A DNA stretch of 64,000 bases from Thiomicrospira cyclica ALM1 (GTDB taxonomy: Bacteria; Pseudomonadota; Gammaproteobacteria; Thiomicrospirales; Thiomicrospiraceae): the NCBI RefSeq assembly GCF_000214825.1, contig NC_015581.1, positions 1,054,001-1,118,000 on the forward strand. The letters run 5' to 3'. The notes beneath the pieces are model-generated. The model searched no databases, was not told the DNA's origin, and worked only from the letters and a program-made list of their open reading frames with translations. This document shows, piece by piece, positions 1 to 64,000 of this stretch. Made by a program: the position numbers and the translations under genes. Position 1 is the stretch's first letter. Each line of letters opens with the position of its first letter.

Positions 1-243
1 ACCAAAATGAGTCGCGGCATGGCTATCAAAATCCAGCACATCCAAACGCGCGATCAAACCTTCAATATCGGCAAGATTCCGCTCAGGTTGGTTAGATCGT
101 TCGGCACCGTAAATCAATTCGCCAACTGTAATCGTCGAAATCGCCATCTGCGTCACATGACTATTAAAAGCATCACGGACCTGCCTAGGTCGGTTTTTTA
201 AGGTATAAATCAGAATATTGGTATCGAGCAAATACTTGATCAT
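1..243 (-). CDS. VapC-like PIN-domain toxin, 3' end cut by window edge
   Basis: Reverse-strand reading from the ATG at 243 gives MIKYLLDTNILIYTLKNRP and then an ISTITVGELIYGAE stretch. This is the start of a VapC ribonuclease: the first PIN acidic residue is in LLDTN and the conserved Glu is in GELIYGAE. About 81 codons lie inside the window and the C-terminal catalytic acids are outside it. The start codon overlaps the stop of the upstream antitoxin gene by 4 nt (ATGA), the usual vapBC arrangement. VapC toxins cleave tRNA or rRNA and are neutralised by VapB. Family assignment is firm; RNA target unknown. Confidence 0.9.
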   Translation of the reverse strand, partial: MIKYLLDTNILIYTLKNRPRQVRDAFNSHVTQMAISTITVGELIYGAERSNQPERNLADIEGLIARLDVLDFDSHAATHFG

Positions 244-476
244 AAGGATTCGCGAAGCTGATCCGGCTCTTGCGCACGCTCGTTCATAAAATCATCGCTC
301 ACACCTACAGCATCAAACCAATCATCCCACGTCTGTTCAAGCGGGGTGATAATGCGAGTTTTGCCAATTGCGGTAATGACAACCTGCTTAATACTTTCGT
401 CCAAGGCAACCGATTTTGGCAAACGTACGGCCTGAGATTGGTTATTTTTAAAAAGGGTTGTTGTAATTGCAGTCAT
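240..476 (-). CDS. VapB-like AbrB-type antitoxin
   Basis: The protein is 78 residues, starting at the ATG at 476 with a GTG one codon upstream. It has an N-terminal SpoVT/AbrB swapped-hairpin signature (FKNNQSQAVRLPKSVAL) that binds operator DNA and autoregulates the operon. The acidic, Trp-rich C-terminal tail (WDDWFDAVGVSDDF) is of the kind that wraps the partner toxin's active site. It is translationally coupled to the VapC-like gene (ATGA overlap). A repeat cluster begins about 80 bp upstream of its start. Confidence 0.88.
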   Translation of the reverse strand: MTAITTTLFKNNQSQAVRLPKSVALDESIKQVVITAIGKTRIITPLEQTWDDWFDAVGVSDDFMNERAQEPDQLRESL

Positions 477-556
477 CACAAATGTCCTGTATATCCAAAA
501 GGTTTATACATGTTAATCTAATCCAGTACGGCGGTCAAACAGCAACGAAACTTCGA

Positions 557-727
557 GAGATCCTGAATCAAGTTCAGGATGACACCACCTTGTCATTCCG
601 GCAGATTACCCCGTCATTCCGGCGAAGGCCGGAATCTCCAACCGACTGTGCAAACCCTCGAGAGATCCTGAATCAAGTTCAGGATGACACCACTGGGTTC
701 AGGATGACGGGGTTGGGTTCAGGATTA
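557..727. repeat. Cluster of short palindromic intergenic repeats
   Basis: Three inverted-repeat units are visible. Two identical copies read GATCCTGAATCAAGTTCAGG (near 559 and 664), and one reads ATTCCGGCGAAGGCCGGAAT (about 615-634). Each is followed or preceded by GATGAC/GTCAT. Partial TTCAGGATGAC copies follow near 698 and 719. They fill the space between vapB and the end of galE. The same family recurs inside galE, just upstream of galE and near 28 kb. They resemble REP-type elements of many proteobacteria and could form hairpins in transcripts. Confidence 0.85.
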
Positions 728-737
728 CAAAACCTGA

Positions 738-1829
738 TTACTTATACCCATTCGGATTCATCGACTGCCAGCGCCAAGCGTCTTCGCACATTCGCTCTAT
801 GCCCAATTCCGCTTTCCAGCCCAACATTTCAAACGCATAGCTCGGGTCGGCATAACATTGCGCGACATCACCAGGCCTGCGGGCTACAATTTCATAAGGC
901 ACAGCTTTACCCGATGCCTGTTCAAACGCCTTCACCATTTCCAATACCGAATAACCGCGCCCAGTGCCTAAATTCACCGTCACCAGGCCTGGTTGTTGCA
1001 TTAACTTCCGCAAGGCCGCCACATGGCCTTTCGCTAAATCCACCACATGAATATAATCGCGCACCCCTGTGCCATCGACTGTATCGTAATCGCCACCAAA
1101 TACAGACAACTTCTCACGCTGCCCCACCGCCACCTGCGATACAAACGGCATCAAATTATTCGGAATCCCATTCGGGTCTTCACCAATCAAACCCGACTCA
1201 TGCGCCCCAATCGGATTAAAATAACGCAACAAACCAATCGACCAATCTGAATCACTTGCAAAAACATCCCGCAAAATGTTTTCCACCATCAACTTCGAAG
1301 CGCCATACGGATTGGTGGTCGATAACGGAAAATCCTCACGAATTGGCACACTCTTTGGGTCTCCGTACACCGTCGCCGACGAACTAAACACCACCCGCTT
1401 GCAACCAAACTCCGCCATTACCTCAAACAACGCCACCGAACCCGATACATTGTTATCGTAATAACGCAACGGCATCGCCACCGATTCCCCCACCGCCTTC
1501 AAGCCGGCAAAATGAATCACCGCTTCAATCTCAAACCGCGCAAAAACCGAACGCAACAACCCCCGATCCCGAATATCCCCTTGGATAAAAGTTAAACGTG
1601 CGTCATCCCGGACTTGATCCGGGATCTCCAACCGGCTAACACTGTCATTCCGGCGAAGGCCGGAATCTCCATCCAACAACTCAACCCCAGCAATCCCCGC
1701 AACCCGCTCAAGCGAGGCCACAGAACTATTACTCAAATTATCCACCACCACCAAATCATACCCAGCCGCCAACAACTCAACACACGTATGCGACCCGATA
1801 TACCCCGCACCACCTGTCACTAAAATCAT
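738..1829 (-). CDS. galE: UDP-glucose 4-epimerase with an in-frame palindromic-repeat insertion
   Basis: GalE interconverts UDP-glucose and UDP-galactose (or the N-acetyl forms) for surface glycans. The N-terminal NAD-binding glycine motif GGAGYIGSH lies at residues 6-14; a SSSATVYG segment and the catalytic YGASK (YxxxK) follow. The start is ATG at 1829 (a TTG lies one codon upstream). The protein has 363 residues, 25 more than the 338 of E. coli GalE. The excess matches residues 53-77, which are encoded by two back-to-back palindromic repeats (see 1599-1673). This region between the Rossmann strands and the GDIRD segment is surface-variable in the family, so the enzyme may still work. A second, insertion-free galE lies at 3935-4933. 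Confidence 0.93.
1599..1673 (-). repeat. 75-nt palindromic repeat pair inserted in frame in galE
   Basis: Two units of the same repeat family seen around galE lie inside the coding sequence: ATTCCGGCGAAGGCCGGAAT (about 1647-1666) and ATCCCGGACTTGATCCGGGAT (about 1605-1625, 21 nt with one unpaired centre). In the galE reading frame they encode [10 protein letters not shown] and then [12 protein letters not shown], with no stop. The insertion is about 25 codons. The closely related epimerase at 3935-4933 lacks any equivalent. Confidence 0.88.
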
Positions 1830-1881
1830 CAAACACTATCCTTGGAAAACTCCACGCGTCACGCAAATTTCATAATCTCAA

Positions 1882-1966
1882 AAGATCCCGGCCTTCGCCG
1901 GGATGACATAAATAAAAAACTGGATGACACCTTTCCAGTAATTCCGGCGCAGGCCGGAATCTCCTA
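1882..1966. repeat. Palindromic repeat pair between the sugar transferase gene and galE
   Basis: Two more copies of the family: ATCCCGGCCTTCGCCGGGAT (about 1885-1904) and ATTCCGGCGCAGGCCGGAAT (about 1940-1959), each with the flanking GATGAC or GGAATCTCC. They lie directly downstream of the sugar transferase stop codon and upstream of galE, where they could act as transcript hairpins in the minus-strand operon. Confidence 0.82.
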
Positions 1967-1967
1967 C

Positions 1968-3308
1968 CTAAATACCTTTTATACTAAAGACAACACCAAC
2001 GGTACGAACAAGGGTTTCTATTTCCAGCCAAATGCTCCAATTCTTGATGTAATACAAATCGTACATCAATTTCTGACGCGCGTCTTCCGTGCAAGACCCA
2101 TAAGGATACATCACCTGCGCCCAACCCGTAATACCAGGGGCCACCAAATGACGCTCGTTATAAAAAGGAATATCGATCTCCAAAGTGTCCGTAAAACACT
2201 TGCGCTCTGGTCGTGGACCCACAAAATGCAAATCCCCCTTAAGCACATTCCAAAGCTGTGGCAACTCATCAATCCGTGTTCTACGCATCAAAGCACCAAA
2301 ATCAAATGCTCTTGGGTCTTTAGAAGTCGCAAACTGCGCACCATTTTTTTCGGCATCAAGATGCATCGACCGAAACTTATACAAGGTAAACTCCTTACCA
2401 CCGCGCCCCACCCGAGTTTGCGAAAAAAACACCGACCCCGGCGACTCGCGGCGAATGCGCCAAGCGGCATACAGCATCAATGGCCAAACTAACACCAAAA
2501 CACCTAACGCCATTACAATATCAACCACACGCTTAACCACATACTGACTTTGAGAATAAGCAGCAATCTGCTCTAAATAGGTTAAATCGGTCGATTGATA
2601 ATTTATGAAACATTTGCGCAACAAGCCTTCCATAAATTGCTCAAATTTAACCAGATGCACGCCCTGCAAATCGGCACGAGTTAACTGCTTAACCCAATCT
2701 TGCTGCTCACGCTTATCAACAACACCGATTACTGGCGTCTGCTCGGGCAACACCACATAGTCAGGTTTAAAATCTGCGAGAACAACCTCCAATGACGAAC
2801 GACTTTTTAAAAACTGCCATTGAAAATGCTGAGCTCGCAAACGCTTCTTTTCAAAACCGGTAAACTTATAAGGAGATAAAAACAAAACCTTAATCAGCGT
2901 ATGCTGACGGTAATAACAAAAATAATTGATTGCCAAACGCGCCAATAGCAACAAAAATGGCGTAAAAAACGCCCAAACCAAAACCACCTTACGACCAAAC
3001 TCGTGTGTTGCAAAAATGACAAAAGCGACCACTAACAAACCAAGCAGGATAATTCCCCAAACCTGAAAAACCAGTTGTAACTTTTTAGCTAAGGTGCGAC
3101 TAGAATACCGACTATAACCATTTGCCAAAGCACTGCCTAACACCATAGCAATCCCTGCCAACAGACCCAGCCAAAAATAAGGCTCCGACCATGGTTTATC
3201 ACCTACCAAACCCTGCACAACATAGAGCAAGGCCAAAGGAAGTATCAGGTCAAACAAACCAAAATATATAAGCGCTTTACGAGAGGAATAGCGAATAATT
3301 CTATGCAT
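1968..3308 (-). CDS. Undecaprenyl-phosphate sugar phosphotransferase (WbaP/WcaJ-like)
   Basis: Initiating glycosyltransferase of surface polysaccharide synthesis: it moves a sugar-1-phosphate from a UDP-sugar to undecaprenyl phosphate at the inner membrane. The first ~130 residues carry several hydrophobic segments, a soluble CoA-binding-like region follows, and the last ~190 residues are the bacterial sugar-transferase domain. That domain has a membrane helix after KRVVDIVMAL, then YKFRSMHLDAE, RRTRIDELPQLWNVLKGD, VGPRPER and APGITGWAQV. Length ~446 is normal for the family. The start is taken at ATG 3308 (GTG at 3314 also possible). It lies upstream of galE, suggesting the first sugar is Gal or Glc. 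Confidence 0.92.
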   Translation of the reverse strand: MHRIIRYSSRKALIYFGLFDLILPLALLYVVQGLVGDKPWSEPYFWLGLLAGIAMVLGSALANGYSRYSSRTLAKKLQLVFQVWGIILLGLLVVAFVIFATHEFGRKVVLVWAFFTPFLLLLARLAINYFCYYRQHTLIKVLFLSPYKFTGFEKKRLRAQHFQWQFLKSRSSLEVVLADFKPDYVVLPEQTPVIGVVDKREQQDWVKQLTRADLQGVHLVKFEQFMEGLLRKCFINYQSTDLTYLEQIAAYSQSQYVVKRVVDIVMALGVLVLVWPLMLYAAWRIRRESPGSVFFSQTRVGRGGKEFTLYKFRSMHLDAEKNGAQFATSKDPRAFDFGALMRRTRIDELPQLWNVLKGDLHFVGPRPERKCFTDTLEIDIPFYNERHLVAPGITGWAQVMYPYGSCTEDARQKLMYDLYYIKNWSIWLEIETLVRTVGVVFSIKGI

Positions 3309-3394
3309 AATCACCGAAAAGATATGGGTAAATAACCAACTAAAATTTTAATCTAGCACATTAACGCTTCGTAATGTTAACCACGAGAAAGCTT

Positions 3395-3865
3395 TTACTC
3401 CAAATCTCGGCGCAACATCTCCAACACCTCAAATGCGCGTGCCAAATCTTCGTGCGGAATAGACAAAAAGCGTTTCAAAGAACGCTTTAGCTCAGTGGTC
3501 GAAATATTCTTCGTACGCTCTAGATACACCACTTCACACAACTCTTCTAAAAAATCGAACTTACCTTTCCAATCATCGCCTATCGCAAAAACATCCACGC
3601 CATGTTCTTTAATATCGGTCAGTTTTTGTTCCCAAGTGGTTTCAGGAATCACCAAATCAACATACTTAATCGAGCGCACAATCTCCGCACGCTGATCATA
3701 AGGAATCAAGGTTTTTTTACCCTTGCCATTATTAAACTCATCCGTTGACACGGCCACCACCAAACGGTCGCCCATCTCACTCAACTTACGCAATAAATTT
3801 AAATGCCCAATATGGAACATATCAAATGTTCCATAAGTAATAATCGTTCTTGGTTTGCTACTCAT
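3395..3865 (-). CDS. TagD-like glycerol-3-phosphate cytidylyltransferase family protein
   Basis: Small nucleotidyltransferase of the cytidylyltransferase family, 156 residues. It has the HxGH signature (HIGHLNLL, about residues 17-24), the GDDWKGKFD segment and the ISTTELK motif (in place of the classical ISTT(x)I) that contacts CTP. By family it makes CDP-glycerol or a similar CDP-alditol. CDP-glycerol would feed the TagF-like transferases further upstream. It lies between the sugar transferase and the second galE on the same strand with short spacers. A second member is at 21002-21415, so the two may activate different alditol phosphates. Confidence 0.88.
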   Translation of the reverse strand: MSSKPRTIITYGTFDMFHIGHLNLLRKLSEMGDRLVVAVSTDEFNNGKGKKTLIPYDQRAEIVRSIKYVDLVIPETTWEQKLTDIKEHGVDVFAIGDDWKGKFDFLEELCEVVYLERTKNISTTELKRSLKRFLSIPHEDLARAFEVLEMLRRDLE

Positions 3866-3934
3866 CTTATACTCATCTTAAAAAGGTCATAATTAACTAA
3901 ACTTGCACAAATCATACATCAGTTACCACCAAAT

Positions 3935-4933
3935 TCAACTTAATAACGCCTTATCACGAAGCTCCCACGCCCACGCATGGCGGATAATGGTTTCTAGGTC
4001 ATCATAGAAGGGTTGCCAGCCTAAAACGGCGCGAGCTTGGGTGGCATCGGCGACCAATATCGCGGGATCGCCAGCACGACGCTCACCTTCTTTGACCACT
4101 AACTCACAGCCATCCTCCGCCACTACGCGCTTAACCACCTCAATCACCTGTTGCACCGAATAACCCGCGCCATTGCCCAAATTAAACGCCAACGCACCTT
4201 GACCCGCACCCGTGATTAAATGCTCCAACGCCAACAAATGCGCCGAACACAAATCCTGAATATGAATATAGTCACGAACACAACTCCCATCCGCCGTCGC
4301 ATAATCTCGGCCAAAAACCGTAATCGCCTCACGTCGCCCCGACGCCGCCTGTAAAATCAACGGAATTAAATGGGTTTCCGGGTCATGGTTCTCGCCCAGA
4401 TCGCCTTCAGGATCCGCGCCGCACGCATTAAAATAACGCAAGCACACCGAATTCAAACCATAAGCAGTAGCGTAATCTTTCAGGATACGCTCCACCATCA
4501 ACTTACTCGCCCCATACGGGTTAATCGGCCTTTGCGGGTGCGCCTCATCAATCGGCGTGTAGTCCGGCTCACCAAAAGTCGCGGCCGTCGACGAAAATAT
4601 AAAATGTCTCACATCATGGCGCACCATCACATCCAACAAATTCAACGTATTCGAAACATTATTGCGATAATACTTGGATGGATAATCGACCGACTCCCCC
4701 ACCAAACTGTTCGCGGCAAAATGCATCACCCCATCAAAAGAATGCTTGGCAAATAACCCTTCCAACAAATGAATATCGGCTAAGTCACCCACCACCAACT
4801 CACCATACTTCACCGCCGAACGAAAACCGGTAGAAAGATTATCCAACACCACCACATCATGCCCGGCTTTTGCCAGCATCTTCACCATGTGAGAACCGAT
4901 ATAACCCGCACCACCAACCACAAGAATGTTCAT
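3935..4933 (-). CDS. galE: UDP-glucose 4-epimerase, second copy
   Basis: Extended short-chain dehydrogenase of 332 residues. It has NAD-binding GGAGYIGSH at residues 7-15, FSSTAATFGEP, catalytic YGASK ([11 protein letters not shown]) and the substrate-loop RYFNACGADPEGDLGE. It shares motif order with the GalE at 738-1829 but differs throughout, so it is an older paralogue and not a recent duplication. Substrate range (Glc/Gal versus GlcNAc/GalNAc) cannot be read from motifs. It is likely co-transcribed toward the cytidylyltransferase and sugar transferase. Confidence 0.92.
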   Translation of the reverse strand: MNILVVGGAGYIGSHMVKMLAKAGHDVVVLDNLSTGFRSAVKYGELVVGDLADIHLLEGLFAKHSFDGVMHFAANSLVGESVDYPSKYYRNNVSNTLNLLDVMVRHDVRHFIFSSTAATFGEPDYTPIDEAHPQRPINPYGASKLMVERILKDYATAYGLNSVCLRYFNACGADPEGDLGENHDPETHLIPLILQAASGRREAITVFGRDYATADGSCVRDYIHIQDLCSAHLLALEHLITGAGQGALAFNLGNGAGYSVQQVIEVVKRVVAEDGCELVVKEGERRAGDPAILVADATQARAVLGWQPFYDDLETIIRHAWAWELRDKALLS

Positions 4934-5020
4934 AAACTACTCTGCCCCAAATATTAAAAACAACAACCTACTTCATCACGATTGAAAAAGGCAAAAAGTC
5001 CAACAAATACGCGCCCCAAA

Positions 5021-5217
5021 AACTACGCCAGCAACATTAAATTCACTTCAACATCAAAACCTAAATCTTTGCACCAGGCTTGGTGGTCTTTGACTTCGGT
5101 CCATTGGGTTAGGAAGATGAAGTCTAGGCCAGCGGTTTGGGCAGCTTGGTAGTCGTATTTGCTGTCGCCGAGGAATAAGACAGGCCTGGTGATATTGCCG
5201 GTTTTTATTTCTTCCAT
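5021..5217 (-). pseudogene. 3' fragment of HAD phosphatase gene (copy A)
   Basis: An open stretch of 64 codons is closely similar to the last 64 residues of the intact HAD phosphatase at 7962-8600. It includes motif IV (FLGDSKYDYQAA) and the C-terminal WTEVKDHQAWCK segment. Motif I (the nucleophile Asp) is missing, so it cannot encode a working enzyme. It forms the left end of an array in which HAD 3' fragments alternate with toxin-antitoxin modules. A CAGGCCTG palindrome lies at 5181, near where the similarity ends. Confidence 0.88.
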
Positions 5218-5274
5218 TCTTTAAAAGTGGCTGTCCTTTTAATGCTTAGAAAAAAACTTTCTTTTCTCACGCGA

Positions 5275-5661
5275 TTATTCCTTAAGTTCAACGGTTGTCA
5301 CCTTTAAATCTAGCATCTTGAAATCATCAACATTATTGGTCACTATTTCAAAGCCATGCACCTGCGCGGTAGCACCAATAATCGCATCGGGCGTTTTAAT
5401 TTTATATTGTTGCCTGTTTATAATCGTACGATTTGCCACAACTTCATCAAGTTCATAAACCGTAGCATTTGAAATAAACTCGATCGCTTTGTCATTTAAA
5501 GCAACATCACTCAAAAGTTTCTGCCAACTCAAAAACTCAATTTTCGTGATAATCGAAATATTAAAACTGGAACGAAGAATCTCAACCAATGACCTATCAT
5601 CGGTAAGACCATTAAAAAAATAGATGACAACATTGGTATCAAGCAAATATTTGTTTTTCAC
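5275..5661 (-). CDS. PIN-domain (VapC-like) toxin, intact
   Basis: Protein of 128 residues starting MKNKYLLDTNVVIYFF, with the first PIN Asp in LLDTN, a Glu in TKIEFLSW and later acids in IKTPDAIIGATA and NNVDDF. These four acidic positions bind the Mg ions that cleave RNA. It follows its antitoxin gene by 3 nt, so the two are one operon. Of the three toxin genes in this array it is the only one without a disruption. No similarity to the left-edge VapC beyond the fold is obvious. Confidence 0.88.
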   Translation of the reverse strand: MKNKYLLDTNVVIYFFNGLTDDRSLVEILRSSFNISIITKIEFLSWQKLLSDVALNDKAIEFISNATVYELDEVVANRTIINRQQYKIKTPDAIIGATAQVHGFEIVTNNVDDFKMLDLKVTTVELKE

Positions 5662-5664
5662 CGC

Positions 5665-5895
5665 TTAATCCCATTCGCTTCTAATCTGCGATAAATACGC
5701 ATCCACACTAGCCTTACTCGCTGAGGCCGCACCGAAAAACGCCATCGGGTCAAAGGTCTTCAGTTGCTCTACTTGCGTTGTTTTAACCAAATCAAAAAGC
5801 GGCAATACAATAACCTCTACATCCTTACCCACATACTCTTTTGGAATATGCAAATTGTAATACTCGTTATCTGGTCTAATAATTTCTCTCAACAT
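5665..5895 (-). CDS. Antitoxin partner of the PIN toxin at 5275
   Basis: Protein of 76 residues with an N-terminal segment rich in beta pattern (YYNLHIPKEYVGKDVEVIVLPLF) and an acidic helical C-terminus (VDAYLSQIRSEWD). The layout, size and position immediately upstream of a PIN toxin gene identify it as the antitoxin. The phrase KxVEVIVLPL is shared in spirit with the two other antitoxins in the array (KVIVLMED, KVIVLSES), so the three are likely distant relatives. The exact family name is not certain. Confidence 0.78.
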   Translation of the reverse strand: MLREIIRPDNEYYNLHIPKEYVGKDVEVIVLPLFDLVKTTQVEQLKTFDPMAFFGAASASKASVDAYLSQIRSEWD

Positions 5896-6001
5896 ACTTC
5901 ACCATTCCTTTTCTAAATATTCATACGCCTTAGCAAAGTATAGCTAAGTCAATTAAACCATATCAAATAAATTGCTTTTCATGAATAAGCCCAGCTCACC
6001 A

Positions 6002-6070
6002 CACCAGGCCTGGTGGTCTTTGACTTCGGTAGTCGTATTTGCTATCGCCGAGGAATAAAGCAGGCCTGGC
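6002..6070 (-). pseudogene. Internally deleted HAD 3' fragment (copy B)
   Basis: A 69-bp remnant of the HAD gene made of two matching pieces with the middle deleted: CACCAGGCCTGGTGGTCTTT and then, after a gap, TAGTCGTATTTGCTATCGCC. Its two outer limits coincide with CAGGCCTG palindromes at 6005 and 6061. Homology to the intact gene starts and stops at these sites. It lies between the first and second toxin-antitoxin modules. Confidence 0.8.
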
Positions 6071-6078
6071 GTGGCACC

Positions 6079-6499
6079 TCAACGCTTATCAAAACGGATT
6101 TGTAATTTTAAAAGATCATCTACCAGCAAACCATTTTGCATGTCTTCAGAATACAGTCGGCAACAACCTTCGTTACTAGCAGCCGCAACGATCAACGAAT
6201 CATAGTAAGAAAACTTATACCTCTCTCAAATCACACGCTTTCAAAAACGTATCTTTACCAAGATCAGCCACCCAATATCGACTATATGCACTCTCAACAA
6301 ACTTACAAACCTCGTTATTTTTGAAAAGTAGTTTTTTAATTAAATTATTACTCACCTCATTCAACACTTGACCGGAAATGACACAATTTTCTTGTGACAC
6401 TATCTCACCAGCAATCTTTTGCTTCTCCAAGTCTAGATCACTAAACGCATACAAGAAAATATTCGAATCAACAAAGACCTTATCATTCATTGGCTTCAT
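6079..6499 (-). pseudogene. PIN-domain toxin gene broken by a frameshift
   Basis: The frame beginning at 6499 (MKPMNDKVFVDSNIFLYAF) reaches a stop at 6215 right after KACDLREV. Shifting frame at the GAGAGAGG run near 6222-6230 restores a continuous PIN C-terminus: RYKFSYYDSLIVAAAS, then LYSEDMQNG and a stop at 6079. The DS and ED acids lost by the frameshift are needed for PIN catalysis. The simplest cause is loss of one AG dinucleotide in the run. As it stands the product is an 94-residue truncated toxin. It overlaps its antitoxin gene by 17 nt. Confidence 0.82.
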
Positions 6500-6707
6500 C
6501 TCGGCTCAAAAACACGGTGCCTTGCTCTAAATGCCTTGGTTTATTAAGCAAACTGGCGATAAAATCATCTTGACTCGCAAAAAAGTCGCCACTATCCAAA
6601 TCCTCCATTAGCACAATAACCTTGGCATGTTTATTAAGAACCTTGTTATAATCTTTAATTTCAATATATTTACTTTTAATATCCGTCTCAAATTCAATCG
6701 CGTACAT
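6483..6707 (-). CDS. Antitoxin partner of the broken PIN toxin at 6079
   Basis: Protein of 74 residues from the ATG at 6707, chosen because MYAIEFETDIKSKYIEI aligns with MYAIEFETDVTSPFIRL of the antitoxin at 7480-7716 and a GAGGAGTGG-type ribosome site precedes it. It has a beta-rich N-terminal half ending KVIVLMED and an acidic C-terminal tail. It remains open although its toxin is frameshifted. It may be non-functional baggage or still act on a related toxin. Confidence 0.78.
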   Translation of the reverse strand: MYAIEFETDIKSKYIEIKDYNKVLNKHAKVIVLMEDLDSGDFFASQDDFIASLLNKPRHLEQGTVFLSRDEANE

Positions 6708-6903
6708 AAGCCACTCCTCATGATAGTTAAACCGAATCGCTATTCTACCCAAAAACCAACCCATAAGCCTATCAAGCGTGCCTCGCTTTTCGTGTGATCA
6801 TCGGTCTGCTCACTCTTTGGTGTTGTCATCCAGTAGACTCCTCCACGCCCTGCAACCCTAAAAAACCGGGACCAGAGTAAAATTCATTAAAATCAAAACT
6901 TAG

Positions 6904-7060
6904 GAGTCTGCCGCTTTGGCGGCTTGGTAGTCGTATTTGCTGTCGCCGAGGAATAAAGCAGGCCTGGTGGCCTTTGACTTCGGTCCACTGGGTTAAGAAG
7001 ATAAAGTCTAGGCCAGCGGTTTGGGCAGCTTGGTAGTCGTATTTACTGTCGCCGAGGACG
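6904..7060 (-). pseudogene. Two fused HAD 3' fragments (copies C and D)
   Basis: Two partial copies of the HAD gene 3' end are joined head to tail. The first (about 6904-6966) carries GGCTTGGTAGTCGTATTTGC and ends at a CAGGCCTG site (6959). The second (about 6969-7057) resumes with CTTTGACTTCGGTCCACTGG and again covers the TAGTCGTATTTACTGTCGCC part. In the intact-type sequence these parts are about 100 bp apart, each next to a palindrome. The junction is therefore as expected from recombination between the two palindromes. The 6708-6903 stretch has no gene I can support. Confidence 0.82.
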
Positions 7061-7106
7061 ATGAGTAATTTGCCATTAGCGCGACTCTAAACTCAAATTT
7101 AAAACC

Positions 7107-7493
7107 TTAAACAAGCTCAAATGCCACAGCTTGCTCACCAAGAACTCGCAGCAATTTTTGGTCTGACGTAATCAAAACCGCATTCTCCACTACAGCCGTC
7201 GTCGCCACGATTGCATCAGGCATTTTTAATGATGACTGGCATCTTAGTTCCGTTACTTTAGCTATCAAGTTAGCGTTGGCGGAGACAATATCCACGACTT
7301 CAACGCGGTCCTTAAATTTAGAAAACAACATTAAATCATCCTAGCTGATACCTGAAAAGGACTTAAATTCCAACTCGCTTATCACAGATATCGCAAGATA
7401 CTGCGCAGATGAAATCAGATTTAATAGGTCACGATTACCTTTAAGCAACTGAATAATGGCATTGGTATCTAAAACGAATCTACACCCATTCAT
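7107..7493 (-). pseudogene. PIN-domain toxin gene interrupted by an amber codon
   Basis: From the ATG at 7493 the frame reads MNGCRFVLDTNAIIQLLKG to ELEFKSFSGIS and hits TAG at 7341-7343. The same frame then continues without shift as DDLMLFSKFKDRVEVVDI, MPDAIVATTAVV and ITSDQKLLRVLG to a stop at 7107. Together this is one complete PIN protein with a single nonsense codon. The catalytic Asp of MPDAIVATTA and the TSDQKL acid lie beyond the stop. The start overlaps the antitoxin gene by 14 nt. Read-through by a suppressor cannot be excluded. Confidence 0.85.
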
Positions 7494-7716
7494 CACGCAA
7501 CCTTTGCTGCACTTTAAGAGCGTCACCCTGCCAAGTCAAACGACCAACTAAATCATCAAAATTGTATTTTGATTGATGAACTGACGGAGCAGGCACTTCA
7601 TCTGAAAGTGACTCTGAAAGCACGATTACCTTGACATGTTGATTCTTCAACTTCTCATAATCATGTAATCGAATAAACGGGCTCGTCACATCGGTTTCAA
7701 ATTCAATGGCATACAT
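7480..7716 (-). CDS. Antitoxin partner of the interrupted PIN toxin at 7107
   Basis: Protein of 78 residues from ATG 7716 (MYAIEFETDVTSPFIRLHDY), close in its N-terminus to the antitoxin at 6483-6707. It has KVIVLSES at the end of the beta-rich half and a charged tail (VQQRLRDEWV) typical of toxin-wrapping helices. An in-frame alternative start lies upstream at 7743, but the shared MYAIEFETD start is preferred. Confidence 0.8.
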   Translation of the reverse strand: MYAIEFETDVTSPFIRLHDYEKLKNQHVKVIVLSESLSDEVPAPSVHQSKYNFDDLVGRLTWQGDALKVQQRLRDEWV

Positions 7717-7816
7717 TTCACTTACTCCTAAATATAAACCCACACTTTAAAACAAACCGGCACCCTAGCTTTGGATTGTAATCCCCCCATTTATAACCGA
7801 AGTTAAAAGTAGAGGG

Positions 7817-7951
7817 TTAAGCCGCGTCCAGTAAATACCTTGACGGTACGCGACCAATGGCTGAGTTTGGTCGTTCGTTATTGTATGTCCAAAGCCACTC
7901 TGTTGCCAGGTCTTGAGCCTGTTCAATCGCTTCAAACAGGTGTACCGACAA
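7817..7951 (-). mobile_element. IS3-family transposase (OrfB) C-terminal remnant
   Basis: The reverse strand encodes LFEAIEQAQDLATEWLWTYN followed by NERPNSAIGRVPSRYLL and a TAA stop at 7817. The WTYNNERPN motif is the signature end of the IS3-group integrase-core transposase. Only about 44 codons remain, and the catalytic DDE residues are gone. The remnant starts about 10 nt after the stop codon of the HAD gene. It therefore sits at the boundary between the intact HAD gene and the toxin/HAD-fragment array. Confidence 0.87.
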
Positions 7952-7961
7952 CCTGAAGAAC

Positions 7962-8600
7962 CTACGCCAGCGACATTAAATTCAATTCAACATCCAAACC
8001 TAATTCTTTGCACCAGGCCTGGTGGTCTTTTACTTCCGTCCACTGGGTTAGGAAGATGAAGTCTAGGCCTGCGGTTTCGGCGGCTTGGTAGTCGTACTTG
8101 CTGTCGCCGAGGAATAAAGCGGGTCGGGTGATATTGCCGTTTTCGATTTCTCTGGCGAGGATGGTGTCTTTGGTATCGGGGCTGCCGAAGATGCCGCCGT
8201 TAAAGTAGTGGGCTAGGCCACGGGCTTTAAACACTTCTCGTAATTCGTCTTGATCGCCACCGGAGACAATCAACCAGTTGGCGTGTTTTGTTTGTCCGCG
8301 CAGTTCGGCTAGACCTTTGGCCACTTCACAGGTCATGAGGGCTTTTTTAACTTCATGTGCAAAGTTGTCCAGCAGTTGCTTTAACTCGGTTTGGTCAAGC
8401 GGTTTTTTTAGGATCTCGGTGAGCAGGTATTCAAACTTAACAAAACGTGAAATCCCACCATTTTGCACATGGTAGTCTTTTAAGGCTTGTGCGGGTTCGT
8501 GACCGTAAACTTTAGCGACATCATAAAACGCTTGGGTTTTGATTTTATTAGAATTCAGTACCACGCCATCGCAATCAAATACATAGGCTTTATATTTCAA
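7962..8600 (-). CDS. HAD-superfamily phosphatase (HAD-IA like)
   Basis: Protein of 212 residues. Motif I FDCDGVVLNSN (residues 8-18) contains the nucleophile and acid/base Asp, motif II is VSGG, and motif IV is FLGDSKYDYQAA. A helical cap follows motif I, as in the phosphoglycolate-phosphatase-like HAD-IA group. It probably removes phosphate from a sugar or keto-acid phosphate. It overlaps the upstream kinase gene by 11 nt and follows the CMP-sugar synthetase and aldolase genes, so it likely serves the same pathway. Fragments of its 3' end recur four times between 5021 and 7060. Confidence 0.88.
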   Translation of the reverse strand: MKYKAYVFDCDGVVLNSNKIKTQAFYDVAKVYGHEPAQALKDYHVQNGGISRFVKFEYLLTEILKKPLDQTELKQLLDNFAHEVKKALMTCEVAKGLAELRGQTKHANWLIVSGGDQDELREVFKARGLAHYFNGGIFGSPDTKDTILAREIENGNITRPALFLGDSKYDYQAAETAGLDFIFLTQWTEVKDHQAWCKELGLDVELNLMSLA

Positions 8601-9660
8601 GTCCTGCTCCTTTTGCTTTTCTGTTAACGGCTACCCAGAGCTCTTTTAAAAACGCATCAGAGGACTCGATACCTATCTTTCTTGAATAAAAGATAAATGC
8701 AAAAAAATAAAAACCAATTTTATTTATTTCAGATAAATCTTGAATATGCATATCAAGTTCTAAGTCTAGTTGAGCCAAGCTCTCAAAACTTAACGACTTA
8801 CTGCATAAAAAGGCTAACTCATAAGATGAAGGGTAGTATCCACACCTATCAAAATCAAATACACCATCTTCTTGAAGCAAGTTAACGGGTGCTAAATCAC
8901 CATGCGTAAATAACCTTTCCGAACTAGGTGTATCTTTCAAGTAAAGGCTCAGATGGTTTAGTAGCAAAGTATCTTTGCTGTCAAAATTATGTTTGATCAG
9001 CCAAGATTCTGCAGCCTTTAAGCCACTTTGATACATAGGTTCTCTGGTAAAATCATAAATGACTTCGTTTTTAGAATAGTGATCTGGAATTGCTATGTGT
9101 TTGGCTGCACTTCTGAACTTGGAATAAAAGCCCAGAATATTTCTCCTATCAATTGGCTTTACATTATCAATCCAATCAAAATAGGCTAGCGTGCCGACCT
9201 CGCCAATTACTAAATCAGCGTAAGGGACTTTAAAGTCTTGACTAATTACGTTGTAAGCCACTTCCTGAAAAAACTTCAACTTAATTAAGTCATCTGAGTT
9301 ATTCTTATATACCTTTTCAAATTTAACTTCACCGTTTTCTAATGTTACTTTTCTATAACTGTTTAGTGTATTCTTGCCAGCACCTTTACCAATAAATTCT
9401 GCATAATTATATTTTGGATAACTCACAAGCCCACAAACGCTAAAAACTGACATGGTGTAGAAAATATGATCATTATAGAATTTAGCAACATCAGAGTATC
9501 TCATCAAGTTACTCCACCCACCCCCAAACACCAAATCGCTTTTAGCCGCATAGTGAGATGGCAAGTTATTTTTTAAAAAATAATCAATATGATCGGTAGA
9601 AATAGCACCAAAGTATTTTTTATGTGCTGTTAAAGTTTTTAAAGCTAATCTTCTATTCAT
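8590..9660 (-). CDS. APH-family phosphotransferase (sugar/choline-type kinase)
   Basis: Protein of 356 residues with an aminoglycoside/choline-kinase type C-lobe. The Brenner motif HGDLAPVNLL (around residue 270) is followed by GVFDFDRCGYYP, the Mg-binding DFD. The N-lobe (KKYFGAIS to EKVYKN) is less typical. The substrate is probably a sugar, alditol or keto-sugar phosphorylated in the cytoplasm. Its stop overlaps the HAD phosphatase start, a kinase-phosphatase pair inside a glycan cluster. Its start codon overlaps a short reading-frame remnant (9653-9726). Confidence 0.82.
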   Translation of the reverse strand: MNRRLALKTLTAHKKYFGAISTDHIDYFLKNNLPSHYAAKSDLVFGGGWSNLMRYSDVAKFYNDHIFYTMSVFSVCGLVSYPKYNYAEFIGKGAGKNTLNSYRKVTLENGEVKFEKVYKNNSDDLIKLKFFQEVAYNVISQDFKVPYADLVIGEVGTLAYFDWIDNVKPIDRRNILGFYSKFRSAAKHIAIPDHYSKNEVIYDFTREPMYQSGLKAAESWLIKHNFDSKDTLLLNHLSLYLKDTPSSERLFTHGDLAPVNLLQEDGVFDFDRCGYYPSSYELAFLCSKSLSFESLAQLDLELDMHIQDLSEINKIGFYFFAFIFYSRKIGIESSDAFLKELWVAVNRKAKGAGLEI

Positions 9661-9726
9661 ATCCTACTGCCTTTAATGCTTTTTCTACTTCCGCTACATT
9701 TTAGAAAGCCCCCATCGACCAACAAA
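9653..9726 (-). pseudogene. Scar of a deleted oxidoreductase gene (SDR-like C-terminus)
   Basis: Between the CMP-sugar synthetase stop and the kinase start, one frame reads SNLLVDGGFLK. This is the LLVDGGF signature found near the end of short-chain dehydrogenases. Another frame reads NVAEVEKALKAVGYE and then stops within the kinase start region. A one-base slip joins the two into a plausible SDR C-terminus. No upstream part of the gene remains. This is an inference from about 25 codons. Confidence 0.45.
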
Positions 9727-10380
9727 TTAGACATGAAACCAAGCCTTTGCGCACTCAAGATCATATATATCGTCAATATCTATCGATGACTTTTTATCCA
9801 TCTTATACATAAATGGATTTGTTCCATGAAAATACATCCATTCGATCATTTTTGCTCTCGGTGCTATCAAAATACCATCTGTTACGCGATAAAGTGGCTC
9901 AAGCTCTTGTGATGGGACATGCTTTATTCCTAGTTCGTAATTTAATGGACCTTCTTTTGTCCAAATATAACGTCTAAACTCTTCTACTGACATTAATGAA
10001 TCATAGCCATTTTTAAGTTCAATCTCATATTGATCTATTGCATCGGCATAATGGTGAGGTTCAACCAGCGGAGAAGTACAGGTTGCCCAAATAATATTTT
10101 CCCCCTCTACACTCTCAGCGACATGTGCAACTACCTCACCAAACGTTTTAGTTTTTTCATCACAGTATTCAATCGCACGCTTATGCGTATCCACGCCCTG
10201 CGCTCGCCCCATCGCCAACATATCATCGCAATCAGATGTCACAACTATGCGTGTAATTTGAGGAACTTTTTTCAATTGTTCGATTTTATAAATTAATAGA
10301 TTTGAATCTGCAAAAGGTGCCGTGTTTTTACCCGGCAAACGACGACTACCTTTTCTTACCGGAATAACAGCTGTGTACAT
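9727..10380 (-). CDS. CMP-sugar synthetase (NeuA/acylneuraminate cytidylyltransferase family)
   Basis: Protein of 217 residues starting with the CTP-binding signature AVIPVRKGSRRLPGKN (residues 4-19), typical of CMP-Neu5Ac and CMP-Kdo synthetases. TSDCDD and TCTSPLVEP follow, and SIDIDDIYDLECAKAW at the C-terminus holds the metal-binding DIDD. It couples CTP to an anomeric hydroxyl of a keto-acid sugar, giving a CMP-sugar donor. No NeuB-type synthase is nearby. Instead two aldolase genes sit immediately upstream (2-nt gap), and a GT29-like domain that would use a CMP-sugar is two genes further. Confidence 0.88.
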   Translation of the reverse strand: MYTAVIPVRKGSRRLPGKNTAPFADSNLLIYKIEQLKKVPQITRIVVTSDCDDMLAMGRAQGVDTHKRAIEYCDEKTKTFGEVVAHVAESVEGENIIWATCTSPLVEPHHYADAIDQYEIELKNGYDSLMSVEEFRRYIWTKEGPLNYELGIKHVPSQELEPLYRVTDGILIAPRAKMIEWMYFHGTNPFMYKMDKKSSIDIDDIYDLECAKAWFHV

Positions 10381-10382
10381 AA

Positions 10383-11147
10383 TTAGATTCCTCTTACTAG
10401 ATCTGATAGAGCATTAGAAAAAATATTCAAATCCACTGAGTAGGCAATATAGTTAAAGCCTTCTTGCTTTAGTGATTGATTACGTTCAAGTGAATCTGAA
10501 AAAGCGCCTAAAATAATGCCTTTAGCTTTGGCCTTTTCGGCGATTTGTTTCATCAACGCCAAGACTTCGGGCGAATCGACTTCACCAGGCCTGCCAATCG
10601 ACTGCGACAAGTCATAAGGGCCAATAAACAGCACATCAAACCCTACTACAGATAAGATTTCATCTAGGTTTTTTATACCTTCAACCCCTTCTACTTGCAA
10701 AATGACGAGGGCTTCATTCGCTTGTTCAAAATAGGTTTGCTTATCAAGTGTGCCAAAATTGGCGGCGGCCACAAATCGACACACACCACGCATCCCTTTT
10801 GGATGAAAGCGAGCGGCATTAACGGCTTCTTTTGCTTGCTGTGCCGTTGAAACATTAGGAACTTGCACACCTAATGCCCCCGTATCTAATGCTGAGCCAA
10901 TCGCATGGGCATCAACGCCTTTGGCACGAATAATGGGAAACAGTTGGCTGCTTTTAGCAGCACGAACATGGTTGTGCATCGTTTCTAATGTGGCTGGTCC
11001 ATGCTCCATATCCAAGATAATAAAATCTAACCCGCTATAGCCTGCGGCTTCAACCACATTGCTGTCGGTTGTTTTGCTAAAGATGCCCAAGCAGGCCTGG
11101 TGATTGAGTTGGGTTTTAAAATGGTTTAGTAAGTTGGGCTGACTCAA
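10383..11147 (-). CDS. HpcH/HpaI-family pyruvate aldolase
   Basis: TIM-barrel class II aldolase of 254 residues. It has FIILDMEHGPATLETM (residues ~34-49), PKGMRGVCRF (the pyruvate-binding Arg region), VILQVEGVEG (metal-binding Glu) and LFIGPYDLSQSIGRPGE. Members split or form 2-keto-3-deoxy acids from pyruvate and an aldehyde. In this setting the synthetic direction, making a keto-deoxy acid for CMP activation, is an inference. The start is TTG at 11147, inside a TTGA overlap with the preceding gene's stop, which argues for translational coupling. Confidence 0.87.
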   Translation of the reverse strand: MSQPNLLNHFKTQLNHQACLGIFSKTTDSNVVEAAGYSGLDFIILDMEHGPATLETMHNHVRAAKSSQLFPIIRAKGVDAHAIGSALDTGALGVQVPNVSTAQQAKEAVNAARFHPKGMRGVCRFVAAANFGTLDKQTYFEQANEALVILQVEGVEGIKNLDEILSVVGFDVLFIGPYDLSQSIGRPGEVDSPEVLALMKQIAEKAKAKGIILGAFSDSLERNQSLKQEGFNYIAYSVDLNIFSNALSDLVRGI

Positions 11148-12760
11148 TTTAAGGCTCCATAAATAGATAGACTCGGAAGTTGATATTGGCTGGGGGTCAA
11201 GGTATATAGCGGCACACTGCTGGGCGCGTGTCGGTACTGCGCAAACAGGTCAATCATTTCTTGATTGCGTGAATCCCCAGCTGGGTAACCATCAAAGCCG
11301 ACCATAAAAATGTGATTCGCCTGGCCTGCGGTCGCTATCGCTAAGGCATAAGACACCACTAAGGACGTTGGCAGCTGTGCATAGTATTCATGAAACTCAA
11401 AGCCTGCACTGCTCACTGAGATACCAAAATCCAACAGGGTTTTAGTTTTGAGTTCTTGTTGTACGTCTTCGGGCAACATACTCGCTGGTGTAATCAGCGG
11501 TTGCGGCAGGTTAAGGTGTTCGTGACAATCCGCAAGCAAGCGTACCGGATGACAAGCTGCACGCGCATGTATGAGGTCTTCTCGCAGGTTTTTCTGGGTA
11601 TTCAGCGCAATCACATAAGGCTGATGCTGTTCAATAAAGGCTTCGATGGCCGAGCGATATTTAGCCACACCGGGGCCGGTGCCGACAATCAAGACATCCC
11701 GCCCTTGCATTACCGATTTGGGTGACCAGGTGCCGCGCGGTTCGCCGGAGTAGAAATGGCGTGCGGCTTCTAGGGTATCAAGGCTGAACTTTTTACCGCC
11801 TTCGATTTTTAAATGGTCAATCACGGCGAGAATATCTTCATCGCTGTAGCGTGAGTCTTGGAGCATTTCTTGGATATAGGTCGGGTGGATGCCATGTTGC
11901 CCCGCCATGTAGTAATAGGGATTGGTTCCCCAGCCGTATTGAGCTTGCAGGGGCTTGAAGTGTTTGCGAATCAGTTCAAAGAGTTTGGTGGGATTGCCTT
12001 TATTTGTACGATAGGGTTCGAGCGCCATCGTGAGGTATTCGGTTTGGGCATTGCCTGGTCCGCGCCCCATGCCGGTTACGGTGGAATCCACCCAGGTCAC
12101 GCCATCTTGAATGGCTTGTAGGGTATTGGCAATCGCTTGTCCCATATTGTCGTGGGTGTGAATACCGAGTGCGCCTTGCCAGCCCGCTCTAAAGGCTTGG
12201 ATAATTTGAGTGACCTCTTTAGGCGAAAGGCTTCCCATCGAATCGGCGAAGTACAGGGCATCAATCGGGTATTCGCTGGCTTTTTTGGCCAGTTGGGTGA
12301 TTTCTTCAGGCGAACGATCCGCGACTTGCATCAGGTTAAAGCCGACTAAATAGCCCTGCGCTTTTAACCAGCTGGCGGCGGGCAAACAGGTTTCAAATTC
12401 ATGCACATGACAGGCAATGCGCACTAGAGTTACGGGCGATTGAGATTTTGGGGCAAAAAGTTTTTCTAGCGTGACGACCAGGCCTGGTGATTGTTTAGAT
12501 GCCAGTTCAGAACCGTTAATCATGACACCGATTTTGTCGGTCAGTTCTACTGGAATCAGCAAGCTGTTTAAAAACGAATCCGTGCTAAACGCACAGCCAC
12601 CTTTAAAGCCCTCATTTTTAAGGCTTCGAAAACCGATTTCGACAAAATCTACCTGCAAAGCGGCCATGGCTTGTAAATAGTCGACCACCAGGCCTGGTGC
12701 AAAATCCCAATCGTTGTAATAACCGCCATCGCGGAGGGTGCAGTCAAGGTGTAAATTCAT
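11144..12760 (-). CDS. DRE-TIM aldolase fused to an MptE/DUF115-like Rossmann domain
   Basis: Protein of 538 residues. Residues 1 to ~330 are an HMGL-like DRE-TIM barrel: DCTLRDGGYYNDW at 6-18 holds the catalytic Arg and metal Asp, IHTHDNMGQAIAN has the HxH metal ligands, and GMGRGPGNAQTEY is present. Relatives are 4-hydroxy-2-oxovalerate aldolase and homocitrate-type enzymes. Residues ~350-538 start DVLIVGTGPGVAKYRSAI and contain LAIATAGQANHIFMVGFDGY, like 6-hydroxymethylpterin-kinase/DUF115 domains. ATGA overlap with the upstream gene and TTGA with the downstream aldolase show one operon. Two CAGGCCTG sites lie in the gene. Confidence 0.83.
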   Translation of the reverse strand: MNLHLDCTLRDGGYYNDWDFAPGLVVDYLQAMAALQVDFVEIGFRSLKNEGFKGGCAFSTDSFLNSLLIPVELTDKIGVMINGSELASKQSPGLVVTLEKLFAPKSQSPVTLVRIACHVHEFETCLPAASWLKAQGYLVGFNLMQVADRSPEEITQLAKKASEYPIDALYFADSMGSLSPKEVTQIIQAFRAGWQGALGIHTHDNMGQAIANTLQAIQDGVTWVDSTVTGMGRGPGNAQTEYLTMALEPYRTNKGNPTKLFELIRKHFKPLQAQYGWGTNPYYYMAGQHGIHPTYIQEMLQDSRYSDEDILAVIDHLKIEGGKKFSLDTLEAARHFYSGEPRGTWSPKSVMQGRDVLIVGTGPGVAKYRSAIEAFIEQHQPYVIALNTQKNLREDLIHARAACHPVRLLADCHEHLNLPQPLITPASMLPEDVQQELKTKTLLDFGISVSSAGFEFHEYYAQLPTSLVVSYALAIATAGQANHIFMVGFDGYPAGDSRNQEMIDLFAQYRHAPSSVPLYTLTPSQYQLPSLSIYGALN

Positions 12761-15420
12761 GAGTTATCCTCATAAACATTAGAGTAAGTTTTATCCATAA
12801 TTTCCATGTAATCCTTAACTGATAGTCTCAAGATTTTGCTTGCTATTTCATCAGCCTCTATTAACCCAGAATTAAAAAGTGCCTTCGGCATTGCAAAGTT
12901 TGAAGTCAAATCATGCCAAGTTAAGAAAAACGGATCTAGGGTGGTGGTTGTTCGCATATATGAAGACTCATAATTTGTTGAGACAAAAAAATCCATATTG
13001 AATAATTTTACGCTACCCACATGAAATCGAAATATATCAAACAGTACGATTTGTAAAGCATTAGGAAAACCCTTAAAAAAAGGATTTTTGTTTTTTTCCC
13101 AAATTTTCAATGAAGGCTTTACCTTAACACCCTGTAAATTAAATCCTAAGCTACTGAAATCTTTTAACTTAGTATTCCTAAACAAAACCCAATCAAGATC
13201 ATTAACATTGTGCTCAATAAGATCAGATTTTTTTTTATCTAATAAATCATGATCAAGGTAAAGAGATATATTTGTTTTTGTTCCAAAGTAACATGGCTCA
13301 TACCCCGTTAGACCCTTATAGTTAAACCTTATAACAATATCACTATTATCGATTTCATCTCCGGAGAGAATACCATTATTAACAGGTCCAACAATTGCTA
13401 TACTTTTTCCAGCAACATACTCTTTAAAATCACGATCTTCAGCTGTATAGTCTAATTCGCTGTAACTTATGTAGTCCTCAATCTTGTTTTCAACTAGCTT
13501 TTCGAAACCTGTTAATTTAAAAAAGTCCAAACTAGATATTCTTATCGTATTATTAGATTTTTCAGAAGCAAGCCCCCTCAAATAATATGAGAACAATATT
13601 TTTTTATCCATCAACACTAAATTAACTAGTGCAAGTAAAGTTTCTTCATCTAAAAGACAAAGAAGTTGTTTTTTTCTTTCCAAAAAACTATAAATAATTT
13701 TTATACTATTTACAGTTGATTCATCAAGATAATTATTCAAAACGCCATCCGTCCTAAAGGCTAATGCAGCTATAGCATCAAGCGCTGCGCAAATCTCTTT
13801 ATCTATTTTAAAATATCGTTCTAATACGTTACGTATATTGCAAAAATCAGATGCATAAACTCTATATGGCGAATGCCTCACAAGTTTACCATTGGTTTTT
13901 CCGAAAAGAGTTTTTTCTACCGACCTAGTCGCTTGATTGTTTATTTTTGATAATTTAAACTTTTTAAAAGCAGAATATGTAAACTCATCTATAGAATTAG
14001 AGAGTATATCCTTTTTTACTTTTACCAATGCAAAGCGCCCAGAAAAAGATTTGTTTTCCGGATAAAATACGATCGCCTCTTCTAAAATTGAATATAACTG
14101 ATCGTTACAGTTCATGTTTTCAAGCGCAATCAACATCCTTTCGTAATCTAATTTTGATAAAACCGCTCTAATACTTTTTACCTTATTCCATATTAAAACT
14201 GCATCAGACCACTTTTTCTTTGCATTATTTAAGGCTGCAATTTCAGTTAAAACATTCACTTGATTAGGAAAAAATGAATTTGCTTCTGATAAAACCCCCA
14301 TTGATTGATCAAATAGCTTTAGACGGCGGTATGATATGGCCAGTTTCCAATACACTTCCGCTGGCGATTCGTCACCATAAGCTCTGTAGATCAATTCATA
14401 TAAGGTTTTCGCTTCTTGCCAGTTTTTGGCTTTCCTTGCTTTGTCGGCTAGGTCGAGTTGTTGTTGTAGCTCTGGAGTGATTTCGATAAACCTATAATTC
14501 GGGTAGTCGATGCACTGCGCATTGAGGCTGAGTGCGTTGATCGCTTTGTAGTCTTTGGGGTTGTTTAGGTTATTCGTCCAGCCAGCAACCGCAAGTGCAT
14601 GGGTGTGAGCCTGTTCGATTAAATCGCTGGTTAAACCTTTCCAATAAGCAAACCACACATCGCCACCGGCCTTTTTGATGGCCTGTGGGAAGCCTTGAGG
14701 GGTTTTGGGCTGATAACCTGCATACCAGGGGGCGTTGCCTGTTGCAAAGGCCGTTCGTAGTTTATTAAGATGCTCTTTTCCGCAGGCGAGCGAGAGTGTT
14801 TCTTCGCCCGTATCAATAAGCCAGTCTAAAGGATGAGTGGTAAACCAAGTTTTAGCTGTGGGTTGCTGTTTTTTGATTTCAATTAGGTTGCGCCAATCAA
14901 AACTGCAATATTCTGCGCGTTCTGTAAAATTCTCTTGCTCAACTTGGTTTAAAACAGCATCAACCAACGGTAACCAGGCCTGGTTGTTGTCTGCAAAAAT
15001 ATCGGTTTTTATTTCGATCAGTAATCGAAAGGACTCCGACTTTTGCTTGGCGAGTTGAATGACTTCTTGCAAGGTTGGAATGGTTTGGTTTTCTACCGGT
15101 AGTAGTTTTGGAAACTTTTTACGGTAGTCCGTATTCTGATTTGGCTCGCCGACGGTGTATTGTTTTAGCTCTTCTAGCGTAAGTTCACTGATTTGACGTT
15201 CTTCATCTTTCGTGAGCCATTGGCCATTGGGTTTGCGCGTATATAGGTGATTTAACTTGGCATTGTGATGAACTACAATTTGATTGTCTTTAGTCAGGTG
15301 AACATCTAGCTCTGCGCCCGCACAACCCAGCTCAATCGCAAATTCAAAGGCGGCCAGTGTGTTTTCAATATGGTAGCCCGCACCGCCACGGTGGGCGTAA
15401 ATTGCTGGTTTAGTTAACAT
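12757..15420 (-). CDS. GDPD - TPR - GT29 (sialyltransferase-like) fusion protein
   Basis: Protein of 887 residues. Residues ~1-300 are a glycerophosphodiester phosphodiesterase: IYAHRGGAGYHIENT, AELDVHLT and VVHHNAKL give the His, Glu and Asp metal/catalytic positions. No signal peptide is visible, so it is cytoplasmic. Residues ~320-480 look like TPR helices (WQEAKTLYELIYRAYGD). Residues ~660-870 carry SIAIVGPVNNGILSGDEID and DIVIRFNYKG, a good match to sialyl motif L, then FPNALQIVLFDIFRFHVGSV with LFNMDFF, like motif S. A conserved-looking WHDLTSNFAMPKA follows. It overlaps both neighbours (11 nt and ATGA). The combination is not one I know. Confidence 0.78.
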   Translation of the reverse strand: MLTKPAIYAHRGGAGYHIENTLAAFEFAIELGCAGAELDVHLTKDNQIVVHHNAKLNHLYTRKPNGQWLTKDEERQISELTLEELKQYTVGEPNQNTDYRKKFPKLLPVENQTIPTLQEVIQLAKQKSESFRLLIEIKTDIFADNNQAWLPLVDAVLNQVEQENFTERAEYCSFDWRNLIEIKKQQPTAKTWFTTHPLDWLIDTGEETLSLACGKEHLNKLRTAFATGNAPWYAGYQPKTPQGFPQAIKKAGGDVWFAYWKGLTSDLIEQAHTHALAVAGWTNNLNNPKDYKAINALSLNAQCIDYPNYRFIEITPELQQQLDLADKARKAKNWQEAKTLYELIYRAYGDESPAEVYWKLAISYRRLKLFDQSMGVLSEANSFFPNQVNVLTEIAALNNAKKKWSDAVLIWNKVKSIRAVLSKLDYERMLIALENMNCNDQLYSILEEAIVFYPENKSFSGRFALVKVKKDILSNSIDEFTYSAFKKFKLSKINNQATRSVEKTLFGKTNGKLVRHSPYRVYASDFCNIRNVLERYFKIDKEICAALDAIAALAFRTDGVLNNYLDESTVNSIKIIYSFLERKKQLLCLLDEETLLALVNLVLMDKKILFSYYLRGLASEKSNNTIRISSLDFFKLTGFEKLVENKIEDYISYSELDYTAEDRDFKEYVAGKSIAIVGPVNNGILSGDEIDNSDIVIRFNYKGLTGYEPCYFGTKTNISLYLDHDLLDKKKSDLIEHNVNDLDWVLFRNTKLKDFSSLGFNLQGVKVKPSLKIWEKNKNPFFKGFPNALQIVLFDIFRFHVGSVKLFNMDFFVSTNYESSYMRTTTTLDPFFLTWHDLTSNFAMPKALFNSGLIEADEIASKILRLSVKDYMEIMDKTYSNVYEDNS

Positions 15421-18400
15421 GTGTTAATTCCTTTTCGCCGCAAACTTTTTCGTAAAACATATTGATGGCATTTTTTTGGTAATCTTCTAAGTCGAATGTA
15501 TTGAACGCTAACTTGCCCTCCAAAAAGTCGTGCATGCCCTGTGCAAGCCCTTCTGCCGAATTTTCAACCAGATGACCAGAACGCCCCTCTATTGCACTTC
15601 GTGAACCGACAATATCTGTCGAGATAATCGGTTTGTTGAGTATCATCGCTTCAAAAAGCACCATCGGCTGCCCTTCGTGGTTTGAAGATAAAACAAAACA
15701 ATCCGCACGCTTTAAAAGTGGGAAAGGGTTAAACCTTCTGCCTAACAGGTGTACGCTTTTTTCTAAGTTAAGTGATGCTATCTGTTGCTGTAACTCGCTC
15801 TTTAGAGGCCCGTCACCCAATATTATTAATTGTATATCTGGTGTGTGTTCGATTGCTTTTTTAAATGCACTGATCATTTTCGCATGATCTTTTTCTGGGG
15901 ATAAACGCCCCATGGTAATAAATGTTTTTTTGCCAGAAGAGAAATAAAGTTCGTCACTGGAATCTATGATGTCATTCGATTTTTCCAGGGTTTCCGTTGG
16001 GTTTTGCAAATTATCGCAATATAAAAATTTATCTTTGGGTATATTGAGATGCGCCACCAAATTAGACAAATTCAGATCTCTCGTTTGCTCAGAAACGGAT
16101 ATCAACCCATCCATGCTTTTATACATTTCAAAAATCCTGCCGAGTCCTGGAAATCTAACTGTAAACTCACCAAACTTGTCATTATGTTGATAGATCACTT
16201 TTCGTTTTACCAGGTTAGTTGGCGCGTTGCTAAAAACAGCAGACCAGAACTGACTGTAGCCGCTGAATTCGATAACAGATTCAAATACAGCCCTACCAAA
16301 AACGCGCATGAACTCCTTGGTGTAAAGTTTTTCGAAAACTGTGTGCATCTCTGCGTTTGTAAACGTAGATTGTTGATTGAACTTGATTTCAACCCACCCT
16401 TCTTCAATTGTTCTGTTCATTCGCCCAACATGGCCAATAACCTTAATATGCTTTGGTAAGCGTTCGAACTGTTCAAGATTAGCTTGGTCTTTTTCTATAG
16501 CATTAGGGCTAATGACAAGGGCGATATTGTATTGTTTGCTGTCAATATTGTTAACAAGGTTTAAGAAGGATGTGGTAATGCCATTGGGCATAAACTGACC
16601 AGCAAAAAATAGTATGTTTTTCTTTTTAATCGAATGGTTAATCTCTTTATCGTGAGCTATGTCTTCAATAAACCATTTGATCACATCCTTTGAAACTCTG
16701 CCTGTTTCATTAGGCGTAAAGTCTTGCTGCGCCTGCGGATAATTTGCATGCTTCTCGTTTGTTGTTAGTTGAGCCTGAACCCGGTTTTTTAGCTCTTTAA
16801 TATCATAGGCAACTTCACCAGGAAGTTTATCCGCTTCAAAATATAGCCCACGCTCTTGCTTGTATTGTTCGTAATCTTCTAGGTAATAGATTATAGGTTT
16901 ACCTGTGACCATAAAGTCAAATGCAATACTGGAATAGTCGGTCACCAAAACATCAATAATGCCGAGCAGTTCATTGGTATTTACTTCTTGCGGGACCACT
17001 AAATTACCTAGATCATTTTCATAGGCAGCGGATTCGACAAAGTAATGCCCTCTGAATAAAAGGTTTATATCAGGATGCTTTAGGGCGTTGATTTCATTGA
17101 TTAGCTTTTCCACTTCAAGCTCGACGCTGCCAAGCGTGCCGCGCCATGTAGGCGCGTAAAGAATTGTTTTTTTGTTAGGATCTAAACCAAGTTTTTCTTG
17201 TAAGCTTGTTTTTCTTGACTCGTCCATATTCAACGTAAGGTCTATTCTCGGATAGCCAGTTTCTGCAAACTTTCCTGTATAAAGGCCTTCGATGTCGTAA
17301 CGCTCTCTAAGTACCCAGGTTGTGTGTGTGTTAGGGCTCAAGATGTGCGTCGCATGCAAGAAATTTCTTTGGGTGTTTTTATGCTCCATGAAATTGTTTT
17401 TAATATCTTTGCCTAAGGTTTTCCAAGGCGTACCGTGCCATGTATTAAGATACTTCTGCCCTTCTTTCCTTATAAAATAAGGTGGGTAGGTGCTGTTGTT
17501 AACAAGATAACTGCACTTAGCTAAATACCTTAAATACAGGTCTGAATCTTTTTTTACAAACACTATATTTTTTTGTTTCTTGTATTCTTTTGGTGGTGGA
17601 TTAGTGTCGTTTACAACCCAGATGTATTTCCAATTTGTGTAAGCTGGATCATTCTGCATTGCAACGAAGATAGCATAAGGGTTGCAGCTCATGCTGACAC
17701 CATTAAAGCTTTCGAATAGTATGGTATCTGGCTTTAACTCTAGTGCCTCATAGTATTCGGTAAAATCTGAGGCCAATTTGAAACCAGCATCTCTAGCATA
17801 AGCACCTTCTGGCACACCATAAGGTTTTTGCAATATGCGTGTTTCACGCAATGCTTCGCTTGCTGCTTGATAACTTTCCGCCTGCGTGAGCACATACCCC
17901 AAACGATAATACCACTCCGGTGTATGGTCATTTTGGCGGTCTAGCGCATGCTGGTAGGCTTCTGCCGCCTTCGGCCAGTTTTGCATCCGCTCATAGGCGT
18001 TGCCCAGTTTGTACCAGGCCTGGTGATCGGTGGTGTCTTGCGCTAGGGCTTTTTCGAGTTCGTTGATTTGCTGCTGGTGGTCGGATGCTTCTGTGCTTTC
18101 TTCCGGTGGCAGGGTTTGGGTTTCTCTGGTTTGCAGAAAAGCTTCGGCGGCTTGTTGGTATTGGCCTTGTTGGTTAAAGATATAGCCGATGCGATAGTGC
18201 CAATAGGGTCTGTGCTCTTCGCTGGTTGCATTGGCGCGCTGATAGGCTTCGATGGCTTGGCTTTGGTAGCCTTCGCCCAGGCGTTCGAAAACAAAGCCGA
18301 GTCGGTAGAACCAATAGGGATTGGGATCGAGGGATTGCTGTTGTTGTAGGTCTATGGCGACCTGGTAGTTTAAGGCGGCTTTTGCCCAGTTGTAGCAGCG

Positions 18401-19177
18401 GTCGTGTGCCATGCCGAGCTTGTAGGTGAGCTCGGGGTCTTGGGGGTTAGTGTTCAGCTGTTGAGCATAAGCTTCAGCGGCTTGTGGCCAATAGCCGCGC
18501 GCCTGGTGAAACACACCGATGCCAAAACGCTGTGCGACATGTTGGGTGTCGGCTTCGATGGCTTGTTGATAGGCACGGTGTGCGGCGTCTGGATTGGGTG
18601 GTCCATCATGGCCTTCTTGTGCATAGCAGTAGCCTTGGCGATAGTACCATTCTGCTGGGGGTGTGTCTTTTTTTCTTTCGATGGCTTCGCCATAGGCTTC
18701 AGCGGCTTGTTGGAAGCGGTTCATGGCTTCAAGCGCCTCACCGAGTTGGTACCAACGTTTCGGGCGCTTGGGTTGAATGGCTAGGCCGTTTTGCAAGGTG
18801 TCGATTTCTTGCCACCATTTTTTTTGCTTGCGCAGGAGTGTGGCGAGTTTAAAAATGGTGAGAAAGCTTTTGGGCTTGAGTTCAATAAACTGGCGACAGA
18901 CATTTTCAGCGGCGTGGGTTTTTTTGGCGAACTTAAGGGCATCTGCCCAGAGCAAGGCGCGCACTTCGGTGGGCTTGATTTGGTAGGCTTTTTCTAGGTG
19001 CGTGGCGGCGGCGTTGTAGTTTTTCGCGTTAAAGCAGTAGACGCCAGCGCGATAAAGGTCTTTGTCGCTGATGGTGTTTTGGCGATCGAGATAGTGTTCT
19101 ATCAGTTTGGCGGCATGTTTCCAGCGTTTGAGTTTGGCCATGGCGATACTGCTGTATAGATAGAATGAGGTTTTCAT
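15410..19177 (-). CDS. TPR - CDP-glycerol glycerophosphotransferase (TagF-like) - GT4 glycosyltransferase
   Basis: Protein of 1255 residues. The first ~450 residues are TPR repeats (WYRLGYVFERLGE-like units recur about ten times). Residues ~460-850 are a teichoic-acid glycerophosphotransferase domain, with YLNTWHGTPWKTLGKD, ILYAPTWRGTLG, LLFRGHYFVE and VLVTDYSSIAFDFM giving the base and CDP-binding positions. Residues ~870-1255 are a GT-B fold GT4: GQFMPNGITTSFLNL, FITMGRLSPEKDH and SSNHEGQPMVLFEAM. It probably builds and glycosylates a poly(alditol phosphate) at the cytoplasmic membrane face. Overlaps join it to both neighbours. Confidence 0.88.
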   Translation of the reverse strand: MKTSFYLYSSIAMAKLKRWKHAAKLIEHYLDRQNTISDKDLYRAGVYCFNAKNYNAAATHLEKAYQIKPTEVRALLWADALKFAKKTHAAENVCRQFIELKPKSFLTIFKLATLLRKQKKWWQEIDTLQNGLAIQPKRPKRWYQLGEALEAMNRFQQAAEAYGEAIERKKDTPPAEWYYRQGYCYAQEGHDGPPNPDAAHRAYQQAIEADTQHVAQRFGIGVFHQARGYWPQAAEAYAQQLNTNPQDPELTYKLGMAHDRCYNWAKAALNYQVAIDLQQQQSLDPNPYWFYRLGFVFERLGEGYQSQAIEAYQRANATSEEHRPYWHYRIGYIFNQQGQYQQAAEAFLQTRETQTLPPEESTEASDHQQQINELEKALAQDTTDHQAWYKLGNAYERMQNWPKAAEAYQHALDRQNDHTPEWYYRLGYVLTQAESYQAASEALRETRILQKPYGVPEGAYARDAGFKLASDFTEYYEALELKPDTILFESFNGVSMSCNPYAIFVAMQNDPAYTNWKYIWVVNDTNPPPKEYKKQKNIVFVKKDSDLYLRYLAKCSYLVNNSTYPPYFIRKEGQKYLNTWHGTPWKTLGKDIKNNFMEHKNTQRNFLHATHILSPNTHTTWVLRERYDIEGLYTGKFAETGYPRIDLTLNMDESRKTSLQEKLGLDPNKKTILYAPTWRGTLGSVELEVEKLINEINALKHPDINLLFRGHYFVESAAYENDLGNLVVPQEVNTNELLGIIDVLVTDYSSIAFDFMVTGKPIIYYLEDYEQYKQERGLYFEADKLPGEVAYDIKELKNRVQAQLTTNEKHANYPQAQQDFTPNETGRVSKDVIKWFIEDIAHDKEINHSIKKKNILFFAGQFMPNGITTSFLNLVNNIDSKQYNIALVISPNAIEKDQANLEQFERLPKHIKVIGHVGRMNRTIEEGWVEIKFNQQSTFTNAEMHTVFEKLYTKEFMRVFGRAVFESVIEFSGYSQFWSAVFSNAPTNLVKRKVIYQHNDKFGEFTVRFPGLGRIFEMYKSMDGLISVSEQTRDLNLSNLVAHLNIPKDKFLYCDNLQNPTETLEKSNDIIDSSDELYFSSGKKTFITMGRLSPEKDHAKMISAFKKAIEHTPDIQLIILGDGPLKSELQQQIASLNLEKSVHLLGRRFNPFPLLKRADCFVLSSNHEGQPMVLFEAMILNKPIISTDIVGSRSAIEGRSGHLVENSAEGLAQGMHDFLEGKLAFNTFDLEDYQKNAINMFYEKVCGEKELTHVN

Positions 19178-21000
19178 ACTGCGTTTCCGTTTTGTTTTTT
19201 GTTTGCTGTGTGGGTTTCAATTAGTGCGTTGAGCGTTTGGGCGTAGTGCAACGCGCGTTTAAAATGGCTGGCGTTTAGTGCTTGTTGGAGTTTTTGCGCA
19301 CAGGCGACGAGTTTTAAGTCTTGGCCGCTATAGTGGGCGCGAATGTCTTTGCGGTTGGCTTTTAGCCAGGAGGCTTTGTCGTCAAACCATTCGTCAGGTT
19401 GATTTAGGTCGAATGCGATACCCAAAGGTTCCAAGCTCCAGCGACCCCAGGCCATGATATAGACTTGGGTGAGGTCGGTGCGTTGGTCGGTTTGCCATAC
19501 GAGGGTGCCGGGTTTGCGGTCGGGGTTGTAGATATAAAGCGGCTGGGCGTCAAGGCGCTGTATCAAGCTTGGGAGGTTGGCTTGCAGCTGTTTATATTGC
19601 TGGCGCTCTTCTGGGGTGTCGATACCGACTTCGAGCCGCTTGACCAGCTCTGAACTGAATTTGTCGGCGAGTAAGGGGCGCGTGAGTTTGTAGTCTTTGA
19701 CCAGTGCTTTAGGCGGTATAAAGCGGTGAAATATTTGTTGGTTAAGACTGTTGAGTGCGGCTCTGAAGTCTTTTGCGAGCAGCGGTTCGGCTGTGCCGTA
19801 ATCTAGGATTTGGCAGTCAAAGTCTTGGATTTGGTATTGTGCCAGCACAGGTGGCGCTTTGAATTGGGCGCGATCTATGTAGGTGAATAAAAAGGCTTCT
19901 CGCTCTAGCAGATGGCGGCTTTGTTTGTTGAAAATTTGTTGCTGGGCGAACTGGGTTGGCGTCGTTGGGGTTTCGATTTTTAACAGGGTGACGCCTGTTA
20001 GATTAGAGTCCATCCAATTGACTGTGGCGGGGGTTGTTTCGCCCGGTTTAAGCTGGTCGTTAACCAGCGCGGTTCTGCGTTTTTTTTCGAAAATATCGCG
20101 CAGGAGGGTTTTGTGTTTTCTTTCTTTTATGCTGGTTTTTTGGGATTTGAAGACCAGGGCATTGATTTTTTGTGCGTTCTTGTTGAGTGTGAAGCTGGCG
20201 TTGATATTGGCTTCAGCAAAACTAGCGATTTGACGTAGAACCAGAAACGAGATTAGGGAGATGAGAATGTTGGGGCCGTCGCCATCAAGGTATGGGTATA
20301 GGATTAATAAAAACCCCATTAAAAAGGCGGTCGATGAAAGCACACTGGTATAGGTTTTCGGGTTTTTAGTCAACCAGGCCTGGATGGTATTTTGGGGAAT
20401 GAAGTAGCTTGGGATGTATTGGTTCGCTTGGTTTGTGGCTGGGCTGGTGTTTTGCGTTTGCGCTGTCCAGAGCATCAGCGCGGTTAGGGTTAAGCCGAAT
20501 AGCGAAAAAAGGAGGATAAAGCTGAATACGGGTAAGTTAATAAAATAGAGCAACACCAGACCGAGTGCTATAAACAGGTTGTTCGCGGCAATGCCGGTGA
20601 TGCGTTCATAGTAGCTTTGCGCCAGGGTGTCTTGGTTGCGAATGACGGTCATTTTATTGGCACGCTTCACCATAGCGCTCGCGCCGGGTTTGGCGAGGCG
20701 GCTGGTAAGGTGGTCAAAGATTAACGCCAGCAGGTAGCACGAAATCGCGCCGAGTGTCAGCCCGACCACCCAGTCCATCTTTTGCGCAGGATCGACAAAA
20801 GGGAAATACCTTGGCACGCCCGGGGTTCCAATCAGTAGGATCACTTTTAGCGGCAACAAGAATGCGAGCAGGTATGCGATCTTAGAGAGGGCTTGCAACA
20901 GGATAACGCTAAGCGTAATCCTAGCGTGCGCCCTGAGCAGGGTTTTTAAGATGCGATACTGCCATCCGAGTGTCGATTTGAGTGCGTAGGTAAACGGCAT
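19174..21000 (-). CDS. Membrane protein with ABC-exporter-like helices and degenerate kinase-like C-terminus
   Basis: Protein of 608 residues from ATG 21000 (a TTG five codons upstream is also in frame). Residues ~30-270 hold about six hydrophobic segments arranged like an ABC-exporter transmembrane domain (ALSKIAYLLAFLLPLKVILL), but no ATPase domain follows. The C-terminal ~280 residues have ERE and PPVLAQY, then YIYNPDRKPGTLVWQTD and IMAWGRWSLEPLGIAFD. These look like an APH-kinase catalytic loop in which HGD...N is lost. The function is unknown. The gene is ATGA-coupled to the 1255-residue transferase gene and lies 1 nt after tagD, so it may anchor or export the polymer. Confidence 0.6.
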   Translation of the reverse strand: MPFTYALKSTLGWQYRILKTLLRAHARITLSVILLQALSKIAYLLAFLLPLKVILLIGTPGVPRYFPFVDPAQKMDWVVGLTLGAISCYLLALIFDHLTSRLAKPGASAMVKRANKMTVIRNQDTLAQSYYERITGIAANNLFIALGLVLLYFINLPVFSFILLFSLFGLTLTALMLWTAQTQNTSPATNQANQYIPSYFIPQNTIQAWLTKNPKTYTSVLSSTAFLMGFLLILYPYLDGDGPNILISLISFLVLRQIASFAEANINASFTLNKNAQKINALVFKSQKTSIKERKHKTLLRDIFEKKRRTALVNDQLKPGETTPATVNWMDSNLTGVTLLKIETPTTPTQFAQQQIFNKQSRHLLEREAFLFTYIDRAQFKAPPVLAQYQIQDFDCQILDYGTAEPLLAKDFRAALNSLNQQIFHRFIPPKALVKDYKLTRPLLADKFSSELVKRLEVGIDTPEERQQYKQLQANLPSLIQRLDAQPLYIYNPDRKPGTLVWQTDQRTDLTQVYIMAWGRWSLEPLGIAFDLNQPDEWFDDKASWLKANRKDIRAHYSGQDLKLVACAQKLQQALNASHFKRALHYAQTLNALIETHTANKKQNGNAV

Positions 21001-21001
21001 A

Positions 21002-21415
21002 TTAAATCTTATCAAGAATTTCTCTAAGCTTAGTGCTTGATGTGTGCGTGGTGTATGAGAAATATATTATTTCTACATTGACCTCGGCAAACTGTTTTTC
21101 GAGTTGGTTCCATTTTTCGGTTCCTTTCCAATCGTCGCCGACAAACATGCGATCAAACTTTAAGTTTTGCCAGGCTTCAAATTTATCCATATTGACTTGT
21201 GGCACCACTTCATCTACGAATTTTATGTGCTCGACAATCTCCATTCTTTCAAAAAATGGAATGATTGGCTTCTTGCCCTTTCTTTGTTCACAAAGTTCGT
21301 CGGTAGTCACACCGACGATGAGATAGTCACATTCTAGCTTTGCTCTTTTCAAAAGGTTTAAGTGTCCGATGTGAAATAAATCGTAAACGCCTGTTGTATA
21401 GCCAATTTTTTTCAT
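21002..21415 (-). CDS. tagD: Glycerol-3-phosphate cytidylyltransferase (TagD-like)
   Basis: Protein of 137 residues, close to the 129 of Bacillus TagD. TTGVYDLFHIGHLNLLKRAK carries the HxGH motif (residues 7-26). FVGDDWKGTEKW and SSTKLREIL follow, the latter replacing ISTTxI. It makes CDP-glycerol from CTP and glycerol-3-phosphate for the TagF-type transferases on both sides. It shares the HIGHLNLL and GDDWKG blocks with the protein at 3395-3865. It lies in the middle of the polymer operon with 1- and 16-nt spacers. Confidence 0.9.
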   Translation of the reverse strand: MKKIGYTTGVYDLFHIGHLNLLKRAKLECDYLIVGVTTDELCEQRKGKKPIIPFFERMEIVEHIKFVDEVVPQVNMDKFEAWQNLKFDRMFVGDDWKGTEKWNQLEKQFAEVNVEIIYFSYTTHTSSTKLREILDKI

Positions 21416-21431
21416 GCTTTAACCTTAAAAT

Positions 21432-22886
21432 CTAGTACTGTACTTGGTATCCGCCACTAAGTATGGCTTGTTTGATAAATTCCCCTTCTCGCTCAGAGTA
21501 GTCTGCTATTTCTAATAAATCCTGAGGTGTCAACATGAGGGTTTTTCTATATTCGATTATTGCTGGACTCTTAATTTTCTTCCAAAAAGGGTCTGGTGTT
21601 TTCCAGTTTGCTCCATAAACTGATTCAACTTTTTTGGTGTAGTTTTTGGGTACAAGAATGCTGTGTCCGTGGAAACTTTCTTTTCTCATTGGATAAAAGT
21701 CTTCAGGGGTTAGTTTTGTATCTACGAATGTCGGTCTTTTATAAAACCCATCAATAAACGCGGCTGGAAAAATATCTATGTGGTGCCCTGTATGATCAAA
21801 CCACATGAAGTAGTCGCTGCGGATTTTCTTACCGACTTTGGTGACGAGCCTAATATCTTCACCTAATTTAAGTAGCGTAAGGATAATATGCTTGTATTCA
21901 TCATGAATTTTATTTACATCAGAATATTTTGAAATATATCCAGAATCAAAGTCTTTATCAAAACCGATCACTCCCCCCGATCTGGCAAAGCCAAGCAAAG
22001 TGCCGCCCACAACATATAAATCCAAGCCGAATTCTTGGTTGAATATTTTTCTTGCTCTGGTGTAGTGCTCTAGGGTTGAGTTAATCCAGTACTGATTTTC
22101 ATTCTTCGGTTTTACTAACCGTCCTTTTTTGTTTAGAAGATAACCTTGCTCTAAAGCCTGTTGGATATTTTTATTGGTTTTAGCTTCTACTAAACTTTCG
22201 AGCCATGAGTTAAGGTTTAATCGTTGGCCGTTTAATTGGATAGCCGTCAAACCTAAACTCGGAAGTGACTTAAGTAGTTCTTCAGATAAATAAAAGTAGA
22301 AAGTATGCTCTTTCTGGCCGTTATTGCCCACTGAAGACTTTATGGGCATGCTGGCAACTTGGGTTTCATTTACCAAAAGTTGAGCAGCGTCATTTAACAT
22401 ATGACTTTCATCGCCAACCAATTTAAATTTTAATTGATAACGCGTACCGGTTTTTTTAATAAAAAGCTTAATGTCAAAGCTATTCCAGTCTTTTATGGTA
22501 AAAGAAGCGGCGGGGTTTATTGCACTTTCAAAGAAGTCTCTTTTTATATACTGGCGCTTTCTACGCGGTACAGCCAACTTGCTCAATTCTTTTAAAACGA
22601 GATTTAATTCATACTTTGTTATTTTTTTTTGCTTCAATAAAGCTTTCAACTTGATGAGGTATGATTTTTTTCTCGGGTTGTGCGCTAGTGCCTTTTTGAT
22701 CATATCTATTGCATAATCAAGTTCTTCAGCTTTTTTAGCATATATCGAAGTGCGATAATAATGTTTCGATTGGGGCTGTTTATCAAACTTCAGGTAGCCT
22801 TTCATAAGACCTAGCGCGACCTTCCAAAAACGTATCTTTGCAAAAAGTATTGCGATAAAAATCAATGGGATAAGTGATATTTTCAT
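21432..22886 (-). CDS. LicD/fukutin-type phosphotransferase with N-terminal helical region
   Basis: Protein of 484 residues. The N-terminus is hydrophobic (SLIPLIFIAILFAKI), followed by TPR-like helices (AEELDYAIDMIKKALAHN). The C-terminal ~210 residues form a LicD-family nucleotidyltransferase-fold domain: VVGGTLLGFARSGGVIGFDKD contains the GG...D..D metal site, and HHIDIFPAAF supplies another acid. LicD enzymes attach phosphocholine, and fukutin relatives attach ribitol-5-phosphate from CDP-ribitol. That would suit a CDP-alditol polymer operon. The middle ~140 residues have no recognised family. Confidence 0.82.
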   Translation of the reverse strand: MKISLIPLIFIAILFAKIRFWKVALGLMKGYLKFDKQPQSKHYYRTSIYAKKAEELDYAIDMIKKALAHNPRKKSYLIKLKALLKQKKITKYELNLVLKELSKLAVPRRKRQYIKRDFFESAINPAASFTIKDWNSFDIKLFIKKTGTRYQLKFKLVGDESHMLNDAAQLLVNETQVASMPIKSSVGNNGQKEHTFYFYLSEELLKSLPSLGLTAIQLNGQRLNLNSWLESLVEAKTNKNIQQALEQGYLLNKKGRLVKPKNENQYWINSTLEHYTRARKIFNQEFGLDLYVVGGTLLGFARSGGVIGFDKDFDSGYISKYSDVNKIHDEYKHIILTLLKLGEDIRLVTKVGKKIRSDYFMWFDHTGHHIDIFPAAFIDGFYKRPTFVDTKLTPEDFYPMRKESFHGHSILVPKNYTKKVESVYGANWKTPDPFWKKIKSPAIIEYRKTLMLTPQDLLEIADYSEREGEFIKQAILSGGYQVQY

Positions 22887-22894
22887 ATTAGCTC

Positions 22895-23893
22895 TTAAAC
22901 TTTCTCGTTATTAATTTGCTTGAGGACATCAGCAAGGCTTTTTGCACTATTACCGATAAACGCTTCTGGCAAGTATTGTTCAATAAAGTCTTTAACATCA
23001 CGATTAATGCCCTCACCCTGTTCTATGAATTCTATAACATCATCTATTGACTCTGCATGTAACCCGATTTTGTTTTCAAAAATATAAGCCTCGGCGCTAC
23101 CTTTTAGGTTTTCTTGAATTCTTTTACCTATTAACCAATTGGGAAAAATGACGGGTTTTCCTAGCGCCCAAGCCTCATATACGATGGTGCCAAAGTCTGA
23201 TATCACATAGTCAGCCTCGATTAGCGCATCAACGGTTGGTTTTTTATTTACAACTTTATTTCCAGGGTGTAGGGACTTTGTAAAATCGTACCTCCCTTCT
23301 AACAATGCTGTCCATTGACCAAACTCAGGATAGGAGGATGTTGATAAACCTTCTTTTCCTCGCTTTCGTCTATCATGGGTTGGTGCCCAGAGCACTTTGA
23401 CTTTTTCCGTTGGCTTTTGATTTGATTTGTATTTATTTTGCAAATCAATAAGCTCGTCAAGCCTTGGCCAACCCACACAGTGAATTTGATTTTCGTTTAG
23501 CGTTACTTTTGGATGATTAAGTAGTTTATTCTTTAACCATGGTCCAGGCACCAGGACATGTTTGCGCCTATTGATGTAACATTCTCCATTCTCATCTCGC
23601 ATTGTGAGGTAGTTTTTGTCAGCTACACCATGCGACATCAAAATATCTGCGCCACCACGCACAAATAAGTCAAAAGTATAAGTACATTTTTTTCTATATA
23701 AGCTATTTCTATATAGATTATTCTTTTTGAGTTTAAGTAGCTTGAATATTATTTTTTTTAAAATTATTTCATACCTAACAGTTAAATATGATCCCTGGGG
23801 CAAGTCAGCTTGTATGATATCAAAGATTTGCTTTTCTACTTGCCTATAATCTAACCCTGCTTCAGTAACAAAGCAAAAACAAACTTTATTCAT
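22895..23893 (-). CDS. TagF-like CDP-alditol phosphotransferase, tandem paralogue 1
   Basis: Protein of 332 residues with a CDP-glycerol glycerophosphotransferase-type core. It has MSHGVADKNYLT in place of the usual WHGT region, then HVLVPGPWLKNKL, VKVLWAPTHDRRKRG, SLHPGNKV and ADYVISDFGTIVYEAWALGKP. It is much shorter than TagF (~400 for the catalytic domain) and has no membrane segment. It is nearly identical in the middle to its neighbour at 23931-24932, while the first ~80 residues differ. Spacing of 8 nt to the LicD-like gene places it in the same operon. Confidence 0.84.
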   Translation of the reverse strand: MNKVCFCFVTEAGLDYRQVEKQIFDIIQADLPQGSYLTVRYEIILKKIIFKLLKLKKNNLYRNSLYRKKCTYTFDLFVRGGADILMSHGVADKNYLTMRDENGECYINRRKHVLVPGPWLKNKLLNHPKVTLNENQIHCVGWPRLDELIDLQNKYKSNQKPTEKVKVLWAPTHDRRKRGKEGLSTSSYPEFGQWTALLEGRYDFTKSLHPGNKVVNKKPTVDALIEADYVISDFGTIVYEAWALGKPVIFPNWLIGKRIQENLKGSAEAYIFENKIGLHAESIDDVIEFIEQGEGINRDVKDFIEQYLPEAFIGNSAKSLADVLKQINNEKV

Positions 23894-23930
23894 TTATACC
23901 TCACAAAAGGCCTGTTTGAATCACTCATTA

Positions 23931-24932
23931 TTATTCGACACAACCTTTTAAAAACAATTCATTTATAGTGTTAGCACTTTGGCCATTTAAGTCTTCGGGT
24001 AGATAAGATTCCATAAATTGCTTCACATCATCGCCAATTTCTTTTTTCAACTCAATAAAATCAACAACCTCTTGGATAGAATTAGCATGTAATCCAATTT
24101 TATTTTCAAAAATATAAGCCTCGGCACTACCTTTTAGGTTTTTTTTAATTCTTTGCCCTATTAACCAATTAGGGAAAATGACGGGTTTCCCAAGCGCCCA
24201 AGCCTCATACACGATGGTGCCAAAGTCTGATATTACATAGTCGGCCTCGATTAGCGCATCAACGGTTGGTTTTTTATCTAGAACCTTGTTTCTCGGGTGT
24301 AAAGATTTTGTGTAATCGAACTTATCTTCTAACAACTCTGTCCATTGATCAAACTCAGGATAGGAGGATGTTGATAAACCTTCTTTTCCTCGCTTTCGTC
24401 TATCATGGGTTGGTGCCCAGAGCACTTTAACTTTTTCCGTTGGCTTTTGATTTGATTTGTATTTATTTTGCAAATCAATAAGCTCGTCAAGCCTTGGCCA
24501 ACCCACACAGTGAATTTGATTTTCGTTTAGCGTTATTTTTGGGTGATTAAGTAGTTTATTCTTTAACCATGGTCCAGGCACCAGGACATGTTTGCGCCTA
24601 TTGATGTAACATTCTCCATTCTCATCTCGCATTGTGAGGTAGTTTTTGTCTGCTACACCATGCGACATAAGCACATCACCACTTGCACGAATAAACATAT
24701 CAAAACTTAAACCATTTTTTATGGTTTTCTTTTTTTTCTTTATAAAGTCGACTTCTTTAATTGTTGTATAAGACCCTTTCGGCATCTTATTTTGTATGAT
24801 ATTAAATGTTTGTTTTTGTACCTGACTATAGTTTCGCCCAGCTCTAATTAAAAAATAGATATGGGATATCTTTTTTTTATTCGAAAATGTTTTTTGTATT
24901 TTTTTTATTATTTTTCGTATTGTTTTTTTCAT
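23931..24932 (-). CDS. TagF-like CDP-alditol phosphotransferase, tandem paralogue 2
   Basis: Protein of 333 residues from ATG 24932; a TTG eight codons upstream is possible but lacks support. It has the same motifs as its neighbour (MSHGVADKNYLT, VLWAPTHDRRKRG, SLHPRNKVLDKK, VISDFGTIVYEAWALG). The N-terminal 60 residues are very Lys-rich (KKTIRKIIKKIQ, KKKKKTIKNG), and the coding DNA there is poly-T rich. Divergent ends with a near-identical centre suggest that the pair acts on related but different acceptors. Confidence 0.84.
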   Translation of the reverse strand: MKKTIRKIIKKIQKTFSNKKKISHIYFLIRAGRNYSQVQKQTFNIIQNKMPKGSYTTIKEVDFIKKKKKTIKNGLSFDMFIRASGDVLMSHGVADKNYLTMRDENGECYINRRKHVLVPGPWLKNKLLNHPKITLNENQIHCVGWPRLDELIDLQNKYKSNQKPTEKVKVLWAPTHDRRKRGKEGLSTSSYPEFDQWTELLEDKFDYTKSLHPRNKVLDKKPTVDALIEADYVISDFGTIVYEAWALGKPVIFPNWLIGQRIKKNLKGSAEAYIFENKIGLHANSIQEVVDFIELKKEIGDDVKQFMESYLPEDLNGQSANTINELFLKGCVE

Positions 24933-24945
24933 TAACGTTTCCTTT

Positions 24946-26409
24946 TCACTCTGCAAGGTCTAATTTAATTACACGAGTAAACTGGTCAAATGCACTATCT
25001 TTAAAATCACATAAAGATGCGGTTCTTATTGCATAGCGTATTGCTTGCATGGTGTCTTGTTGATCTATTGTGGTTAACAGCTTGTCAATTTCTTTCCCGT
25101 CATTGAGCACATAAGCGGCTTGGGTTGAGGGGAACTCTTGGTTCATTTCTTCAAGTGGGTAGTGTTTTGTATTGCATAGGATAATGGGTTTATTGGTGAT
25201 GAGGTATTCGTTTAATACGCTTGAAATATCGGTAATTAATGCATCACTTTGGTTCATTAGGTCGTGCAATTCCGCTGAGGAATCCGGTAGATGGATATCC
25301 ACGTTATTTTCTTTACAGAGCTGTAGGATTCGCTTTAGGTATTGCGCGTTTTTAGCTTGTTTTCTGCCGGTGTAGGGATGGGGTTTGAAAATGAGTTTGT
25401 ATTTTTGGGTGTTAATGATTGTTTTAACCATGTCGTAACCCAGTTCATTAATTGAGCTGTAGTTGACGTTGTCAACAAAGCCTTCCCAGGTCGGAGCATA
25501 GAGTAGTGTTTTTATCGGTTGTGGTTGTTCAATTTGCTCTAGGAAAAGCTCGGCTTGTGGTCTGCCAACATGTTCTATTTGGCCGTCTCTAATTGGCAGG
25601 CCTGCTTCTCTTAGGCGTTTTTCGGCGAGTGGACCACCAACCAGCAGCTTGTCGTAAGCCATGAGTAGTTTGCTTTGGTTTACGGCTTTGTCACTTTCGC
25701 CATGGTTTATAAAGTAGTGGTTTAGATGATAAAAACGCAGCGCTTGTACGTTTTTCATGGTGTTAGCTGGGTATAAAACGGTTTTTAGGGTTGGTGCATT
25801 GCTGATAAGTGTTTCTACATCAATCTGTGCTCTTGCATAGAAGGTTGGTATAGGGGTTGGCTTCATACCTTTATAGATGGATTTTTCTCGCACGATAATA
25901 ATGGCGGGAATCGCCATTTTCTCTAAAACGGGCAGCCATTGATTGACTTGGTAAGCGACGCCTTCTAAACCTGAAATATAAATGGCGACCTTTGGATTGG
26001 TCTTTTTTAGCAGTTTAAGTGATTCACCTTTTAGTTGTTTGCGTTGGATTAGACGCAGCGCCAGGTAGGCAAAATAATAACTGGTAAGTAGGATGGCTGT
26101 TAGGACAAACACATAGCTTAACATTAGGTCAATAAATAAGAGTATGGGGGTTAGGATTAAAATCTGTGGAATGCGTTTTATAAAGCGCGGTAAAAAAGCC
26201 TTGGTATGGATCATGTGCTCAACAGGCACCGCTGCACGCTCGACGAGCGGATAGAGCGCAATCGCGTTTTGCAAGCCTATCGCCAAAATGACTGGAAGCA
26301 ACTGCCAAAAGCTGATCGTATCTTGGAGGTACACGAACAACACTAAGCCTAGGAGCGTGAGGAAGTTAATAATGGCGTTTTTGTTCAAAAGCTTGGTTAG
26401 GATTGACAT
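24946..26409 (-). CDS. CDP-glycerol glycerophosphotransferase family protein with membrane N-terminus
   Basis: Protein of 487 residues. The first ~125 residues contain four hydrophobic segments (FLTLLGLVLFVYLQ, LLPVILAIGLQNAIAL, ILILTPILLFIDLML and YVFVLTAILLTSYYF). A GT-B type CDP-glycerol transferase domain follows, with FINHGESDKAV (His-Gly pair), LLYAPTWEGF, IFKPHPYTGRK and DALITDISSVLNEYL. The enzyme would add alditol phosphates at the inner membrane. It is 1 nt away from the upstream LicD-like gene and 13 nt from the downstream start. Confidence 0.88.
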   Translation of the reverse strand: MSILTKLLNKNAIINFLTLLGLVLFVYLQDTISFWQLLPVILAIGLQNAIALYPLVERAAVPVEHMIHTKAFLPRFIKRIPQILILTPILLFIDLMLSYVFVLTAILLTSYYFAYLALRLIQRKQLKGESLKLLKKTNPKVAIYISGLEGVAYQVNQWLPVLEKMAIPAIIIVREKSIYKGMKPTPIPTFYARAQIDVETLISNAPTLKTVLYPANTMKNVQALRFYHLNHYFINHGESDKAVNQSKLLMAYDKLLVGGPLAEKRLREAGLPIRDGQIEHVGRPQAELFLEQIEQPQPIKTLLYAPTWEGFVDNVNYSSINELGYDMVKTIINTQKYKLIFKPHPYTGRKQAKNAQYLKRILQLCKENNVDIHLPDSSAELHDLMNQSDALITDISSVLNEYLITNKPIILCNTKHYPLEEMNQEFPSTQAAYVLNDGKEIDKLLTTIDQQDTMQAIRYAIRTASLCDFKDSAFDQFTRVIKLDLAE

Positions 26410-26410
26410 G

Positions 26411-27619
26411 TTAAAACATCTCTTTATTCAGCGTATTGTTTTTAATAATGGCTTGCTGGTTTAGAGTTTTTCTTAATTTTTCATATTCGAGTGGGTTGGT
26501 GTCGGAAAAAACGGCCAACCTTTTTAGGAATAACGCGAGCGATAAAAAGTTTTTTGCTATCACTAGATTTGGGGTTCCGGTACTGCAGTCAAAAGCCTTT
26601 ACAGGCGTTCGCCAATCACCGTAGTTTTCTGTTAGGTATTGGTCGGCATTTTGGGGTGCTAGCACTTTTATCCCGGCTAGGTCTCTTAGCTCAAGTTCAT
26701 AGTGTTTATTTTCCCATCGGTGAATACTGGAGCCGTGCCAGAGCAGATCGCCATCTTGATGGTGAATAAACAGGTCTATACTTATACCATTTGGGTGAAT
26801 AAGTTTGATAATTGCAGGTCTTTTTTTGAGTTGATATTGACCTTGATCATTTTTAATGACTTCGCTGTAGTGGTCTAATTTGCTGACGACAAAATGGGAG
26901 GTGTCTATTAACTTTGTGATGGCTTGGTATAGTTCTGGTGTGTAGTTGATGCCAAGATCTATGTCATAGTCGTGTTTTAGAAAAGCACCTTCACGATGTA
27001 GACCTAGCAAGGTGCCTGATACGACATACCAGGTAAATTGGTTATTCGGCAAGAGTTTTGCAAAATCTTGGAGAGCTTGCGTGGCTTTATGTTCACAGAA
27101 ATCGTCAGGACGCTGTTTTAGTTTTTTGTCAGGTACAGGAATTTCTGATTGTTTTTGTGCTAGATCTTCGAGCAGCTGATCCGCTAGCCTATAAAAAGCG
27201 GTTATTTTTTCAGTCAGCTGTTGGCTTGCCCCTTTTTCGATCATCAAATGTATGACGGCGGCTGTTATAAAGAGCTGATCCGATATGAAGATTGTCTGCG
27301 GGTATTTGTGTTTGTGCTTTTCCAGAAAGGTTTCTACTGATTTAAGCTGATCAGCGCTTAACCCTTCTGTGAAGTTGAAAAAGGGATCATTAATAATTTC
27401 TTTGCGTAGCCAACCTTTGGCAAGCATCCATCCGGCACGCCGAAAAGCGGTTTTTAGTTCATTGTCAATAAAATCTGCTCGCAATATTTTTGCAAGTTGA
27501 TGCGAGCCGGTTACTGATACAGCACCCACATAACCAACGACAGATAAGCCGTATTTAAAAAACCGTGAATGGGGTTTGTTTAGAAACTCTACCAACTTGT
27601 AACTTTTTTGAAGTTTCAA
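26411..27619 (-). CDS. LicD-like phosphotransferase
   Basis: Protein of 402 residues if translation begins at TTG 27619, which overlaps the stop of the upstream small gene as TTGA. No ATG lies nearby. VVSGTLLGLHREGAFLKHDYD (around residues 220-240) is the LicD/nucleotidyltransferase G...G..DxD metal-binding motif. SIDLFIHHQDGD gives the third acid, and LTENYGDWRTP is the typical C-terminal LicD block. The first ~200 residues are helical and unassigned. Together with the LicD-like gene at 21432 there are two such transferases in one operon, perhaps for two positions or two alditols. Confidence 0.8.
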   Translation of the reverse strand: MKLQKSYKLVEFLNKPHSRFFKYGLSVVGYVGAVSVTGSHQLAKILRADFIDNELKTAFRRAGWMLAKGWLRKEIINDPFFNFTEGLSADQLKSVETFLEKHKHKYPQTIFISDQLFITAAVIHLMIEKGASQQLTEKITAFYRLADQLLEDLAQKQSEIPVPDKKLKQRPDDFCEHKATQALQDFAKLLPNNQFTWYVVSGTLLGLHREGAFLKHDYDIDLGINYTPELYQAITKLIDTSHFVVSKLDHYSEVIKNDQGQYQLKKRPAIIKLIHPNGISIDLFIHHQDGDLLWHGSSIHRWENKHYELELRDLAGIKVLAPQNADQYLTENYGDWRTPVKAFDCSTGTPNLVIAKNFLSLALFLKRLAVFSDTNPLEYEKLRKTLNQQAIIKNNTLNKEMF

Positions 27620-27837
27620 ATTTGATCCTCGTGCACATGCACAGGGTAATAATACTGAAGTAAGCAAGCCTCAACTTCTCTAGAAGTTAAATAAAAATGA
27701 GTATGAGCTTTAGTTTGACTGCAATAAGATTCGGCTATAACAACAATCGGCGTAACCAAAGGCTTAACCGCTAACAGGCCTTTTGTTAACTTGTAAAGCC
27801 AAATGACAAATTGAGTGGAATCTGTCAATAGCTTCAT
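27616..27837 (-). CDS. Small protein upstream of LicD-like gene, unknown function
   Basis: Seventy-three codons starting at ATG 27837. There is a hydrophobic middle (LLAVKPLVTPIVVIAESY) and a His-rich stretch (KAHTHFYL, YYYPVHVHEDQ). No family is recognised. Its stop is the TGA of a TTGA overlap with the LicD-like gene. It could be a separate small protein, a leader coupling translation, or the 5' end of the same gene after a frameshift. The 27838-27987 stretch upstream has no gene I can see. Confidence 0.45.
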   Translation of the reverse strand: MKLLTDSTQFVIWLYKLTKGLLAVKPLVTPIVVIAESYCSQTKAHTHFYLTSREVEACLLQYYYPVHVHEDQI

Positions 27838-27987
27838 AGACGGTGACTTCTCAAAAATATCTCACTCGGATGGCTCGGCATCCATTGAACAGTGGTGGTA
27901 AATTAAAGTGAAAGTAATATATATTAAAAATACACTATCCGCTAGTGTATAAATTTTATACATGTTATTTGTACGTAGGTAATGATG

Positions 27988-28078
27988 GAGATTCCGGCCT
28001 GCGCCGGAATGACGGAAACCTCAGCCGGAATGACGGAAACCTCAGCCGGAATGACTGGGTTAGATTCAGGATGACGAG
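27988..28078. repeat. Degenerate tandem palindromic repeats
   Basis: One full unit, ATTCCGGCCTGCGCCGGAAT (27991-28010), is followed by two half-units CTCAGCCGGAATGACGGAAA-like and a TTCAGGATGAC tail, all of the same family as the repeats around galE. The last part overlaps the 3' end of the gene at 28066-28737 and supplies its stop codon. Confidence 0.82.
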
Positions 28079-28737
28079 GCGGAAACACCTAAACACGAAA
28101 AATATTGGTCTATTTTTGCTGCTAGTGGTTTTTTTGCTGTTACACCGTCCGCCCATAAAGCATGCACGCCCTGAACTCTTACAGGCATTTTCTTGATACC
28201 CACTATGCGAGCTATTGCAAAACGATGGAACCCACTCTCGCCCTTCAAAATATCGCCATCAGCATCTATATAAACCTTGGCGACATCCTTACCTTTTGAG
28301 AGATCAAACCCATCGGCAATTAAACTTTCATAGAGCGCAATAACATAGCCGTTAAAAAAGGCGTGAACCTCATCCAAATTAGTCATCGATAACTTTTTGT
28401 GCCTCGCCTCACCTTTTTGATGAAGATCTGTAACCAGTTTTTTAAACCAGATGCTCTGTTCATAATTGTCTATATTTTGAATAAAGTCGCTGATAATTTG
28501 ATAACGAACAACACTCTCAACAGGTTGCCTGATATCTGAAAAAGCTTGTTCTGAAATAATAAAAGGTAAAGGCTGATCAAAAAACTTGCTTACAAGGCTA
28601 AACCTTGTTTTATTAACGCGCCTTTTAACAACATAAGGAAAGCTACTTTTTGGCACATAAAAACTAATGCGTGCAGGGTTTATCCAATAAACATTATTTC
28701 TTAACGTATCCAAATTATTAAAAGGATTGTTAAACAT
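28066..28737 (-). CDS. ParB/Srx-fold-like protein of a glycan locus
   Basis: Protein of 223 residues from ATG 28737, 2 nt after the previous stop. The C-terminal part has DADGDILKGESGFHRFAIAR and GIKKMPVRVQGVH. This matches the G-x-HR-x-A-x-A-x-x-x-G pattern of the ParB/sulfiredoxin-like nucleotide-binding fold, which also includes the free-serine kinase SerK. No DNA-binding domain is present, so chromosome partitioning is unlikely. A role as small-molecule or glycan kinase is inference. The last codons and the stop lie within a palindromic repeat, so the natural C-terminus may have been replaced. Confidence 0.62.
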   Translation of the reverse strand: MFNNPFNNLDTLRNNVYWINPARISFYVPKSSFPYVVKRRVNKTRFSLVSKFFDQPLPFIISEQAFSDIRQPVESVVRYQIISDFIQNIDNYEQSIWFKKLVTDLHQKGEARHKKLSMTNLDEVHAFFNGYVIALYESLIADGFDLSKGKDVAKVYIDADGDILKGESGFHRFAIARIVGIKKMPVRVQGVHALWADGVTAKKPLAAKIDQYFSCLGVSASSS

Positions 28738-28739
28738 GA

Positions 28740-29399
28740 TTAACACCTTGTTAACGGATCGGTTGCGTCAAAGTAAGCGTCAAATACCTTCAGAGCAAGT
28801 GTTCTGGATATATTTCCGGCGGCAACATAAGGCCAGCTATCAACATCGGTGTCCGCAACAACTCGCGTCATATTATCTCTAAAAGTAACCGGAATATGAC
28901 TCCAGCCTAAAGCTGTTAGAGCTGCGGCACGATGCTTCGCACCATTTACATAAAAACGATATTCGTTACCACGCTTGAGAAAAAACCCATCTACATGACC
29001 AAATTTATGCGGTAAATAACCCTGCTTTTTAATACTGTTATAAGTATTGATCACACGCTGGTATTCTAACGATAACTTAGCCTCACTAACCGGACCGTAA
29101 AAAGATGCGCCATGTTCTGCTGACAACCCATTTTCACCCGTTGGTATCTTAGACTCTCTTAAAAACCAGGGTTCATCGTAGGGTTTTAAATGATATCCTT
29201 GCTCACTTGGATTAATCCTAACACCACACATTTCAGCAAGGGTTTGGGGGACAAACTGCTGATAGAAATTGGCAAATTTTTCTTTTGAATCATTTCTAAT
29301 CAGTTCAACAAATGGATGATACCCAGAATCATAGTGATGCGCACCGGGCATAACCAGCATTTTGTCGGGATATGCATAATTGGCAGGCGCCCAACTCAA
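28740..29399 (-). CDS. ParB/Srx-fold-like protein, second copy
   Basis: Protein of 219 residues. The C-terminal half has VDGFFLKRGNEYRFYVNGAK, HRAAALTALGWSHIPVTFRD, the same pattern as the neighbour at 28066 and the plus-strand gene at 34900. It starts at TTG 29399, which overlaps the stop of the small upstream reading frame (TTGA). Alternatively the small frame and this one were once one gene now separated by a frameshift, because reading through gives a continuous polypeptide. The ligand is unknown. Confidence 0.58.
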   Translation of the reverse strand: MSWAPANYAYPDKMLVMPGAHHYDSGYHPFVELIRNDSKEKFANFYQQFVPQTLAEMCGVRINPSEQGYHLKPYDEPWFLRESKIPTGENGLSAEHGASFYGPVSEAKLSLEYQRVINTYNSIKKQGYLPHKFGHVDGFFLKRGNEYRFYVNGAKHRAAALTALGWSHIPVTFRDNMTRVVADTDVDSWPYVAAGNISRTLALKVFDAYFDATDPLTRC

Positions 29400-29566
29400 T
29401 ATTGAAGCAAATCAACCTGTTGTTCGGCATGAAGTATTTCAACCAATTGTGACTTGTTTTTACGCTGATTAACGGCAGTTAAAATACACGTTTTGCTGGC
29501 ATCAATCTGCAGAGAGGGCTTTTTGTGGTGCCTGGCTATTTTTTTAAACAGATTATGAGAAAACAT
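29396..29566 (-). CDS. Small basic protein or frameshifted N-terminus of the 28740 gene
   Basis: Fifty-six codons from ATG 29566 (MFSHNLFKKIARHHKKPSLQ), 1 nt after the O-antigen ligase stop. The N-terminus is basic. The C-terminus (LVEILHAEQQVDLLQY) ends in the TTGA overlap with the next gene. No family is recognised. It is either an independent small protein translationally coupled to the ParB/Srx-like gene or that gene's original N-terminus. Confidence 0.45.
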   Translation of the reverse strand: MFSHNLFKKIARHHKKPSLQIDASKTCILTAVNQRKNKSQLVEILHAEQQVDLLQY

Positions 29567-29567
29567 A

Positions 29568-30899
29568 CTATTGGACCTTTCCCTCACGGTTACGAGACAT
29601 GACAATTAAAAATGTCATCAAAAATATAAAATGGGCTATGCCCGCACTCAAATTGAGGATCGCTTCTGGTTGCATTGCCAAGAAATAGGCGATAGTGACT
29701 AATAAACCCATAACAGGCCATGGAGAAAGCTGCGTTATATCGGTTTGTGCCCGCTTTTTATTTTGTCTTATCTGCACGATAAAATACCAAAAAAGGTAAC
29801 CCATCGTTGCCAGTAAACCTAAAAACGCAAAGATACCTCGTGTATAAGCTTCTTCAATAAACTGGTTATGGCGGTGACCAAAATCCAGTGCCCTATTTTC
29901 ATTAAATCGTTCTTGCATAATCTGTCTTGATGTTTTTGTAACAAAATCTCTTGCGTTTTCAATGCCAATACCGCGCCAAGGTTCTTGCTTAAAGCCAAGC
30001 CATGCGGCCTCCCACATAACAAAGCGTTGCCCAATGCTACCCGCACGCGTACCGTTAAAGTAATTTTCCACATCAACCTTTCCTTGCATAACCCGTTGCT
30101 CAATAGTGCTGTAGTTAAATACAACAGCTGAGCCCAATAAAACCGTGGCTGTAACAATACCCAGCAAAATTTGCTTTAATGACAGTTTATTATTTCGCTT
30201 TAGGTAATAAAGGTAAAATAAACTCCAGCCCAACACGGCCTCAGGAAAACCTAGCCAGGCCGAACGTGTTTGCGACATGACCGCACCTGAAAGTGCAACA
30301 AATAACGCGAGGGTTAAAAAGATTACCGCCCATAACCCGGTTTTAAATGCCCAAATATAACCACCCATTAATACAACAGCCATTAAAATACTGTAAATAC
30401 CAAAGCGCAATGGATTAGTGAAGGTAGTGCCAAATCGTGTTTTAGCGATCTCACTTAGGTTATCTAAGTGCCAGATTTCATAACCTAAATAGAAGGCAAT
30501 TGCACCCGTACCAATAATAAGTGATACCCATATTTGGTGTTCATTAAAGCGTAACTGCCAAAATAAAATAAATACATAAACTATCACCAGAATCGTGGCT
30601 AGCCTGCGCTGAATGACCATCCAACTTTTATCGCCCATGGGTTGATGAAATGGTATCGGCAAAATGGTTAAGGCAACAAAAAAAACTATTGCTACCAAAA
30701 ACCACTGCCAAGGCAGTTTTTTTAAGTCTTTAAGCGGTTGTCGATAAATGGCAATTGCCAATATGCCAAGCGCGAGAAATAAACTTTCAAATGAAAGCGG
30801 GCCTGGTAACAAAATAATCCAAAAAGAAAAACTGAGAAAAAAAACTTTCAGTAAATTGGATTGTTGTAATTGCGCTAACCCCAGCATTTTTTGATCCAT
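29568..30899 (-). CDS. O-antigen ligase / polymerase (Wzy_C) family membrane protein
   Basis: Protein of 443 residues from ATG 30899 with about ten to twelve hydrophobic segments. The large periplasmic loop and the Wzy_C signature are visible: VMSQTRSAWLGFP (catalytic Arg region), then GIGIENARDFV and DFGHRHNQFIEEAYTRGIFA with the conserved His. Ligases transfer undecaprenyl-linked polymer to lipid A-core, while polymerases join repeat units; motif data do not separate these. It overlaps the upstream glycosyltransferase by 25 nt. Confidence 0.87.
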   Translation of the reverse strand: MDQKMLGLAQLQQSNLLKVFFLSFSFWIILLPGPLSFESLFLALGILAIAIYRQPLKDLKKLPWQWFLVAIVFFVALTILPIPFHQPMGDKSWMVIQRRLATILVIVYVFILFWQLRFNEHQIWVSLIIGTGAIAFYLGYEIWHLDNLSEIAKTRFGTTFTNPLRFGIYSILMAVVLMGGYIWAFKTGLWAVIFLTLALFVALSGAVMSQTRSAWLGFPEAVLGWSLFYLYYLKRNNKLSLKQILLGIVTATVLLGSAVVFNYSTIEQRVMQGKVDVENYFNGTRAGSIGQRFVMWEAAWLGFKQEPWRGIGIENARDFVTKTSRQIMQERFNENRALDFGHRHNQFIEEAYTRGIFAFLGLLATMGYLFWYFIVQIRQNKKRAQTDITQLSPWPVMGLLVTIAYFLAMQPEAILNLSAGIAHFIFLMTFLIVMSRNREGKVQ

Positions 30900-31603
30900 G
30901 GTGACTTTTTCCACTGTTTATAGGAGGTCTCCGCCACGTCCTCAGGATTCGGCAAACCATGAAAAATAACTACAGCTGCGCCTTTTGGAACTACCGATTC
31001 CCCTTTTGGTTTTATCAACCCCTTTTTCATTAGCTTTTCACCAATACCTAGCCAAGACTGGCCTTGTGCCATGCAATTTTTTTTGAATGAAACGATAAGG
31101 TGATCTGGAAAAGTTGTTGCACCTGGAACAATCATACCCAACCAATCTTGATCACCGTCAAGGTTGTTTAATATCCATTGCTGATTGAAGACAAAGGCTT
31201 CCCAGATAAAAGGAACACTTCCAGCCTCAAATCGGATGACGGAACTATTAAAACGGGCGTTTAACCGCTTACCGCGAGATTTTATAGTGCAAAAGCTACC
31301 TGACGAAAAGCTTATTACTGGGTCCAAAGAATCAGTAATTACGACATCTAAATCCAGATAAAGCACTGTGCCTTTTAGTCCATAGCAATCAGAGTGAAAC
31401 AATGAAAGCTTATGCCACCACCCTTCTAGCTCAGGATTTTTAAGTTCCAAAACGCTAATTTCTGGGTATAAGCCTGCTGACTGTTCAGTAATGCAATGAA
31501 AAGAAAAGGGAACGGTTATATTTTTTTTTACCATTCGATAAAGACGGTTCACATATTCCGTGGAATATTTTGTACCCCATTTTAAACATACAATGTTAAT
31601 CAT
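30875..31603 (-). CDS. Glycosyltransferase with DxD motif (GT8-like)
   Basis: Protein of 242 residues with GT-A features. INIVCLKWGTKYSTEYVNRL forms the N-terminal nucleotide-binding strand, and VLYLDLDVVITDSLDPVI holds the metal-binding DLD (residues 84-86). WWHKLSLFHSD and RFNSSVIRFEAG follow. Similar proteins sit in LPS and capsule loci and use UDP-sugars. It overlaps the ligase gene downstream and the heptosyltransferase-like gene upstream by 8 nt. Donor and acceptor are not predictable. Confidence 0.78.
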   Translation of the reverse strand: MINIVCLKWGTKYSTEYVNRLYRMVKKNITVPFSFHCITEQSAGLYPEISVLELKNPELEGWWHKLSLFHSDCYGLKGTVLYLDLDVVITDSLDPVISFSSGSFCTIKSRGKRLNARFNSSVIRFEAGSVPFIWEAFVFNQQWILNNLDGDQDWLGMIVPGATTFPDHLIVSFKKNCMAQGQSWLGIGEKLMKKGLIKPKGESVVPKGAAVVIFHGLPNPEDVAETSYKQWKKSPWIKKCWG

Positions 31604-32657
31604 AATTAAACCTTAGTTTTAAGTTTTCAAACATTCGCCAAATATCATCAACCTTCATTCTACTAAAACACACCTGCCCTGCTGCTAGCGGACAGCGCGT
31701 TTGCATACAGGGTGAGCAGGCTAGGTCTAACCAGTAGGTGGTTGCTTGCCGCCCTTTTGCACCCGTCAATAGCGGATTGGTTGGTCCAAACAATGCTAGG
31801 GTTGGGCGCTCTAGTGCCGCGGCAAGGTGGGTTAAACCGGTATCGACACCAATAACTCCTTGCGCACCGGCGATGAGTTTTGCCCATTGGTCAAGGGGTT
31901 GTGGGGGTAGCATTTCGCCCCACTCGGCTAAGCGAATCATATCGGCTACTTGGTTTTGTTCCTTTTCGCCAACCCAGGGCAGTAATACCTTTAAACCGGC
32001 CTGTTTCGCTTTGATCAGAAGCGGCACCCACATGTCGGTTGGTAAATGTTTCGTTGGCCAAGTGGTTGCTTGGCAAAACACCAAGTAATCACCGGCGGCG
32101 GCCTGCCAGTTTGCTAGGTGTTCTGTTAAGGCAATCCCACTTAGGTCTAGGCCATAATCAAGGGAGCTATTTTCTACGGCAGGCTCATAGTCATAACCCA
32201 GACTTAATGCCATGAGTTTTCGGCTGCGATCCACGGCGTGCAGAGCACGGGACACATAGTGGGTATGGTCAAATAGTTTCGCGATGCCGGGGTCGTGTGC
32301 GGTATCTGCCGTTAAGCCGTGTTTTGGGCCGCGCGCCAGTTTGGCAACCTTCGCCCCTTTATTAACATATTGGTTTTCGATAATCGCATCATAATCCGTC
32401 GCTTGTATTTGGCGCTTAAAATTTTGGTAAAGTTTTAACGCTTGAAACGATAGGCGATTTTTATTGATGGCTAAACGCGGGTTAACAATCACTTGCTTAA
32501 CAGCTGGATGGAGTTTGGGCAGGTCTTTAAAGGGTGCTTCGACCACCCAGTCAAATTGAATACCGGGAATGGCTTTTTGCGCATCAGTTAGTGCTGGATA
32601 ACTGTGCACCAAATCGCCTAGCGATGACATTTTAATCAGCAGGACGCGCTTAGTCAT
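31596..32657 (-). CDS. GT9-family heptosyltransferase-like glycosyltransferase
   Basis: Protein of 353 residues starting KRVLLIKMSSLGDLVHSYPA, the GT9 N-terminal signature shared with WaaC/WaaF. The donor-site GVDTGLTHLAAALERPTLAL and FGPTNPLLTGAKG are in the C-lobe. A Cys-rich tail (LACSPCMQTRCPLAAGQVC) is common in this family. It is less similar to WaaC than the gene at 35510 and probably adds a heptose or another sugar to the outer core or polymer. It overlaps both neighbours by 8 nt. Confidence 0.86.
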   Translation of the reverse strand: MTKRVLLIKMSSLGDLVHSYPALTDAQKAIPGIQFDWVVEAPFKDLPKLHPAVKQVIVNPRLAINKNRLSFQALKLYQNFKRQIQATDYDAIIENQYVNKGAKVAKLARGPKHGLTADTAHDPGIAKLFDHTHYVSRALHAVDRSRKLMALSLGYDYEPAVENSSLDYGLDLSGIALTEHLANWQAAAGDYLVFCQATTWPTKHLPTDMWVPLLIKAKQAGLKVLLPWVGEKEQNQVADMIRLAEWGEMLPPQPLDQWAKLIAGAQGVIGVDTGLTHLAAALERPTLALFGPTNPLLTGAKGRQATTYWLDLACSPCMQTRCPLAAGQVCFSRMKVDDIWRMFENLKLRFNYD

Positions 32658-33714
32658 GTGTGGTCACCGCTGTAATGCCTAATTTTTGACAAAAGGCTTG
32701 CATAGCTTGCGTTTGCGCAGTTTGAACACCCGGTAACCATTGACTTGAAAAACCAAAGTAATGGGCTAAGAAAGTGGTGGTTGATAGGTCGCCGATAAAA
32801 CGCACGGTCTGATCTTGCCAATGGGCTAGCAAAACCTCAAAACTTAATTGGTCATTAAGACACTGAATCCCAAATTGCGCATTAAGGTTAAGCAAGTCTT
32901 TGCCCTGGGCGGCGGGATGGTATTTGACCGCGATCGTCTGCCCTTGCTGTTGGAGGTGTGTTATGAGCTGTGCAAGCCGCACTGGGTAGTCAGGCGTGGC
33001 TTTTATCAGGTAATAATTAGGCAAGGCGATTAAGACATCGGGGGCTTTTGTTGTTAGCAGGTCTGGCGCAAGTTGTTTTATTAGCAACTCGGCAATCGGC
33101 TGAAAAGCATTTAGGTCATCGCGGTTTAGGTCTAGATCATGACAACTTTTGTTGTTTAGCAACGCATTTGCTTCGGTGGGATACATCAGCCAAACACTAT
33201 CTATCCATTTGCTGGCACCAATGCTGCTGGGGCTGTCGTACCAGTTGCCGTAGCTGATTTTTTTTAAGGCTTGGTCAATAACCCGCTCGTGCCAGGATTT
33301 GGAGGCTTCGCGGCCCAAATAGCTGAATACGCCATCATCGAGGGCAATGTTGTTGCTGGTGTTACTTAATTGCATGACATATTGGCCAAACACGCTGCGA
33401 TCATTACCAATTAATATTCTTTCGTAATCGGTTTTCTGCCGTGCCTTTTTTGCTTGGTTAAAATCCTGTTTACGCTGGTTGAATTTTTGCCAGCCGCTCA
33501 GTTCTCGCCCTGCCCATAGTTGTGTACTTGTAAAGGGTGTTGCAACTTGGTTAAGCAAGGGGGTGAAAGCTAAGGGCTGATTGGTATATTGATCAATTAA
33601 CCATAAGTGCGCATCGCGTTGTGGTTGATTTTTGGCGGCCAGCAACCACGCCCAAAAAAAATGCAGACTGGACGAAACAAGGTAGAGATCTGTTGGACGG
33701 TTAGCGGCTGACAT
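32650..33714 (-). CDS. GT52/polysialyltransferase-like glycosyltransferase 1
   Basis: Protein of 354 residues. NNIALDDGVFSYLG provides a D/E-D-G motif, TIAVKYHPAAQGKD the KxHP element, and VRFIGDLSTTTFLAHYFG the S/T donor-binding motif. This order is seen in bacterial GT52 and polysialyltransferase enzymes, which use CMP-sialic-type donors. The downstream neighbour at 33701 has the same layout, so they are paralogues. A CMP-sugar synthetase exists at 9727, consistent with a CMP-sugar donor, though the link is inference. Confidence 0.68.
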   Translation of the reverse strand: MSAANRPTDLYLVSSSLHFFWAWLLAAKNQPQRDAHLWLIDQYTNQPLAFTPLLNQVATPFTSTQLWAGRELSGWQKFNQRKQDFNQAKKARQKTDYERILIGNDRSVFGQYVMQLSNTSNNIALDDGVFSYLGREASKSWHERVIDQALKKISYGNWYDSPSSIGASKWIDSVWLMYPTEANALLNNKSCHDLDLNRDDLNAFQPIAELLIKQLAPDLLTTKAPDVLIALPNYYLIKATPDYPVRLAQLITHLQQQGQTIAVKYHPAAQGKDLLNLNAQFGIQCLNDQLSFEVLLAHWQDQTVRFIGDLSTTTFLAHYFGFSSQWLPGVQTAQTQAMQAFCQKLGITAVTTHD

Positions 33715-34813
33715 GAATGGGTAGTTTCGTTAAATCTTCTATTATGTGAATACCAAATTGGGCAAAGTATGGCTTAAATTGTTGCGCATAAGCATCGTCG
33801 GCATTAAATACACCGGTAACTCCGACATCATCTCGCAGCCACTTTGCCGTCAGCAAAACGGTCGAAATATCGCCAACAACTTGCGTATTGGGCGGTAAAT
33901 CGGCTAGCAGATATTCGAAGGCCACATCTTTCGGGATGATAGTGACCGCTGGATTTTTAGCCAGCTGGTGTTCATCATCAACCGCCTGCCTGGGGTGGTA
34001 TTTTACCGCAACCTTGACACCCTGCTCGGTGATTTTATCTAAATAGCGTCTAATCTGTTGCACGTAATCGAGCATTTTGGCTTGATCAGCCGGATGCGGT
34101 AGTAACAACAGCAAGCTTATGGCTGACAGTTCCTGCCGGGGTAATTGCTTGGTAATGTGACGACAGAGTGCCCTAATGGCCGGGGTTTGAAACCAGTCTG
34201 TTTTTAGGGTGTACAGTCTTTTGTGTTGCAGTAACGGATGGGCCTGCTGAGGCTGAAACAACCAGGCCTGGTTAATCCAGCTGGATGCGCCAATGGTTTT
34301 CGGTTCTTGCCACCAAAGGCCGTAAGTGAGTTTTTTTAGCCAGGCGTTAACTTGGTCTTTGCCGGGCTGTACCGGCCAACCGGCATAAGAGTAGAGTCCA
34401 TCATCTAAGTACCAGCCCTGGGTGGGTTTGCAGTCCGACATATTGATCTGTTTATTGGTCTGTTTCATTAGGTGCATGGCGTATTGAAATTCGATGCGGC
34501 GGTCAGAGCCGGTCGCAATAATATCTGGCTGAAATTCGGCAAGATCTTGTTGAATCGCATGAAAGTTCTGTTTGCGCTCGCGGAGTTTTGCACGCCCTTT
34601 GGCTTTGCCCGGTAAACAGGTTACTCGTTTAAAGGGTGAATCGGACCATTGCTCTAAGGCATTTAAATAGGGATTGTTGTCGGTATTTTTTTGATCAATT
34701 AGCCAGATTTCGGCTTGAAAACTGTCGCCATGTTGTTGGCGTAAATGACATGCCAGCGCGGCTGACACTAGAATATTTAACGGTGTGGAGGGAAAAAATA
34801 AGACCTTTGCCAT
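33701..34813 (-). CDS. GT52/polysialyltransferase-like glycosyltransferase 2
   Basis: Protein of 370 residues, paralogous to the adjacent gene. It has GWYLDDGLYSYAGWP (D-D-G), VKVAVKYHPRQAVDDEH (KxHP) and TQVVGDISTVLLTAKWLRDD (S/T motif). IGASSWINQAWLFQP corresponds to IGASKWIDSVWLMYP in the neighbour. The start overlaps nothing and is the upstream end of this minus-strand operon. An 86-bp gap separates it from the divergent gene at 34900. Confidence 0.68.
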   Translation of the reverse strand: MAKVLFFPSTPLNILVSAALACHLRQQHGDSFQAEIWLIDQKNTDNNPYLNALEQWSDSPFKRVTCLPGKAKGRAKLRERKQNFHAIQQDLAEFQPDIIATGSDRRIEFQYAMHLMKQTNKQINMSDCKPTQGWYLDDGLYSYAGWPVQPGKDQVNAWLKKLTYGLWWQEPKTIGASSWINQAWLFQPQQAHPLLQHKRLYTLKTDWFQTPAIRALCRHITKQLPRQELSAISLLLLLPHPADQAKMLDYVQQIRRYLDKITEQGVKVAVKYHPRQAVDDEHQLAKNPAVTIIPKDVAFEYLLADLPPNTQVVGDISTVLLTAKWLRDDVGVTGVFNADDAYAQQFKPYFAQFGIHIIEDLTKLPIHVSR

Positions 34814-34899
34814 GAATTCGCTATTAACTCAGTAATTGTTGTAATATTTTCATTTGCCGTTAAAATCGCACCATTCTAACAAATATCTCGCTATTAAAA

Positions 34900-35541
34900 A
34901 TGTCATTACCCATCTATCCAAGCTTTTTTGAAGTGCTCAAAAACCTGCGCCAGTATGAAAATATCGGCAGTTTATATACCCAAAACCTTTTCCGTGATTG
35001 GCGGTTGCGTCAAAACCGGTTAACCTGGCCTACAGCTAGTTTGTTTCATCCGGTTTTTATCAACCCGTTTGCTGTGCAAGGACTTATATCAAGCCGGACG
35101 CTCTCAAAGCGTGGTAATTTTTTAATGCATAGATTGGGTACTTTTCAAACAGGTGACTGGGACCAAAACCTTAGACCACTGAATGAGCATAATCTTTTTC
35201 ACCGTTTTAAACAACGTTTTGAAGAGCAATGTCCATGGCATGAGCTGGATGATTTTAAAAAATTGACCACAAAAGAACAGCAACAAGCTTTTTTGCGTCG
35301 CGGTCAGGAAGTAGATGAGTTATTTGAGTCTCTTAAAAGCAAAGGTTGTCAATGGTCACCGGACATTCTGCGCATCAATATTGGACGAGATGGACAAATT
35401 ATTCGTAACTCTCGTGGCCTACACCGTTCGATTTTGCTGCAAATTCTAGGACAAACACGTATGCCTGCTTACATTCATGTGATTCACAAGGACTTTGATT
35501 TAATCAAAATCAATGACGTTTTACTTCAACAAAATCAGTAA
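34900..35541 (+). CDS. ParB/Srx-fold-like protein, third copy, plus strand
   Basis: Protein of 213 residues, the only plus-strand gene between 1 and 39.6 kb. The C-terminal part has RINIGRDGQIIRNSRGLHRS and ILLQILGQTRMPAYIHVIHK, the D-G...G-x-HR pattern shared with the genes at 28066 and 28740. It is read divergently from the GT52-like genes and runs 32 bp into the 3' end of waaC on the opposite strand. No membrane segment is seen. The function is unknown. Confidence 0.62.
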   Translation: MSLPIYPSFFEVLKNLRQYENIGSLYTQNLFRDWRLRQNRLTWPTASLFHPVFINPFAVQGLISSRTLSKRGNFLMHRLGTFQTGDWDQNLRPLNEHNLFHRFKQRFEEQCPWHELDDFKKLTTKEQQQAFLRRGQEVDELFESLKSKGCQWSPDILRINIGRDGQIIRNSRGLHRSILLQILGQTRMPAYIHVIHKDFDLIKINDVLLQQNQ

Positions 35542-36547
35542 TAGCGCAGATGACATCTTCCACACCTAACCCCTCTAATGAGGCTTGCTCTTGACCAGGC
35601 TGAAACTTTTTAATGTAATTGGGTGCTAATGGTGAGCACAGGTGCGTGACCTTTTGCCCCAGTGCACCGACGCGTTTTGGATCCGTAACACGATAGAGCA
35701 CCACCAGTGGCACATCGAGCGCGGCGGCGACATGTGACAAGCCGGTATCTACCGAAACCACCGCTGTGGCGTGTTTTAGTAACCGCGCCATGTCATTGAG
35801 TTTTAGCGGTTCGGTTGGGCACCAGGCCTGCTGTTCCGTTAAACCGGCGGCGAGTCGTTGAGAACGCGCCTGTTCTTCGGCATTGCCCCAGGGCAGAATC
35901 ACTTGATAGCCTTGTTGATTGAGTTTGCTGATAAGCGCTTGCCAATAGTCTTCGGGCCAGTATTTGGTTGCCCAGGTGGTGCCGTGTAAACAAACGATGT
36001 AGCGCTGATGGTTCACCTGCGCTAGCGGCAACCAGGCCTGGTGATTTAATCCGTAACAAATCGGCGTGCTGGGCATTGGATAATTGAGGGCTTTGGCGAA
36101 GAGTTCGCGTAACCGTGTAATCGCATGTTGGTCTGTTGCGACCGAAATTTTTTGACCATAAAACACGCTGGCGAGTTTTTCGCGTGCCGATGCCCAATCT
36201 AGGCCCACTTTCTGGTCTTTGGGCGTGGCGATTTTTTGGGTAACCCAGGCACTTTTTAACAAGCCTTGCGCATCAATCACCAGGTCGTAATCTTGTTGGT
36301 TTACCTGTTCAAAGAAGACTTTGGCCGCTTGGCGAGTATGTTTTGCAAACGGCTGTTTGCGCCATTGGCGCAGATTAATCGGCAAGACGCGATCAACCAC
36401 TGGATGCCAAGCGGGGATTTCCGCAAAGCTCTCTTCCACTATCCAATCCACCACCAGGCCTGGTATCGCCTGCTGGGCATCGGTTAGTGCTGGGAAGGTG
36501 TGAAACACATCCCCCATCGACGACATTTTGACAAGTAGTATTCTCAA
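35510..36547 (-). CDS. waaC: Lipopolysaccharide heptosyltransferase I
   Basis: Protein of 345 residues of GT9. The N-terminus RILLVKMSSMGDVFHTFPAL closely follows the conserved WaaC start, supporting the TTG at 36547 as the true initiator. VIDAQGLLKSAW and VSVDTGLSHVAAALDVPLV complete the donor and acceptor sites. It adds the first L-glycero-D-manno-heptose to Kdo2-lipid A. The TTG lies in a TTGA overlap with the zeta-toxin gene stop. Three CAGGCCTG sites fall inside the gene. Confidence 0.92.
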   Translation of the reverse strand: MRILLVKMSSMGDVFHTFPALTDAQQAIPGLVVDWIVEESFAEIPAWHPVVDRVLPINLRQWRKQPFAKHTRQAAKVFFEQVNQQDYDLVIDAQGLLKSAWVTQKIATPKDQKVGLDWASAREKLASVFYGQKISVATDQHAITRLRELFAKALNYPMPSTPICYGLNHQAWLPLAQVNHQRYIVCLHGTTWATKYWPEDYWQALISKLNQQGYQVILPWGNAEEQARSQRLAAGLTEQQAWCPTEPLKLNDMARLLKHATAVVSVDTGLSHVAAALDVPLVVLYRVTDPKRVGALGQKVTHLCSPLAPNYIKKFQPGQEQASLEGLGVEDVICAITDFVEVKRH

Positions 36548-37149
36548 ACTTGAGTACCCTCATCAAAAAAGTCCTGCGCCCAATTTGGCAAAGCAGTCAA
36601 ATAACGCCGGACTAACTTGCCATCTGCAAACCTAGCAACCAGCATCGGTAACTCGCCATCAACTGTATTGTCATATAAATAAAACCTATCAACAAGATCA
36701 CGAGCTTGATAAGCGTTTATTATGGACTTTTGATAACGACTAATTATTTTATTAATTGGAACTTCGTGGCCACCTTCCAAAAATCTTTGCGCAATTCTTG
36801 AGGCATTGATCACTGGTGAATTTGTGCATATAAAAAATAATCTTATAAAATAACCTGCTTTTTTAGCTTGTTTTATAAAATCGAGCTTTTCTTCAGTCGA
36901 AAACACTGTTTCAAAAGCAATACTTTTTTTTTGTGACAGGAGTTCATAGCGCAACGCAGTGGCTTGCTTTGCTGCTTTAAGTACACTTGAGACATCATTC
37001 CAGCCATCAAAGTCATTTTGAGCAATAAAGTCAGGGTTAATGTAATGACACCCCTCGAACCACTCGTGCTCTAAACCTTGTTCAGTTATGGTTGTTTTTC
37101 CTGAACCATTAGGCCCCGCTACAATAATAAGACTAGGCTTCTTTTGCAT
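36544..37149 (-). CDS. Zeta-toxin-family P-loop kinase
   Basis: Protein of 201 residues with Walker A GPNGSGKTT at residues 12-20, YINPDFIAQNDF, AFETVFSTEEKLDFI and a basic RIAQRFLEGGHEVP segment. This is the zeta toxin / UDP-N-acetylglucosamine kinase layout. Zeta toxins phosphorylate UDP-GlcNAc and block envelope synthesis. It sits directly between waaC (TTGA overlap) and its putative antitoxin gene. Family relatives may also be housekeeping kinases, so toxin activity is inferred. Confidence 0.83.
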   Translation of the reverse strand: MQKKPSLIIVAGPNGSGKTTITEQGLEHEWFEGCHYINPDFIAQNDFDGWNDVSSVLKAAKQATALRYELLSQKKSIAFETVFSTEEKLDFIKQAKKAGYFIRLFFICTNSPVINASRIAQRFLEGGHEVPINKIISRYQKSIINAYQARDLVDRFYLYDNTVDGELPMLVARFADGKLVRRYLTALPNWAQDFFDEGTQV

Positions 37150-37312
37150 GTTTCTTCGTTTGTTTTATTCGAGCGATTTGATTGTGTAAGTCATTCATAA
37201 ATACTTCTATTGCTTTTTTTTGCTTTTGCCTTACTTTCTTTATCGCCTCACCCATCAAGCTGTTCAGCTCTTCATCAGTCGGCTCACGCTCATCTATAAA
37301 TTTGTAACTCAT
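37133..37312 (-). CDS. Putative antitoxin of the zeta-like toxin
   Basis: A 59-codon reading frame from ATG 37312 to TAG at 37133 that overlaps the zeta-toxin start by 17 nt. It begins MSYKFIDEREPTDEELNSLM, and the rest is a charged helix (EAIKKVRQKQKKAIEVFMND). Small acidic-then-basic helical proteins directly upstream of zeta-type genes are the usual antitoxins. No DNA-binding motif is evident. Confidence 0.7.
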   Translation of the reverse strand: MSYKFIDEREPTDEELNSLMGEAIKKVRQKQKKAIEVFMNDLHNQIARIKQTKKHAKEA

Positions 37313-37357
37313 ATGAACTTACTCCATGTTAAACCTTAACACCTCGTTGATACCAAT

Positions 37358-38326
37358 CTACTTCGCAAAATCCAAAAAGTGTTTGTTTTCGGTTAGCCAA
37401 CTGAGGTATTTGTGCACGCCTTCGGCGACGGTGTAGAATTTTTCGTTGTAGCCGGCTTGGCGCAAACGGCTGTTGTCCGCCTGGGTAAAACTTTGATACG
37501 CGCCTTTTAGATGCTCTGGGAATGGCACATATTCAATCTGCCCTTTACCGTGAAAGTTAATCACCGCTTCGGCAACATTTTTAAACGGCTCCGCCGCCGC
37601 CGGGCCAAGGTTAAAAATGCCGGATTTACCTGAGTTGGCCATAAACCATAAATTCACTTTTACCACATCATCGATATACACAAAGTCGCGGGTTTGCATG
37701 CCAGGTCCGTAACCGTCGTATTCGCCAAACAACTTCGGATTTTCGCCGCGCAGAATTTGATTATGTAGTTTAAACGCGACACTCGCCATATCGCCCTTGT
37801 GCTGTTCGCGCGGTCCATAGACATTAAAGTAGCGGAAACCGACAATTTGGCTTTGAGCCTTCGGCAAAATCTGGCGTACGTATTGGTCGAACTGAAATTT
37901 TGAATAACCATAGACATTTAGTGGTTTTTCGTACTGGCGTTCTTCGATAAAGCTCGGGCCATCGCCATAGGTGGCCGCAGAAGAGGCATATAAAAACGGA
38001 ATCTTGCGGTCTAGGCAATAGTGCAGCAAGTCTTTGGAGTATTGGTAATTGTTGTCCATGACATATTTGCCATCCCATTCCGTAGTCGCCGAGCAAGCGC
38101 CTTCATGGAATACGCAGTCGATTTTTGGCAGACCTTCTTCGGCAAAAATACGCGCTTGGAAGTCGTCCTTATCCAAATAATCCGCGATATCACAATCGGC
38201 GATGTTGATAAATTTTTTGCCATTTTTGAGATTATCGACCACCAAAATATCGCTGCGCCCCATCGCATTGAGCGCCTTGACGATATTACTACCAATAAAC
38301 CCTGCCCCACCGGTTACTACAATCAT
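37358..38326 (-). CDS. hldD: ADP-L-glycero-D-manno-heptose-6-epimerase
   Basis: Extended SDR of 322 residues: NADP-binding GGAGFIGSN at residues 6-14, the [20 protein letters not shown] block diagnostic of HldD, catalytic YGYSK ([11 protein letters not shown]), and [20 protein letters not shown]. It makes the ADP-L,D-heptose used by the two GT9 enzymes in the window. E. coli HldD has 310 residues. It is separated from the zeta module by 45 bp and from the kinase upstream by 57 bp. Confidence 0.95.
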
Positions 38327-38383
38327 GTTGCGTCCTAAATTAAGTTCTAGTTACTTTTTAATCAATTGTTTTATTTTATCACC

Positions 38384-39604
38384 TTAGTCACTTTGTCGCG
38401 CCAACCATTGCAAAATTGCCGCAAGTGTCGATAGGCTAATGCGCTCGTTAAGTTTTCTGGCATAAAATACCGCCGCAAAGAACATCATGTTGTATTTGAT
38501 GGTGGTTGATAAAGGGTGTGGATAGGTTGTTGCGTTAACTTGATCAATGATGTGTTCAAGCTGTTCAATGCAATAGATATTTTGGATCTTGGATAGTAAC
38601 AACATAATGTCATAACCGACTGGCAAATAACTGAAATTATCCCAGTCGATTAGCCAGCCTGATGCGGATAGGTTTTTACCATGAATATCGCCATGACAAA
38701 ATTGTTTCGGGTGTTGTTCTATACGCTCTAATTGATGTTTTAACCAATACCCATCCAATTCAAGACCAAACTGCTTCGCTAATTGCGCCTGCAATGTGTC
38801 TAACCGGTTCATACACCCTGCAAATAGCGGTATGTTATTTAGTTGCTGATGAGCGATAGGAAATTCAGTTACTAACTGGGGATGGGACTGTGTTAATTGC
38901 CACAAGATTTGTTGGATAGCCATACCGCGCTGGATTAGGTCATTTTTTGACTGTAAATCATCGAGCGGGTCGGTAATAAATTCAAAATAAGCGGCAACGA
39001 GTTGCTGACCCTCACGGATATCTATGAGCATCGGGACACGCGTGACTGCCGATGGTAATTTTGGCGCAACTTGGGTATAGAACCAGTTAATTAGTAACCA
39101 ATCTCGTCCTGTTTTAAGATAGATTTTTTCAAATAATAGGGTTTCGTTGCCAGCCTCTAGTTTCCGATAAACATTCAGGCTATCCAAGCCATGCCCTCGC
39201 CCATAAAAGGTTGCTTTTGTGTTCGGTAGTTTCAAATCTTTGTCAAAGTCGTGAATTAGTTTTTGAAAGTGGGCCATTTGGTTTGTGAGCTGTGCTACAT
39301 CAGTAGCATCTTTTAACTCTAACCAAGTTGCTGGTTGTTTCGAAAAAGCCGCCACTAATCTGGGGCTGGCTGATTGGCTTAACCAAGTTTGTAACGTCGC
39401 TTCATCTAGGGTTTGAAGAGGTAAATCTATAAACTGCTGATAGCTGGGGTCATCCACTAGGGCAGCCGTTGTTGCACTAGACCTTGGCAGCGACAAGGGA
39501 AGCGGCTTGGCGCCAAACAGCTTGACATAATAAAACTTGCCGACACCTTGCAAACATGACCAGGCATATCGTCTGGCATTTTTGATGAATTCTGCATTAG
39601 CCAT
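38384..39604 (-). CDS. APH-family phosphotransferase (LPS/sugar kinase candidate)
   Basis: Protein of 406 residues. The C-lobe HGDIHGKNLSASGWLIDWDN holds the Brenner HGD..N and the Mg-binding D, and FYGRGHGLDSLNVYRKL forms an N-lobe glycine-type loop. A tail of Arg- and Leu-rich helices follows. It lies between hldD and a divergent phosphatase-msbA-acyltransferase operon, so an LPS core or Kdo/heptose phosphorylation role is plausible but not shown. Confidence 0.78.
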   Translation of the reverse strand: MANAEFIKNARRYAWSCLQGVGKFYYVKLFGAKPLPLSLPRSSATTAALVDDPSYQQFIDLPLQTLDEATLQTWLSQSASPRLVAAFSKQPATWLELKDATDVAQLTNQMAHFQKLIHDFDKDLKLPNTKATFYGRGHGLDSLNVYRKLEAGNETLLFEKIYLKTGRDWLLINWFYTQVAPKLPSAVTRVPMLIDIREGQQLVAAYFEFITDPLDDLQSKNDLIQRGMAIQQILWQLTQSHPQLVTEFPIAHQQLNNIPLFAGCMNRLDTLQAQLAKQFGLELDGYWLKHQLERIEQHPKQFCHGDIHGKNLSASGWLIDWDNFSYLPVGYDIMLLLSKIQNIYCIEQLEHIIDQVNATTYPHPLSTTIKYNMMFFAAVFYARKLNERISLSTLAAILQWLARQSD

Positions 39605-39676
39605 AATGACTTGCTTACCCTTTTTGGCTTAAAAACGGTAGAATAAGCGAGTTTTTAATTGAATAGAACCCCGTTA

Positions 39677-40345
39677 ATGTCATCTTCTCATCAGCTTTCC
39701 GTAAAGCGCCGCATTTTAGCCACCTTACACGCCTGGTTTGTTGACCATGAGCTTATTCGAAAACTCTACCGTAATTTTTATCAGCTTAGCCCTGAGGCGT
39801 TTCGGAGTAATCACCCTTCAGCCGGTTTTATTCGCAAGCTTAAGGAACTGCATGGTGTAAAAACCATTGTGAGCTTACGTAAGGCCAATCAATCAGGCGC
39901 GCATTTGTTAGAAGCGGAGGCCTGCGAGAAGTACCAGGTCAGTTTAATTAATATTAAGCTGTCATCAAGACGCTTGCCCAAAATAAGTGAATTACAAGCA
40001 CTTAAAGTCATGTTTGATTCGGTGGAATACCCCATTTTGATGCATTGTAAATCGGGAGCCGACCGTGCGGGTTTAGCCAGCGTGCTGTATCGCATTACCC
40101 GTTTAGATGAGCCTGTCGCAACAGCGCGTGAAGAATTGGCCATTAAGTATGGTCATTTTCGTTGGGCTGATACCGGTCGTTTGGACTATTTTTTTGACTG
40201 CTATGAAAACTTTGCCAGCGAAAATCCGACGGTGTCATTTTGGGAGTGGGTGGATCATTATTACAATCCCGATGAACTTGCTAAGAATTTTAAAAGCCAA
40301 GGTTGGGCCAACCTAATCGTCAACGGTCTGCTACGTCGGGAATAG
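39677..40345 (+). CDS. Dual-specificity/tyrosine-type phosphatase
   Basis: Protein of 222 residues from ATG 39677, chosen over a TTG six codons upstream. The Cys phosphatase loop is MHCKSGADRAG (HC-x5-R), preceded by VKTIVSLR and followed by helices. The C-terminus WEWVDHYYNPDELAKNF is typical of the bacterial family found beside msbA. It may dephosphorylate lipid A intermediates or proteins. It lies 11 nt upstream of msbA. Confidence 0.85.
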   Translation: MSSSHQLSVKRRILATLHAWFVDHELIRKLYRNFYQLSPEAFRSNHPSAGFIRKLKELHGVKTIVSLRKANQSGAHLLEAEACEKYQVSLINIKLSSRRLPKISELQALKVMFDSVEYPILMHCKSGADRAGLASVLYRITRLDEPVATAREELAIKYGHFRWADTGRLDYFFDCYENFASENPTVSFWEWVDHYYNPDELAKNFKSQGWANLIVNGLLRRE

Positions 40346-40356
40346 GGCTATAAACT

Positions 40357-42096
40357 ATGTACGATAGACAATCATTAAAACTCTATGGCCAATTACTCCG
40401 CTACATCTTGCCTTACAAGAGCGCCATTGCCTTAACCCTGTTTAGCTTGGTATTGATTGCGCTTTTGGAACCAGCCACAGCCTATGTGCTCAAAGATCTG
40501 GTCGATGTCGGCTTAATTGAGCAAGACCCAAATAGTTTTGTGATTTTGCCCTTTCTGTTAGCCTTAGTGTTTATTTTTAAGGGTGTGTTTGAATACATCA
40601 GCAAGGTAGTGAGCCAATGGATTAGTGAACGCGCCACCTTGCAAATTCGTTTAGAAATGTTTGAAAAACTGCAGTTTATGACCTTAAAGAGTTTTCAGGA
40701 CACAACCTCTGGTCACCTTATGTCAAAAATCACCCACAATGTATCGCAAACCAGTCAAGCACTGGTAAATGCTTGGGTGGTTTTAATTCGCGATACGCTG
40801 ATGATTATCGCCCTACTCGCCTATATGCTTTATGTGTCCTGGGAGCTAACCCTATTAATGCTGGTTATTGCGCCGGTGGTGGCTTTTTTGATTAATAAAG
40901 CCAGTCAATTGATGCGTAAATACAGTCGAAAATCGCAAGAAAATATGGGTGCGGTGACACAACAACTGGAAGAGAGCATTCATGCCCATAAAGATATTAA
41001 AGTTTATGGCGCTGAACAGTATGAGATTGAGCGTTTTAATCAAGTGCTGGCGAAACAAATGCAATACAACGTAAAACAGGTTCGAGTTGCAGCACTCAAT
41101 GTACCCCTAGTGCAAGTTATTGCGGCCATCGCCCTGTCTTTTGTAGTGTACTTTGCCATGAAGCTGGCCGCAGATGGGGCCTTTACCCCGGGCGAGTTAG
41201 TATCTTTTATTTTGGCAATGGCGTTAACCTTTGACCCCATTCGTCGCCTAACTAGTGTCAATATCACCTTGCAGAAAGGTTTGGCGGCCGCAGAAAGTAT
41301 TTTTGAATTTTTAGCGATTACGAATGAAACCAACACCGGCACCCAGCAACCACCTATTAAAGGTGAACTACAGCTTAACAATTTGGTTTTTCAGTATGAT
41401 CGCGCTGAGCAACCGACCCTTAAAGGGATTCAATTAACCATCCCGGCTAACCAAACCACCGCCTTGGTGGGGGCTTCGGGCAGTGGAAAAAGTACCCTAG
41501 TCAATCTGATTGCCCGCTTTTATGCACCGACCAGCGGTGACATTTTATTAGATAACACCCCCTTGGCTGATATTGAGCTGGATTATTTGCGCCAGCATAT
41601 TGCTTTTGTGAGCCAGCATGTGGTGCTGTTTAATGATTCGATTCGGGCTAACATTGCCTACGGCCATGATGAGTTTGATGAAGCGGCGATTATCCAAGCC
41701 GCTAAGGATGCCCATGCCTGGGAGTTTATTGAAAAACTGCCGGATGGTTTGGATACGATGATTGGTGATAATGGCGCCCTGCTGTCGGGCGGTCAACGGC
41801 AACGCTTGGCGATTGCGCGAGCCTTTTTGAAAAATGCGCCGATTTTGATTTTGGATGAAGCGACATCCGCATTGGATAATCAAAGCGAGGCGATGATTCA
41901 ACAGGCGATGGCCAAATTACGCCAGAACCGTACGGTGATTATTATCGCGCATCGCTTAAGCACCATTGAACAGGCGGATCAAATTGCGGTGTTGGATCAA
42001 GGTGAACTGGTTGAATTAGGCACGCATCGTGACTTACTGGCACAACAAGGTGCTTACGCCAGGTTACAGCAACAGGGTGAACTTGGCAGTGGGTGA
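40357..42096 (+). CDS. msbA: Lipid A export ATP-binding/permease MsbA
   Basis: Protein of 579 residues (E. coli 582) with six transmembrane segments in the first ~330 residues. An ABC domain follows: Walker A GASGSGKSTL, signature LSGGQRQRLAIARAF, Walker B ILILDEATSALD and switch IIAHRLST. It flips Kdo-lipid A-core from the cytoplasmic to the periplasmic leaflet. The following acyltransferase gene overlaps its last codons by 8 nt. Confidence 0.95.
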   Translation: MYDRQSLKLYGQLLRYILPYKSAIALTLFSLVLIALLEPATAYVLKDLVDVGLIEQDPNSFVILPFLLALVFIFKGVFEYISKVVSQWISERATLQIRLEMFEKLQFMTLKSFQDTTSGHLMSKITHNVSQTSQALVNAWVVLIRDTLMIIALLAYMLYVSWELTLLMLVIAPVVAFLINKASQLMRKYSRKSQENMGAVTQQLEESIHAHKDIKVYGAEQYEIERFNQVLAKQMQYNVKQVRVAALNVPLVQVIAAIALSFVVYFAMKLAADGAFTPGELVSFILAMALTFDPIRRLTSVNITLQKGLAAAESIFEFLAITNETNTGTQQPPIKGELQLNNLVFQYDRAEQPTLKGIQLTIPANQTTALVGASGSGKSTLVNLIARFYAPTSGDILLDNTPLADIELDYLRQHIAFVSQHVVLFNDSIRANIAYGHDEFDEAAIIQAAKDAHAWEFIEKLPDGLDTMIGDNGALLSGGQRQRLAIARAFLKNAPILILDEATSALDNQSEAMIQQAMAKLRQNRTVIIIAHRLSTIEQADQIAVLDQGELVELGTHRDLLAQQGAYARLQQQGELGSG

Positions 42097-43066
42097 TTTG
42101 CTTAAAACCTATTGGCAACCGCGTTATTGGGGCATTTGGCTGGGGGTTGGTTTGTTTTATTTGCTGAGCCTGTTGCCGCTAAAACTGCGGTATCGGTTAA
42201 GCGAGCCTTTGGGCACCCTGCTCTATCATTTGGCGCGTTCACGGCGACGCTTGGTACTTGCCAATTTGACCATCGCCTTACCCGATCACCCGAAAGCACA
42301 ACGTGAGGCCATTGCCAAACAGCATTTTCAATCCTTAGGCGTGCAGTTATTTGCTGAGATGACCGAATGTTGGTTTGGTCCATATCGCGGTGGGCATGTT
42401 TTTGGTAATAGCAACGATCGCTTGGCGGTGGAATTTGAGGGCATGGCTAATTTTGAGGCGGCGCTTGCACAAGGACGTGGTTTAATTATACTGACACCGC
42501 ACTTTACCCATTTAGAAATGACCGGTCTACTACTCAGTCGATTGATGGCACTGAATCCGGTGTATCGGCCGCATGATAACCCGCTGGTGGATGCGCTCAT
42601 TTTGCGGGGACGCACCTTTGCTATAGGCGAACACCAGACCCGCCCGGTGCCTGCGCAAGCAACCCGCAAGATGATCACCCTTCTGCGCAATCAACAGACC
42701 TTAGGTTATTTACCGGATCAACGCTATCGGGGTAAGGGTCATGTGACGGTTCCGTTTTTTGACCAACCGGCGAAAAGCCATACCGCGACCTCGAAACTTG
42801 CGGCCTTAACCCATGCTCTGGTGGTGCCGACTTTTACCGAACGCCGTTATGACCCCATTCGCTACCCCAAGCAGGGCTGGTATTATGTGGTGCGGTTTTA
42901 TCCGGCTTTAGATGACTTTCCGAGTGGCGATGATGCCGAGGATACGCAACGCTTGCACGCGCTGTATGAAATTGAAATCAAAAAAAATCCCAGCCAGTAC
43001 TTGTGGGTACATAATCGCTGGGATTTATCAAAACAGGCTATTGCCGAATTAATCGACCACGATTAG
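42089..43066 (+). CDS. Lipid A lauroyl/myristoyl acyltransferase (LpxL/HtrB-like)
   Basis: Protein of ~325 residues if started at GTG 42089, overlapping msbA. A membrane anchor lies at the N-terminus (GIWLGVGLFYLLSLLPL). The acyltransferase site LILTPHFTHLEMTG has the H-x4-E pair common to LpxL/LpxM. GYLPDQRYRGKGHVTVPFF and YLWVHNRWD complete the family signature. It adds the late acyl chain to Kdo2-lipid IVA. Which late acyltransferase it is cannot be decided from the sequence. Confidence 0.9.
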   Translation: MGDLLKTYWQPRYWGIWLGVGLFYLLSLLPLKLRYRLSEPLGTLLYHLARSRRRLVLANLTIALPDHPKAQREAIAKQHFQSLGVQLFAEMTECWFGPYRGGHVFGNSNDRLAVEFEGMANFEAALAQGRGLIILTPHFTHLEMTGLLLSRLMALNPVYRPHDNPLVDALILRGRTFAIGEHQTRPVPAQATRKMITLLRNQQTLGYLPDQRYRGKGHVTVPFFDQPAKSHTATSKLAALTHALVVPTFTERRYDPIRYPKQGWYYVVRFYPALDDFPSGDDAEDTQRLHALYEIEIKKNPSQYLWVHNRWDLSKQAIAELIDHD

Positions 43067-43078
43067 GGTTGCGCGAGA

Positions 43079-43375
<297 letters not shown>

Positions 43376-43496
43376 CTATCTCCTACTTAATTAATAAATG
43401 CTAGGTTTCACAAAGATGTGTTCACCTAGCTATATATTAGTAAAATAGCGTATATTTAAAAGTTCTTAAAATAAGTATAAGTGCGTATTATTGTAT

Positions 43497-44450
43497 TTAC
43501 CTGCGATTTTTACGGGTGCGGGCTTTGCGCTCGGCGTCTTTTTCCGCTTTGAGTCGGGCTTTTTCGGCGTCTGCCTGCTGAGCACGGGCCACTTCTATTT
43601 GACATTGCTCGGGGCTTTCATAGGTTAAGGCGCCAAGTTTACCGTCTCTGACTTCGTTAACCACTAATCGACACACCTTATCCCAATCGACACTCCCTGG
43701 ACGCAGCATACAGCCACGCTTTTGGGCAATATGGGTTAACAGTGCTTCGTCTTGTTCTTCAATAGCCAGGTCTGCTAAGGCGGTTAGATCAATGCCATAG
43801 CGCTCGGTTAGGGCTTCTGGGTAATCTTGCAGTAAGAACTGGGCAGTAAACAAACCTAAATCAATATAGTCGTAAGCGGTTTCTTTAATCGCGCCACTAA
43901 TGGCCAAGCGAAAACCCGCTTCTGGTGGCGTCAATTTCGGCCACAGGAAACCTGGCGTATCGGTTAGGGTCATATTATTGGCGATTTTGATGTTTTGCTG
44001 GGAGCGCGTGACCCCGGCTTCATTGCCAGTTTTGGTCATTTTTTTACCCACCCAGGCATTAATCAAGGTGGATTTACCCACATTGGGAATACCCATAATC
44101 ATCACGCGCCCACCGCGAATCACAATATCCTTGCCGGCTAGCGCTTTATCAATTCGCTGATAAATCGGCGCCAGTGTACTGCTGTTTTTTTCACTAATGG
44201 CAAGTGCCTGCACACCGGCTTGATTATTAAAATAATCTAACCAGGCCTGGGTGCGTTGCGGATCGGCGAGGTCGACCTTGTTTAATAATTTGATACAAGG
44301 TTTTTCGCCACGCAATCCGGCAGTTAGCGGATTTTCGCTGGAAAACGGTAGCCGCGCATCGAGAATTTCGATGACGACATCCATTCGAGGCATCACTTCG
44401 GCAATCTCTTTGCGGGCCTTGTGCATGTGCCCCGGAAACCAATTGATCAT
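43497..44450 (-). CDS. rbgA: Ribosome biogenesis GTPase RbgA/YlqF family
   Basis: Circularly permuted GTPase of 317 residues: the N-terminal order is LLNKVDLAD (G4), then GIPNVGKSTLINAW (G1) and LTDTPGFLWP (G3). A helical C-terminal domain follows and the end is very basic (KARLKAEKDAERKARTRKN). Family members help assemble the large ribosomal subunit. The initial INWFPGHMHKARKEI is the classical YlqF start. The start ATG overlaps the stop of the upstream gene by 4 nt (ATGA). Confidence 0.92.
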   Translation of the reverse strand: MINWFPGHMHKARKEIAEVMPRMDVVIEILDARLPFSSENPLTAGLRGEKPCIKLLNKVDLADPQRTQAWLDYFNNQAGVQALAISEKNSSTLAPIYQRIDKALAGKDIVIRGGRVMIMGIPNVGKSTLINAWVGKKMTKTGNEAGVTRSQQNIKIANNMTLTDTPGFLWPKLTPPEAGFRLAISGAIKETAYDYIDLGLFTAQFLLQDYPEALTERYGIDLTALADLAIEEQDEALLTHIAQKRGCMLRPGSVDWDKVCRLVVNEVRDGKLGALTYESPEQCQIEVARAQQADAEKARLKAEKDAERKARTRKNRR

Positions 44451-45394
44451 CGACGTGGCTCGTAACCTAATTTGGCTAATCGTGTGGTTAAGCGGGCAAC
44501 ATCATTTGCATCGGCTTTGGATAAATCTTCATATAATTGGTTATAACTGTCCTTAACAAGCTTATCTAACGCACTGATTAAAAACACATTTCTAACCGAT
44601 GAATTAAGCTGTTCACGGTCACGGGGTTTGGCAAAGAACAGATCATTAATGGCCGGATCATCGGCTAGGATTTGCTCGACTTCATCTAACAATCCGTTTA
44701 AAAATGGTACGGTTTCATAAGGCCAATAGGGGCGTCCCCAGCCGTTTTCATAAAACGCCATCCGGTGCGCAATCGCTAGATTAAAGGCATCGGTCATGCC
44801 TTCTAAACCATAATTAGGGGCATCATTTCGGGCCCGCTCAATGCGCTCGGGTGCTAATATGGGCGCATCGGATATCCAGCGACCATAGACAACCCAGGTA
44901 TTGTTACGCTCGATATAATGATACTGTCCGGTGCGATATGGCATCACCGAATCACCGGGTACCACAAATTCTAAATTCGATTGCCGCAGACTGCGCGTAT
45001 CTTGCCACAACTCCCAGCCATCACCGTATTCGCTCGTGGTATTGACCGCGACAGGCGTACAGAAGGCACCATAATCATGCCCTTCGACATAATCCATGAC
45101 TTGTAGTTGGTAGTCGCCATTGTCCAGAATGTTGGTGATGCGGCCGATGATAAAGGCATCATCACGAATGGTGGTTGAGGGCAAACCTACAAACACTTGA
45201 TCGCCAACACGGAATTGACCGGTTAGGTTTGGTAATGCCGCATTGCTCGCTAGCTGTGTTATCGGTGCGGCAACTGATTGTGGATTGGTTTGGGCATGGG
45301 TTTGCGCCGCTGCCGATGACACGACCAAGCTCAGTAGACTTACTTTTGCGATGAGCAAACCTGCTGCTTTAGGGAATTGTTTGCTATTTTGCAT
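44447..45394 (-). CDS. Exported protein of unknown function
   Basis: Protein of 315 residues with an N-terminal signal sequence (LLIAKVSLLSLVVSSAAAQ) and no other hydrophobic segment, so it is probably periplasmic. An FRVGDQVFVGLPST block followed by GRITNILDNGDYQLQVMDY resembles a small beta-barrel (SH3/Tudor-like) repeat. The C-terminal part is helical (DKLVKDSYNQLYEDLSKAD). I recognise no family. It is ATGA-coupled to the RbgA-like gene downstream. Confidence 0.7.
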   Translation of the reverse strand: MQNSKQFPKAAGLLIAKVSLLSLVVSSAAAQTHAQTNPQSVAAPITQLASNAALPNLTGQFRVGDQVFVGLPSTTIRDDAFIIGRITNILDNGDYQLQVMDYVEGHDYGAFCTPVAVNTTSEYGDGWELWQDTRSLRQSNLEFVVPGDSVMPYRTGQYHYIERNNTWVVYGRWISDAPILAPERIERARNDAPNYGLEGMTDAFNLAIAHRMAFYENGWGRPYWPYETVPFLNGLLDEVEQILADDPAINDLFFAKPRDREQLNSSVRNVFLISALDKLVKDSYNQLYEDLSKADANDVARLTTRLAKLGYEPRR

Positions 45395-45429
45395 AGGGTC
45401 CTCTTTAAATTCGTTAATCGTCTGTGCCG

Positions 45430-45882
45430 TTAATCGTCAAGACTAACCGCTAAGACATCACAAGGCGCATCATGCAGCACGCTATCTGCGGTCGAACCCA
45501 GCAAGCGTTGCAAACCAGACAAGCCACGACGACCGACAATGATAAGGTCAGCTTTACAGGCTTTTGCTTCGGCGACTATTGCAAGCCGCGGCACACCGGT
45601 AATCACTTTAATTGATTGCGCGGCTATACCCGCTTCTGCAACCATTTTGGTTAGCCGCTGTTCGGCGGCCGCAACCACTTTGTCGGCCAGTTCATCAACC
45701 CACGCGCCGGCCACGCCGGTAATGGCCACATCTTCAAGCACCGGATAACTTGGCAGTTCGGTGACATGCAAGATATGCAGGTTGGCGTTAAACGTACTCG
45801 CCAACGCTTGCGCCCGTGCCAGGGCTTTTTTACTAGAGCTTGAAAAATCTATGGCTACCAATAGGGTGTGATAATGCGCCAT
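45430..45882 (-). CDS. Universal stress protein (UspA family)
   Basis: Protein of 150 residues: LLVAIDFSSSSKKALARAQA is the N-terminal Asp/nucleotide strand, and IIVGRRGLSGLQRLLGSTAD is the G-2x-G-9x-G-S/T ATP-binding motif. LHVTELPSYP lies in the middle. It is a small cytoplasmic protein expressed under stress. It stands alone, with 35 bp to the next gene and ~125 bp upstream to tsaB. Confidence 0.92.
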   Translation of the reverse strand: MAHYHTLLVAIDFSSSSKKALARAQALASTFNANLHILHVTELPSYPVLEDVAITGVAGAWVDELADKVVAAAEQRLTKMVAEAGIAAQSIKVITGVPRLAIVAEAKACKADLIIVGRRGLSGLQRLLGSTADSVLHDAPCDVLAVSLDD

Positions 45883-46007
45883 GCTGTCTCCTTGTGATGT
45901 TTTACACAGAAACTGTGGATAAGTTTGTGTGCAACTTAATTAATCTACCGTAAAAACCTTTAAAGTCTAGGGCTTAACAGGTGTTGCACATTTTTTTGGC
46001 AATGTAA

Positions 46008-46682
46008 CTATTTTACCACCGACGGCCGTAGATAAACGGGTTCTGGTAATTGCGCTTCCAACGACCAGGCCTGGTCTAGCCGCGTCCAAGCCAAACGCCC
46101 CGCTGTTTCGGCTTCGGGCCAGGCTTCTTGCCAGTCGTTTAATAGGGGCTTTAGGGTGTCCCAACCTTGTTTGAGATTCATTAAGTCTCCTATGCTCCCC
46201 TGGTGCGGTTCTGCGAGTGCCGTGCGCAGACTATTGAGCGGCCAAAGTTGCGTCGGTGCTTCAGCAACAAACCCTTGATCTTTATATTGAAAAGCCTGGG
46301 CATAGACCTCATCCATCCGTGCATCGAGGAGTGCCCAGTAGCGCTGACCTTGTATCCGGTTAGTCGTTGGGATTTGATGCAGTAATACTTCAAGGCTAGG
46401 CAAGCTAATGACCGGCTTTTCCCAGCCCATGGCTAAGCCTTGTACCACACCGGCGGCGATGCGCAGACCTGTAAAGGCACCCGGACCTTGCACCCAAGCT
46501 AGTGCACGCAGTGCCTGCGGGTCGAGCTGGGCCTCTTGCAACACCTCATCAACCCAAGGCAGAATGACACGGGCGTGTCCTTGTGGCACCCATTCACTGC
46601 GCGTGATGGCTTGACCGTTTTCGAACACGACACTTACAGAACAATTGGCGGTGGTGGCATCAAGGGCAAGAATCGCTGACAT
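46008..46682 (-). CDS. tsaB: tRNA threonylcarbamoyladenosine biosynthesis protein TsaB
   Basis: Protein of 224 residues from ATG 46682 (the start SAILALDATTANCSVSVV is the conserved ASKHA strand; a longer frame upstream is not supported). VQGPGAFTGLRIAAGVVQGL is the diagnostic TsaB phosphate loop. It works with TsaD and TsaE in making t6A37 in tRNAs. It starts 1 nt after the helicase stop, so they are co-transcribed. A CAGGCCTG site is at 46066. Confidence 0.94.
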   Translation of the reverse strand: MSAILALDATTANCSVSVVFENGQAITRSEWVPQGHARVILPWVDEVLQEAQLDPQALRALAWVQGPGAFTGLRIAAGVVQGLAMGWEKPVISLPSLEVLLHQIPTTNRIQGQRYWALLDARMDEVYAQAFQYKDQGFVAEAPTQLWPLNSLRTALAEPHQGSIGDLMNLKQGWDTLKPLLNDWQEAWPEAETAGRLAWTRLDQAWSLEAQLPEPVYLRPSVVK

Positions 46683-46683
46683 G

Positions 46684-48654
46684 CTAAACGTCCTTTTCAG
46701 ATAGGTTTTCAGGTTGATGTTTAGTGGGGGTTGCAACTGCAGCCTGCTCGGCTAAAAACGCTTTTACCGGCTCTGGCTGTTCATACCAAGGAAATGGCGG
46801 CAGGCTGTCTCGAATCCGCTTGCCATAGCCTTTTTGAGTGAGGCGTGGGTCGCATAGCACCAGCACGCCCCGGTCGGCCGTATCACGAATTAAGCGCCCA
46901 CAACCTTGTTTTAAATTCATTATGGCTTCGGGTAGCTGAAAATGCGCAAAGCCATTGAGACCTTGGGCTTTAAGGTAAGCTTCGCGGGCTTGAACTATCG
47001 GGTCGTCGGGTGGGCTAAATGGAATGCGATCAATCATGACCAGTTGCAACGCCTCGCCTTTAACATCAACCCCTTCCCAGAAGCTCTGGGTGCCCAACAA
47101 AATCGCACGCTGGGCTTGCTTAAACTGTTCCAGCAGGCTGTTTTTGTCGCCTTCGCCCTGGACTAATAATTGCCCGTCCCAGTGAGTCGCTAAGATGGCT
47201 TTGGCTTCGTTGAGCGCTTTAAAGCTGGTGAAGAGTAAAAACGCCCGGCCGCCACTCAGCTGTAATAGCGGCCAAACGGCGCGCAGACATATTTTTATGT
47301 AGTCGGCTTGTTTGGGATCAGGCAAACCGACTGGGTGATAAATGGCGCCTTGCTGGGTGTAATCAAAGGGACTGGCCAGTGCGAGGGTGTGTGCTTTTTG
47401 CACACCCAGTCGGTGCATGAAGTAGTCAAATTGACCCTGCACACTGAGGGTTGCCGAGGTGAAAATCCAACTGCCACCGAGTGCGGCACGTTGGCGGTTA
47501 AAAGGACCGTCAACATTGAGCGGCACTAGGCTGAGCCGAAACCGTGCTTGCGAGGATTCTACCCAGCGAACCTGGGTTGGATCGTCACTTTGAATCCAAT
47601 GTGCCAGACTTTCGACCCAACTTTGGGTTTTTCTGGCCAAACTAGCAAGACGTTTACCCCGCTTTTCGAGTTGGCTGAGTTGGTCATTGAGTGCTTGCAG
47701 ATGACTGAGCAGTTCATCAACGGCGTCCATAAACGGTGTGGTGGCTTGCAGTTCTTGCCAGGTCCAGCGTTTATCCCAACTGCCTAATGTGGCGTTGAGC
47801 GTTTTGATGTGCGCTTGTAGGGCTTGGGCACGATCGACCAAATCTTGGCTATCCGCCGCTTCGGCGGCTTGCGCTTCTTTGATGTCTCGCACCAGTTCTT
47901 CTAACTGAAAACGACTGAGGTTAAAACCTAGAAATTGTGCCGCGATATCCGCCAGTTGATGGGCTTCGTCAAAAACATAGACTTCGCAGGCCGGCAGTAG
48001 TTCGTTAATGCCCTGCTCCCGCAAGGCTAAATCGGCACAGAACAGATGGTGATTAACGACAATTATATCCGCCTCTGTTGCCTGCACCTTGCGTTGCGGA
48101 TAAAAACACTCGCTGTCTTTTTGGCAATTATTGGCTTGGCAAAATTCAAGCTTGGCACAGACTTTTTGCCAGAGACTGTCTTGTTCGTTAAGCCCTGGGC
48201 ATTCACTTAAATCGCCGGTTTTGGTGTTTGCCGCCCAAACTTGTAGTTTGCCTAGGGTTTGTTTTTCGGCTTTGGTTAGCGCTTCTTGTAGGGGCGCTAG
48301 TTCGAGCCGTGCTTGACAAAGGTAGTTTTCGCGACCTTTGAGTAATAAGACTTTCGGGTAGCGTTGACAGATTTTTTTGAGTTTGGGCAGGTCTTTGCTA
48401 AACAATTGCTGTTGTAGGTTTTTGGTGGCGGTAGAGACGAGAATTTTTTTGCCCGATAAAATCGCTGGGATGAGGTAGGCAAAGGTTTTTCCGGTGCCCG
48501 TGCCGGCTTCTGCGACCAACAGACCGTCATCATCGATCGTTTTAGCGACCGCTTGTGCTAGTTCAACTTGAGCTTGACGGGGTTGAAAGCCGTCAATCGA
48601 CTCGCTAAGCCGGCCATCGGTGGCAAAAATAGCCGTTAAGTCTGGTTTGGCCAA
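46684..48654 (-). CDS. ATP-dependent DNA helicase, DinG/YoaA-type
   Basis: XPD-like superfamily 2 helicase of 656 residues: Walker A EAGTGTGKTFAYLIP, DEAHQ box (VYVFDEAHQLADIA), STATKNLQQQLF and GTQSFWEGVDVKGEAL (motif V region). Cysteines in CQARLEL, CPGLNEQD, CAKLEFCQANNCQ and CFYPQRK can form the Fe-S cluster. Length fits YoaA (636 in E. coli) better than DinG (716). The TTG start at 48654 has an AAGGAG site eight bases upstream. Confidence 0.92.
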   Translation of the reverse strand: MAKPDLTAIFATDGRLSESIDGFQPRQAQVELAQAVAKTIDDDGLLVAEAGTGTGKTFAYLIPAILSGKKILVSTATKNLQQQLFSKDLPKLKKICQRYPKVLLLKGRENYLCQARLELAPLQEALTKAEKQTLGKLQVWAANTKTGDLSECPGLNEQDSLWQKVCAKLEFCQANNCQKDSECFYPQRKVQATEADIIVVNHHLFCADLALREQGINELLPACEVYVFDEAHQLADIAAQFLGFNLSRFQLEELVRDIKEAQAAEAADSQDLVDRAQALQAHIKTLNATLGSWDKRWTWQELQATTPFMDAVDELLSHLQALNDQLSQLEKRGKRLASLARKTQSWVESLAHWIQSDDPTQVRWVESSQARFRLSLVPLNVDGPFNRQRAALGGSWIFTSATLSVQGQFDYFMHRLGVQKAHTLALASPFDYTQQGAIYHPVGLPDPKQADYIKICLRAVWPLLQLSGGRAFLLFTSFKALNEAKAILATHWDGQLLVQGEGDKNSLLEQFKQAQRAILLGTQSFWEGVDVKGEALQLVMIDRIPFSPPDDPIVQAREAYLKAQGLNGFAHFQLPEAIMNLKQGCGRLIRDTADRGVLVLCDPRLTQKGYGKRIRDSLPPFPWYEQPEPVKAFLAEQAAVATPTKHQPENLSEKDV

Positions 48655-48812
48655 AAACGCTGCTCCTTGTCCTACGCAATGTTACAAAGGTGCTTAGGAT
48701 ACCTTAAACCCAGTATCTTGTGTATTATTGATTGTAATCGCTAGACATTTGGCGGAATTGTGAGTAGAATGCGATCTTCAAATTTGAATCCACATTAACC
48801 TAGGTAATTATT

Positions 48813-48938
48813 ATGAAAATTTTATCTTCATTGAAATCAGCAAAAACACGTCACAAAGACTGCCAAGTTGTACGTCGTCGTGGCAAGGTTTACGTTATTT
48901 GTAAAACCAATCCTAAGTTCAAAGCGCGTCAGCGTTAA
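48813..48938 (+). CDS. rpmJ: 50S ribosomal protein L36, type B (zinc-independent)
   Basis: A 41-residue reading frame from ATG 48813 to TAA 48938: [20 protein letters not shown] and then [19 protein letters not shown]. It matches the extended, type B L36 (E. coli YkgO-like). Only two cysteines are present, whereas the zinc-binding form has three Cys and one His. The gene is not in the spc operon context; it stands alone between the helicase and rnhB. In many bacteria such copies are under Zur control, but I see no operator I could defend. Confidence 0.93.
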
Positions 48939-48984
48939 TTGAACGGCGTCGTTTGACGCAATTGGAAATACCGCGTAAACAAGA

Positions 48985-49010
48985 AACCGCCCTGATCAGG
49001 CGGTTTTTTT
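48985..49010 (+). terminator. Rho-independent terminator after rpmJ
   Basis: AACCGCC and GGCGGTT form a 7-bp GC-rich stem around the loop CTGATCA, followed directly by a run of seven T (to 49010). It ends the plus-strand rpmJ transcript 46 nt after its stop. It lies 24 nt from the end of convergent rnhB. Confidence 0.85.
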
Positions 49011-49033
49011 ATGCCTGGACTCTTATGGTTGCG

Positions 49034-49642
49034 CTAGTTTGTTTGCGCTAATCTTAAGTTGAAACTGCGCCGATGTTCGGGCAATGGACCATATTTTGCT
49101 AGCGCTGCGAAATGGGTGGCGGTGGGATAGCCCTTGTGTTGTGCAAAGCCGTATTCGGGATGGCGCTGGTCGAGTAGGTCCATTTGTTGATCACGGTAGA
49201 CCTTGGCAATAATAGCTGCGGCACTGATGATATCTAGCCGCGCGTCTCCTTTTATGACCGGCGTGCAGGCATGATCTATTGCGGGGCAACGATTACCGTC
49301 GACATAAACATGACTGATGGGTTTTGATAATTGGGCGACGGCTTGGCGCATCGCCCACAGGGTCGCCTGTAAAATATTGAGCTGGTCAATTTGAGCGGGT
49401 GTCGCACCGACAATCGCATAGTCGAGTGCGATGGCTTGGATTTGTGCGGCGAGGCTTTCGCGTTTGCTGGCAGATAATTTTTTTGAGTCCGCTAAAGGCA
49501 GACCATGATTGGCGGGTAAGATAACCGCGGCCGCAACCACCTCTCCTACCAAAGGACCGCGCCCAACTTCATCAATACCCACCGAGCTAGCATAGCTGTC
49601 AGGACTGAGACGTATCGGTTCCAAATTTGGAGTTGAGGCCAT
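49034..49642 (-). CDS. rnhB: Ribonuclease HII
   Basis: Protein of 202 residues with the RNase HII fold: VGIDEVGRGPLVGEVVAAAV (first Asp-Glu pair), SHVYVDGNRCPAID (Asp) and IKGDARLDIISAAAIIAKVY (Asp). DQRHPEYGFAQHKGYPTATH completes the signature. It removes ribonucleotides from DNA. It begins immediately after the lpxB stop with no gap, the usual last position of this envelope operon in gammaproteobacteria. Confidence 0.94.
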   Translation of the reverse strand: MASTPNLEPIRLSPDSYASSVGIDEVGRGPLVGEVVAAAVILPANHGLPLADSKKLSASKRESLAAQIQAIALDYAIVGATPAQIDQLNILQATLWAMRQAVAQLSKPISHVYVDGNRCPAIDHACTPVIKGDARLDIISAAAIIAKVYRDQQMDLLDQRHPEYGFAQHKGYPTATHFAALAKYGPLPEHRRSFNLRLAQTN

Positions 49643-50833
49643 TTAAGGTGATTCCCTTGTTGAAGTCAGCCCCGACCACGCTGTCACAGCATGCGCCGCC
49701 ACTTGCCCGGAGTCTCGGGTTAGCGATTGTTTGATTGCCAAAAACCCTTGGCGCTGGGTGTTGCGAGCATGCCCATCTTCAATAAGTTCACCTAACGCCA
49801 AGGCTAATTTGTCACCACACGCATCCTGTTGAATAAACTCCGGAACCAGGGGTGTTTGCGCCAAAATATTGGGCAAACCGACCCAGGGTAATAATGCCAT
49901 CTGCTTCATCAGCCAATAGGATAACGGATGTACCTTTATCGCAATGATCATTGGACGGGCCATTAATGCGGTTTCTAGCGTAGCGGTTCCCGAGGTAACC
50001 AATACCAGTTCGCTCGCCTGCATGACGGTTTGTGCGGGTTGTTGTACCAGTTTTATAGGCAGGCCTGGTGCTTGTTGCGCGACTAACTCCGTTAATAAAT
50101 CATAAATTTTTTGATTAACGCAGGGCACCACAAACTGATAAAGCGGAAAACGTGGGTGTAGTTTTAGCAAAGCATCCAAATAAATCGGTGCCATGGTGGT
50201 CACTTCACTTAATCTTGAGCCCGGTAATACACCAATAACCGGTTGCTCTGGCAAGATATTAAGCGCTGATTTTGCCGCAAGAATGGCGGCTGGGTCGTCT
50301 GGGTTGGTGGGCACTTGCTGGGCAAGCGGATGTCCGACACAGCTTACGGGAATCTGCTGTTGTTGGTATATCGCTTCTTCGAATGGAAACAACACTAACA
50401 TCCCCGAGACGGATGCTTTAATTTTGTGGATTCGCTTTGGCCGCCATGCCCATATTGATGGACTGACATAATGAACCGTAACCAGGCCTGCTTGTTTGAG
50501 TTTTTTTGCCAGACCTAAGTTAAAATCTGGCGCATCGATACCAATGAATGCATGGGGTTTGAGCGCTATGATCTGCCTGGCTAAGCGGGCACGCAGTTTT
50601 AGTAATTTAGGGAGATGCTTGATGACTTCGGCAAAGCCCATAATGGACAGCTGACTCATATCGGCCCAACCTTCGAGGCCGAGTGCTTGCATCTTAGGCC
50701 CCCCTATACCAACAAATCGTGCATGGGGATAACGAGTGAGCAAACCTTGCATTAAATCGGCGCCCAGGGTGTCGCCAGAGAGCTCGCCGGCCACCATGGC
50801 AAATACCGGTGGCGTTTGTGACGTTTGATTCAT
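49643..50833 (-). CDS. lpxB: Lipid-A-disaccharide synthase
   Basis: Protein of 396 residues from ATG 50833 (a GTG eight codons upstream overlaps lpxA and is less likely). VFAMVAGELSGDTLGADLM is the LpxB N-terminal signature; VHYVSPSIWAWRPKRIHKI and LVTSGTATLETALMARPM are also characteristic. It joins UDP-2,3-diacyl-GlcN to lipid X. Two CAGGCCTG sites (50060, 50483) are inside. Confidence 0.95.
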   Translation of the reverse strand: MNQTSQTPPVFAMVAGELSGDTLGADLMQGLLTRYPHARFVGIGGPKMQALGLEGWADMSQLSIMGFAEVIKHLPKLLKLRARLARQIIALKPHAFIGIDAPDFNLGLAKKLKQAGLVTVHYVSPSIWAWRPKRIHKIKASVSGMLVLFPFEEAIYQQQQIPVSCVGHPLAQQVPTNPDDPAAILAAKSALNILPEQPVIGVLPGSRLSEVTTMAPIYLDALLKLHPRFPLYQFVVPCVNQKIYDLLTELVAQQAPGLPIKLVQQPAQTVMQASELVLVTSGTATLETALMARPMIIAIKVHPLSYWLMKQMALLPWVGLPNILAQTPLVPEFIQQDACGDKLALALGELIEDGHARNTQRQGFLAIKQSLTRDSGQVAAHAVTAWSGLTSTRESP

Positions 50834-50840
50834 AGCCCTG

Positions 50841-51623
50841 TTATCGGATGATGCCACTGTGATGGTCTTGAGAAAGGAAGGCTAACAACGAGTCTAAGGT
50901 ACCGGCGCTATCATTGATGGCTTGAATTTCTGTAATAGCCTGAACGAGCTTAAGTTCTTTGCGATAGATCAAACGGTAGGCTTTTTTAATGAGACTAATT
51001 TGGGTTTCGTTAAAGCCACGGCGCTTCAAACCCTCGGCATTGATGCCATGCGGTTTAGCGATGTTGCCCGATACCACAACATAGTTGGGTATATCTTGGT
51101 TAATAACACTGCCCATACCGCAAAAAGCATGCGCCCCGATATGGCAGAACTGATGCACCAGGGTGTAGCCGCCCAGAATAGCCCAATCGTCGACCTTAAC
51201 ATGACCGGCCAAGGCAACGGCATTGGCAAAAATGGTGTTATTGCCCACCTCACAATCATGGGCAATATGAACGCCAGCCATAATCCAGTTGTTATCGCCA
51301 ATGGCGGTATAACCTAAATCTTGAACGGTTCCGGTATTGACGGTGACATTTTCGCGAAAGGTATTGCCCGCCCCGATTCTAACTTCCGTCGGCTCATCTC
51401 GGTATTTTTTGTCTTGCGGCGCGGCACCAATGCAACTAAAGGGGAAAAAACGGTTGTTCGGACCAATGCGTGTATGCCCATCTAAGACTACGTGAGAATC
51501 AAGCTGACACCCCTGCTCTAATTGCACATGAGCTCCAATCACACAGAAAGGGCCTACTTTGACATCATCGGCAAGTTGCGCTTTTGGGTCAATGACGGCG
51601 GTGGGATGAATTAAAACAGACAT
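50841..51623 (-). CDS. lpxA: UDP-N-acetylglucosamine O-acyltransferase
   Basis: Left-handed beta-helix acyltransferase of 260 residues with hexapeptide repeats (IHPTAVIDPKAQLADDVKVG onward) and the catalytic His in VHIAHDCEVG. The C-terminal helical part begins GLKRRGFNETQISLIKKAYR. It adds the first 3-hydroxyacyl chain in lipid A synthesis. E. coli LpxA has 262 residues. It lies between fabZ (12 nt) and lpxB. Confidence 0.95.
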   Translation of the reverse strand: MSVLIHPTAVIDPKAQLADDVKVGPFCVIGAHVQLEQGCQLDSHVVLDGHTRIGPNNRFFPFSCIGAAPQDKKYRDEPTEVRIGAGNTFRENVTVNTGTVQDLGYTAIGDNNWIMAGVHIAHDCEVGNNTIFANAVALAGHVKVDDWAILGGYTLVHQFCHIGAHAFCGMGSVINQDIPNYVVVSGNIAKPHGINAEGLKRRGFNETQISLIKKAYRLIYRKELKLVQAITEIQAINDSAGTLDSLLAFLSQDHHSGIIR

Positions 51624-51635
51624 AGTTGCAACCTT

Positions 51636-52073
51636 TTACACCTTACGCTCGGCACACATCAGATCCGCTGAGGCAATGACCTTGCCATCAATGCGGGTTT
51701 CGCATTCAAATTTCCAGATCCCCCGTTTTTGACCGGTGGTGACCACTGAAAAATCAAGGCGGTCACCAGGAACTGCAGGTTGTCGAAAACGGCAGTTATC
51801 GATTGCTGCTAAATAATACATGGTACTGCCATCTGATTTTTTTTCTTGCGTTTTGAATGCTAATATTCCGGTACATTGAGCCATGGCTTCGACAATCATC
51901 ACACCGGGCATAATCGGATTATTTGGAAAGTGCCCGGTGAATTGTGGTTCGTTAAAAGTGATGTTTTTATAGGCTTTTAGTGATACACCCAGTTCTATCT
52001 CGGTCACGCGGTCAACTAATAGAAAGGGATAACGGTGCGGCAAGTAATCGAATATTTCTTTTATATCTAGCAT
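51636..52073 (-). CDS. fabZ: 3-hydroxyacyl-ACP dehydratase FabZ
   Basis: Hot-dog fold protein of 145 residues: [17 protein letters not shown] at the N-terminus and the active site in [20 protein letters not shown], with His48 and Glu62 as catalytic pair. It dehydrates 3-hydroxyacyl-ACP in fatty acid synthesis and competes with LpxA/LpxD for that substrate, which explains its place between the two genes. Confidence 0.95.
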
Positions 52074-52107
52074 GAATTAATGTTCCAAATAAAATCAAAT
52101 AACCAGC

Positions 52108-53163
52108 CTAGTTGTCAGTTGAGAACTTTGCCAAGTGTTTTTCGAGTTGTTTAATACGTTGTGTCAACTCTGTCAGTTTTCGCGTTTGAATGATTGTTTT
52201 TTGCCATTGGGCATGAGGGACAGCTGGGAAACCGGAATAGACCCCAGATTCATCAATATTAGCAATAATGCCACCTCGAGCCATCAAGGTGGTTTTATCA
52301 GCAATTCTGGTGTGACCGACCACGCCAGCTTGACCCGCAAAGACACAATATTCGCCAATATGGGTACTGCCAGCAATCCCCACTTGCGCGGCCATAGCCG
52401 TGCCTTTACCCACGCTTACGTTATGAGCGATATGAATCAGGTTATCAATAATACAATCGTCACCTATACGGGTATCTTCCAATGCACCACGGTCAATACA
52501 GGTATTGGAACCAATCGAAACACGATCGCCAATAATAACGCGACCGACTTGAGGAATTTTTAGCCAGCGGCCTTGGTGGGGTGCAAACCCAAAACCATCG
52601 CCGCCAATCACCGCACCAGATTTTATATGACAATCATTGCCCACTTCGCAGTTATGCAGGATTGAGACGTTATTATCAATACGCGTGCGCGCACCAATTT
52701 TGCTACCCGCTGCAATTCGACAGTGCGAACCAATAACGACATCTTCGCCAATGACCGCGCCGGCCTCGATAACCACAAAGGGTCCAATCACCGCTGATGA
52801 TGCGAGATGGGCGCCACTATTGACAACCGCTTGTGGATGAATTCCCGACGCCGGGCGTGGGGTTTGATAAAAAAACTGTGCTAGCACGGCAAAAGCCGCA
52901 TACGGATCGGCTACTAACAATGCCGACATCGGTGGCTGGCACTTTTCTAGCCAGTGCGGTTTGATGAGGAGCAGGCCTGCTTGGCTCGAGGCCACTTTAT
53001 TGAAGTGTTTGGACTGGCTCACAAAACTCATTTGCTCGGGCGTCGCTTGATCTAAAGGCGCGATACCACTTAATTGCTCGGGTAATGGCCCGTGCGCTTG
53101 CACATCCATCCCAAATTGGAGCAAATGATTTAAGAGTTGCTGTCCTGAATAGTTCACCCGCAA
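52108..53163 (-). CDS. lpxD: UDP-3-O-(3-hydroxyacyl)glucosamine N-acyltransferase
   Basis: Protein of 351 residues. An N-terminal uridine-binding domain (PLDQATPEQMSFVSQSKHFN) is followed by a long hexapeptide-repeat beta-helix (HPQAVVNSGAHLASSAVIGP) with the catalytic His in LIHIAHNVSVG, and a C-terminal coiled coil (LTELTQRIKQLEKHLAKF). The start is TTG at 53163. A nearby GTG two codons on is an alternative, so the exact start is uncertain. Confidence 0.93.
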   Translation of the reverse strand: MRVNYSGQQLLNHLLQFGMDVQAHGPLPEQLSGIAPLDQATPEQMSFVSQSKHFNKVASSQAGLLLIKPHWLEKCQPPMSALLVADPYAAFAVLAQFFYQTPRPASGIHPQAVVNSGAHLASSAVIGPFVVIEAGAVIGEDVVIGSHCRIAAGSKIGARTRIDNNVSILHNCEVGNDCHIKSGAVIGGDGFGFAPHQGRWLKIPQVGRVIIGDRVSIGSNTCIDRGALEDTRIGDDCIIDNLIHIAHNVSVGKGTAMAAQVGIAGSTHIGEYCVFAGQAGVVGHTRIADKTTLMARGGIIANIDESGVYSGFPAVPHAQWQKTIIQTRKLTELTQRIKQLEKHLAKFSTDN

Positions 53164-53179
53164 ACGCCTTGTGTCTTGC

Positions 53180-53722
53180 TTAACGATTAAAGTTGGAGCC
53201 AGGTTGCTCGTGCAACTCGGTCATGTATTGCAACACCTGCTCGGTTAGATCAATACGTGAGCTGGTAAACGCAATGCCTTCGTAAAGAATCAAGTCAAAG
53301 CCTTCGCGCTGACCCACTGCTCGAATAGCATCATTAACCACATTTTGCAGTTTGGCCAGCTCTTCATTGCGGCGGATGTTGAGCAATTCTTGTACATCAT
53401 TGCGTTTGCGTTGAATTTCGCGCCCCAGAATCGCCACTTCACGTTCGCGTAAATTTTGCTGAGACTCGGTCATGGCTAAACGGTCACGATTGAGTTCGCT
53501 CTGCTTTTGCTCCATCTGACTATTAAGATTAATGAGCTCTTGTTGTTGGGCCGAGAATTCTTGTTCTAAACCGGCACTTGCTGATTTTGCTTGTGGCGAT
53601 TGTTCTAAAAGAACCGCAACATTAACAACGCCAACCTTGACGGCATCTGACTGAGCCCAAGTTTGTAAGGGCTGAAAGCCTAGCCATACTGTAACGAAAC
53701 CCACTGCTAACCATTGACGCAT
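53180..53722 (-). CDS. skp: Periplasmic chaperone Skp/OmpH
   Basis: Protein of 180 residues from ATG 53722, chosen because RQWLAVGFVTVWLGFQPLQT gives a normal signal peptide. An in-frame ATG at 53752 adds ten residues. The mature part begins SDAVKVGVVNVAVLLEQSPQ and continues as the long Skp coiled coil (LINLNSQMEQKQSELNRDR). It delivers unfolded porins to the Bam complex encoded next door. Confidence 0.93.
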   Translation of the reverse strand: MRQWLAVGFVTVWLGFQPLQTWAQSDAVKVGVVNVAVLLEQSPQAKSASAGLEQEFSAQQQELINLNSQMEQKQSELNRDRLAMTESQQNLREREVAILGREIQRKRNDVQELLNIRRNEELAKLQNVVNDAIRAVGQREGFDLILYEGIAFTSSRIDLTEQVLQYMTELHEQPGSNFNR

Positions 53723-53789
53723 ATGTTTAATTCCATTCAAATTTTGCACCATACTAAAACACTCATCCTGTCATTGTAAGCGTGTTAGC

Positions 53790-56093
53790 CTAAAAAGGCA
53801 CACCTAAGCTAAACTGAAATGACTGTGTTTTATCACCTTTTTCCGTTTTAATGGGTCGAGAAAAGCTAAAGGCTAAGGGTCCTACTGGCGTAATCCATGA
53901 GAAACCCAGACCTGTGGCTATTCTAAACGCACTAGGGTCAACATCGTCTAAATTGGCGTAAATATTACCACCGTCCACAAACCAACTCAGACGTATGTTG
54001 CTTGAATCTTCTATTAAGGGCATCGGGAAAACCAACTCTGCCGTTGTAATCGCTCGCGCATCGCCACCACGTGGGCGATTGGAGCCTTCATCAGGGGTAT
54101 AAAAACCACCGAGTGAGTTGGGTTCAAAGCCACGCACCGAGCCAATGCCCCCGGCGAAGAAACGCTCGTAGAATGGCAAGCGATTTAAATCACCATAGCC
54201 TTCACCGAAGGCCAAGGATGCAGATAGTTTTAGCGTAAAGTCATCGTTGATACGCGTCCACCAGGCTTCATCAAGGAAGACTTTATAAAAAGTGACATCT
54301 GAGGTACCGGGAATAGCGGCTTGCGCTGAAACACTGGCTCGATGACCCTCGGTTGGGAAGAAGAAGCTATTGCGACTGTCGTATCGCCAACCGCCAGTTA
54401 AGGATAAAACGGCATTCGTTTTGCCAAAGTCGTCAACAAAATTATTACAATCCACGAAGTTGCTGGTATTACAGTTAACCCCAACTTCTTCAATCCGCAG
54501 ACCCATATTTAAACGCGTTAACTCGGATGTTGGATAACCTACGCTGATGCGTGCGCCGAGTCTGTCAAGGGTGTAATCGGTAATATTTAGCTCTGACGCA
54601 TTGACCTTACTATAAAAAACACCAGTTGATAAGCTGACGCCATCTTTGGTGAAATAGGGATTGGTAAAGCCGATATCGGCACTTTGAATCGCCACCGATG
54701 AGTTAATACTTAATTCGAGCTCGTTGCCGCTACCTAAGAGATTTTTTTCGGCAATACCTAGGTTAAAGCTAATCCCGTCTAACTGGGAGAAACCAATACC
54801 GGCGGTAAAGGATCCGGTTGGCTGTTCTTCAACTTGAATCACCAAATCCACCTCATCATCAGCAACGCGACGGGTATCGACATTGACACTGGAGAAATAA
54901 CCTAAACGGTTTAATCGTGATGTCGATTGACGCACGGCTTGCAATGAGTAAGGGGCTTTTTCAAATTGACGCATTTCTCGACGTAACACGTGATCTCGTG
55001 TTCGCGTATTGCCTTCAATTTCTATACGACGTACATAGACATGTGACCCTTCGTCCAATACAAAGTTAATAGTCGCTAATTGCTCATCCTGGTTAAGGTC
55101 AATGCGTGGATCAACATCTGCAAATGCAAAACCAATGTCACTAAAACGGTCTCGTATGGCATTAATACCCGCTATGATACGACTGCGGGAAAATAACTCA
55201 CCCGCTTCAAGATTGAGAAGCTCGAGCAGTTCTGCTTCTGGAATACGGCCAGAGCCACTGAAGGTGAGTTGATCGAGCCGATACTGCGGACCTTCGGTCA
55301 TGTTGACCGAAATATAAACCTCGGTTAAATCTTCAGACAGAGCCACTTGTGAGGAATTAATGTCAAATTCTGCAAACCCTCGGTCTAGGTAGAAAGAGCG
55401 CAAGGTTTCTAAGTCTGCTTGTAGCTTGGGACGCGAGTATTTGTCGGCACTACCAAACACAACGACTTCTTTTAACAACATCTGACCTTTTAAGCGATTA
55501 TCGGTATAGGTGTTGTTACCCACCAAGCTAATCCGTTCGATAGATGCGGGCGCACCCTCGGTAATATCAATATTGAGTGCGACTCTATTGCGCGGCAAGT
55601 CTTCGACACTAATTTGTACCTGTGCCGCGTAATAACCTTGGTTATGGTACTGACGACGCAAATCGAGGATAACCCGTTCCATTTCAACCGGATTAAAAAT
55701 TTTCCCTTGGGTAATTCCCAAGCCCGTAAGTGCTTTGGTTAGATCGTCGGTTTTAATCAACCGGTTACCCTTGATCACTATATCAGCTATAGATGGGCGC
55801 TCGACTACTTGAATAATAAGTTCATTGTTATCACCCCGGAACAAGGCAATATCGTTAAAAAATCCGGTTCGAAATAGCGCCCGAATACTCTCTTGCTCTA
55901 GGCCAAGCGTTAGGGTTTCGCCTACGCGAACCGGTAAATAGGTGTTGAGAGTTTCAAAACCAATACGTTCGGTGCCTTGTACTTGTATGTCACTGATTAC
56001 AAAATCGTCCGCAACAGCTCCCGATGCGACAGTCAGCGCACAGAGGGTTGCGAGCAATTTAGGTTTGAAGTAACGAGTAATCATTTTATCCAT
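53790..56093 (-). CDS. bamA: Outer membrane protein assembly factor BamA
   Basis: Protein of 767 residues. A signal peptide (LLATLCALTVASGAVA) is followed by five POTRA domains (FVISDIQVQGTERIGFETL opens the first) and a ~380-residue beta-barrel with RFFAGGIGSVRGFEPNSLG (the VRGF/Y L6 motif) and a terminal Phe (FQFSLGVPF). The start may be 56093 or the ATG at 56084; the former overlaps the rseP stop. Confidence 0.96.
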   Translation of the reverse strand: MDKMITRYFKPKLLATLCALTVASGAVADDFVISDIQVQGTERIGFETLNTYLPVRVGETLTLGLEQESIRALFRTGFFNDIALFRGDNNELIIQVVERPSIADIVIKGNRLIKTDDLTKALTGLGITQGKIFNPVEMERVILDLRRQYHNQGYYAAQVQISVEDLPRNRVALNIDITEGAPASIERISLVGNNTYTDNRLKGQMLLKEVVVFGSADKYSRPKLQADLETLRSFYLDRGFAEFDINSSQVALSEDLTEVYISVNMTEGPQYRLDQLTFSGSGRIPEAELLELLNLEAGELFSRSRIIAGINAIRDRFSDIGFAFADVDPRIDLNQDEQLATINFVLDEGSHVYVRRIEIEGNTRTRDHVLRREMRQFEKAPYSLQAVRQSTSRLNRLGYFSSVNVDTRRVADDEVDLVIQVEEQPTGSFTAGIGFSQLDGISFNLGIAEKNLLGSGNELELSINSSVAIQSADIGFTNPYFTKDGVSLSTGVFYSKVNASELNITDYTLDRLGARISVGYPTSELTRLNMGLRIEEVGVNCNTSNFVDCNNFVDDFGKTNAVLSLTGGWRYDSRNSFFFPTEGHRASVSAQAAIPGTSDVTFYKVFLDEAWWTRINDDFTLKLSASLAFGEGYGDLNRLPFYERFFAGGIGSVRGFEPNSLGGFYTPDEGSNRPRGGDARAITTAELVFPMPLIEDSSNIRLSWFVDGGNIYANLDDVDPSAFRIATGLGFSWITPVGPLAFSFSRPIKTEKGDKTQSFQFSLGVPF

Positions 56094-57501
56094 TCGATAG
56101 CCTTAGCAGGTCATTGGAAATCGCTAACAGCGTCAAGCCTGCAATCATTAAAAATCCAACACGTTGCGCCGCCATTTCAAAGCCTTCGCTTACTGGCTTG
56201 CCGCGTATCATTTCATACACATAATAGGTTAAATGCCCCCCATCAAGCATGGGAATAGGCAATAAATTTAAAATACCGAGACTTAAACTTAACAGCGCCA
56301 TTAAGGTTAAAAATTGCACCCAGCCGGACTGAATCGCTTGACCTGAAAAATCCGCAATACTAATAGGCCCTGATAAATGGCTTAAACTTATATCACCGGT
56401 AATCATACGCTTGAGCATGGTCAGCGTCATACTAATTAGGGCTTGAGTTTGCTCTAATCCAGCCACTGTAGCCGACCATAAACCAAGCTGTTGCGTTTGC
56501 TGGTACTGTCTTATGATGCTTGGGTCTTGGTAAACACTGGCTCCTAACTGCCCGCGCGTTTCACCATTAACAACCAATGCCGCTAATTGTACCCAAGTAT
56601 TAAACTCGGCACCATCGCGGCGATAGGTTATTTGTGCCGTTTGTCCCGGATTGGCATGCACCCAGGCGACCAGTTCCTGCCAACTACTTACTGAGTTGTC
56701 GTTAACCCGTTCAATAATGTCACCTGCGCGCAAACCCGCTTGTTGAGCCGGACTGGCCTCAATGACGCGGTCTAACTGCGCTGGCAAACTCGGTAAATAT
56801 CGTGCCCAACCCAGTTCAAATAGTACATCGGCATTAAAATCATTAATATTTAAATGACTGATCGGCAATCTGACGTCTTGGGTTACTAAGGGTTCGGATG
56901 CCTCAATATCGGCTGATAAGGTGAGCTTAATTGTGTCATGCTGATTAATCAGCCCTTGCACCAAACCTTGGGATACTCCCTGCCAACCATAAACGTCCCG
57001 ACCATCAACCGCGATAATCCACCAGGCCTGCTCGGTCGATTCGCCCATCGAACCTAATGGGGACAGTGCTTGGGCAACAGGTGATCCGGGCTGATCTAGG
57101 GTAAACAGTGCTTTTGGCTGGGCCACACCGACGGAATAGATAAAGATATAGATTAACCACGCAAACAGCAAATTGATCGCAGGCCCTGCGGCAACTATGG
57201 CAAAGCGTTTATAGACCGATTGGCGATTAAAGGCGCGTGCTTGTTCGGCAGGATCAACAGGCCCATTACGTTCATCTAAAAAGCGAACATAGCCCCCTAA
57301 TGGAATGGCGGCTAATTGAAACTGAGTTTCGCCGACTTGTCGCGTCCAAATGGGTTTACCAAAACCCACTGAAAACACTTCCGCTTTGACTTTAAACCAG
57401 CGACCCACGGCATAGTGCCCCCACTCATGAATGGTGACTAAAATGCCGATCAATACAATAAAGCCAACAATGGACCAAATTACGCTACTAACCATGACCA
57501 T
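56086..57501 (-). CDS. rseP: Site-2 metalloprotease RseP
   Basis: Protein of 471 residues. The zinc-binding HEWGHY in the first transmembrane helix (LIGILVTIHEWGHYAVGRWF), GFGKPIWTRQVGETQFQLAA, two PDZ domains (the second GLRAGDIIERVNDNSVSSWQ) and the third-ligand motif LLPIPMLDGGHLTYYVYEMI are present. It cuts RseA after DegS and activates sigma-E, which also controls bamA. The start is taken at ATG 57501; ATG 57495 is possible. A DXR gene, found nearby in E. coli, is absent here. Confidence 0.94.
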   Translation of the reverse strand: MVMVSSVIWSIVGFIVLIGILVTIHEWGHYAVGRWFKVKAEVFSVGFGKPIWTRQVGETQFQLAAIPLGGYVRFLDERNGPVDPAEQARAFNRQSVYKRFAIVAAGPAINLLFAWLIYIFIYSVGVAQPKALFTLDQPGSPVAQALSPLGSMGESTEQAWWIIAVDGRDVYGWQGVSQGLVQGLINQHDTIKLTLSADIEASEPLVTQDVRLPISHLNINDFNADVLFELGWARYLPSLPAQLDRVIEASPAQQAGLRAGDIIERVNDNSVSSWQELVAWVHANPGQTAQITYRRDGAEFNTWVQLAALVVNGETRGQLGASVYQDPSIIRQYQQTQQLGLWSATVAGLEQTQALISMTLTMLKRMITGDISLSHLSGPISIADFSGQAIQSGWVQFLTLMALLSLSLGILNLLPIPMLDGGHLTYYVYEMIRGKPVSEGFEMAAQRVGFLMIAGLTLLAISNDLLRLSNG

Positions 57502-58307
57502 CCCACCCAAAACAAGGGTAATGCAATTAATAGACTATCCACGCGGTCCAAGACACCGCCGTGGCCAGGTAGGAGGCGACTACTATCCTTAATACCTGAC
57601 TGACGTTTTAGTAAACTCTCAAATAAATCCCCACCTACCGAGATAAAAGCCACCACAATACTCAATAGGATAAAGGCTGGGGCTGATAGCGCCTGATCGG
57701 GGGCTAGGTTTGCTAAGCCGCCTGAGATCACGACCACAACAGCAAACAAGGCCACCAACACCAGACCGCCCCAAACCCCCTCCCAACTCTTACCTGGACT
57801 AACGTAGGCGGCTAATTTGCGCTTGCCCCATTGTCGACCAGCAAAATAAGCCCCAGTGTCCATAATCCACACCAATGCCATGGCATAAAGCAATAACCAA
57901 ACAGAAAAGCTCATACGCAATTCAATTAATGCCAAGCCAAAAGCGGAGATAAAAATCGCACCGAGCGTCATGGCTACAAAGGTGTCTTGATACAGCTGTA
58001 CCTGTCCTTTGGCTCGCTGATAACGCACAACACCATAGGTTATTGCTAATAGTTGTATTAGCACGAAACCCGTCATCCATGATGCTAGATCTAGTTGCCA
58101 AAGCGCCCATACACAGCTGAGGACAACAAGCGCATAGCTGGCTTTGAGCATTTCTGCGCGCCAGCCATAGAGATTAGGCCACTCCCAAGCGGCTAGCGTT
58201 ACAACACCAAAGACGATATAGAGCCACCAACTTTCATCAGCAACAAATAATGCTAGGCCCGCTAGGGTCAACAACACGATAGCGGTAATAATTCTAGGCA
58301 CTAGCAT
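57480..58307 (-). CDS. cdsA: Phosphatidate cytidylyltransferase
   Basis: Integral membrane protein of 275 residues with about eight hydrophobic segments. It has the CDP-diglyceride synthase signature SVGGDLFESLLKRQSGIKDS and LPGHGGVLDRVDSLLIALPL at the C-terminus. It makes CDP-diacylglycerol, the precursor of phospholipids. It overlaps uppS by 7 nt upstream and rseP by 22 nt. Confidence 0.95.
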   Translation of the reverse strand: MLVPRIITAIVLLTLAGLALFVADESWWLYIVFGVVTLAAWEWPNLYGWRAEMLKASYALVVLSCVWALWQLDLASWMTGFVLIQLLAITYGVVRYQRAKGQVQLYQDTFVAMTLGAIFISAFGLALIELRMSFSVWLLLYAMALVWIMDTGAYFAGRQWGKRKLAAYVSPGKSWEGVWGGLVLVALFAVVVVISGGLANLAPDQALSAPAFILLSIVVAFISVGGDLFESLLKRQSGIKDSSRLLPGHGGVLDRVDSLLIALPLFWVGWSWLVA

Positions 58308-59062
58308 TGGGTGACCTGCTCGCCGGTTTGACCAAAACGACGTTGACGTTTAGCAAAGGATTCCAGTGCTTTGTCAAATTCCACTTCATTGAAGTCCGGC
58401 CAAAGTGTTGAGGTGAAATAGAATTCGGCATAGGCCATTTGCCAAATCATAAAATTACTTATTCGTTCTTCACCACCGGTACGAATCAATAAATCCGGTT
58501 CCGGCAAGTCCGACAAGCTTAAAAATGGCTGGATGGCATCGGGGGTTAATTGCGCGAAGGTTTGATCCGGATTAGCCTGTTGCCAGGCCTGCACCGCGTT
58601 TACAATGTCAGCACGGCCACCGTAATTGGCGGCAATATTTAGATGCAAAGCGGTGTTATGCTGAGTGAGGGTTTCAGCTCGTTCGATGTAGGTTTGAATG
58701 TCTGGTGAAAAACCGTGTTTATCTCCGATAACACGGACGCGAACATTATGCTTATGCAGGGTATCTACTTCTTTTTGCAAGGCCGTTAAGAACATCCCCA
58801 TTAGTTTGGAAACTTCATCGGCTGGCCGACGCCAATTTTCAGTACTAAAGGCAAATAGTGTCAAGGCTTGCACACCACGGTTAATCGCCGCTTGAATGAC
58901 TTTTTTAACCGCCGTTCGGCCTTTTTGATGACCAACATAGCGAGGCAAAAAGCGCTTCTTTGCCCAACGGCCATTACCATCCATGATAATGCCGATATGT
59001 TGCGGTATGTAGGGTGCTACTCCCGGTGTTTGTTGATCCTTAAGGTTTGTCAAACAATGCAT
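58301..59062 (-). CDS. uppS: Undecaprenyl diphosphate synthase
   Basis: cis-prenyltransferase of 253 residues from ATG 59062. HIGIIMDGNGRWAKKRFLPR holds the catalytic Asp and substrate-binding Gly-Asn-Gly. FAFSTENWRRPADEV and LPEPDLLIRTGGEERISNF are further signatures. The undecaprenyl diphosphate it makes is the carrier for the glycan initiation enzyme at 1968-3308. Confidence 0.95.
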   Translation of the reverse strand: MHCLTNLKDQQTPGVAPYIPQHIGIIMDGNGRWAKKRFLPRYVGHQKGRTAVKKVIQAAINRGVQALTLFAFSTENWRRPADEVSKLMGMFLTALQKEVDTLHKHNVRVRVIGDKHGFSPDIQTYIERAETLTQHNTALHLNIAANYGGRADIVNAVQAWQQANPDQTFAQLTPDAIQPFLSLSDLPEPDLLIRTGGEERISNFMIWQMAYAEFYFTSTLWPDFNEVEFDKALESFAKRQRRFGQTGEQVTQC

Positions 59063-59084
59063 CCCACTTAACTTAATAGAATAA

Positions 59085-59102
59085 CGGCCCAAAGATGGGC
59101 CG
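59085..59102 (-). terminator. Hairpin between frr and uppS (terminator or attenuator)
   Basis: CGGCCCA and TGGGCCG form a perfect 7-bp stem with a 4-nt loop. On the minus strand it is followed by an AT-rich stretch (TTATTCTATT) and not a strong T run, so it is a weak terminator or an RNA-stability hairpin between frr and uppS. Confidence 0.45.
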
Positions 59103-59155
59103 CTATTGTTGTCTCGAATTGTAAGATTATGCCCTAAACACGCATAAAATTCGAC

Positions 59156-59713
59156 TTAAATTTCAAGCAAAGAGGCTTCCTTGTCACTTAGTAGACTATC
59201 AATCTGCGCGACATGCTTATCCGTGAGCTTTTGGATATCATCATCGGAGCGGCGCGCTTCGTCTTCAGTAATTTCTTTATCTTTTAGTAAGTTTTTTACA
59301 TCACCATTGGCATCACGGCGAATATTACGAATGGCAACCTTGGCATTTTCCGCTTCTGAGCGGGCTAATTTCGCAAATTCTTTACGACGTTCTTCGGTCA
59401 GCATCGGCATCGGAATACGCATCATGTTACCGGTCGTGACCGGATTAATACCCAAATCCGACATCATAATCGCTTTTTCGATTTTTTGAAGCATCGGTTG
59501 TTCCCATGGCTGAACAGCTAAGGTTCGCGAATCCTCTATGTTAATGTTTGCCACTTGACTAATGGGCACTTCAGAACCGTAGTAGTCAACCTTAACCGAA
59601 TCTAAAATACTTGGGTGGGCACGACCGGTACGAATCTTGGCGAAGTTTGCCACCAAGGTATCAACACTTTTTTGCATGCGCAGATCCGCATCATCACGAA
59701 TTTCAGATAACAT
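59156..59713 (-). CDS. frr: Ribosome recycling factor
   Basis: Protein of 185 residues, same length as E. coli RRF, from ATG 59713. LSEIRDDADLRMQKSVDTLV opens the family coiled coil and RTGRAHPSILDSVKVDYYGS is highly conserved. It releases ribosomes after termination. It starts 1 nt after the pyrH stop. Confidence 0.97.
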   Translation of the reverse strand: MLSEIRDDADLRMQKSVDTLVANFAKIRTGRAHPSILDSVKVDYYGSEVPISQVANINIEDSRTLAVQPWEQPMLQKIEKAIMMSDLGINPVTTGNMMRIPMPMLTEERRKEFAKLARSEAENAKVAIRNIRRDANGDVKNLLKDKEITEDEARRSDDDIQKLTDKHVAQIDSLLSDKEASLLEI

Positions 59714-59714
59714 T

Positions 59715-60458
59715 TTAAGCCTCTCCTTTTGACACCAGGGTGCCTTCATCTTCTCCGGCAATAATACGCGCGAGCGCCCCCGGTTTTAACATATCAAATA
59801 CCCGAATCGGCATGGCGTGTTCTCGGCATAGTGCAAATGCCGCTAAATCCATGACCGCAATATCCTGTTGAATCACCTGTTCGTAGGTTAGTGCCTGCAA
59901 ACGCTCAGCGTCAGCAAATTTATTGGGATCACGGGTGTATATACCGTCAACTTTGGTTGCTTTTAACACCACATCGGCTTGAATTTCGATACCCCGCAAG
60001 GCGGCGGCCGTGTCGGTCGTAAAAAACGGATTACCCGAGCCACCGGCAAAAATGACCACATCACCTTGTGCTAGCGCTTTTTTAGCGGCATCCGCATTAA
60101 AGGTTTCGGCCAGTGCATCCATTGACCAAGCACTCATTAATCGAGTGGACACGCCGTGTGCCTGCATTACATCACGCAGAGCAATGCCGTTCATCAGAGT
60201 GGCAAGCATGCCCATTTGATCTGCCGTGCTACGCGCAATTTTGTTGGACTGAACTTGAGCGCCACGAAACACATTACCACCACCGATGACTAAGCCAACT
60301 TCAACACCTTGCGCACGTACCGCTTTAACCTGGTCGGCTACCTGCTCAATAATTTGCATATCCCAGCCGAACTCTTGACGCCCCATTAGGACTTCGCCAC
60401 TGAACTTTAAAAGGATACGTTGATAGGCTGGCATGGTTGACCTCTTTTTAGTTGTCAT
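59715..60458 (-). CDS. pyrH: Uridylate kinase
   Basis: Protein of 247 residues of the amino-acid-kinase family. YQRILLKFSGEVLMG (phosphate-binding Lys), LVIGGGNVFRGAQVQ and DVVIFAGGSGNPFFTTDTAA are seen. Hexameric UMP kinase makes UDP for nucleotide-sugar pathways. The start is ATG 60458; an internal ATG 24 nt later is an alternative. Confidence 0.96.
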   Translation of the reverse strand: MTTKKRSTMPAYQRILLKFSGEVLMGRQEFGWDMQIIEQVADQVKAVRAQGVEVGLVIGGGNVFRGAQVQSNKIARSTADQMGMLATLMNGIALRDVMQAHGVSTRLMSAWSMDALAETFNADAAKKALAQGDVVIFAGGSGNPFFTTDTAAALRGIEIQADVVLKATKVDGIYTRDPNKFADAERLQALTYEQVIQQDIAVMDLAAFALCREHAMPIRVFDMLKPGALARIIAGEDEGTLVSKGEA

Positions 60459-60558
60459 AGATCGGCAAAATTAAATCGTCTAATAATGACTGTGACAGTT
60501 TTAAAACGGCTTAATTTTGACGTTATGCGTGCTGCGTAGTTGTTATGAAAATGATAAA

Positions 60559-60598
60559 GCCCTGAGCCTGCCACCTGTCATTAGGTGCAGACTCAAGG
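60559..60598 (-). terminator. Hairpin terminator between tsf and pyrH
   Basis: On the minus strand CCTTGAGTCTGCACCT pairs imperfectly with AGGTGGCAGGCTCAGGG around AATGAC, followed by CTTTATCATTTT. The hairpin lies just after the tsf stop and would end or attenuate the rpsB-tsf transcript before pyrH. Confidence 0.65.
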
Positions 60599-60607
60599 TT
60601 TTAAGAT

Positions 60608-61495
60608 TTAACCCTGTGCCGCTTTCGCTGCTAAGGCAACTTCTTCAGCAAAGTTAACTGTTTGTTTTTCGATACCTTCACCCACTTCTAAACGAATGAA
60701 GCGAGTCACCGTGGCATTGCTTTGTTTTAACAAGGCTTCAACCGTTTGGTCCGGATCTTTAACAAATGGTTGTCCTAGCAAGGTAATTTCTTGCAAAAAC
60801 TTGCGAATACGCCCGTCAATCATTTTTTCAATGATGTCCATTGGCTTACCGCTTTCTTTTGCTTGATCTGTTAAGATCTCACGCTCCTTTTGCACCACAG
60901 CCTGATCTAAATCATCAGCTGAAATCGCTTGTGGCTTGGTGGCGGCAACGTGCATCGCAACATCACGAATTAAGGCATCGTTACCTTGGTTCATTGCGAC
61001 CACAACACCAATTTTTTCACCGTGTTGGTAGCTACCGATTTCACCAGCATCTGTCGCTATCAATTCAATACGGCGAATCTGCATGTTTTCGCCAATTTTA
61101 GCGACCAATGCGCGACGGGTTTCGTCAACCGTCTTGCCTGAAGCCATTGCTTGATTAGCTAGGTCTTCAATTGAGATCATTTGGTTAGCCAAGGCAATTG
61201 CAGCTACTTCATTAGCAAAACCTTGGAATTCGTCACCTTTTGCAACGAAATCGGTTTCACAGTTGACTTCAGCAATCGCTGCTGATTTTTTATCATCTGA
61301 GATAGCAATGGCGATAACGCCTTCAGCCGCAACGCGACCGGCTTTTTTATCCGCGCCGGCCATGCCCTTTACACGCAAAAACTCAATCGCAGCATCTAAA
61401 TCGCCTTGGTTTTCGTCCAAAGCTTTTTTACAATCCATCATACCGGCACCGGTACGCTCACGTAATTCTTTCACTAAAGCGGCAGAAACAGCCAT
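60608..61495 (-). CDS. tsf: Elongation factor Ts
   Basis: Protein of 295 residues. AALVKELRERTGAGMMDCKK is the EF-Ts start and CETDFVAKGDEFQGFANEVA the TDFV core that contacts EF-Tu. It exchanges GDP on EF-Tu. E. coli EF-Ts has 283 residues. It lies 81 nt from rpsB; a CAGGCCTG site (61530) is in the spacer. Confidence 0.97.
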   Translation of the reverse strand: MAVSAALVKELRERTGAGMMDCKKALDENQGDLDAAIEFLRVKGMAGADKKAGRVAAEGVIAIAISDDKKSAAIAEVNCETDFVAKGDEFQGFANEVAAIALANQMISIEDLANQAMASGKTVDETRRALVAKIGENMQIRRIELIATDAGEIGSYQHGEKIGVVVAMNQGNDALIRDVAMHVAATKPQAISADDLDQAVVQKEREILTDQAKESGKPMDIIEKMIDGRIRKFLQEITLLGQPFVKDPDQTVEALLKQSNATVTRFIRLEVGEGIEKQTVNFAEEVALAAKAAQG

Positions 61496-61576
61496 ATGTT
61501 TTCCTTTTCAAGTTATATTTGAGGGACAGCAGGCCTGGCTATTACAACACCGACCTGCAACTATAAAGCTTATTGA

Positions 61577-62320
61577 TTAAGCGGTTGCTTCCGCTTCTTC
61601 TGGTGCTTCAACGAACTCGTCTGCCGCACCGGTGGTGATGGTGGCTTTCGCTTCTAATACCGCATCCGCCATAGACTCTAAGTACAATTTGATCGCACGG
61701 ATCGCATCATCGTTACCTGGAATCACATAATCAACACCGTCTGGGTTGTTATTGGTATCGACCACACCAATAACCGGAATACCAAGCTTTTTAGCTTCTA
61801 GAATCGCGATGTCTTCGTTACCAGTGTCGATGACAAAAATAGCATCTGGCATTGCGCGCATATCTTTAATACCGCCTAAAGATAGTTCTAGCTTTTCCAT
61901 TTCACGGGTTAGGGTTAATACTTCACGCTTGGTGATTTTTTCAAACGTACCATCTTGCTCCATAGATTCTAGCTCTTTCAAACGCTTGATAGACTGCTTG
62001 ATGGTTTTGAAGTTGGTTAACATACCACCTAACCAGCGGTGGTTAACATAAGGCATACCACAACGATTGGCTTCTTGTGCAACCACTTCACGCGCGGCAC
62101 GCTTAGTACCGACAAATAGGATTTTGCCTTTGTTAGCGACAACTGAACCTGCAAAGTTCAACGCATCGTTGAACATAGGTAGGGTTTTTTCTAAGTTGAC
62201 GATATGAATTTTGTTGCGTGCGCCAAAGATGTATTGACCCATTTTTGGGTTCCAGTAGCGAGTTTGGTGTCCGAAGTGACAACCGGCTTCTAACATTTGA
62301 CGCATAGTAACTTTTGCCAT
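61577..62320 (-). CDS. rpsB: 30S ribosomal protein S2
   Basis: Protein of 247 residues from the ATG at about 62320, where [20 protein letters not shown] gives the conserved S2 start. A longer in-frame extension to 62359 is not needed. [14 protein letters not shown] and [20 protein letters not shown] are typical. The acidic C-terminal tail ([12 protein letters not shown]) is normal in gammaproteobacteria. Confidence 0.97.
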
Positions 62321-62567
62321 GATTTTCTCCAATGTGGGGTTAGGCCTCCGCGCTTCCATCTTATCCGAACTGTTGCCTTGACCAAGTCAAACCACCAGCA
62401 CCCCGAATAAGGTTACAAAACGCGTGTGTTTTTAAAATAAAGATTACGCTTAAAAAGCGCGGCGCATTTATACCACATGCTCGCATTTTAGGCAAGGAAT
62501 CTGCTAGACTTGGCTCATAATTTAATTTTATGTTTGCCATTTCGCGCCCACAGAAGAAAGATGAGTT
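62321..62567. promoter_or_regulatory. Divergent promoter region of rpsB and map
   Basis: The two genes are read in opposite directions from this 247-bp interval, so both promoters must lie in it. It contains AT-rich stretches (TTTTTAAAATAAAGATTACG near 62429-62448; TAATTTAATTTTATG before map) but no -35/-10 pair or operator that I can assign with confidence. The inverted S2 leader could also carry translational autoregulation, as known for rpsB. Confidence 0.4.
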
Positions 62568-63350
62568 ATGTCGATTATATTAAAAAACGCTGAACAACAA
62601 GCCAAAATGCGCACGGCCGGCCGCTTAGCCGCTGAGGTTTTAGAATATCTTACGCCCCATGTTACGGTTGGCGTAACCACCGAAGCCTTAAACCAACTGG
62701 CCCACGATTATATGACTGAAGTACAAGGCACCATTCCAGCAACCTTGGGCTATCATGGTTATCCTAAATCGATTTGCACCTCGCTAAATCATGTGGTTTG
62801 CCATGGTATTCCGAATGACAAGAAACTTAAAAAAGGTGACATTATAAATATTGATGTGACTGTCATTAAAGACGGTTTTCATGGTGACACCAGTCAGATG
62901 TTTATTATGGATGATGCGAAACCCTTCGCACATCGGATTTGCAAAGTGGCTTATGAATGTTTGTGGAAAGGCATTGATGAAACCAAACCGGGGCAATCCT
63001 TATATGATGTGGCCAAAGCTATTGAAACCCATGCGCACGACCATCATTGTTCCGTGGTACGCGACTATTGCGGGCATGGTATTGGTCAGGAGTTTCATGA
63101 ATCACCGCAAGTATTGCATTACGCCGCCGAGGAACTAAAAGACATTATTTTGAAACCCGGCATGACCTTTACCATTGAACCGATGATTAATTTAGGCAAA
63201 CACGAGGTTAAACTTTTAGGTGACAATTGGACGGTGATTACCAAGGATCGTAAATTGTCGGCGCAATGGGAGCATACGCTCTTAGTCACCAACGATGGTG
63301 TAGATGTGCTGACCCTACGCAGTGATGAACAGCGACCCGTTTTTAACTAA
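62568..63350 (+). CDS. map: Methionine aminopeptidase, type I
   Basis: Protein of 260 residues (E. coli 264) with the pita-bread fold. Metal ligands are recognisable in GDIINIDVTVIKDGFHGDTS (two Asp), YCGHGIGQEFHE (His), TIEPMINLG (Glu) and SAQWEHTLLV (Glu). It removes initiator methionine from new proteins. It lies upstream of glnD with 15 nt between. Confidence 0.96.
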   Translation: MSIILKNAEQQAKMRTAGRLAAEVLEYLTPHVTVGVTTEALNQLAHDYMTEVQGTIPATLGYHGYPKSICTSLNHVVCHGIPNDKKLKKGDIINIDVTVIKDGFHGDTSQMFIMDDAKPFAHRICKVAYECLWKGIDETKPGQSLYDVAKAIETHAHDHHCSVVRDYCGHGIGQEFHESPQVLHYAAEELKDIILKPGMTFTIEPMINLGKHEVKLLGDNWTVITKDRKLSAQWEHTLLVTNDGVDVLTLRSDEQRPVFN

Positions 63351-63365
63351 CAAAGGGCTTTACTC

Positions 63366-64000
63366 ATGACCGCCAACCCGCCCACTAATTTTATGCAAGC
63401 GCTGAAAGACCCACTGCAGGCGGCAAAAGTGGGTCGCGCCATGTTACAACAGTTTAACGACACCCAGTTTGATCGCTTTGATCAGGGTCAACCTGTCTCC
63501 GCACTCATTCACGAACGTGCGACATTTATCGATCAAATTCTAAAAAAAATCTGGCACCATTATTTTAAAAACACTAGCTTTACCTTAGTTGCTGTTGGCG
63601 GCTATGGTCGTGGTGAACTTCACCCCTATTCGGATGTTGATATTCTTATTGTTCGCCCTCCTTTACCCCAAGCAAAGGCCGACCTTGACGCCGAAAACAC
63701 CCGACTGAGTGACTTTATCCGCTTTTTATGGGATTTAGGGCTTGAGGTGGGCCATGCTATTCGCACGATAGATGAGTGCATCGAAGCTGGCCAAGAAGAT
63801 ATCAGCACCGCAACCAATTTATTAGAAGCCCGATGGATTACCGGCAACTATCCATTATTTGAACAACTGCAAAATGTTTGGTGGGAAGATAATTTTTGGC
63901 CAAGCCAGGCTTTTTACCAGGCCAAAATTGATGAACAAACTGCGCGGCACCGCCGCTTTAACGATACCGTCTATCAACTCGAACCGAATCTGAAAGAGAG
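63366..64000 (+). CDS. glnD: [Protein-PII] uridylyltransferase GlnD, 5' part
   Basis: Reading frame from ATG 63366 open to the window end (about 211 codons). VAVGGYGRGELHPYSDVDIL is the GlnD nucleotidyltransferase G-G-x(n)-DxD site, and WDLGLEVGHAIRTIDECIEA follows. The HD and ACT domains expected at ~500-900 are beyond the window. GlnD senses glutamine and uridylylates PII. Confidence 0.94.
   Translation, partial: MTANPPTNFMQALKDPLQAAKVGRAMLQQFNDTQFDRFDQGQPVSALIHERATFIDQILKKIWHHYFKNTSFTLVAVGGYGRGELHPYSDVDILIVRPPLPQAKADLDAENTRLSDFIRFLWDLGLEVGHAIRTIDECIEAGQEDISTATNLLEARWITGNYPLFEQLQNVWWEDNFWPSQAFYQAKIDEQTARHRRFNDTVYQLEPNLKE

Follow-up and report, generated by a model that had tools for sequence, protein, structure and literature searches.

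The lipopolysaccharide locus of Thiomicrospira cyclica ALM1, analysed here in a stretch of 64,000 nucleotides (the window), holds among its glycosyltransferase genes three open reading frames that all Pfam or NCBIfam models leave unrecognised (P1, P2 and P3), and it raises the question of whether these are related and what they may do in the assembly of a glycan. The first-pass annotation had placed them at 28066, 28740 and 34900, and we found them at about those positions (Table 1). It had also ascribed to them the pattern D-G-x5-G-x-HR-x-[AS]-x4-[LI]-G, which in this literal form has zero matches in the whole window: seven residues separate D-G from G in both P1 and P3, and the P2 sequence reads G-x-x-HR.

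Three divergent members of one domain

The form G-x(1,2)-H-R-x7-G-x3-[VIM]-P-[VA] is found only in P1, P2 and P3 when all 273 stop-to-stop frames of the window that reach 60 amino acids are compared, and residue shuffles gave a mean of 0.0 matches, with at least three matches in 0 of 1000 shuffles. This rules out a chance motif, and as the expression was fitted to the three ORFs themselves it measures rarity and not homology. In whole-genome searches P1 and P3 retrieve each other (E = 7.0e-5 with P1 as query, and 5.5e-5), and P2, which groups with them at the profile level only, matches the P1/P3 profile with a probability of 96.7%, against 0.1-0.3% for unrelated controls. By these comparisons the three proteins share common descent at the domain level, as carriers of one remote domain. 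The substitutions counted against the sister species (pN 0.39 vs pS 0.78 for P1; pN 0.23 vs pS 0.73 for the 3' part of P2) show purifying selection acting on the genes.

Table 1. Features of the lipopolysaccharide locus, with positions in the window
Feature	Position	Strand	Basis and remarks
CTP_transf_like cytidylyltransferase (TagD-like)	21002..21415	-	Pfam
P1	28066..28737	-	ORF with likely ATG start at 28737; G-F-HR motif at about 28233
P2, 3' part	28740..29399	-	G-A-K-HR motif at about 28943; open from TTG only
P2, 5' part, different frame	29396..29566	-	ATG 29566; ends at in-frame TGA 29398-29396; translation compared with sister-species relative
O-antigen ligase-like (Wzy_C) gene	29568..30914	-	Pfam; immediately upstream of P2
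Possible glycosyltransferase	30875..31603	-	Assigned by reading; no Pfam match
Heptosyltransferase-like (GT9)	31596..32657	-	Pfam
Polysialyltransferase-like	32650..33714	-	Pfam, under cut-off
Polysialyltransferase-like	33701..34813	-	Pfam; divergently oriented to P3
P3	34900..35541	+	G-L-HR motif at about 35416; modelled and fold-searched
Heptosyltransferase-like (GT9)	35510..36547	-	Pfam; converges on P3, 32-base overlap

The sister-species relative of P2 (L013:12642-13502) is 286 amino acids long, and by this measure the P2 ORF is a fragment: its N-terminal part, in another frame, reaches an in-frame TGA where the relative has Trp, and a frame slip follows. Judging from the sequence, P2 is probably the 3' part of a gene disrupted by the stop and the slip, that is, a pseudogene. 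The claim of three divergent copies made in the first-pass annotation holds in that there are three divergent members of the domain, and has to be qualified by the apparently broken state of P2 in this strain. Nor is the P2 type a widespread family, as it was found in 1 of 299 (profile A1) and 1 of 398 (profile A14) genomes of the phylum, its own genome both times. Other finds were in 3 of 62 genomes of the order (its own included), in an Acetoanaerobium record, where the relative lies outside glycan loci by our reading, and in G701, reached via profile A11.

Relation to the ParB/sulfiredoxin fold

All three proteins had been assigned to the ParB/sulfiredoxin (Srx) fold, and this assignment was upheld, for P3 by a structure model with fold searches and for the other two proteins by homology only. 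The template-free model of P3 (pLDDT 77.3, pTM 0.71, block means of 84-98 over residues 81-200) gave ParB/Srx-type proteins in all of the best 45 Foldseek rows (Srx, Noc, KorB, ParB, PadC, Atu1540, SerK and SbnI) and in rows 1-25 of VIA-align, where the best Z was 6.5 (82 residues, 3.2 A) and the first unrelated row had 4.3. Numerically these matches are weak, with no Foldseek row at E <= 0.001 and every Z below 8. The family profile A11 matched canonical ParB_N with a probability of 74.1% (E = 2.8e-5; control WaaC against ParB, 0.2%) in an alignment that spans the nucleotide-phosphate motif and pairs G-x-HR with GERR, as well as the 'SI..G' helix; from the alignment of ParB loci (A17) three of ten without a GERR match were left out, and another ten loci were unused. 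The phosphate-binding loop of the G-E-R-R or G-x-H-R type was present, followed by a helix and an (I/V)PV strand. SbnI was the only sensible PDB profile match (E 0.13-1.1), five of eight members matched ParB-like PHROGs weakly across the motif, and the A11 search led in G584 (L088) to a protein that Pfam recognises as ParB_N and that, being of this type, was rejected as a family member. PPR proteins also matching A11 (E 1e-6) were set aside as a helical-repeat artefact, being repeatedly aligned to the 'LYESI..GY' helix with no stretch above 6 bits. The model shows the fold for P3 as a predicted structure, and remote homology supports it for P1 and P2, the own model of P2 having a pLDDT of 32 and its match to ParB being weak (15.6%).

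PF02195 (ParB_N) matched none of P1, P2 and P3 even at E <= 1, nor any of 16 A10 members and five A1 members; the one match in the genome is its canonical ParB at 1853286. The serine kinases SerK and SbnI are among the related solved structures, in agreement with the earlier statement that the fold includes SerK, and the described absence of DNA-binding domains was also borne out, as Pfam searches of P1, P2, P3 and further members detected neither an HTH nor another DNA-binding domain at E <= 1. Without HTH the proteins would make unusual transcriptional regulators of the locus, a role in which they would resemble ParB-type activators of biosynthetic clusters such as the ParB-family protein EdeB, which raises edeine production according to the available part of PMC9641203, and for which the PDB title of SbnI (bifunctional transcriptional regulator) could also be quoted. 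Two or three dissimilar copies per locus and a fusion to a methyltransferase domain (see below) are likewise unlike a regulator, and we regard such a role as quite improbable.

Spread of the family and its glycan neighbourhood

Of the Pseudomonadota genomes sampled, about 2-3% contain the family, which is also present in haloarchaea. P1 and P3 fall on opposite sides of a tree split with support 100/99, which rules out a recent duplication; the P1 clade also holds proteins of G107, G761, G715 and G790, and the P3 clade holds the haloarchaeal proteins. Many branches of this tree are long, and the joining of P1 with G720 was flagged as a possible artefact. Near copies (L038 and L040) were left out of A10, A11 and the tree, L034, L035 and L037 were used in A10 and left out of A11 and the tree, and a weak, broken match in G353 was dropped. 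Two hallmarks set the family apart from ParB, a helical insert that carries a (G)DWD motif and, following the last core strand, a near-invariant His. In the alignment of 35 rows G165 and R176 are conserved in 35, G173 and H196 in 34, and H175 and W87 in 32; within the (G)DWD motif D88 is found in 27, its alignment being ambiguous in P1, and R163 of the IGRDG strand is missing from P1 and its sister copy.

In a Pfam tally of the neighbours of 14 family loci (G584 and the P2-like G701 excluded), glycosyltransferase group 1 accounted for 14 of 80 ORFs and GT2 for 6 of 80, neither being listed among 84 control ORFs (for group 1, at most 1 of the 84). Labels of neighbours locus by locus were read by eye, with the plasmid matches H21 and H22 left out, and on this reading four of the 14 bacterial loci had no obvious glycan genes. 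Annotated glycan genes lay near 11 of 15 haloarchaeal places inspected, the remaining four having none obvious; in Halobaculum the genes near the homologue include a flippase and an epimerase. One member is a fusion to a methyltransferase domain, inside a glycan locus. The association with glycan loci proposed for this genome extends well past it, to bacteria and haloarchaea. Many genes in glycan loci are annotated as 'hypothetical'. Our literature search, in the portions of the papers it covered, found none linking the ParB/Srx fold to glycan synthesis.

Being variable, LPS loci tend to accumulate genes, and the proteins could be nucleases or mobile-element proteins sitting there by chance, given that certain ParB domains nick DNA (PMC5512222, in the part available). 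The enrichment of glycan genes among neighbours, the position syntenic with the sister species (the convergent arrangement of P3 and GT9 is also in L013) and the purifying selection stand against this. A nuclease or phage origin was rejected, as P2 matched nothing from phages at E <= 0.01 and viral contigs gave no relatives of P2 or of the P1/P3 alignment, a scan that is weak for P1/P3 as their patterns missed the conserved loop; we hold such an origin to be very improbable. As a clade within a known fold the family is new, and its putative role in envelope glycans is probable.

Putative function and comparison with known systems

The first-pass annotation had suggested kinases of glycans or their precursors. 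Our preferred reading, held tentatively, is that P1, P2 and P3 form an undescribed branch of the ParB/Srx fold in envelope-glycan assembly, carrying out phosphotransfer from nucleotide to acceptor. The nucleoside tri- or diphosphate would sit in the G-x-HR loop, in the manner of ParB, Srx and SerK; a sugar, polyol or lipid-linked glycan would be received in a pocket made by the insert with (G)DWD and the near-invariant His, and would accept the phosphate of the nucleotide. P1 and P3 may serve different acceptors because they belong to separate deep clades, and P2 was seemingly lost in this strain. Phosphotransfer is known within the fold from Srx, SerK and SbnI (PMC12704722, PMC3482391, PMC5120207, in the parts available). 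Counting against a kinase role, non-kinase members are common in the fold, and an APH-type kinase encoded in the same locus (Pfam; another is in L013) could supply any phosphate needed. Against the reading as a whole also stand the uneven conservation of D88 and R163, the low scores of the fold matches, the poor model of P2 with its weak match to ParB, and the loci lacking obvious glycan genes. That P1-P3 and their relatives are nucleotide-using glycan enzymes is probable, if putative, and the kinase idea is plausible. Rather doubtful is the full proposal that kinases of glycans (or of their precursors) with a ParB/Srx fold form a new class in bacteria and haloarchaea, with the (G)DWD insert and His as acceptor site and three anciently separated members in one LPS locus acting on different acceptor positions.

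The family alignment of 35 rows yielded no catalytic base, which counts against the kinase reading and would fit a non-catalytic part of a glycosyltransferase or export complex, an accessory or scaffold subunit gated by NTP (perhaps CTP), in the way that PadC employs the fold as a scaffold. A family gene often directly adjoins one GT4-type gene, PadC (6ryk) is among the fold matches of P3, and in ParB, Noc and PadC, according to the available part of PMC12704722, the fold acts as a switch or scaffold. On the other hand, the conserved, family-specific polar residues W87, D88 and H196 suggest a specific pocket, and the methyltransferase-fused member fits enzyme work equally well; we consider such a subunit unlikely, while giving it real weight. 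Another nucleotide-dependent step, the making of a nucleotide-activated polyol or phospho-polyol transfer in loci rich in CDP-glycerol genes, would agree with the presence of a CTP_transf_like gene (Pfam) alongside a family member in both the window and G630, with the Glyphos_transf gene and near-cut-off LicD gene (Pfam) of the window and with the binding of CTP by the ParB fold. None of the neighbour families listed for the 14 loci is a cytidylyltransferase family, however, and we know of no ParB/Srx-fold member that performs nucleotidyl transfer, which makes this step improbable.

To our knowledge phosphorylation of the LPS core and of archaeal glycans is known only from other kinase folds. 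Under the phosphotransfer reading, the family would extend a fold of DNA segregation and redox repair to cell-surface chemistry, and it supplies a motif and a testable reaction for genes of many haloarchaea and of about 2-3% of the Pseudomonadota genomes sampled.

Among known systems, SerK (an ADP-dependent kinase of free serine) and SbnI share with the family the ParB/Srx core, a loop of the G-x-HR type and the lack of HTH, and match it by structure and weak profile matches, the SerK NCBIfam equivalog model scoring 11.6 bits against a cut-off of 380. The family differs in its helical insert, conserved His after the last strand and glycan context. No family counterpart was identified for the SerK base, Glu30 (deduced from mutants in PDB titles); by alignment and not superposition, no conserved acid directly follows the first strand of the family, and candidate acids lie in the insert only. 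Sulfiredoxin, the best structural match to P3 (6ky4, Z 6.5), is likewise small, of a phosphotransferase fold and without DNA-binding domain. Its active site needs a Cys before HR, where P1 has F, P2 has K and P3 has L, and the family proteins are longer, with the insert and an extra N-terminal part. Canonical ParB, Noc and KorB (CTPase clamps) align with the family in core fold, 'SI..G' helix and GERR-like loop; unlike ParB of ParABS systems, the family has no HTH or C-terminal dimerisation domain by Pfam at E <= 1. Other proteins use the fold as an NTP switch, a scaffold or a nuclease (PMC12704722, PMC5512222, in the parts available). The survey of ParB-CTPase folds (PMC12704722, 2025) describes, in its accessible text, a wide diversity of ATP-, GTP- or CTP-binding proteins and a methyltransferase fusion, and the words 'glycan', 'polysaccharide' and 'glycosyltransferase' are absent from its main text. 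Its query, as given there, was PF02195, which misses P1-P3, and these proteins reveal a branch of the fold invisible to surveys based on that model.

The three genes and their surface-glycan locus

The genome holding the window is complete (1.93 Mb), and a Pfam scan places an LPS-core and surface-glycan locus at about 21-40 kb of the window, with two GT9 heptosyltransferases, one O-antigen ligase, two polysialyltransferase-like proteins (one below cut-off), Glyphos_transf genes, a LicD gene near cut-off, a cytidylyltransferase and an APH-type kinase. P1, P2 and P3 all lie inside this locus, P1 most likely starting at the ATG at 28737. Comparison of P1 and P3 yielded reciprocal matches (E 7.0e-5 and 5.5e-5), and the P2 profile matched the P1/P3 family with probabilities of 94.8% and 94.5%, and of 96.7% (E 4.4e-10) with more rows, the alignment spanning the same 'SI..G ... 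G-x-HR ... (I)PV' stretch. Four control comparisons, made with two unrelated profiles taken from this locus, returned only 0.1-0.3%. Judged from their sequences, the three proteins are one domain in three lineages.

The first-pass annotation took all three genes to be intact, which fails for P2. From its sequence this looks like a recently broken gene, because its N-terminal part (from 29566) has an in-frame TGA at the position of a Trp in its relative, followed by a frame slip; the relatives in the sister species (G060, 286 residues) and in G058 are intact. The 3' part still shows pN (0.23) below pS (0.73), and therefore the damage is recent or an assembly error. Homologues of P1, P2 and P3 are present in the sister species, where their arrangement and orientation with respect to the ligase and heptosyltransferase genes are unchanged, and pN is well under pS in all three, with pS so near saturation that ratios are not given. 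That species also has a fourth, P2-like gene about 30 kb off, whose neighbours read as an ABC transporter and an asparagine-synthetase-like gene. In the order-level sample (62 genomes, own included) P1 occurs in two, P2 in three and P3 in two, all of one genus.

Other features of the region were also recorded. Between the heptosyltransferase and epimerase genes there is a gene for a Zeta_toxin-like kinase (Pfam E 1.2e-10), and no such ORF is listed at the matching place in the sister species. Two adjacent glycerophosphotransferase-like ORFs are almost identical over their C-terminal halves but differ at their N-termini, a pattern like that left by gene conversion or duplication. A galE-like ORF contains an in-frame stretch resembling a dispersed repeat just downstream of P1, and two nucleotide-sugar enzyme ORFs of the sister species seem to carry similar inserts. 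A long ORF, labelled by reading only, looks like a glycerophosphodiesterase-like part with TPR-like repeats and then one more domain behind it.

Coordinates of features in the window, in the sister-species locus (L013) and in the G755 locus (L077)
Feature	Record	Coordinates	Strand
P1	window	28066-28737	-
P2, ORF	window	28740-29399	-
P2, broken gene	window	28740-29566	-
P3	window	34900-35541	+
Zeta_toxin-like gene	window	36544-37149	-
Glycerophosphotransferase-like ORFs	window	22895-23893; 23931-24956	-
galE-like ORF	window	738-1832	-
Dispersed repeat	window	28010-28065	
Long ORF	window	12757-15420	-
P3 homologue	L013	5689-6360	
P2 homologue	L013	12642-13502	
P1 homologue	L013	13492-14166	
Nucleotide-sugar enzyme ORFs	L013	14926-16221; 16752-17951	
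Fusion gene	L077	6323-7777	

Fold and distribution of the family

The structure of P3 was predicted with AlphaFold2 using 15 other rows (pLDDT 77.3, pTM 0.71; residues 1-46 poor, block means 84-98 over residues 81-200), and a single-sequence model of P2 failed. The first 45 Foldseek rows for the P3 model were all ParB/Srx-type structures, none as good as E 0.001, and VIA-align rows 1-25 were all of this fold, the best being Arabidopsis sulfiredoxin (6ky4; Z 6.5, 82 residues, 3.2 A) and the first unrelated row having Z 4.3. Profile comparison with seven canonical ParB domains gave 74.1% (E 2.8e-5, motifs in register) for the family and 15.6% (E 0.0017) for P2, with 0.2% for a heptosyltransferase control profile. 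SbnI was the sole sensible PDB match of three profiles, below threshold every time. A Z below 8 would be unconvincing alone, and we accept the ParB/Srx fold because match list, sequence motif and profiles agree.

The P1/P3 family profile (A11) matched in 7 of 369 class genomes, including a ParB_N protein (G584) and a P2-like one (G701), and in 12 of 398 phylum genomes, own genome included; four further phylum matches were rows of the profile. Haloarchaeal members occur in 16 plasmid records and 16 loci in genome contigs. In the tree, which has many long branches, a division supported at 100/99 separates two groups of the family, with P1 beside proteins of G107/G761/G715/G790, G069, G714, G720 and G441, and P3 beside haloarchaeal and other bacterial proteins. 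Scanning family members against Pfam and NCBIfam revealed no family above its cut-off.

Genomic context and putative function

Among 80 ORFs flanking the family gene (up to three each side) in 14 bacterial loci other than those of the window and the sister species, 14 were Glycos_transf_1 and six Glycos_transf_2, while three ORFs matched sulfotransferase families, two lipid A acyltransferase and two O-antigen ligase. None of these families was among the 25 listed for 84 control ORFs elsewhere in the same 14 genomes; since that listing does not show every single-member family, the control count is at most one each. The loci are not wholly independent, since two pairs of them (G107/G761 and G131/G199) come from shared genera. 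Glycan-type genes, judged by reading, occur in 10 of the 14, being absent in G714, G720 and G160 and doubtful in G069. Of the haloarchaeal plasmid places examined (15 of 17; flanks of 12 kb for the first three, otherwise 6 kb or to the record end), 11 have annotated glycan genes in their vicinity: eight Halobaculum records (flippase and epimerase), Natronorubrum, one Natrononativus place and Halobellus. None lies near two Natrarchaeobaculum places, the other Natrononativus place and Halorubrum. Six of the eight Halobaculum records have a Gfo/Idh/MocA oxidoreductase gene immediately ahead of the family gene. One G755 protein, encoded in a glycan locus beside glycosyltransferase and sulfotransferase genes, combines the domain with a C-terminal SAM methyltransferase domain. 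Four loci (L080, L086, L087, L077) have sulfotransferase-like genes close to the family member (labels partly by reading), possibly linked to glycan sulfation.

Our best guess is that the family would transfer phosphate to a sugar, a polyol or a lipid-linked glycan, with a putative nucleotide site in the loop common to the family, ParB, SerK and Srx. Two points lead to it: SerK, SbnI and Srx, the characterised enzymes with this fold and without an HTH, are phosphotransferases, and the family genes lie among those of transferases. The chief alternative is that the protein would serve a glycosyltransferase as a nucleotide-gated accessory. The glycan or precursor kinase proposed by the first-pass annotation is thus a reasonable suggestion. 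The main text of a 2025 fold survey queried with PF02195 (PMC12704722) leaves glycans unmentioned, and our literature search, which covered only a minority of subscription papers, found no paper tying the ParB/Srx fold to glycan synthesis.

Hallmarks against ParB and sulfiredoxin

The pattern that the first-pass annotation gave for the three genes (D-G-x5-G-x-HR-x-[AS]-x4-[LI]-G) does not hold as written. Among the best-conserved residues across 35 rows (P3 numbering), G165 and R176 are present in all, P56, G149, G173 and H196 in 34, P189 in 33, and H175 and W87 in 32. R163 is missing from P1, which has Phe in the W87 column and may therefore differ in substrate or activity. Compared with ParB and Srx, the family has about 60 residues, including short helices and a (G)DWD motif, after its first strands and ahead of the 'SI..G' helix, and its H196 ends the last core strand, a position at which none of the seven canonical ParB domains has a His.
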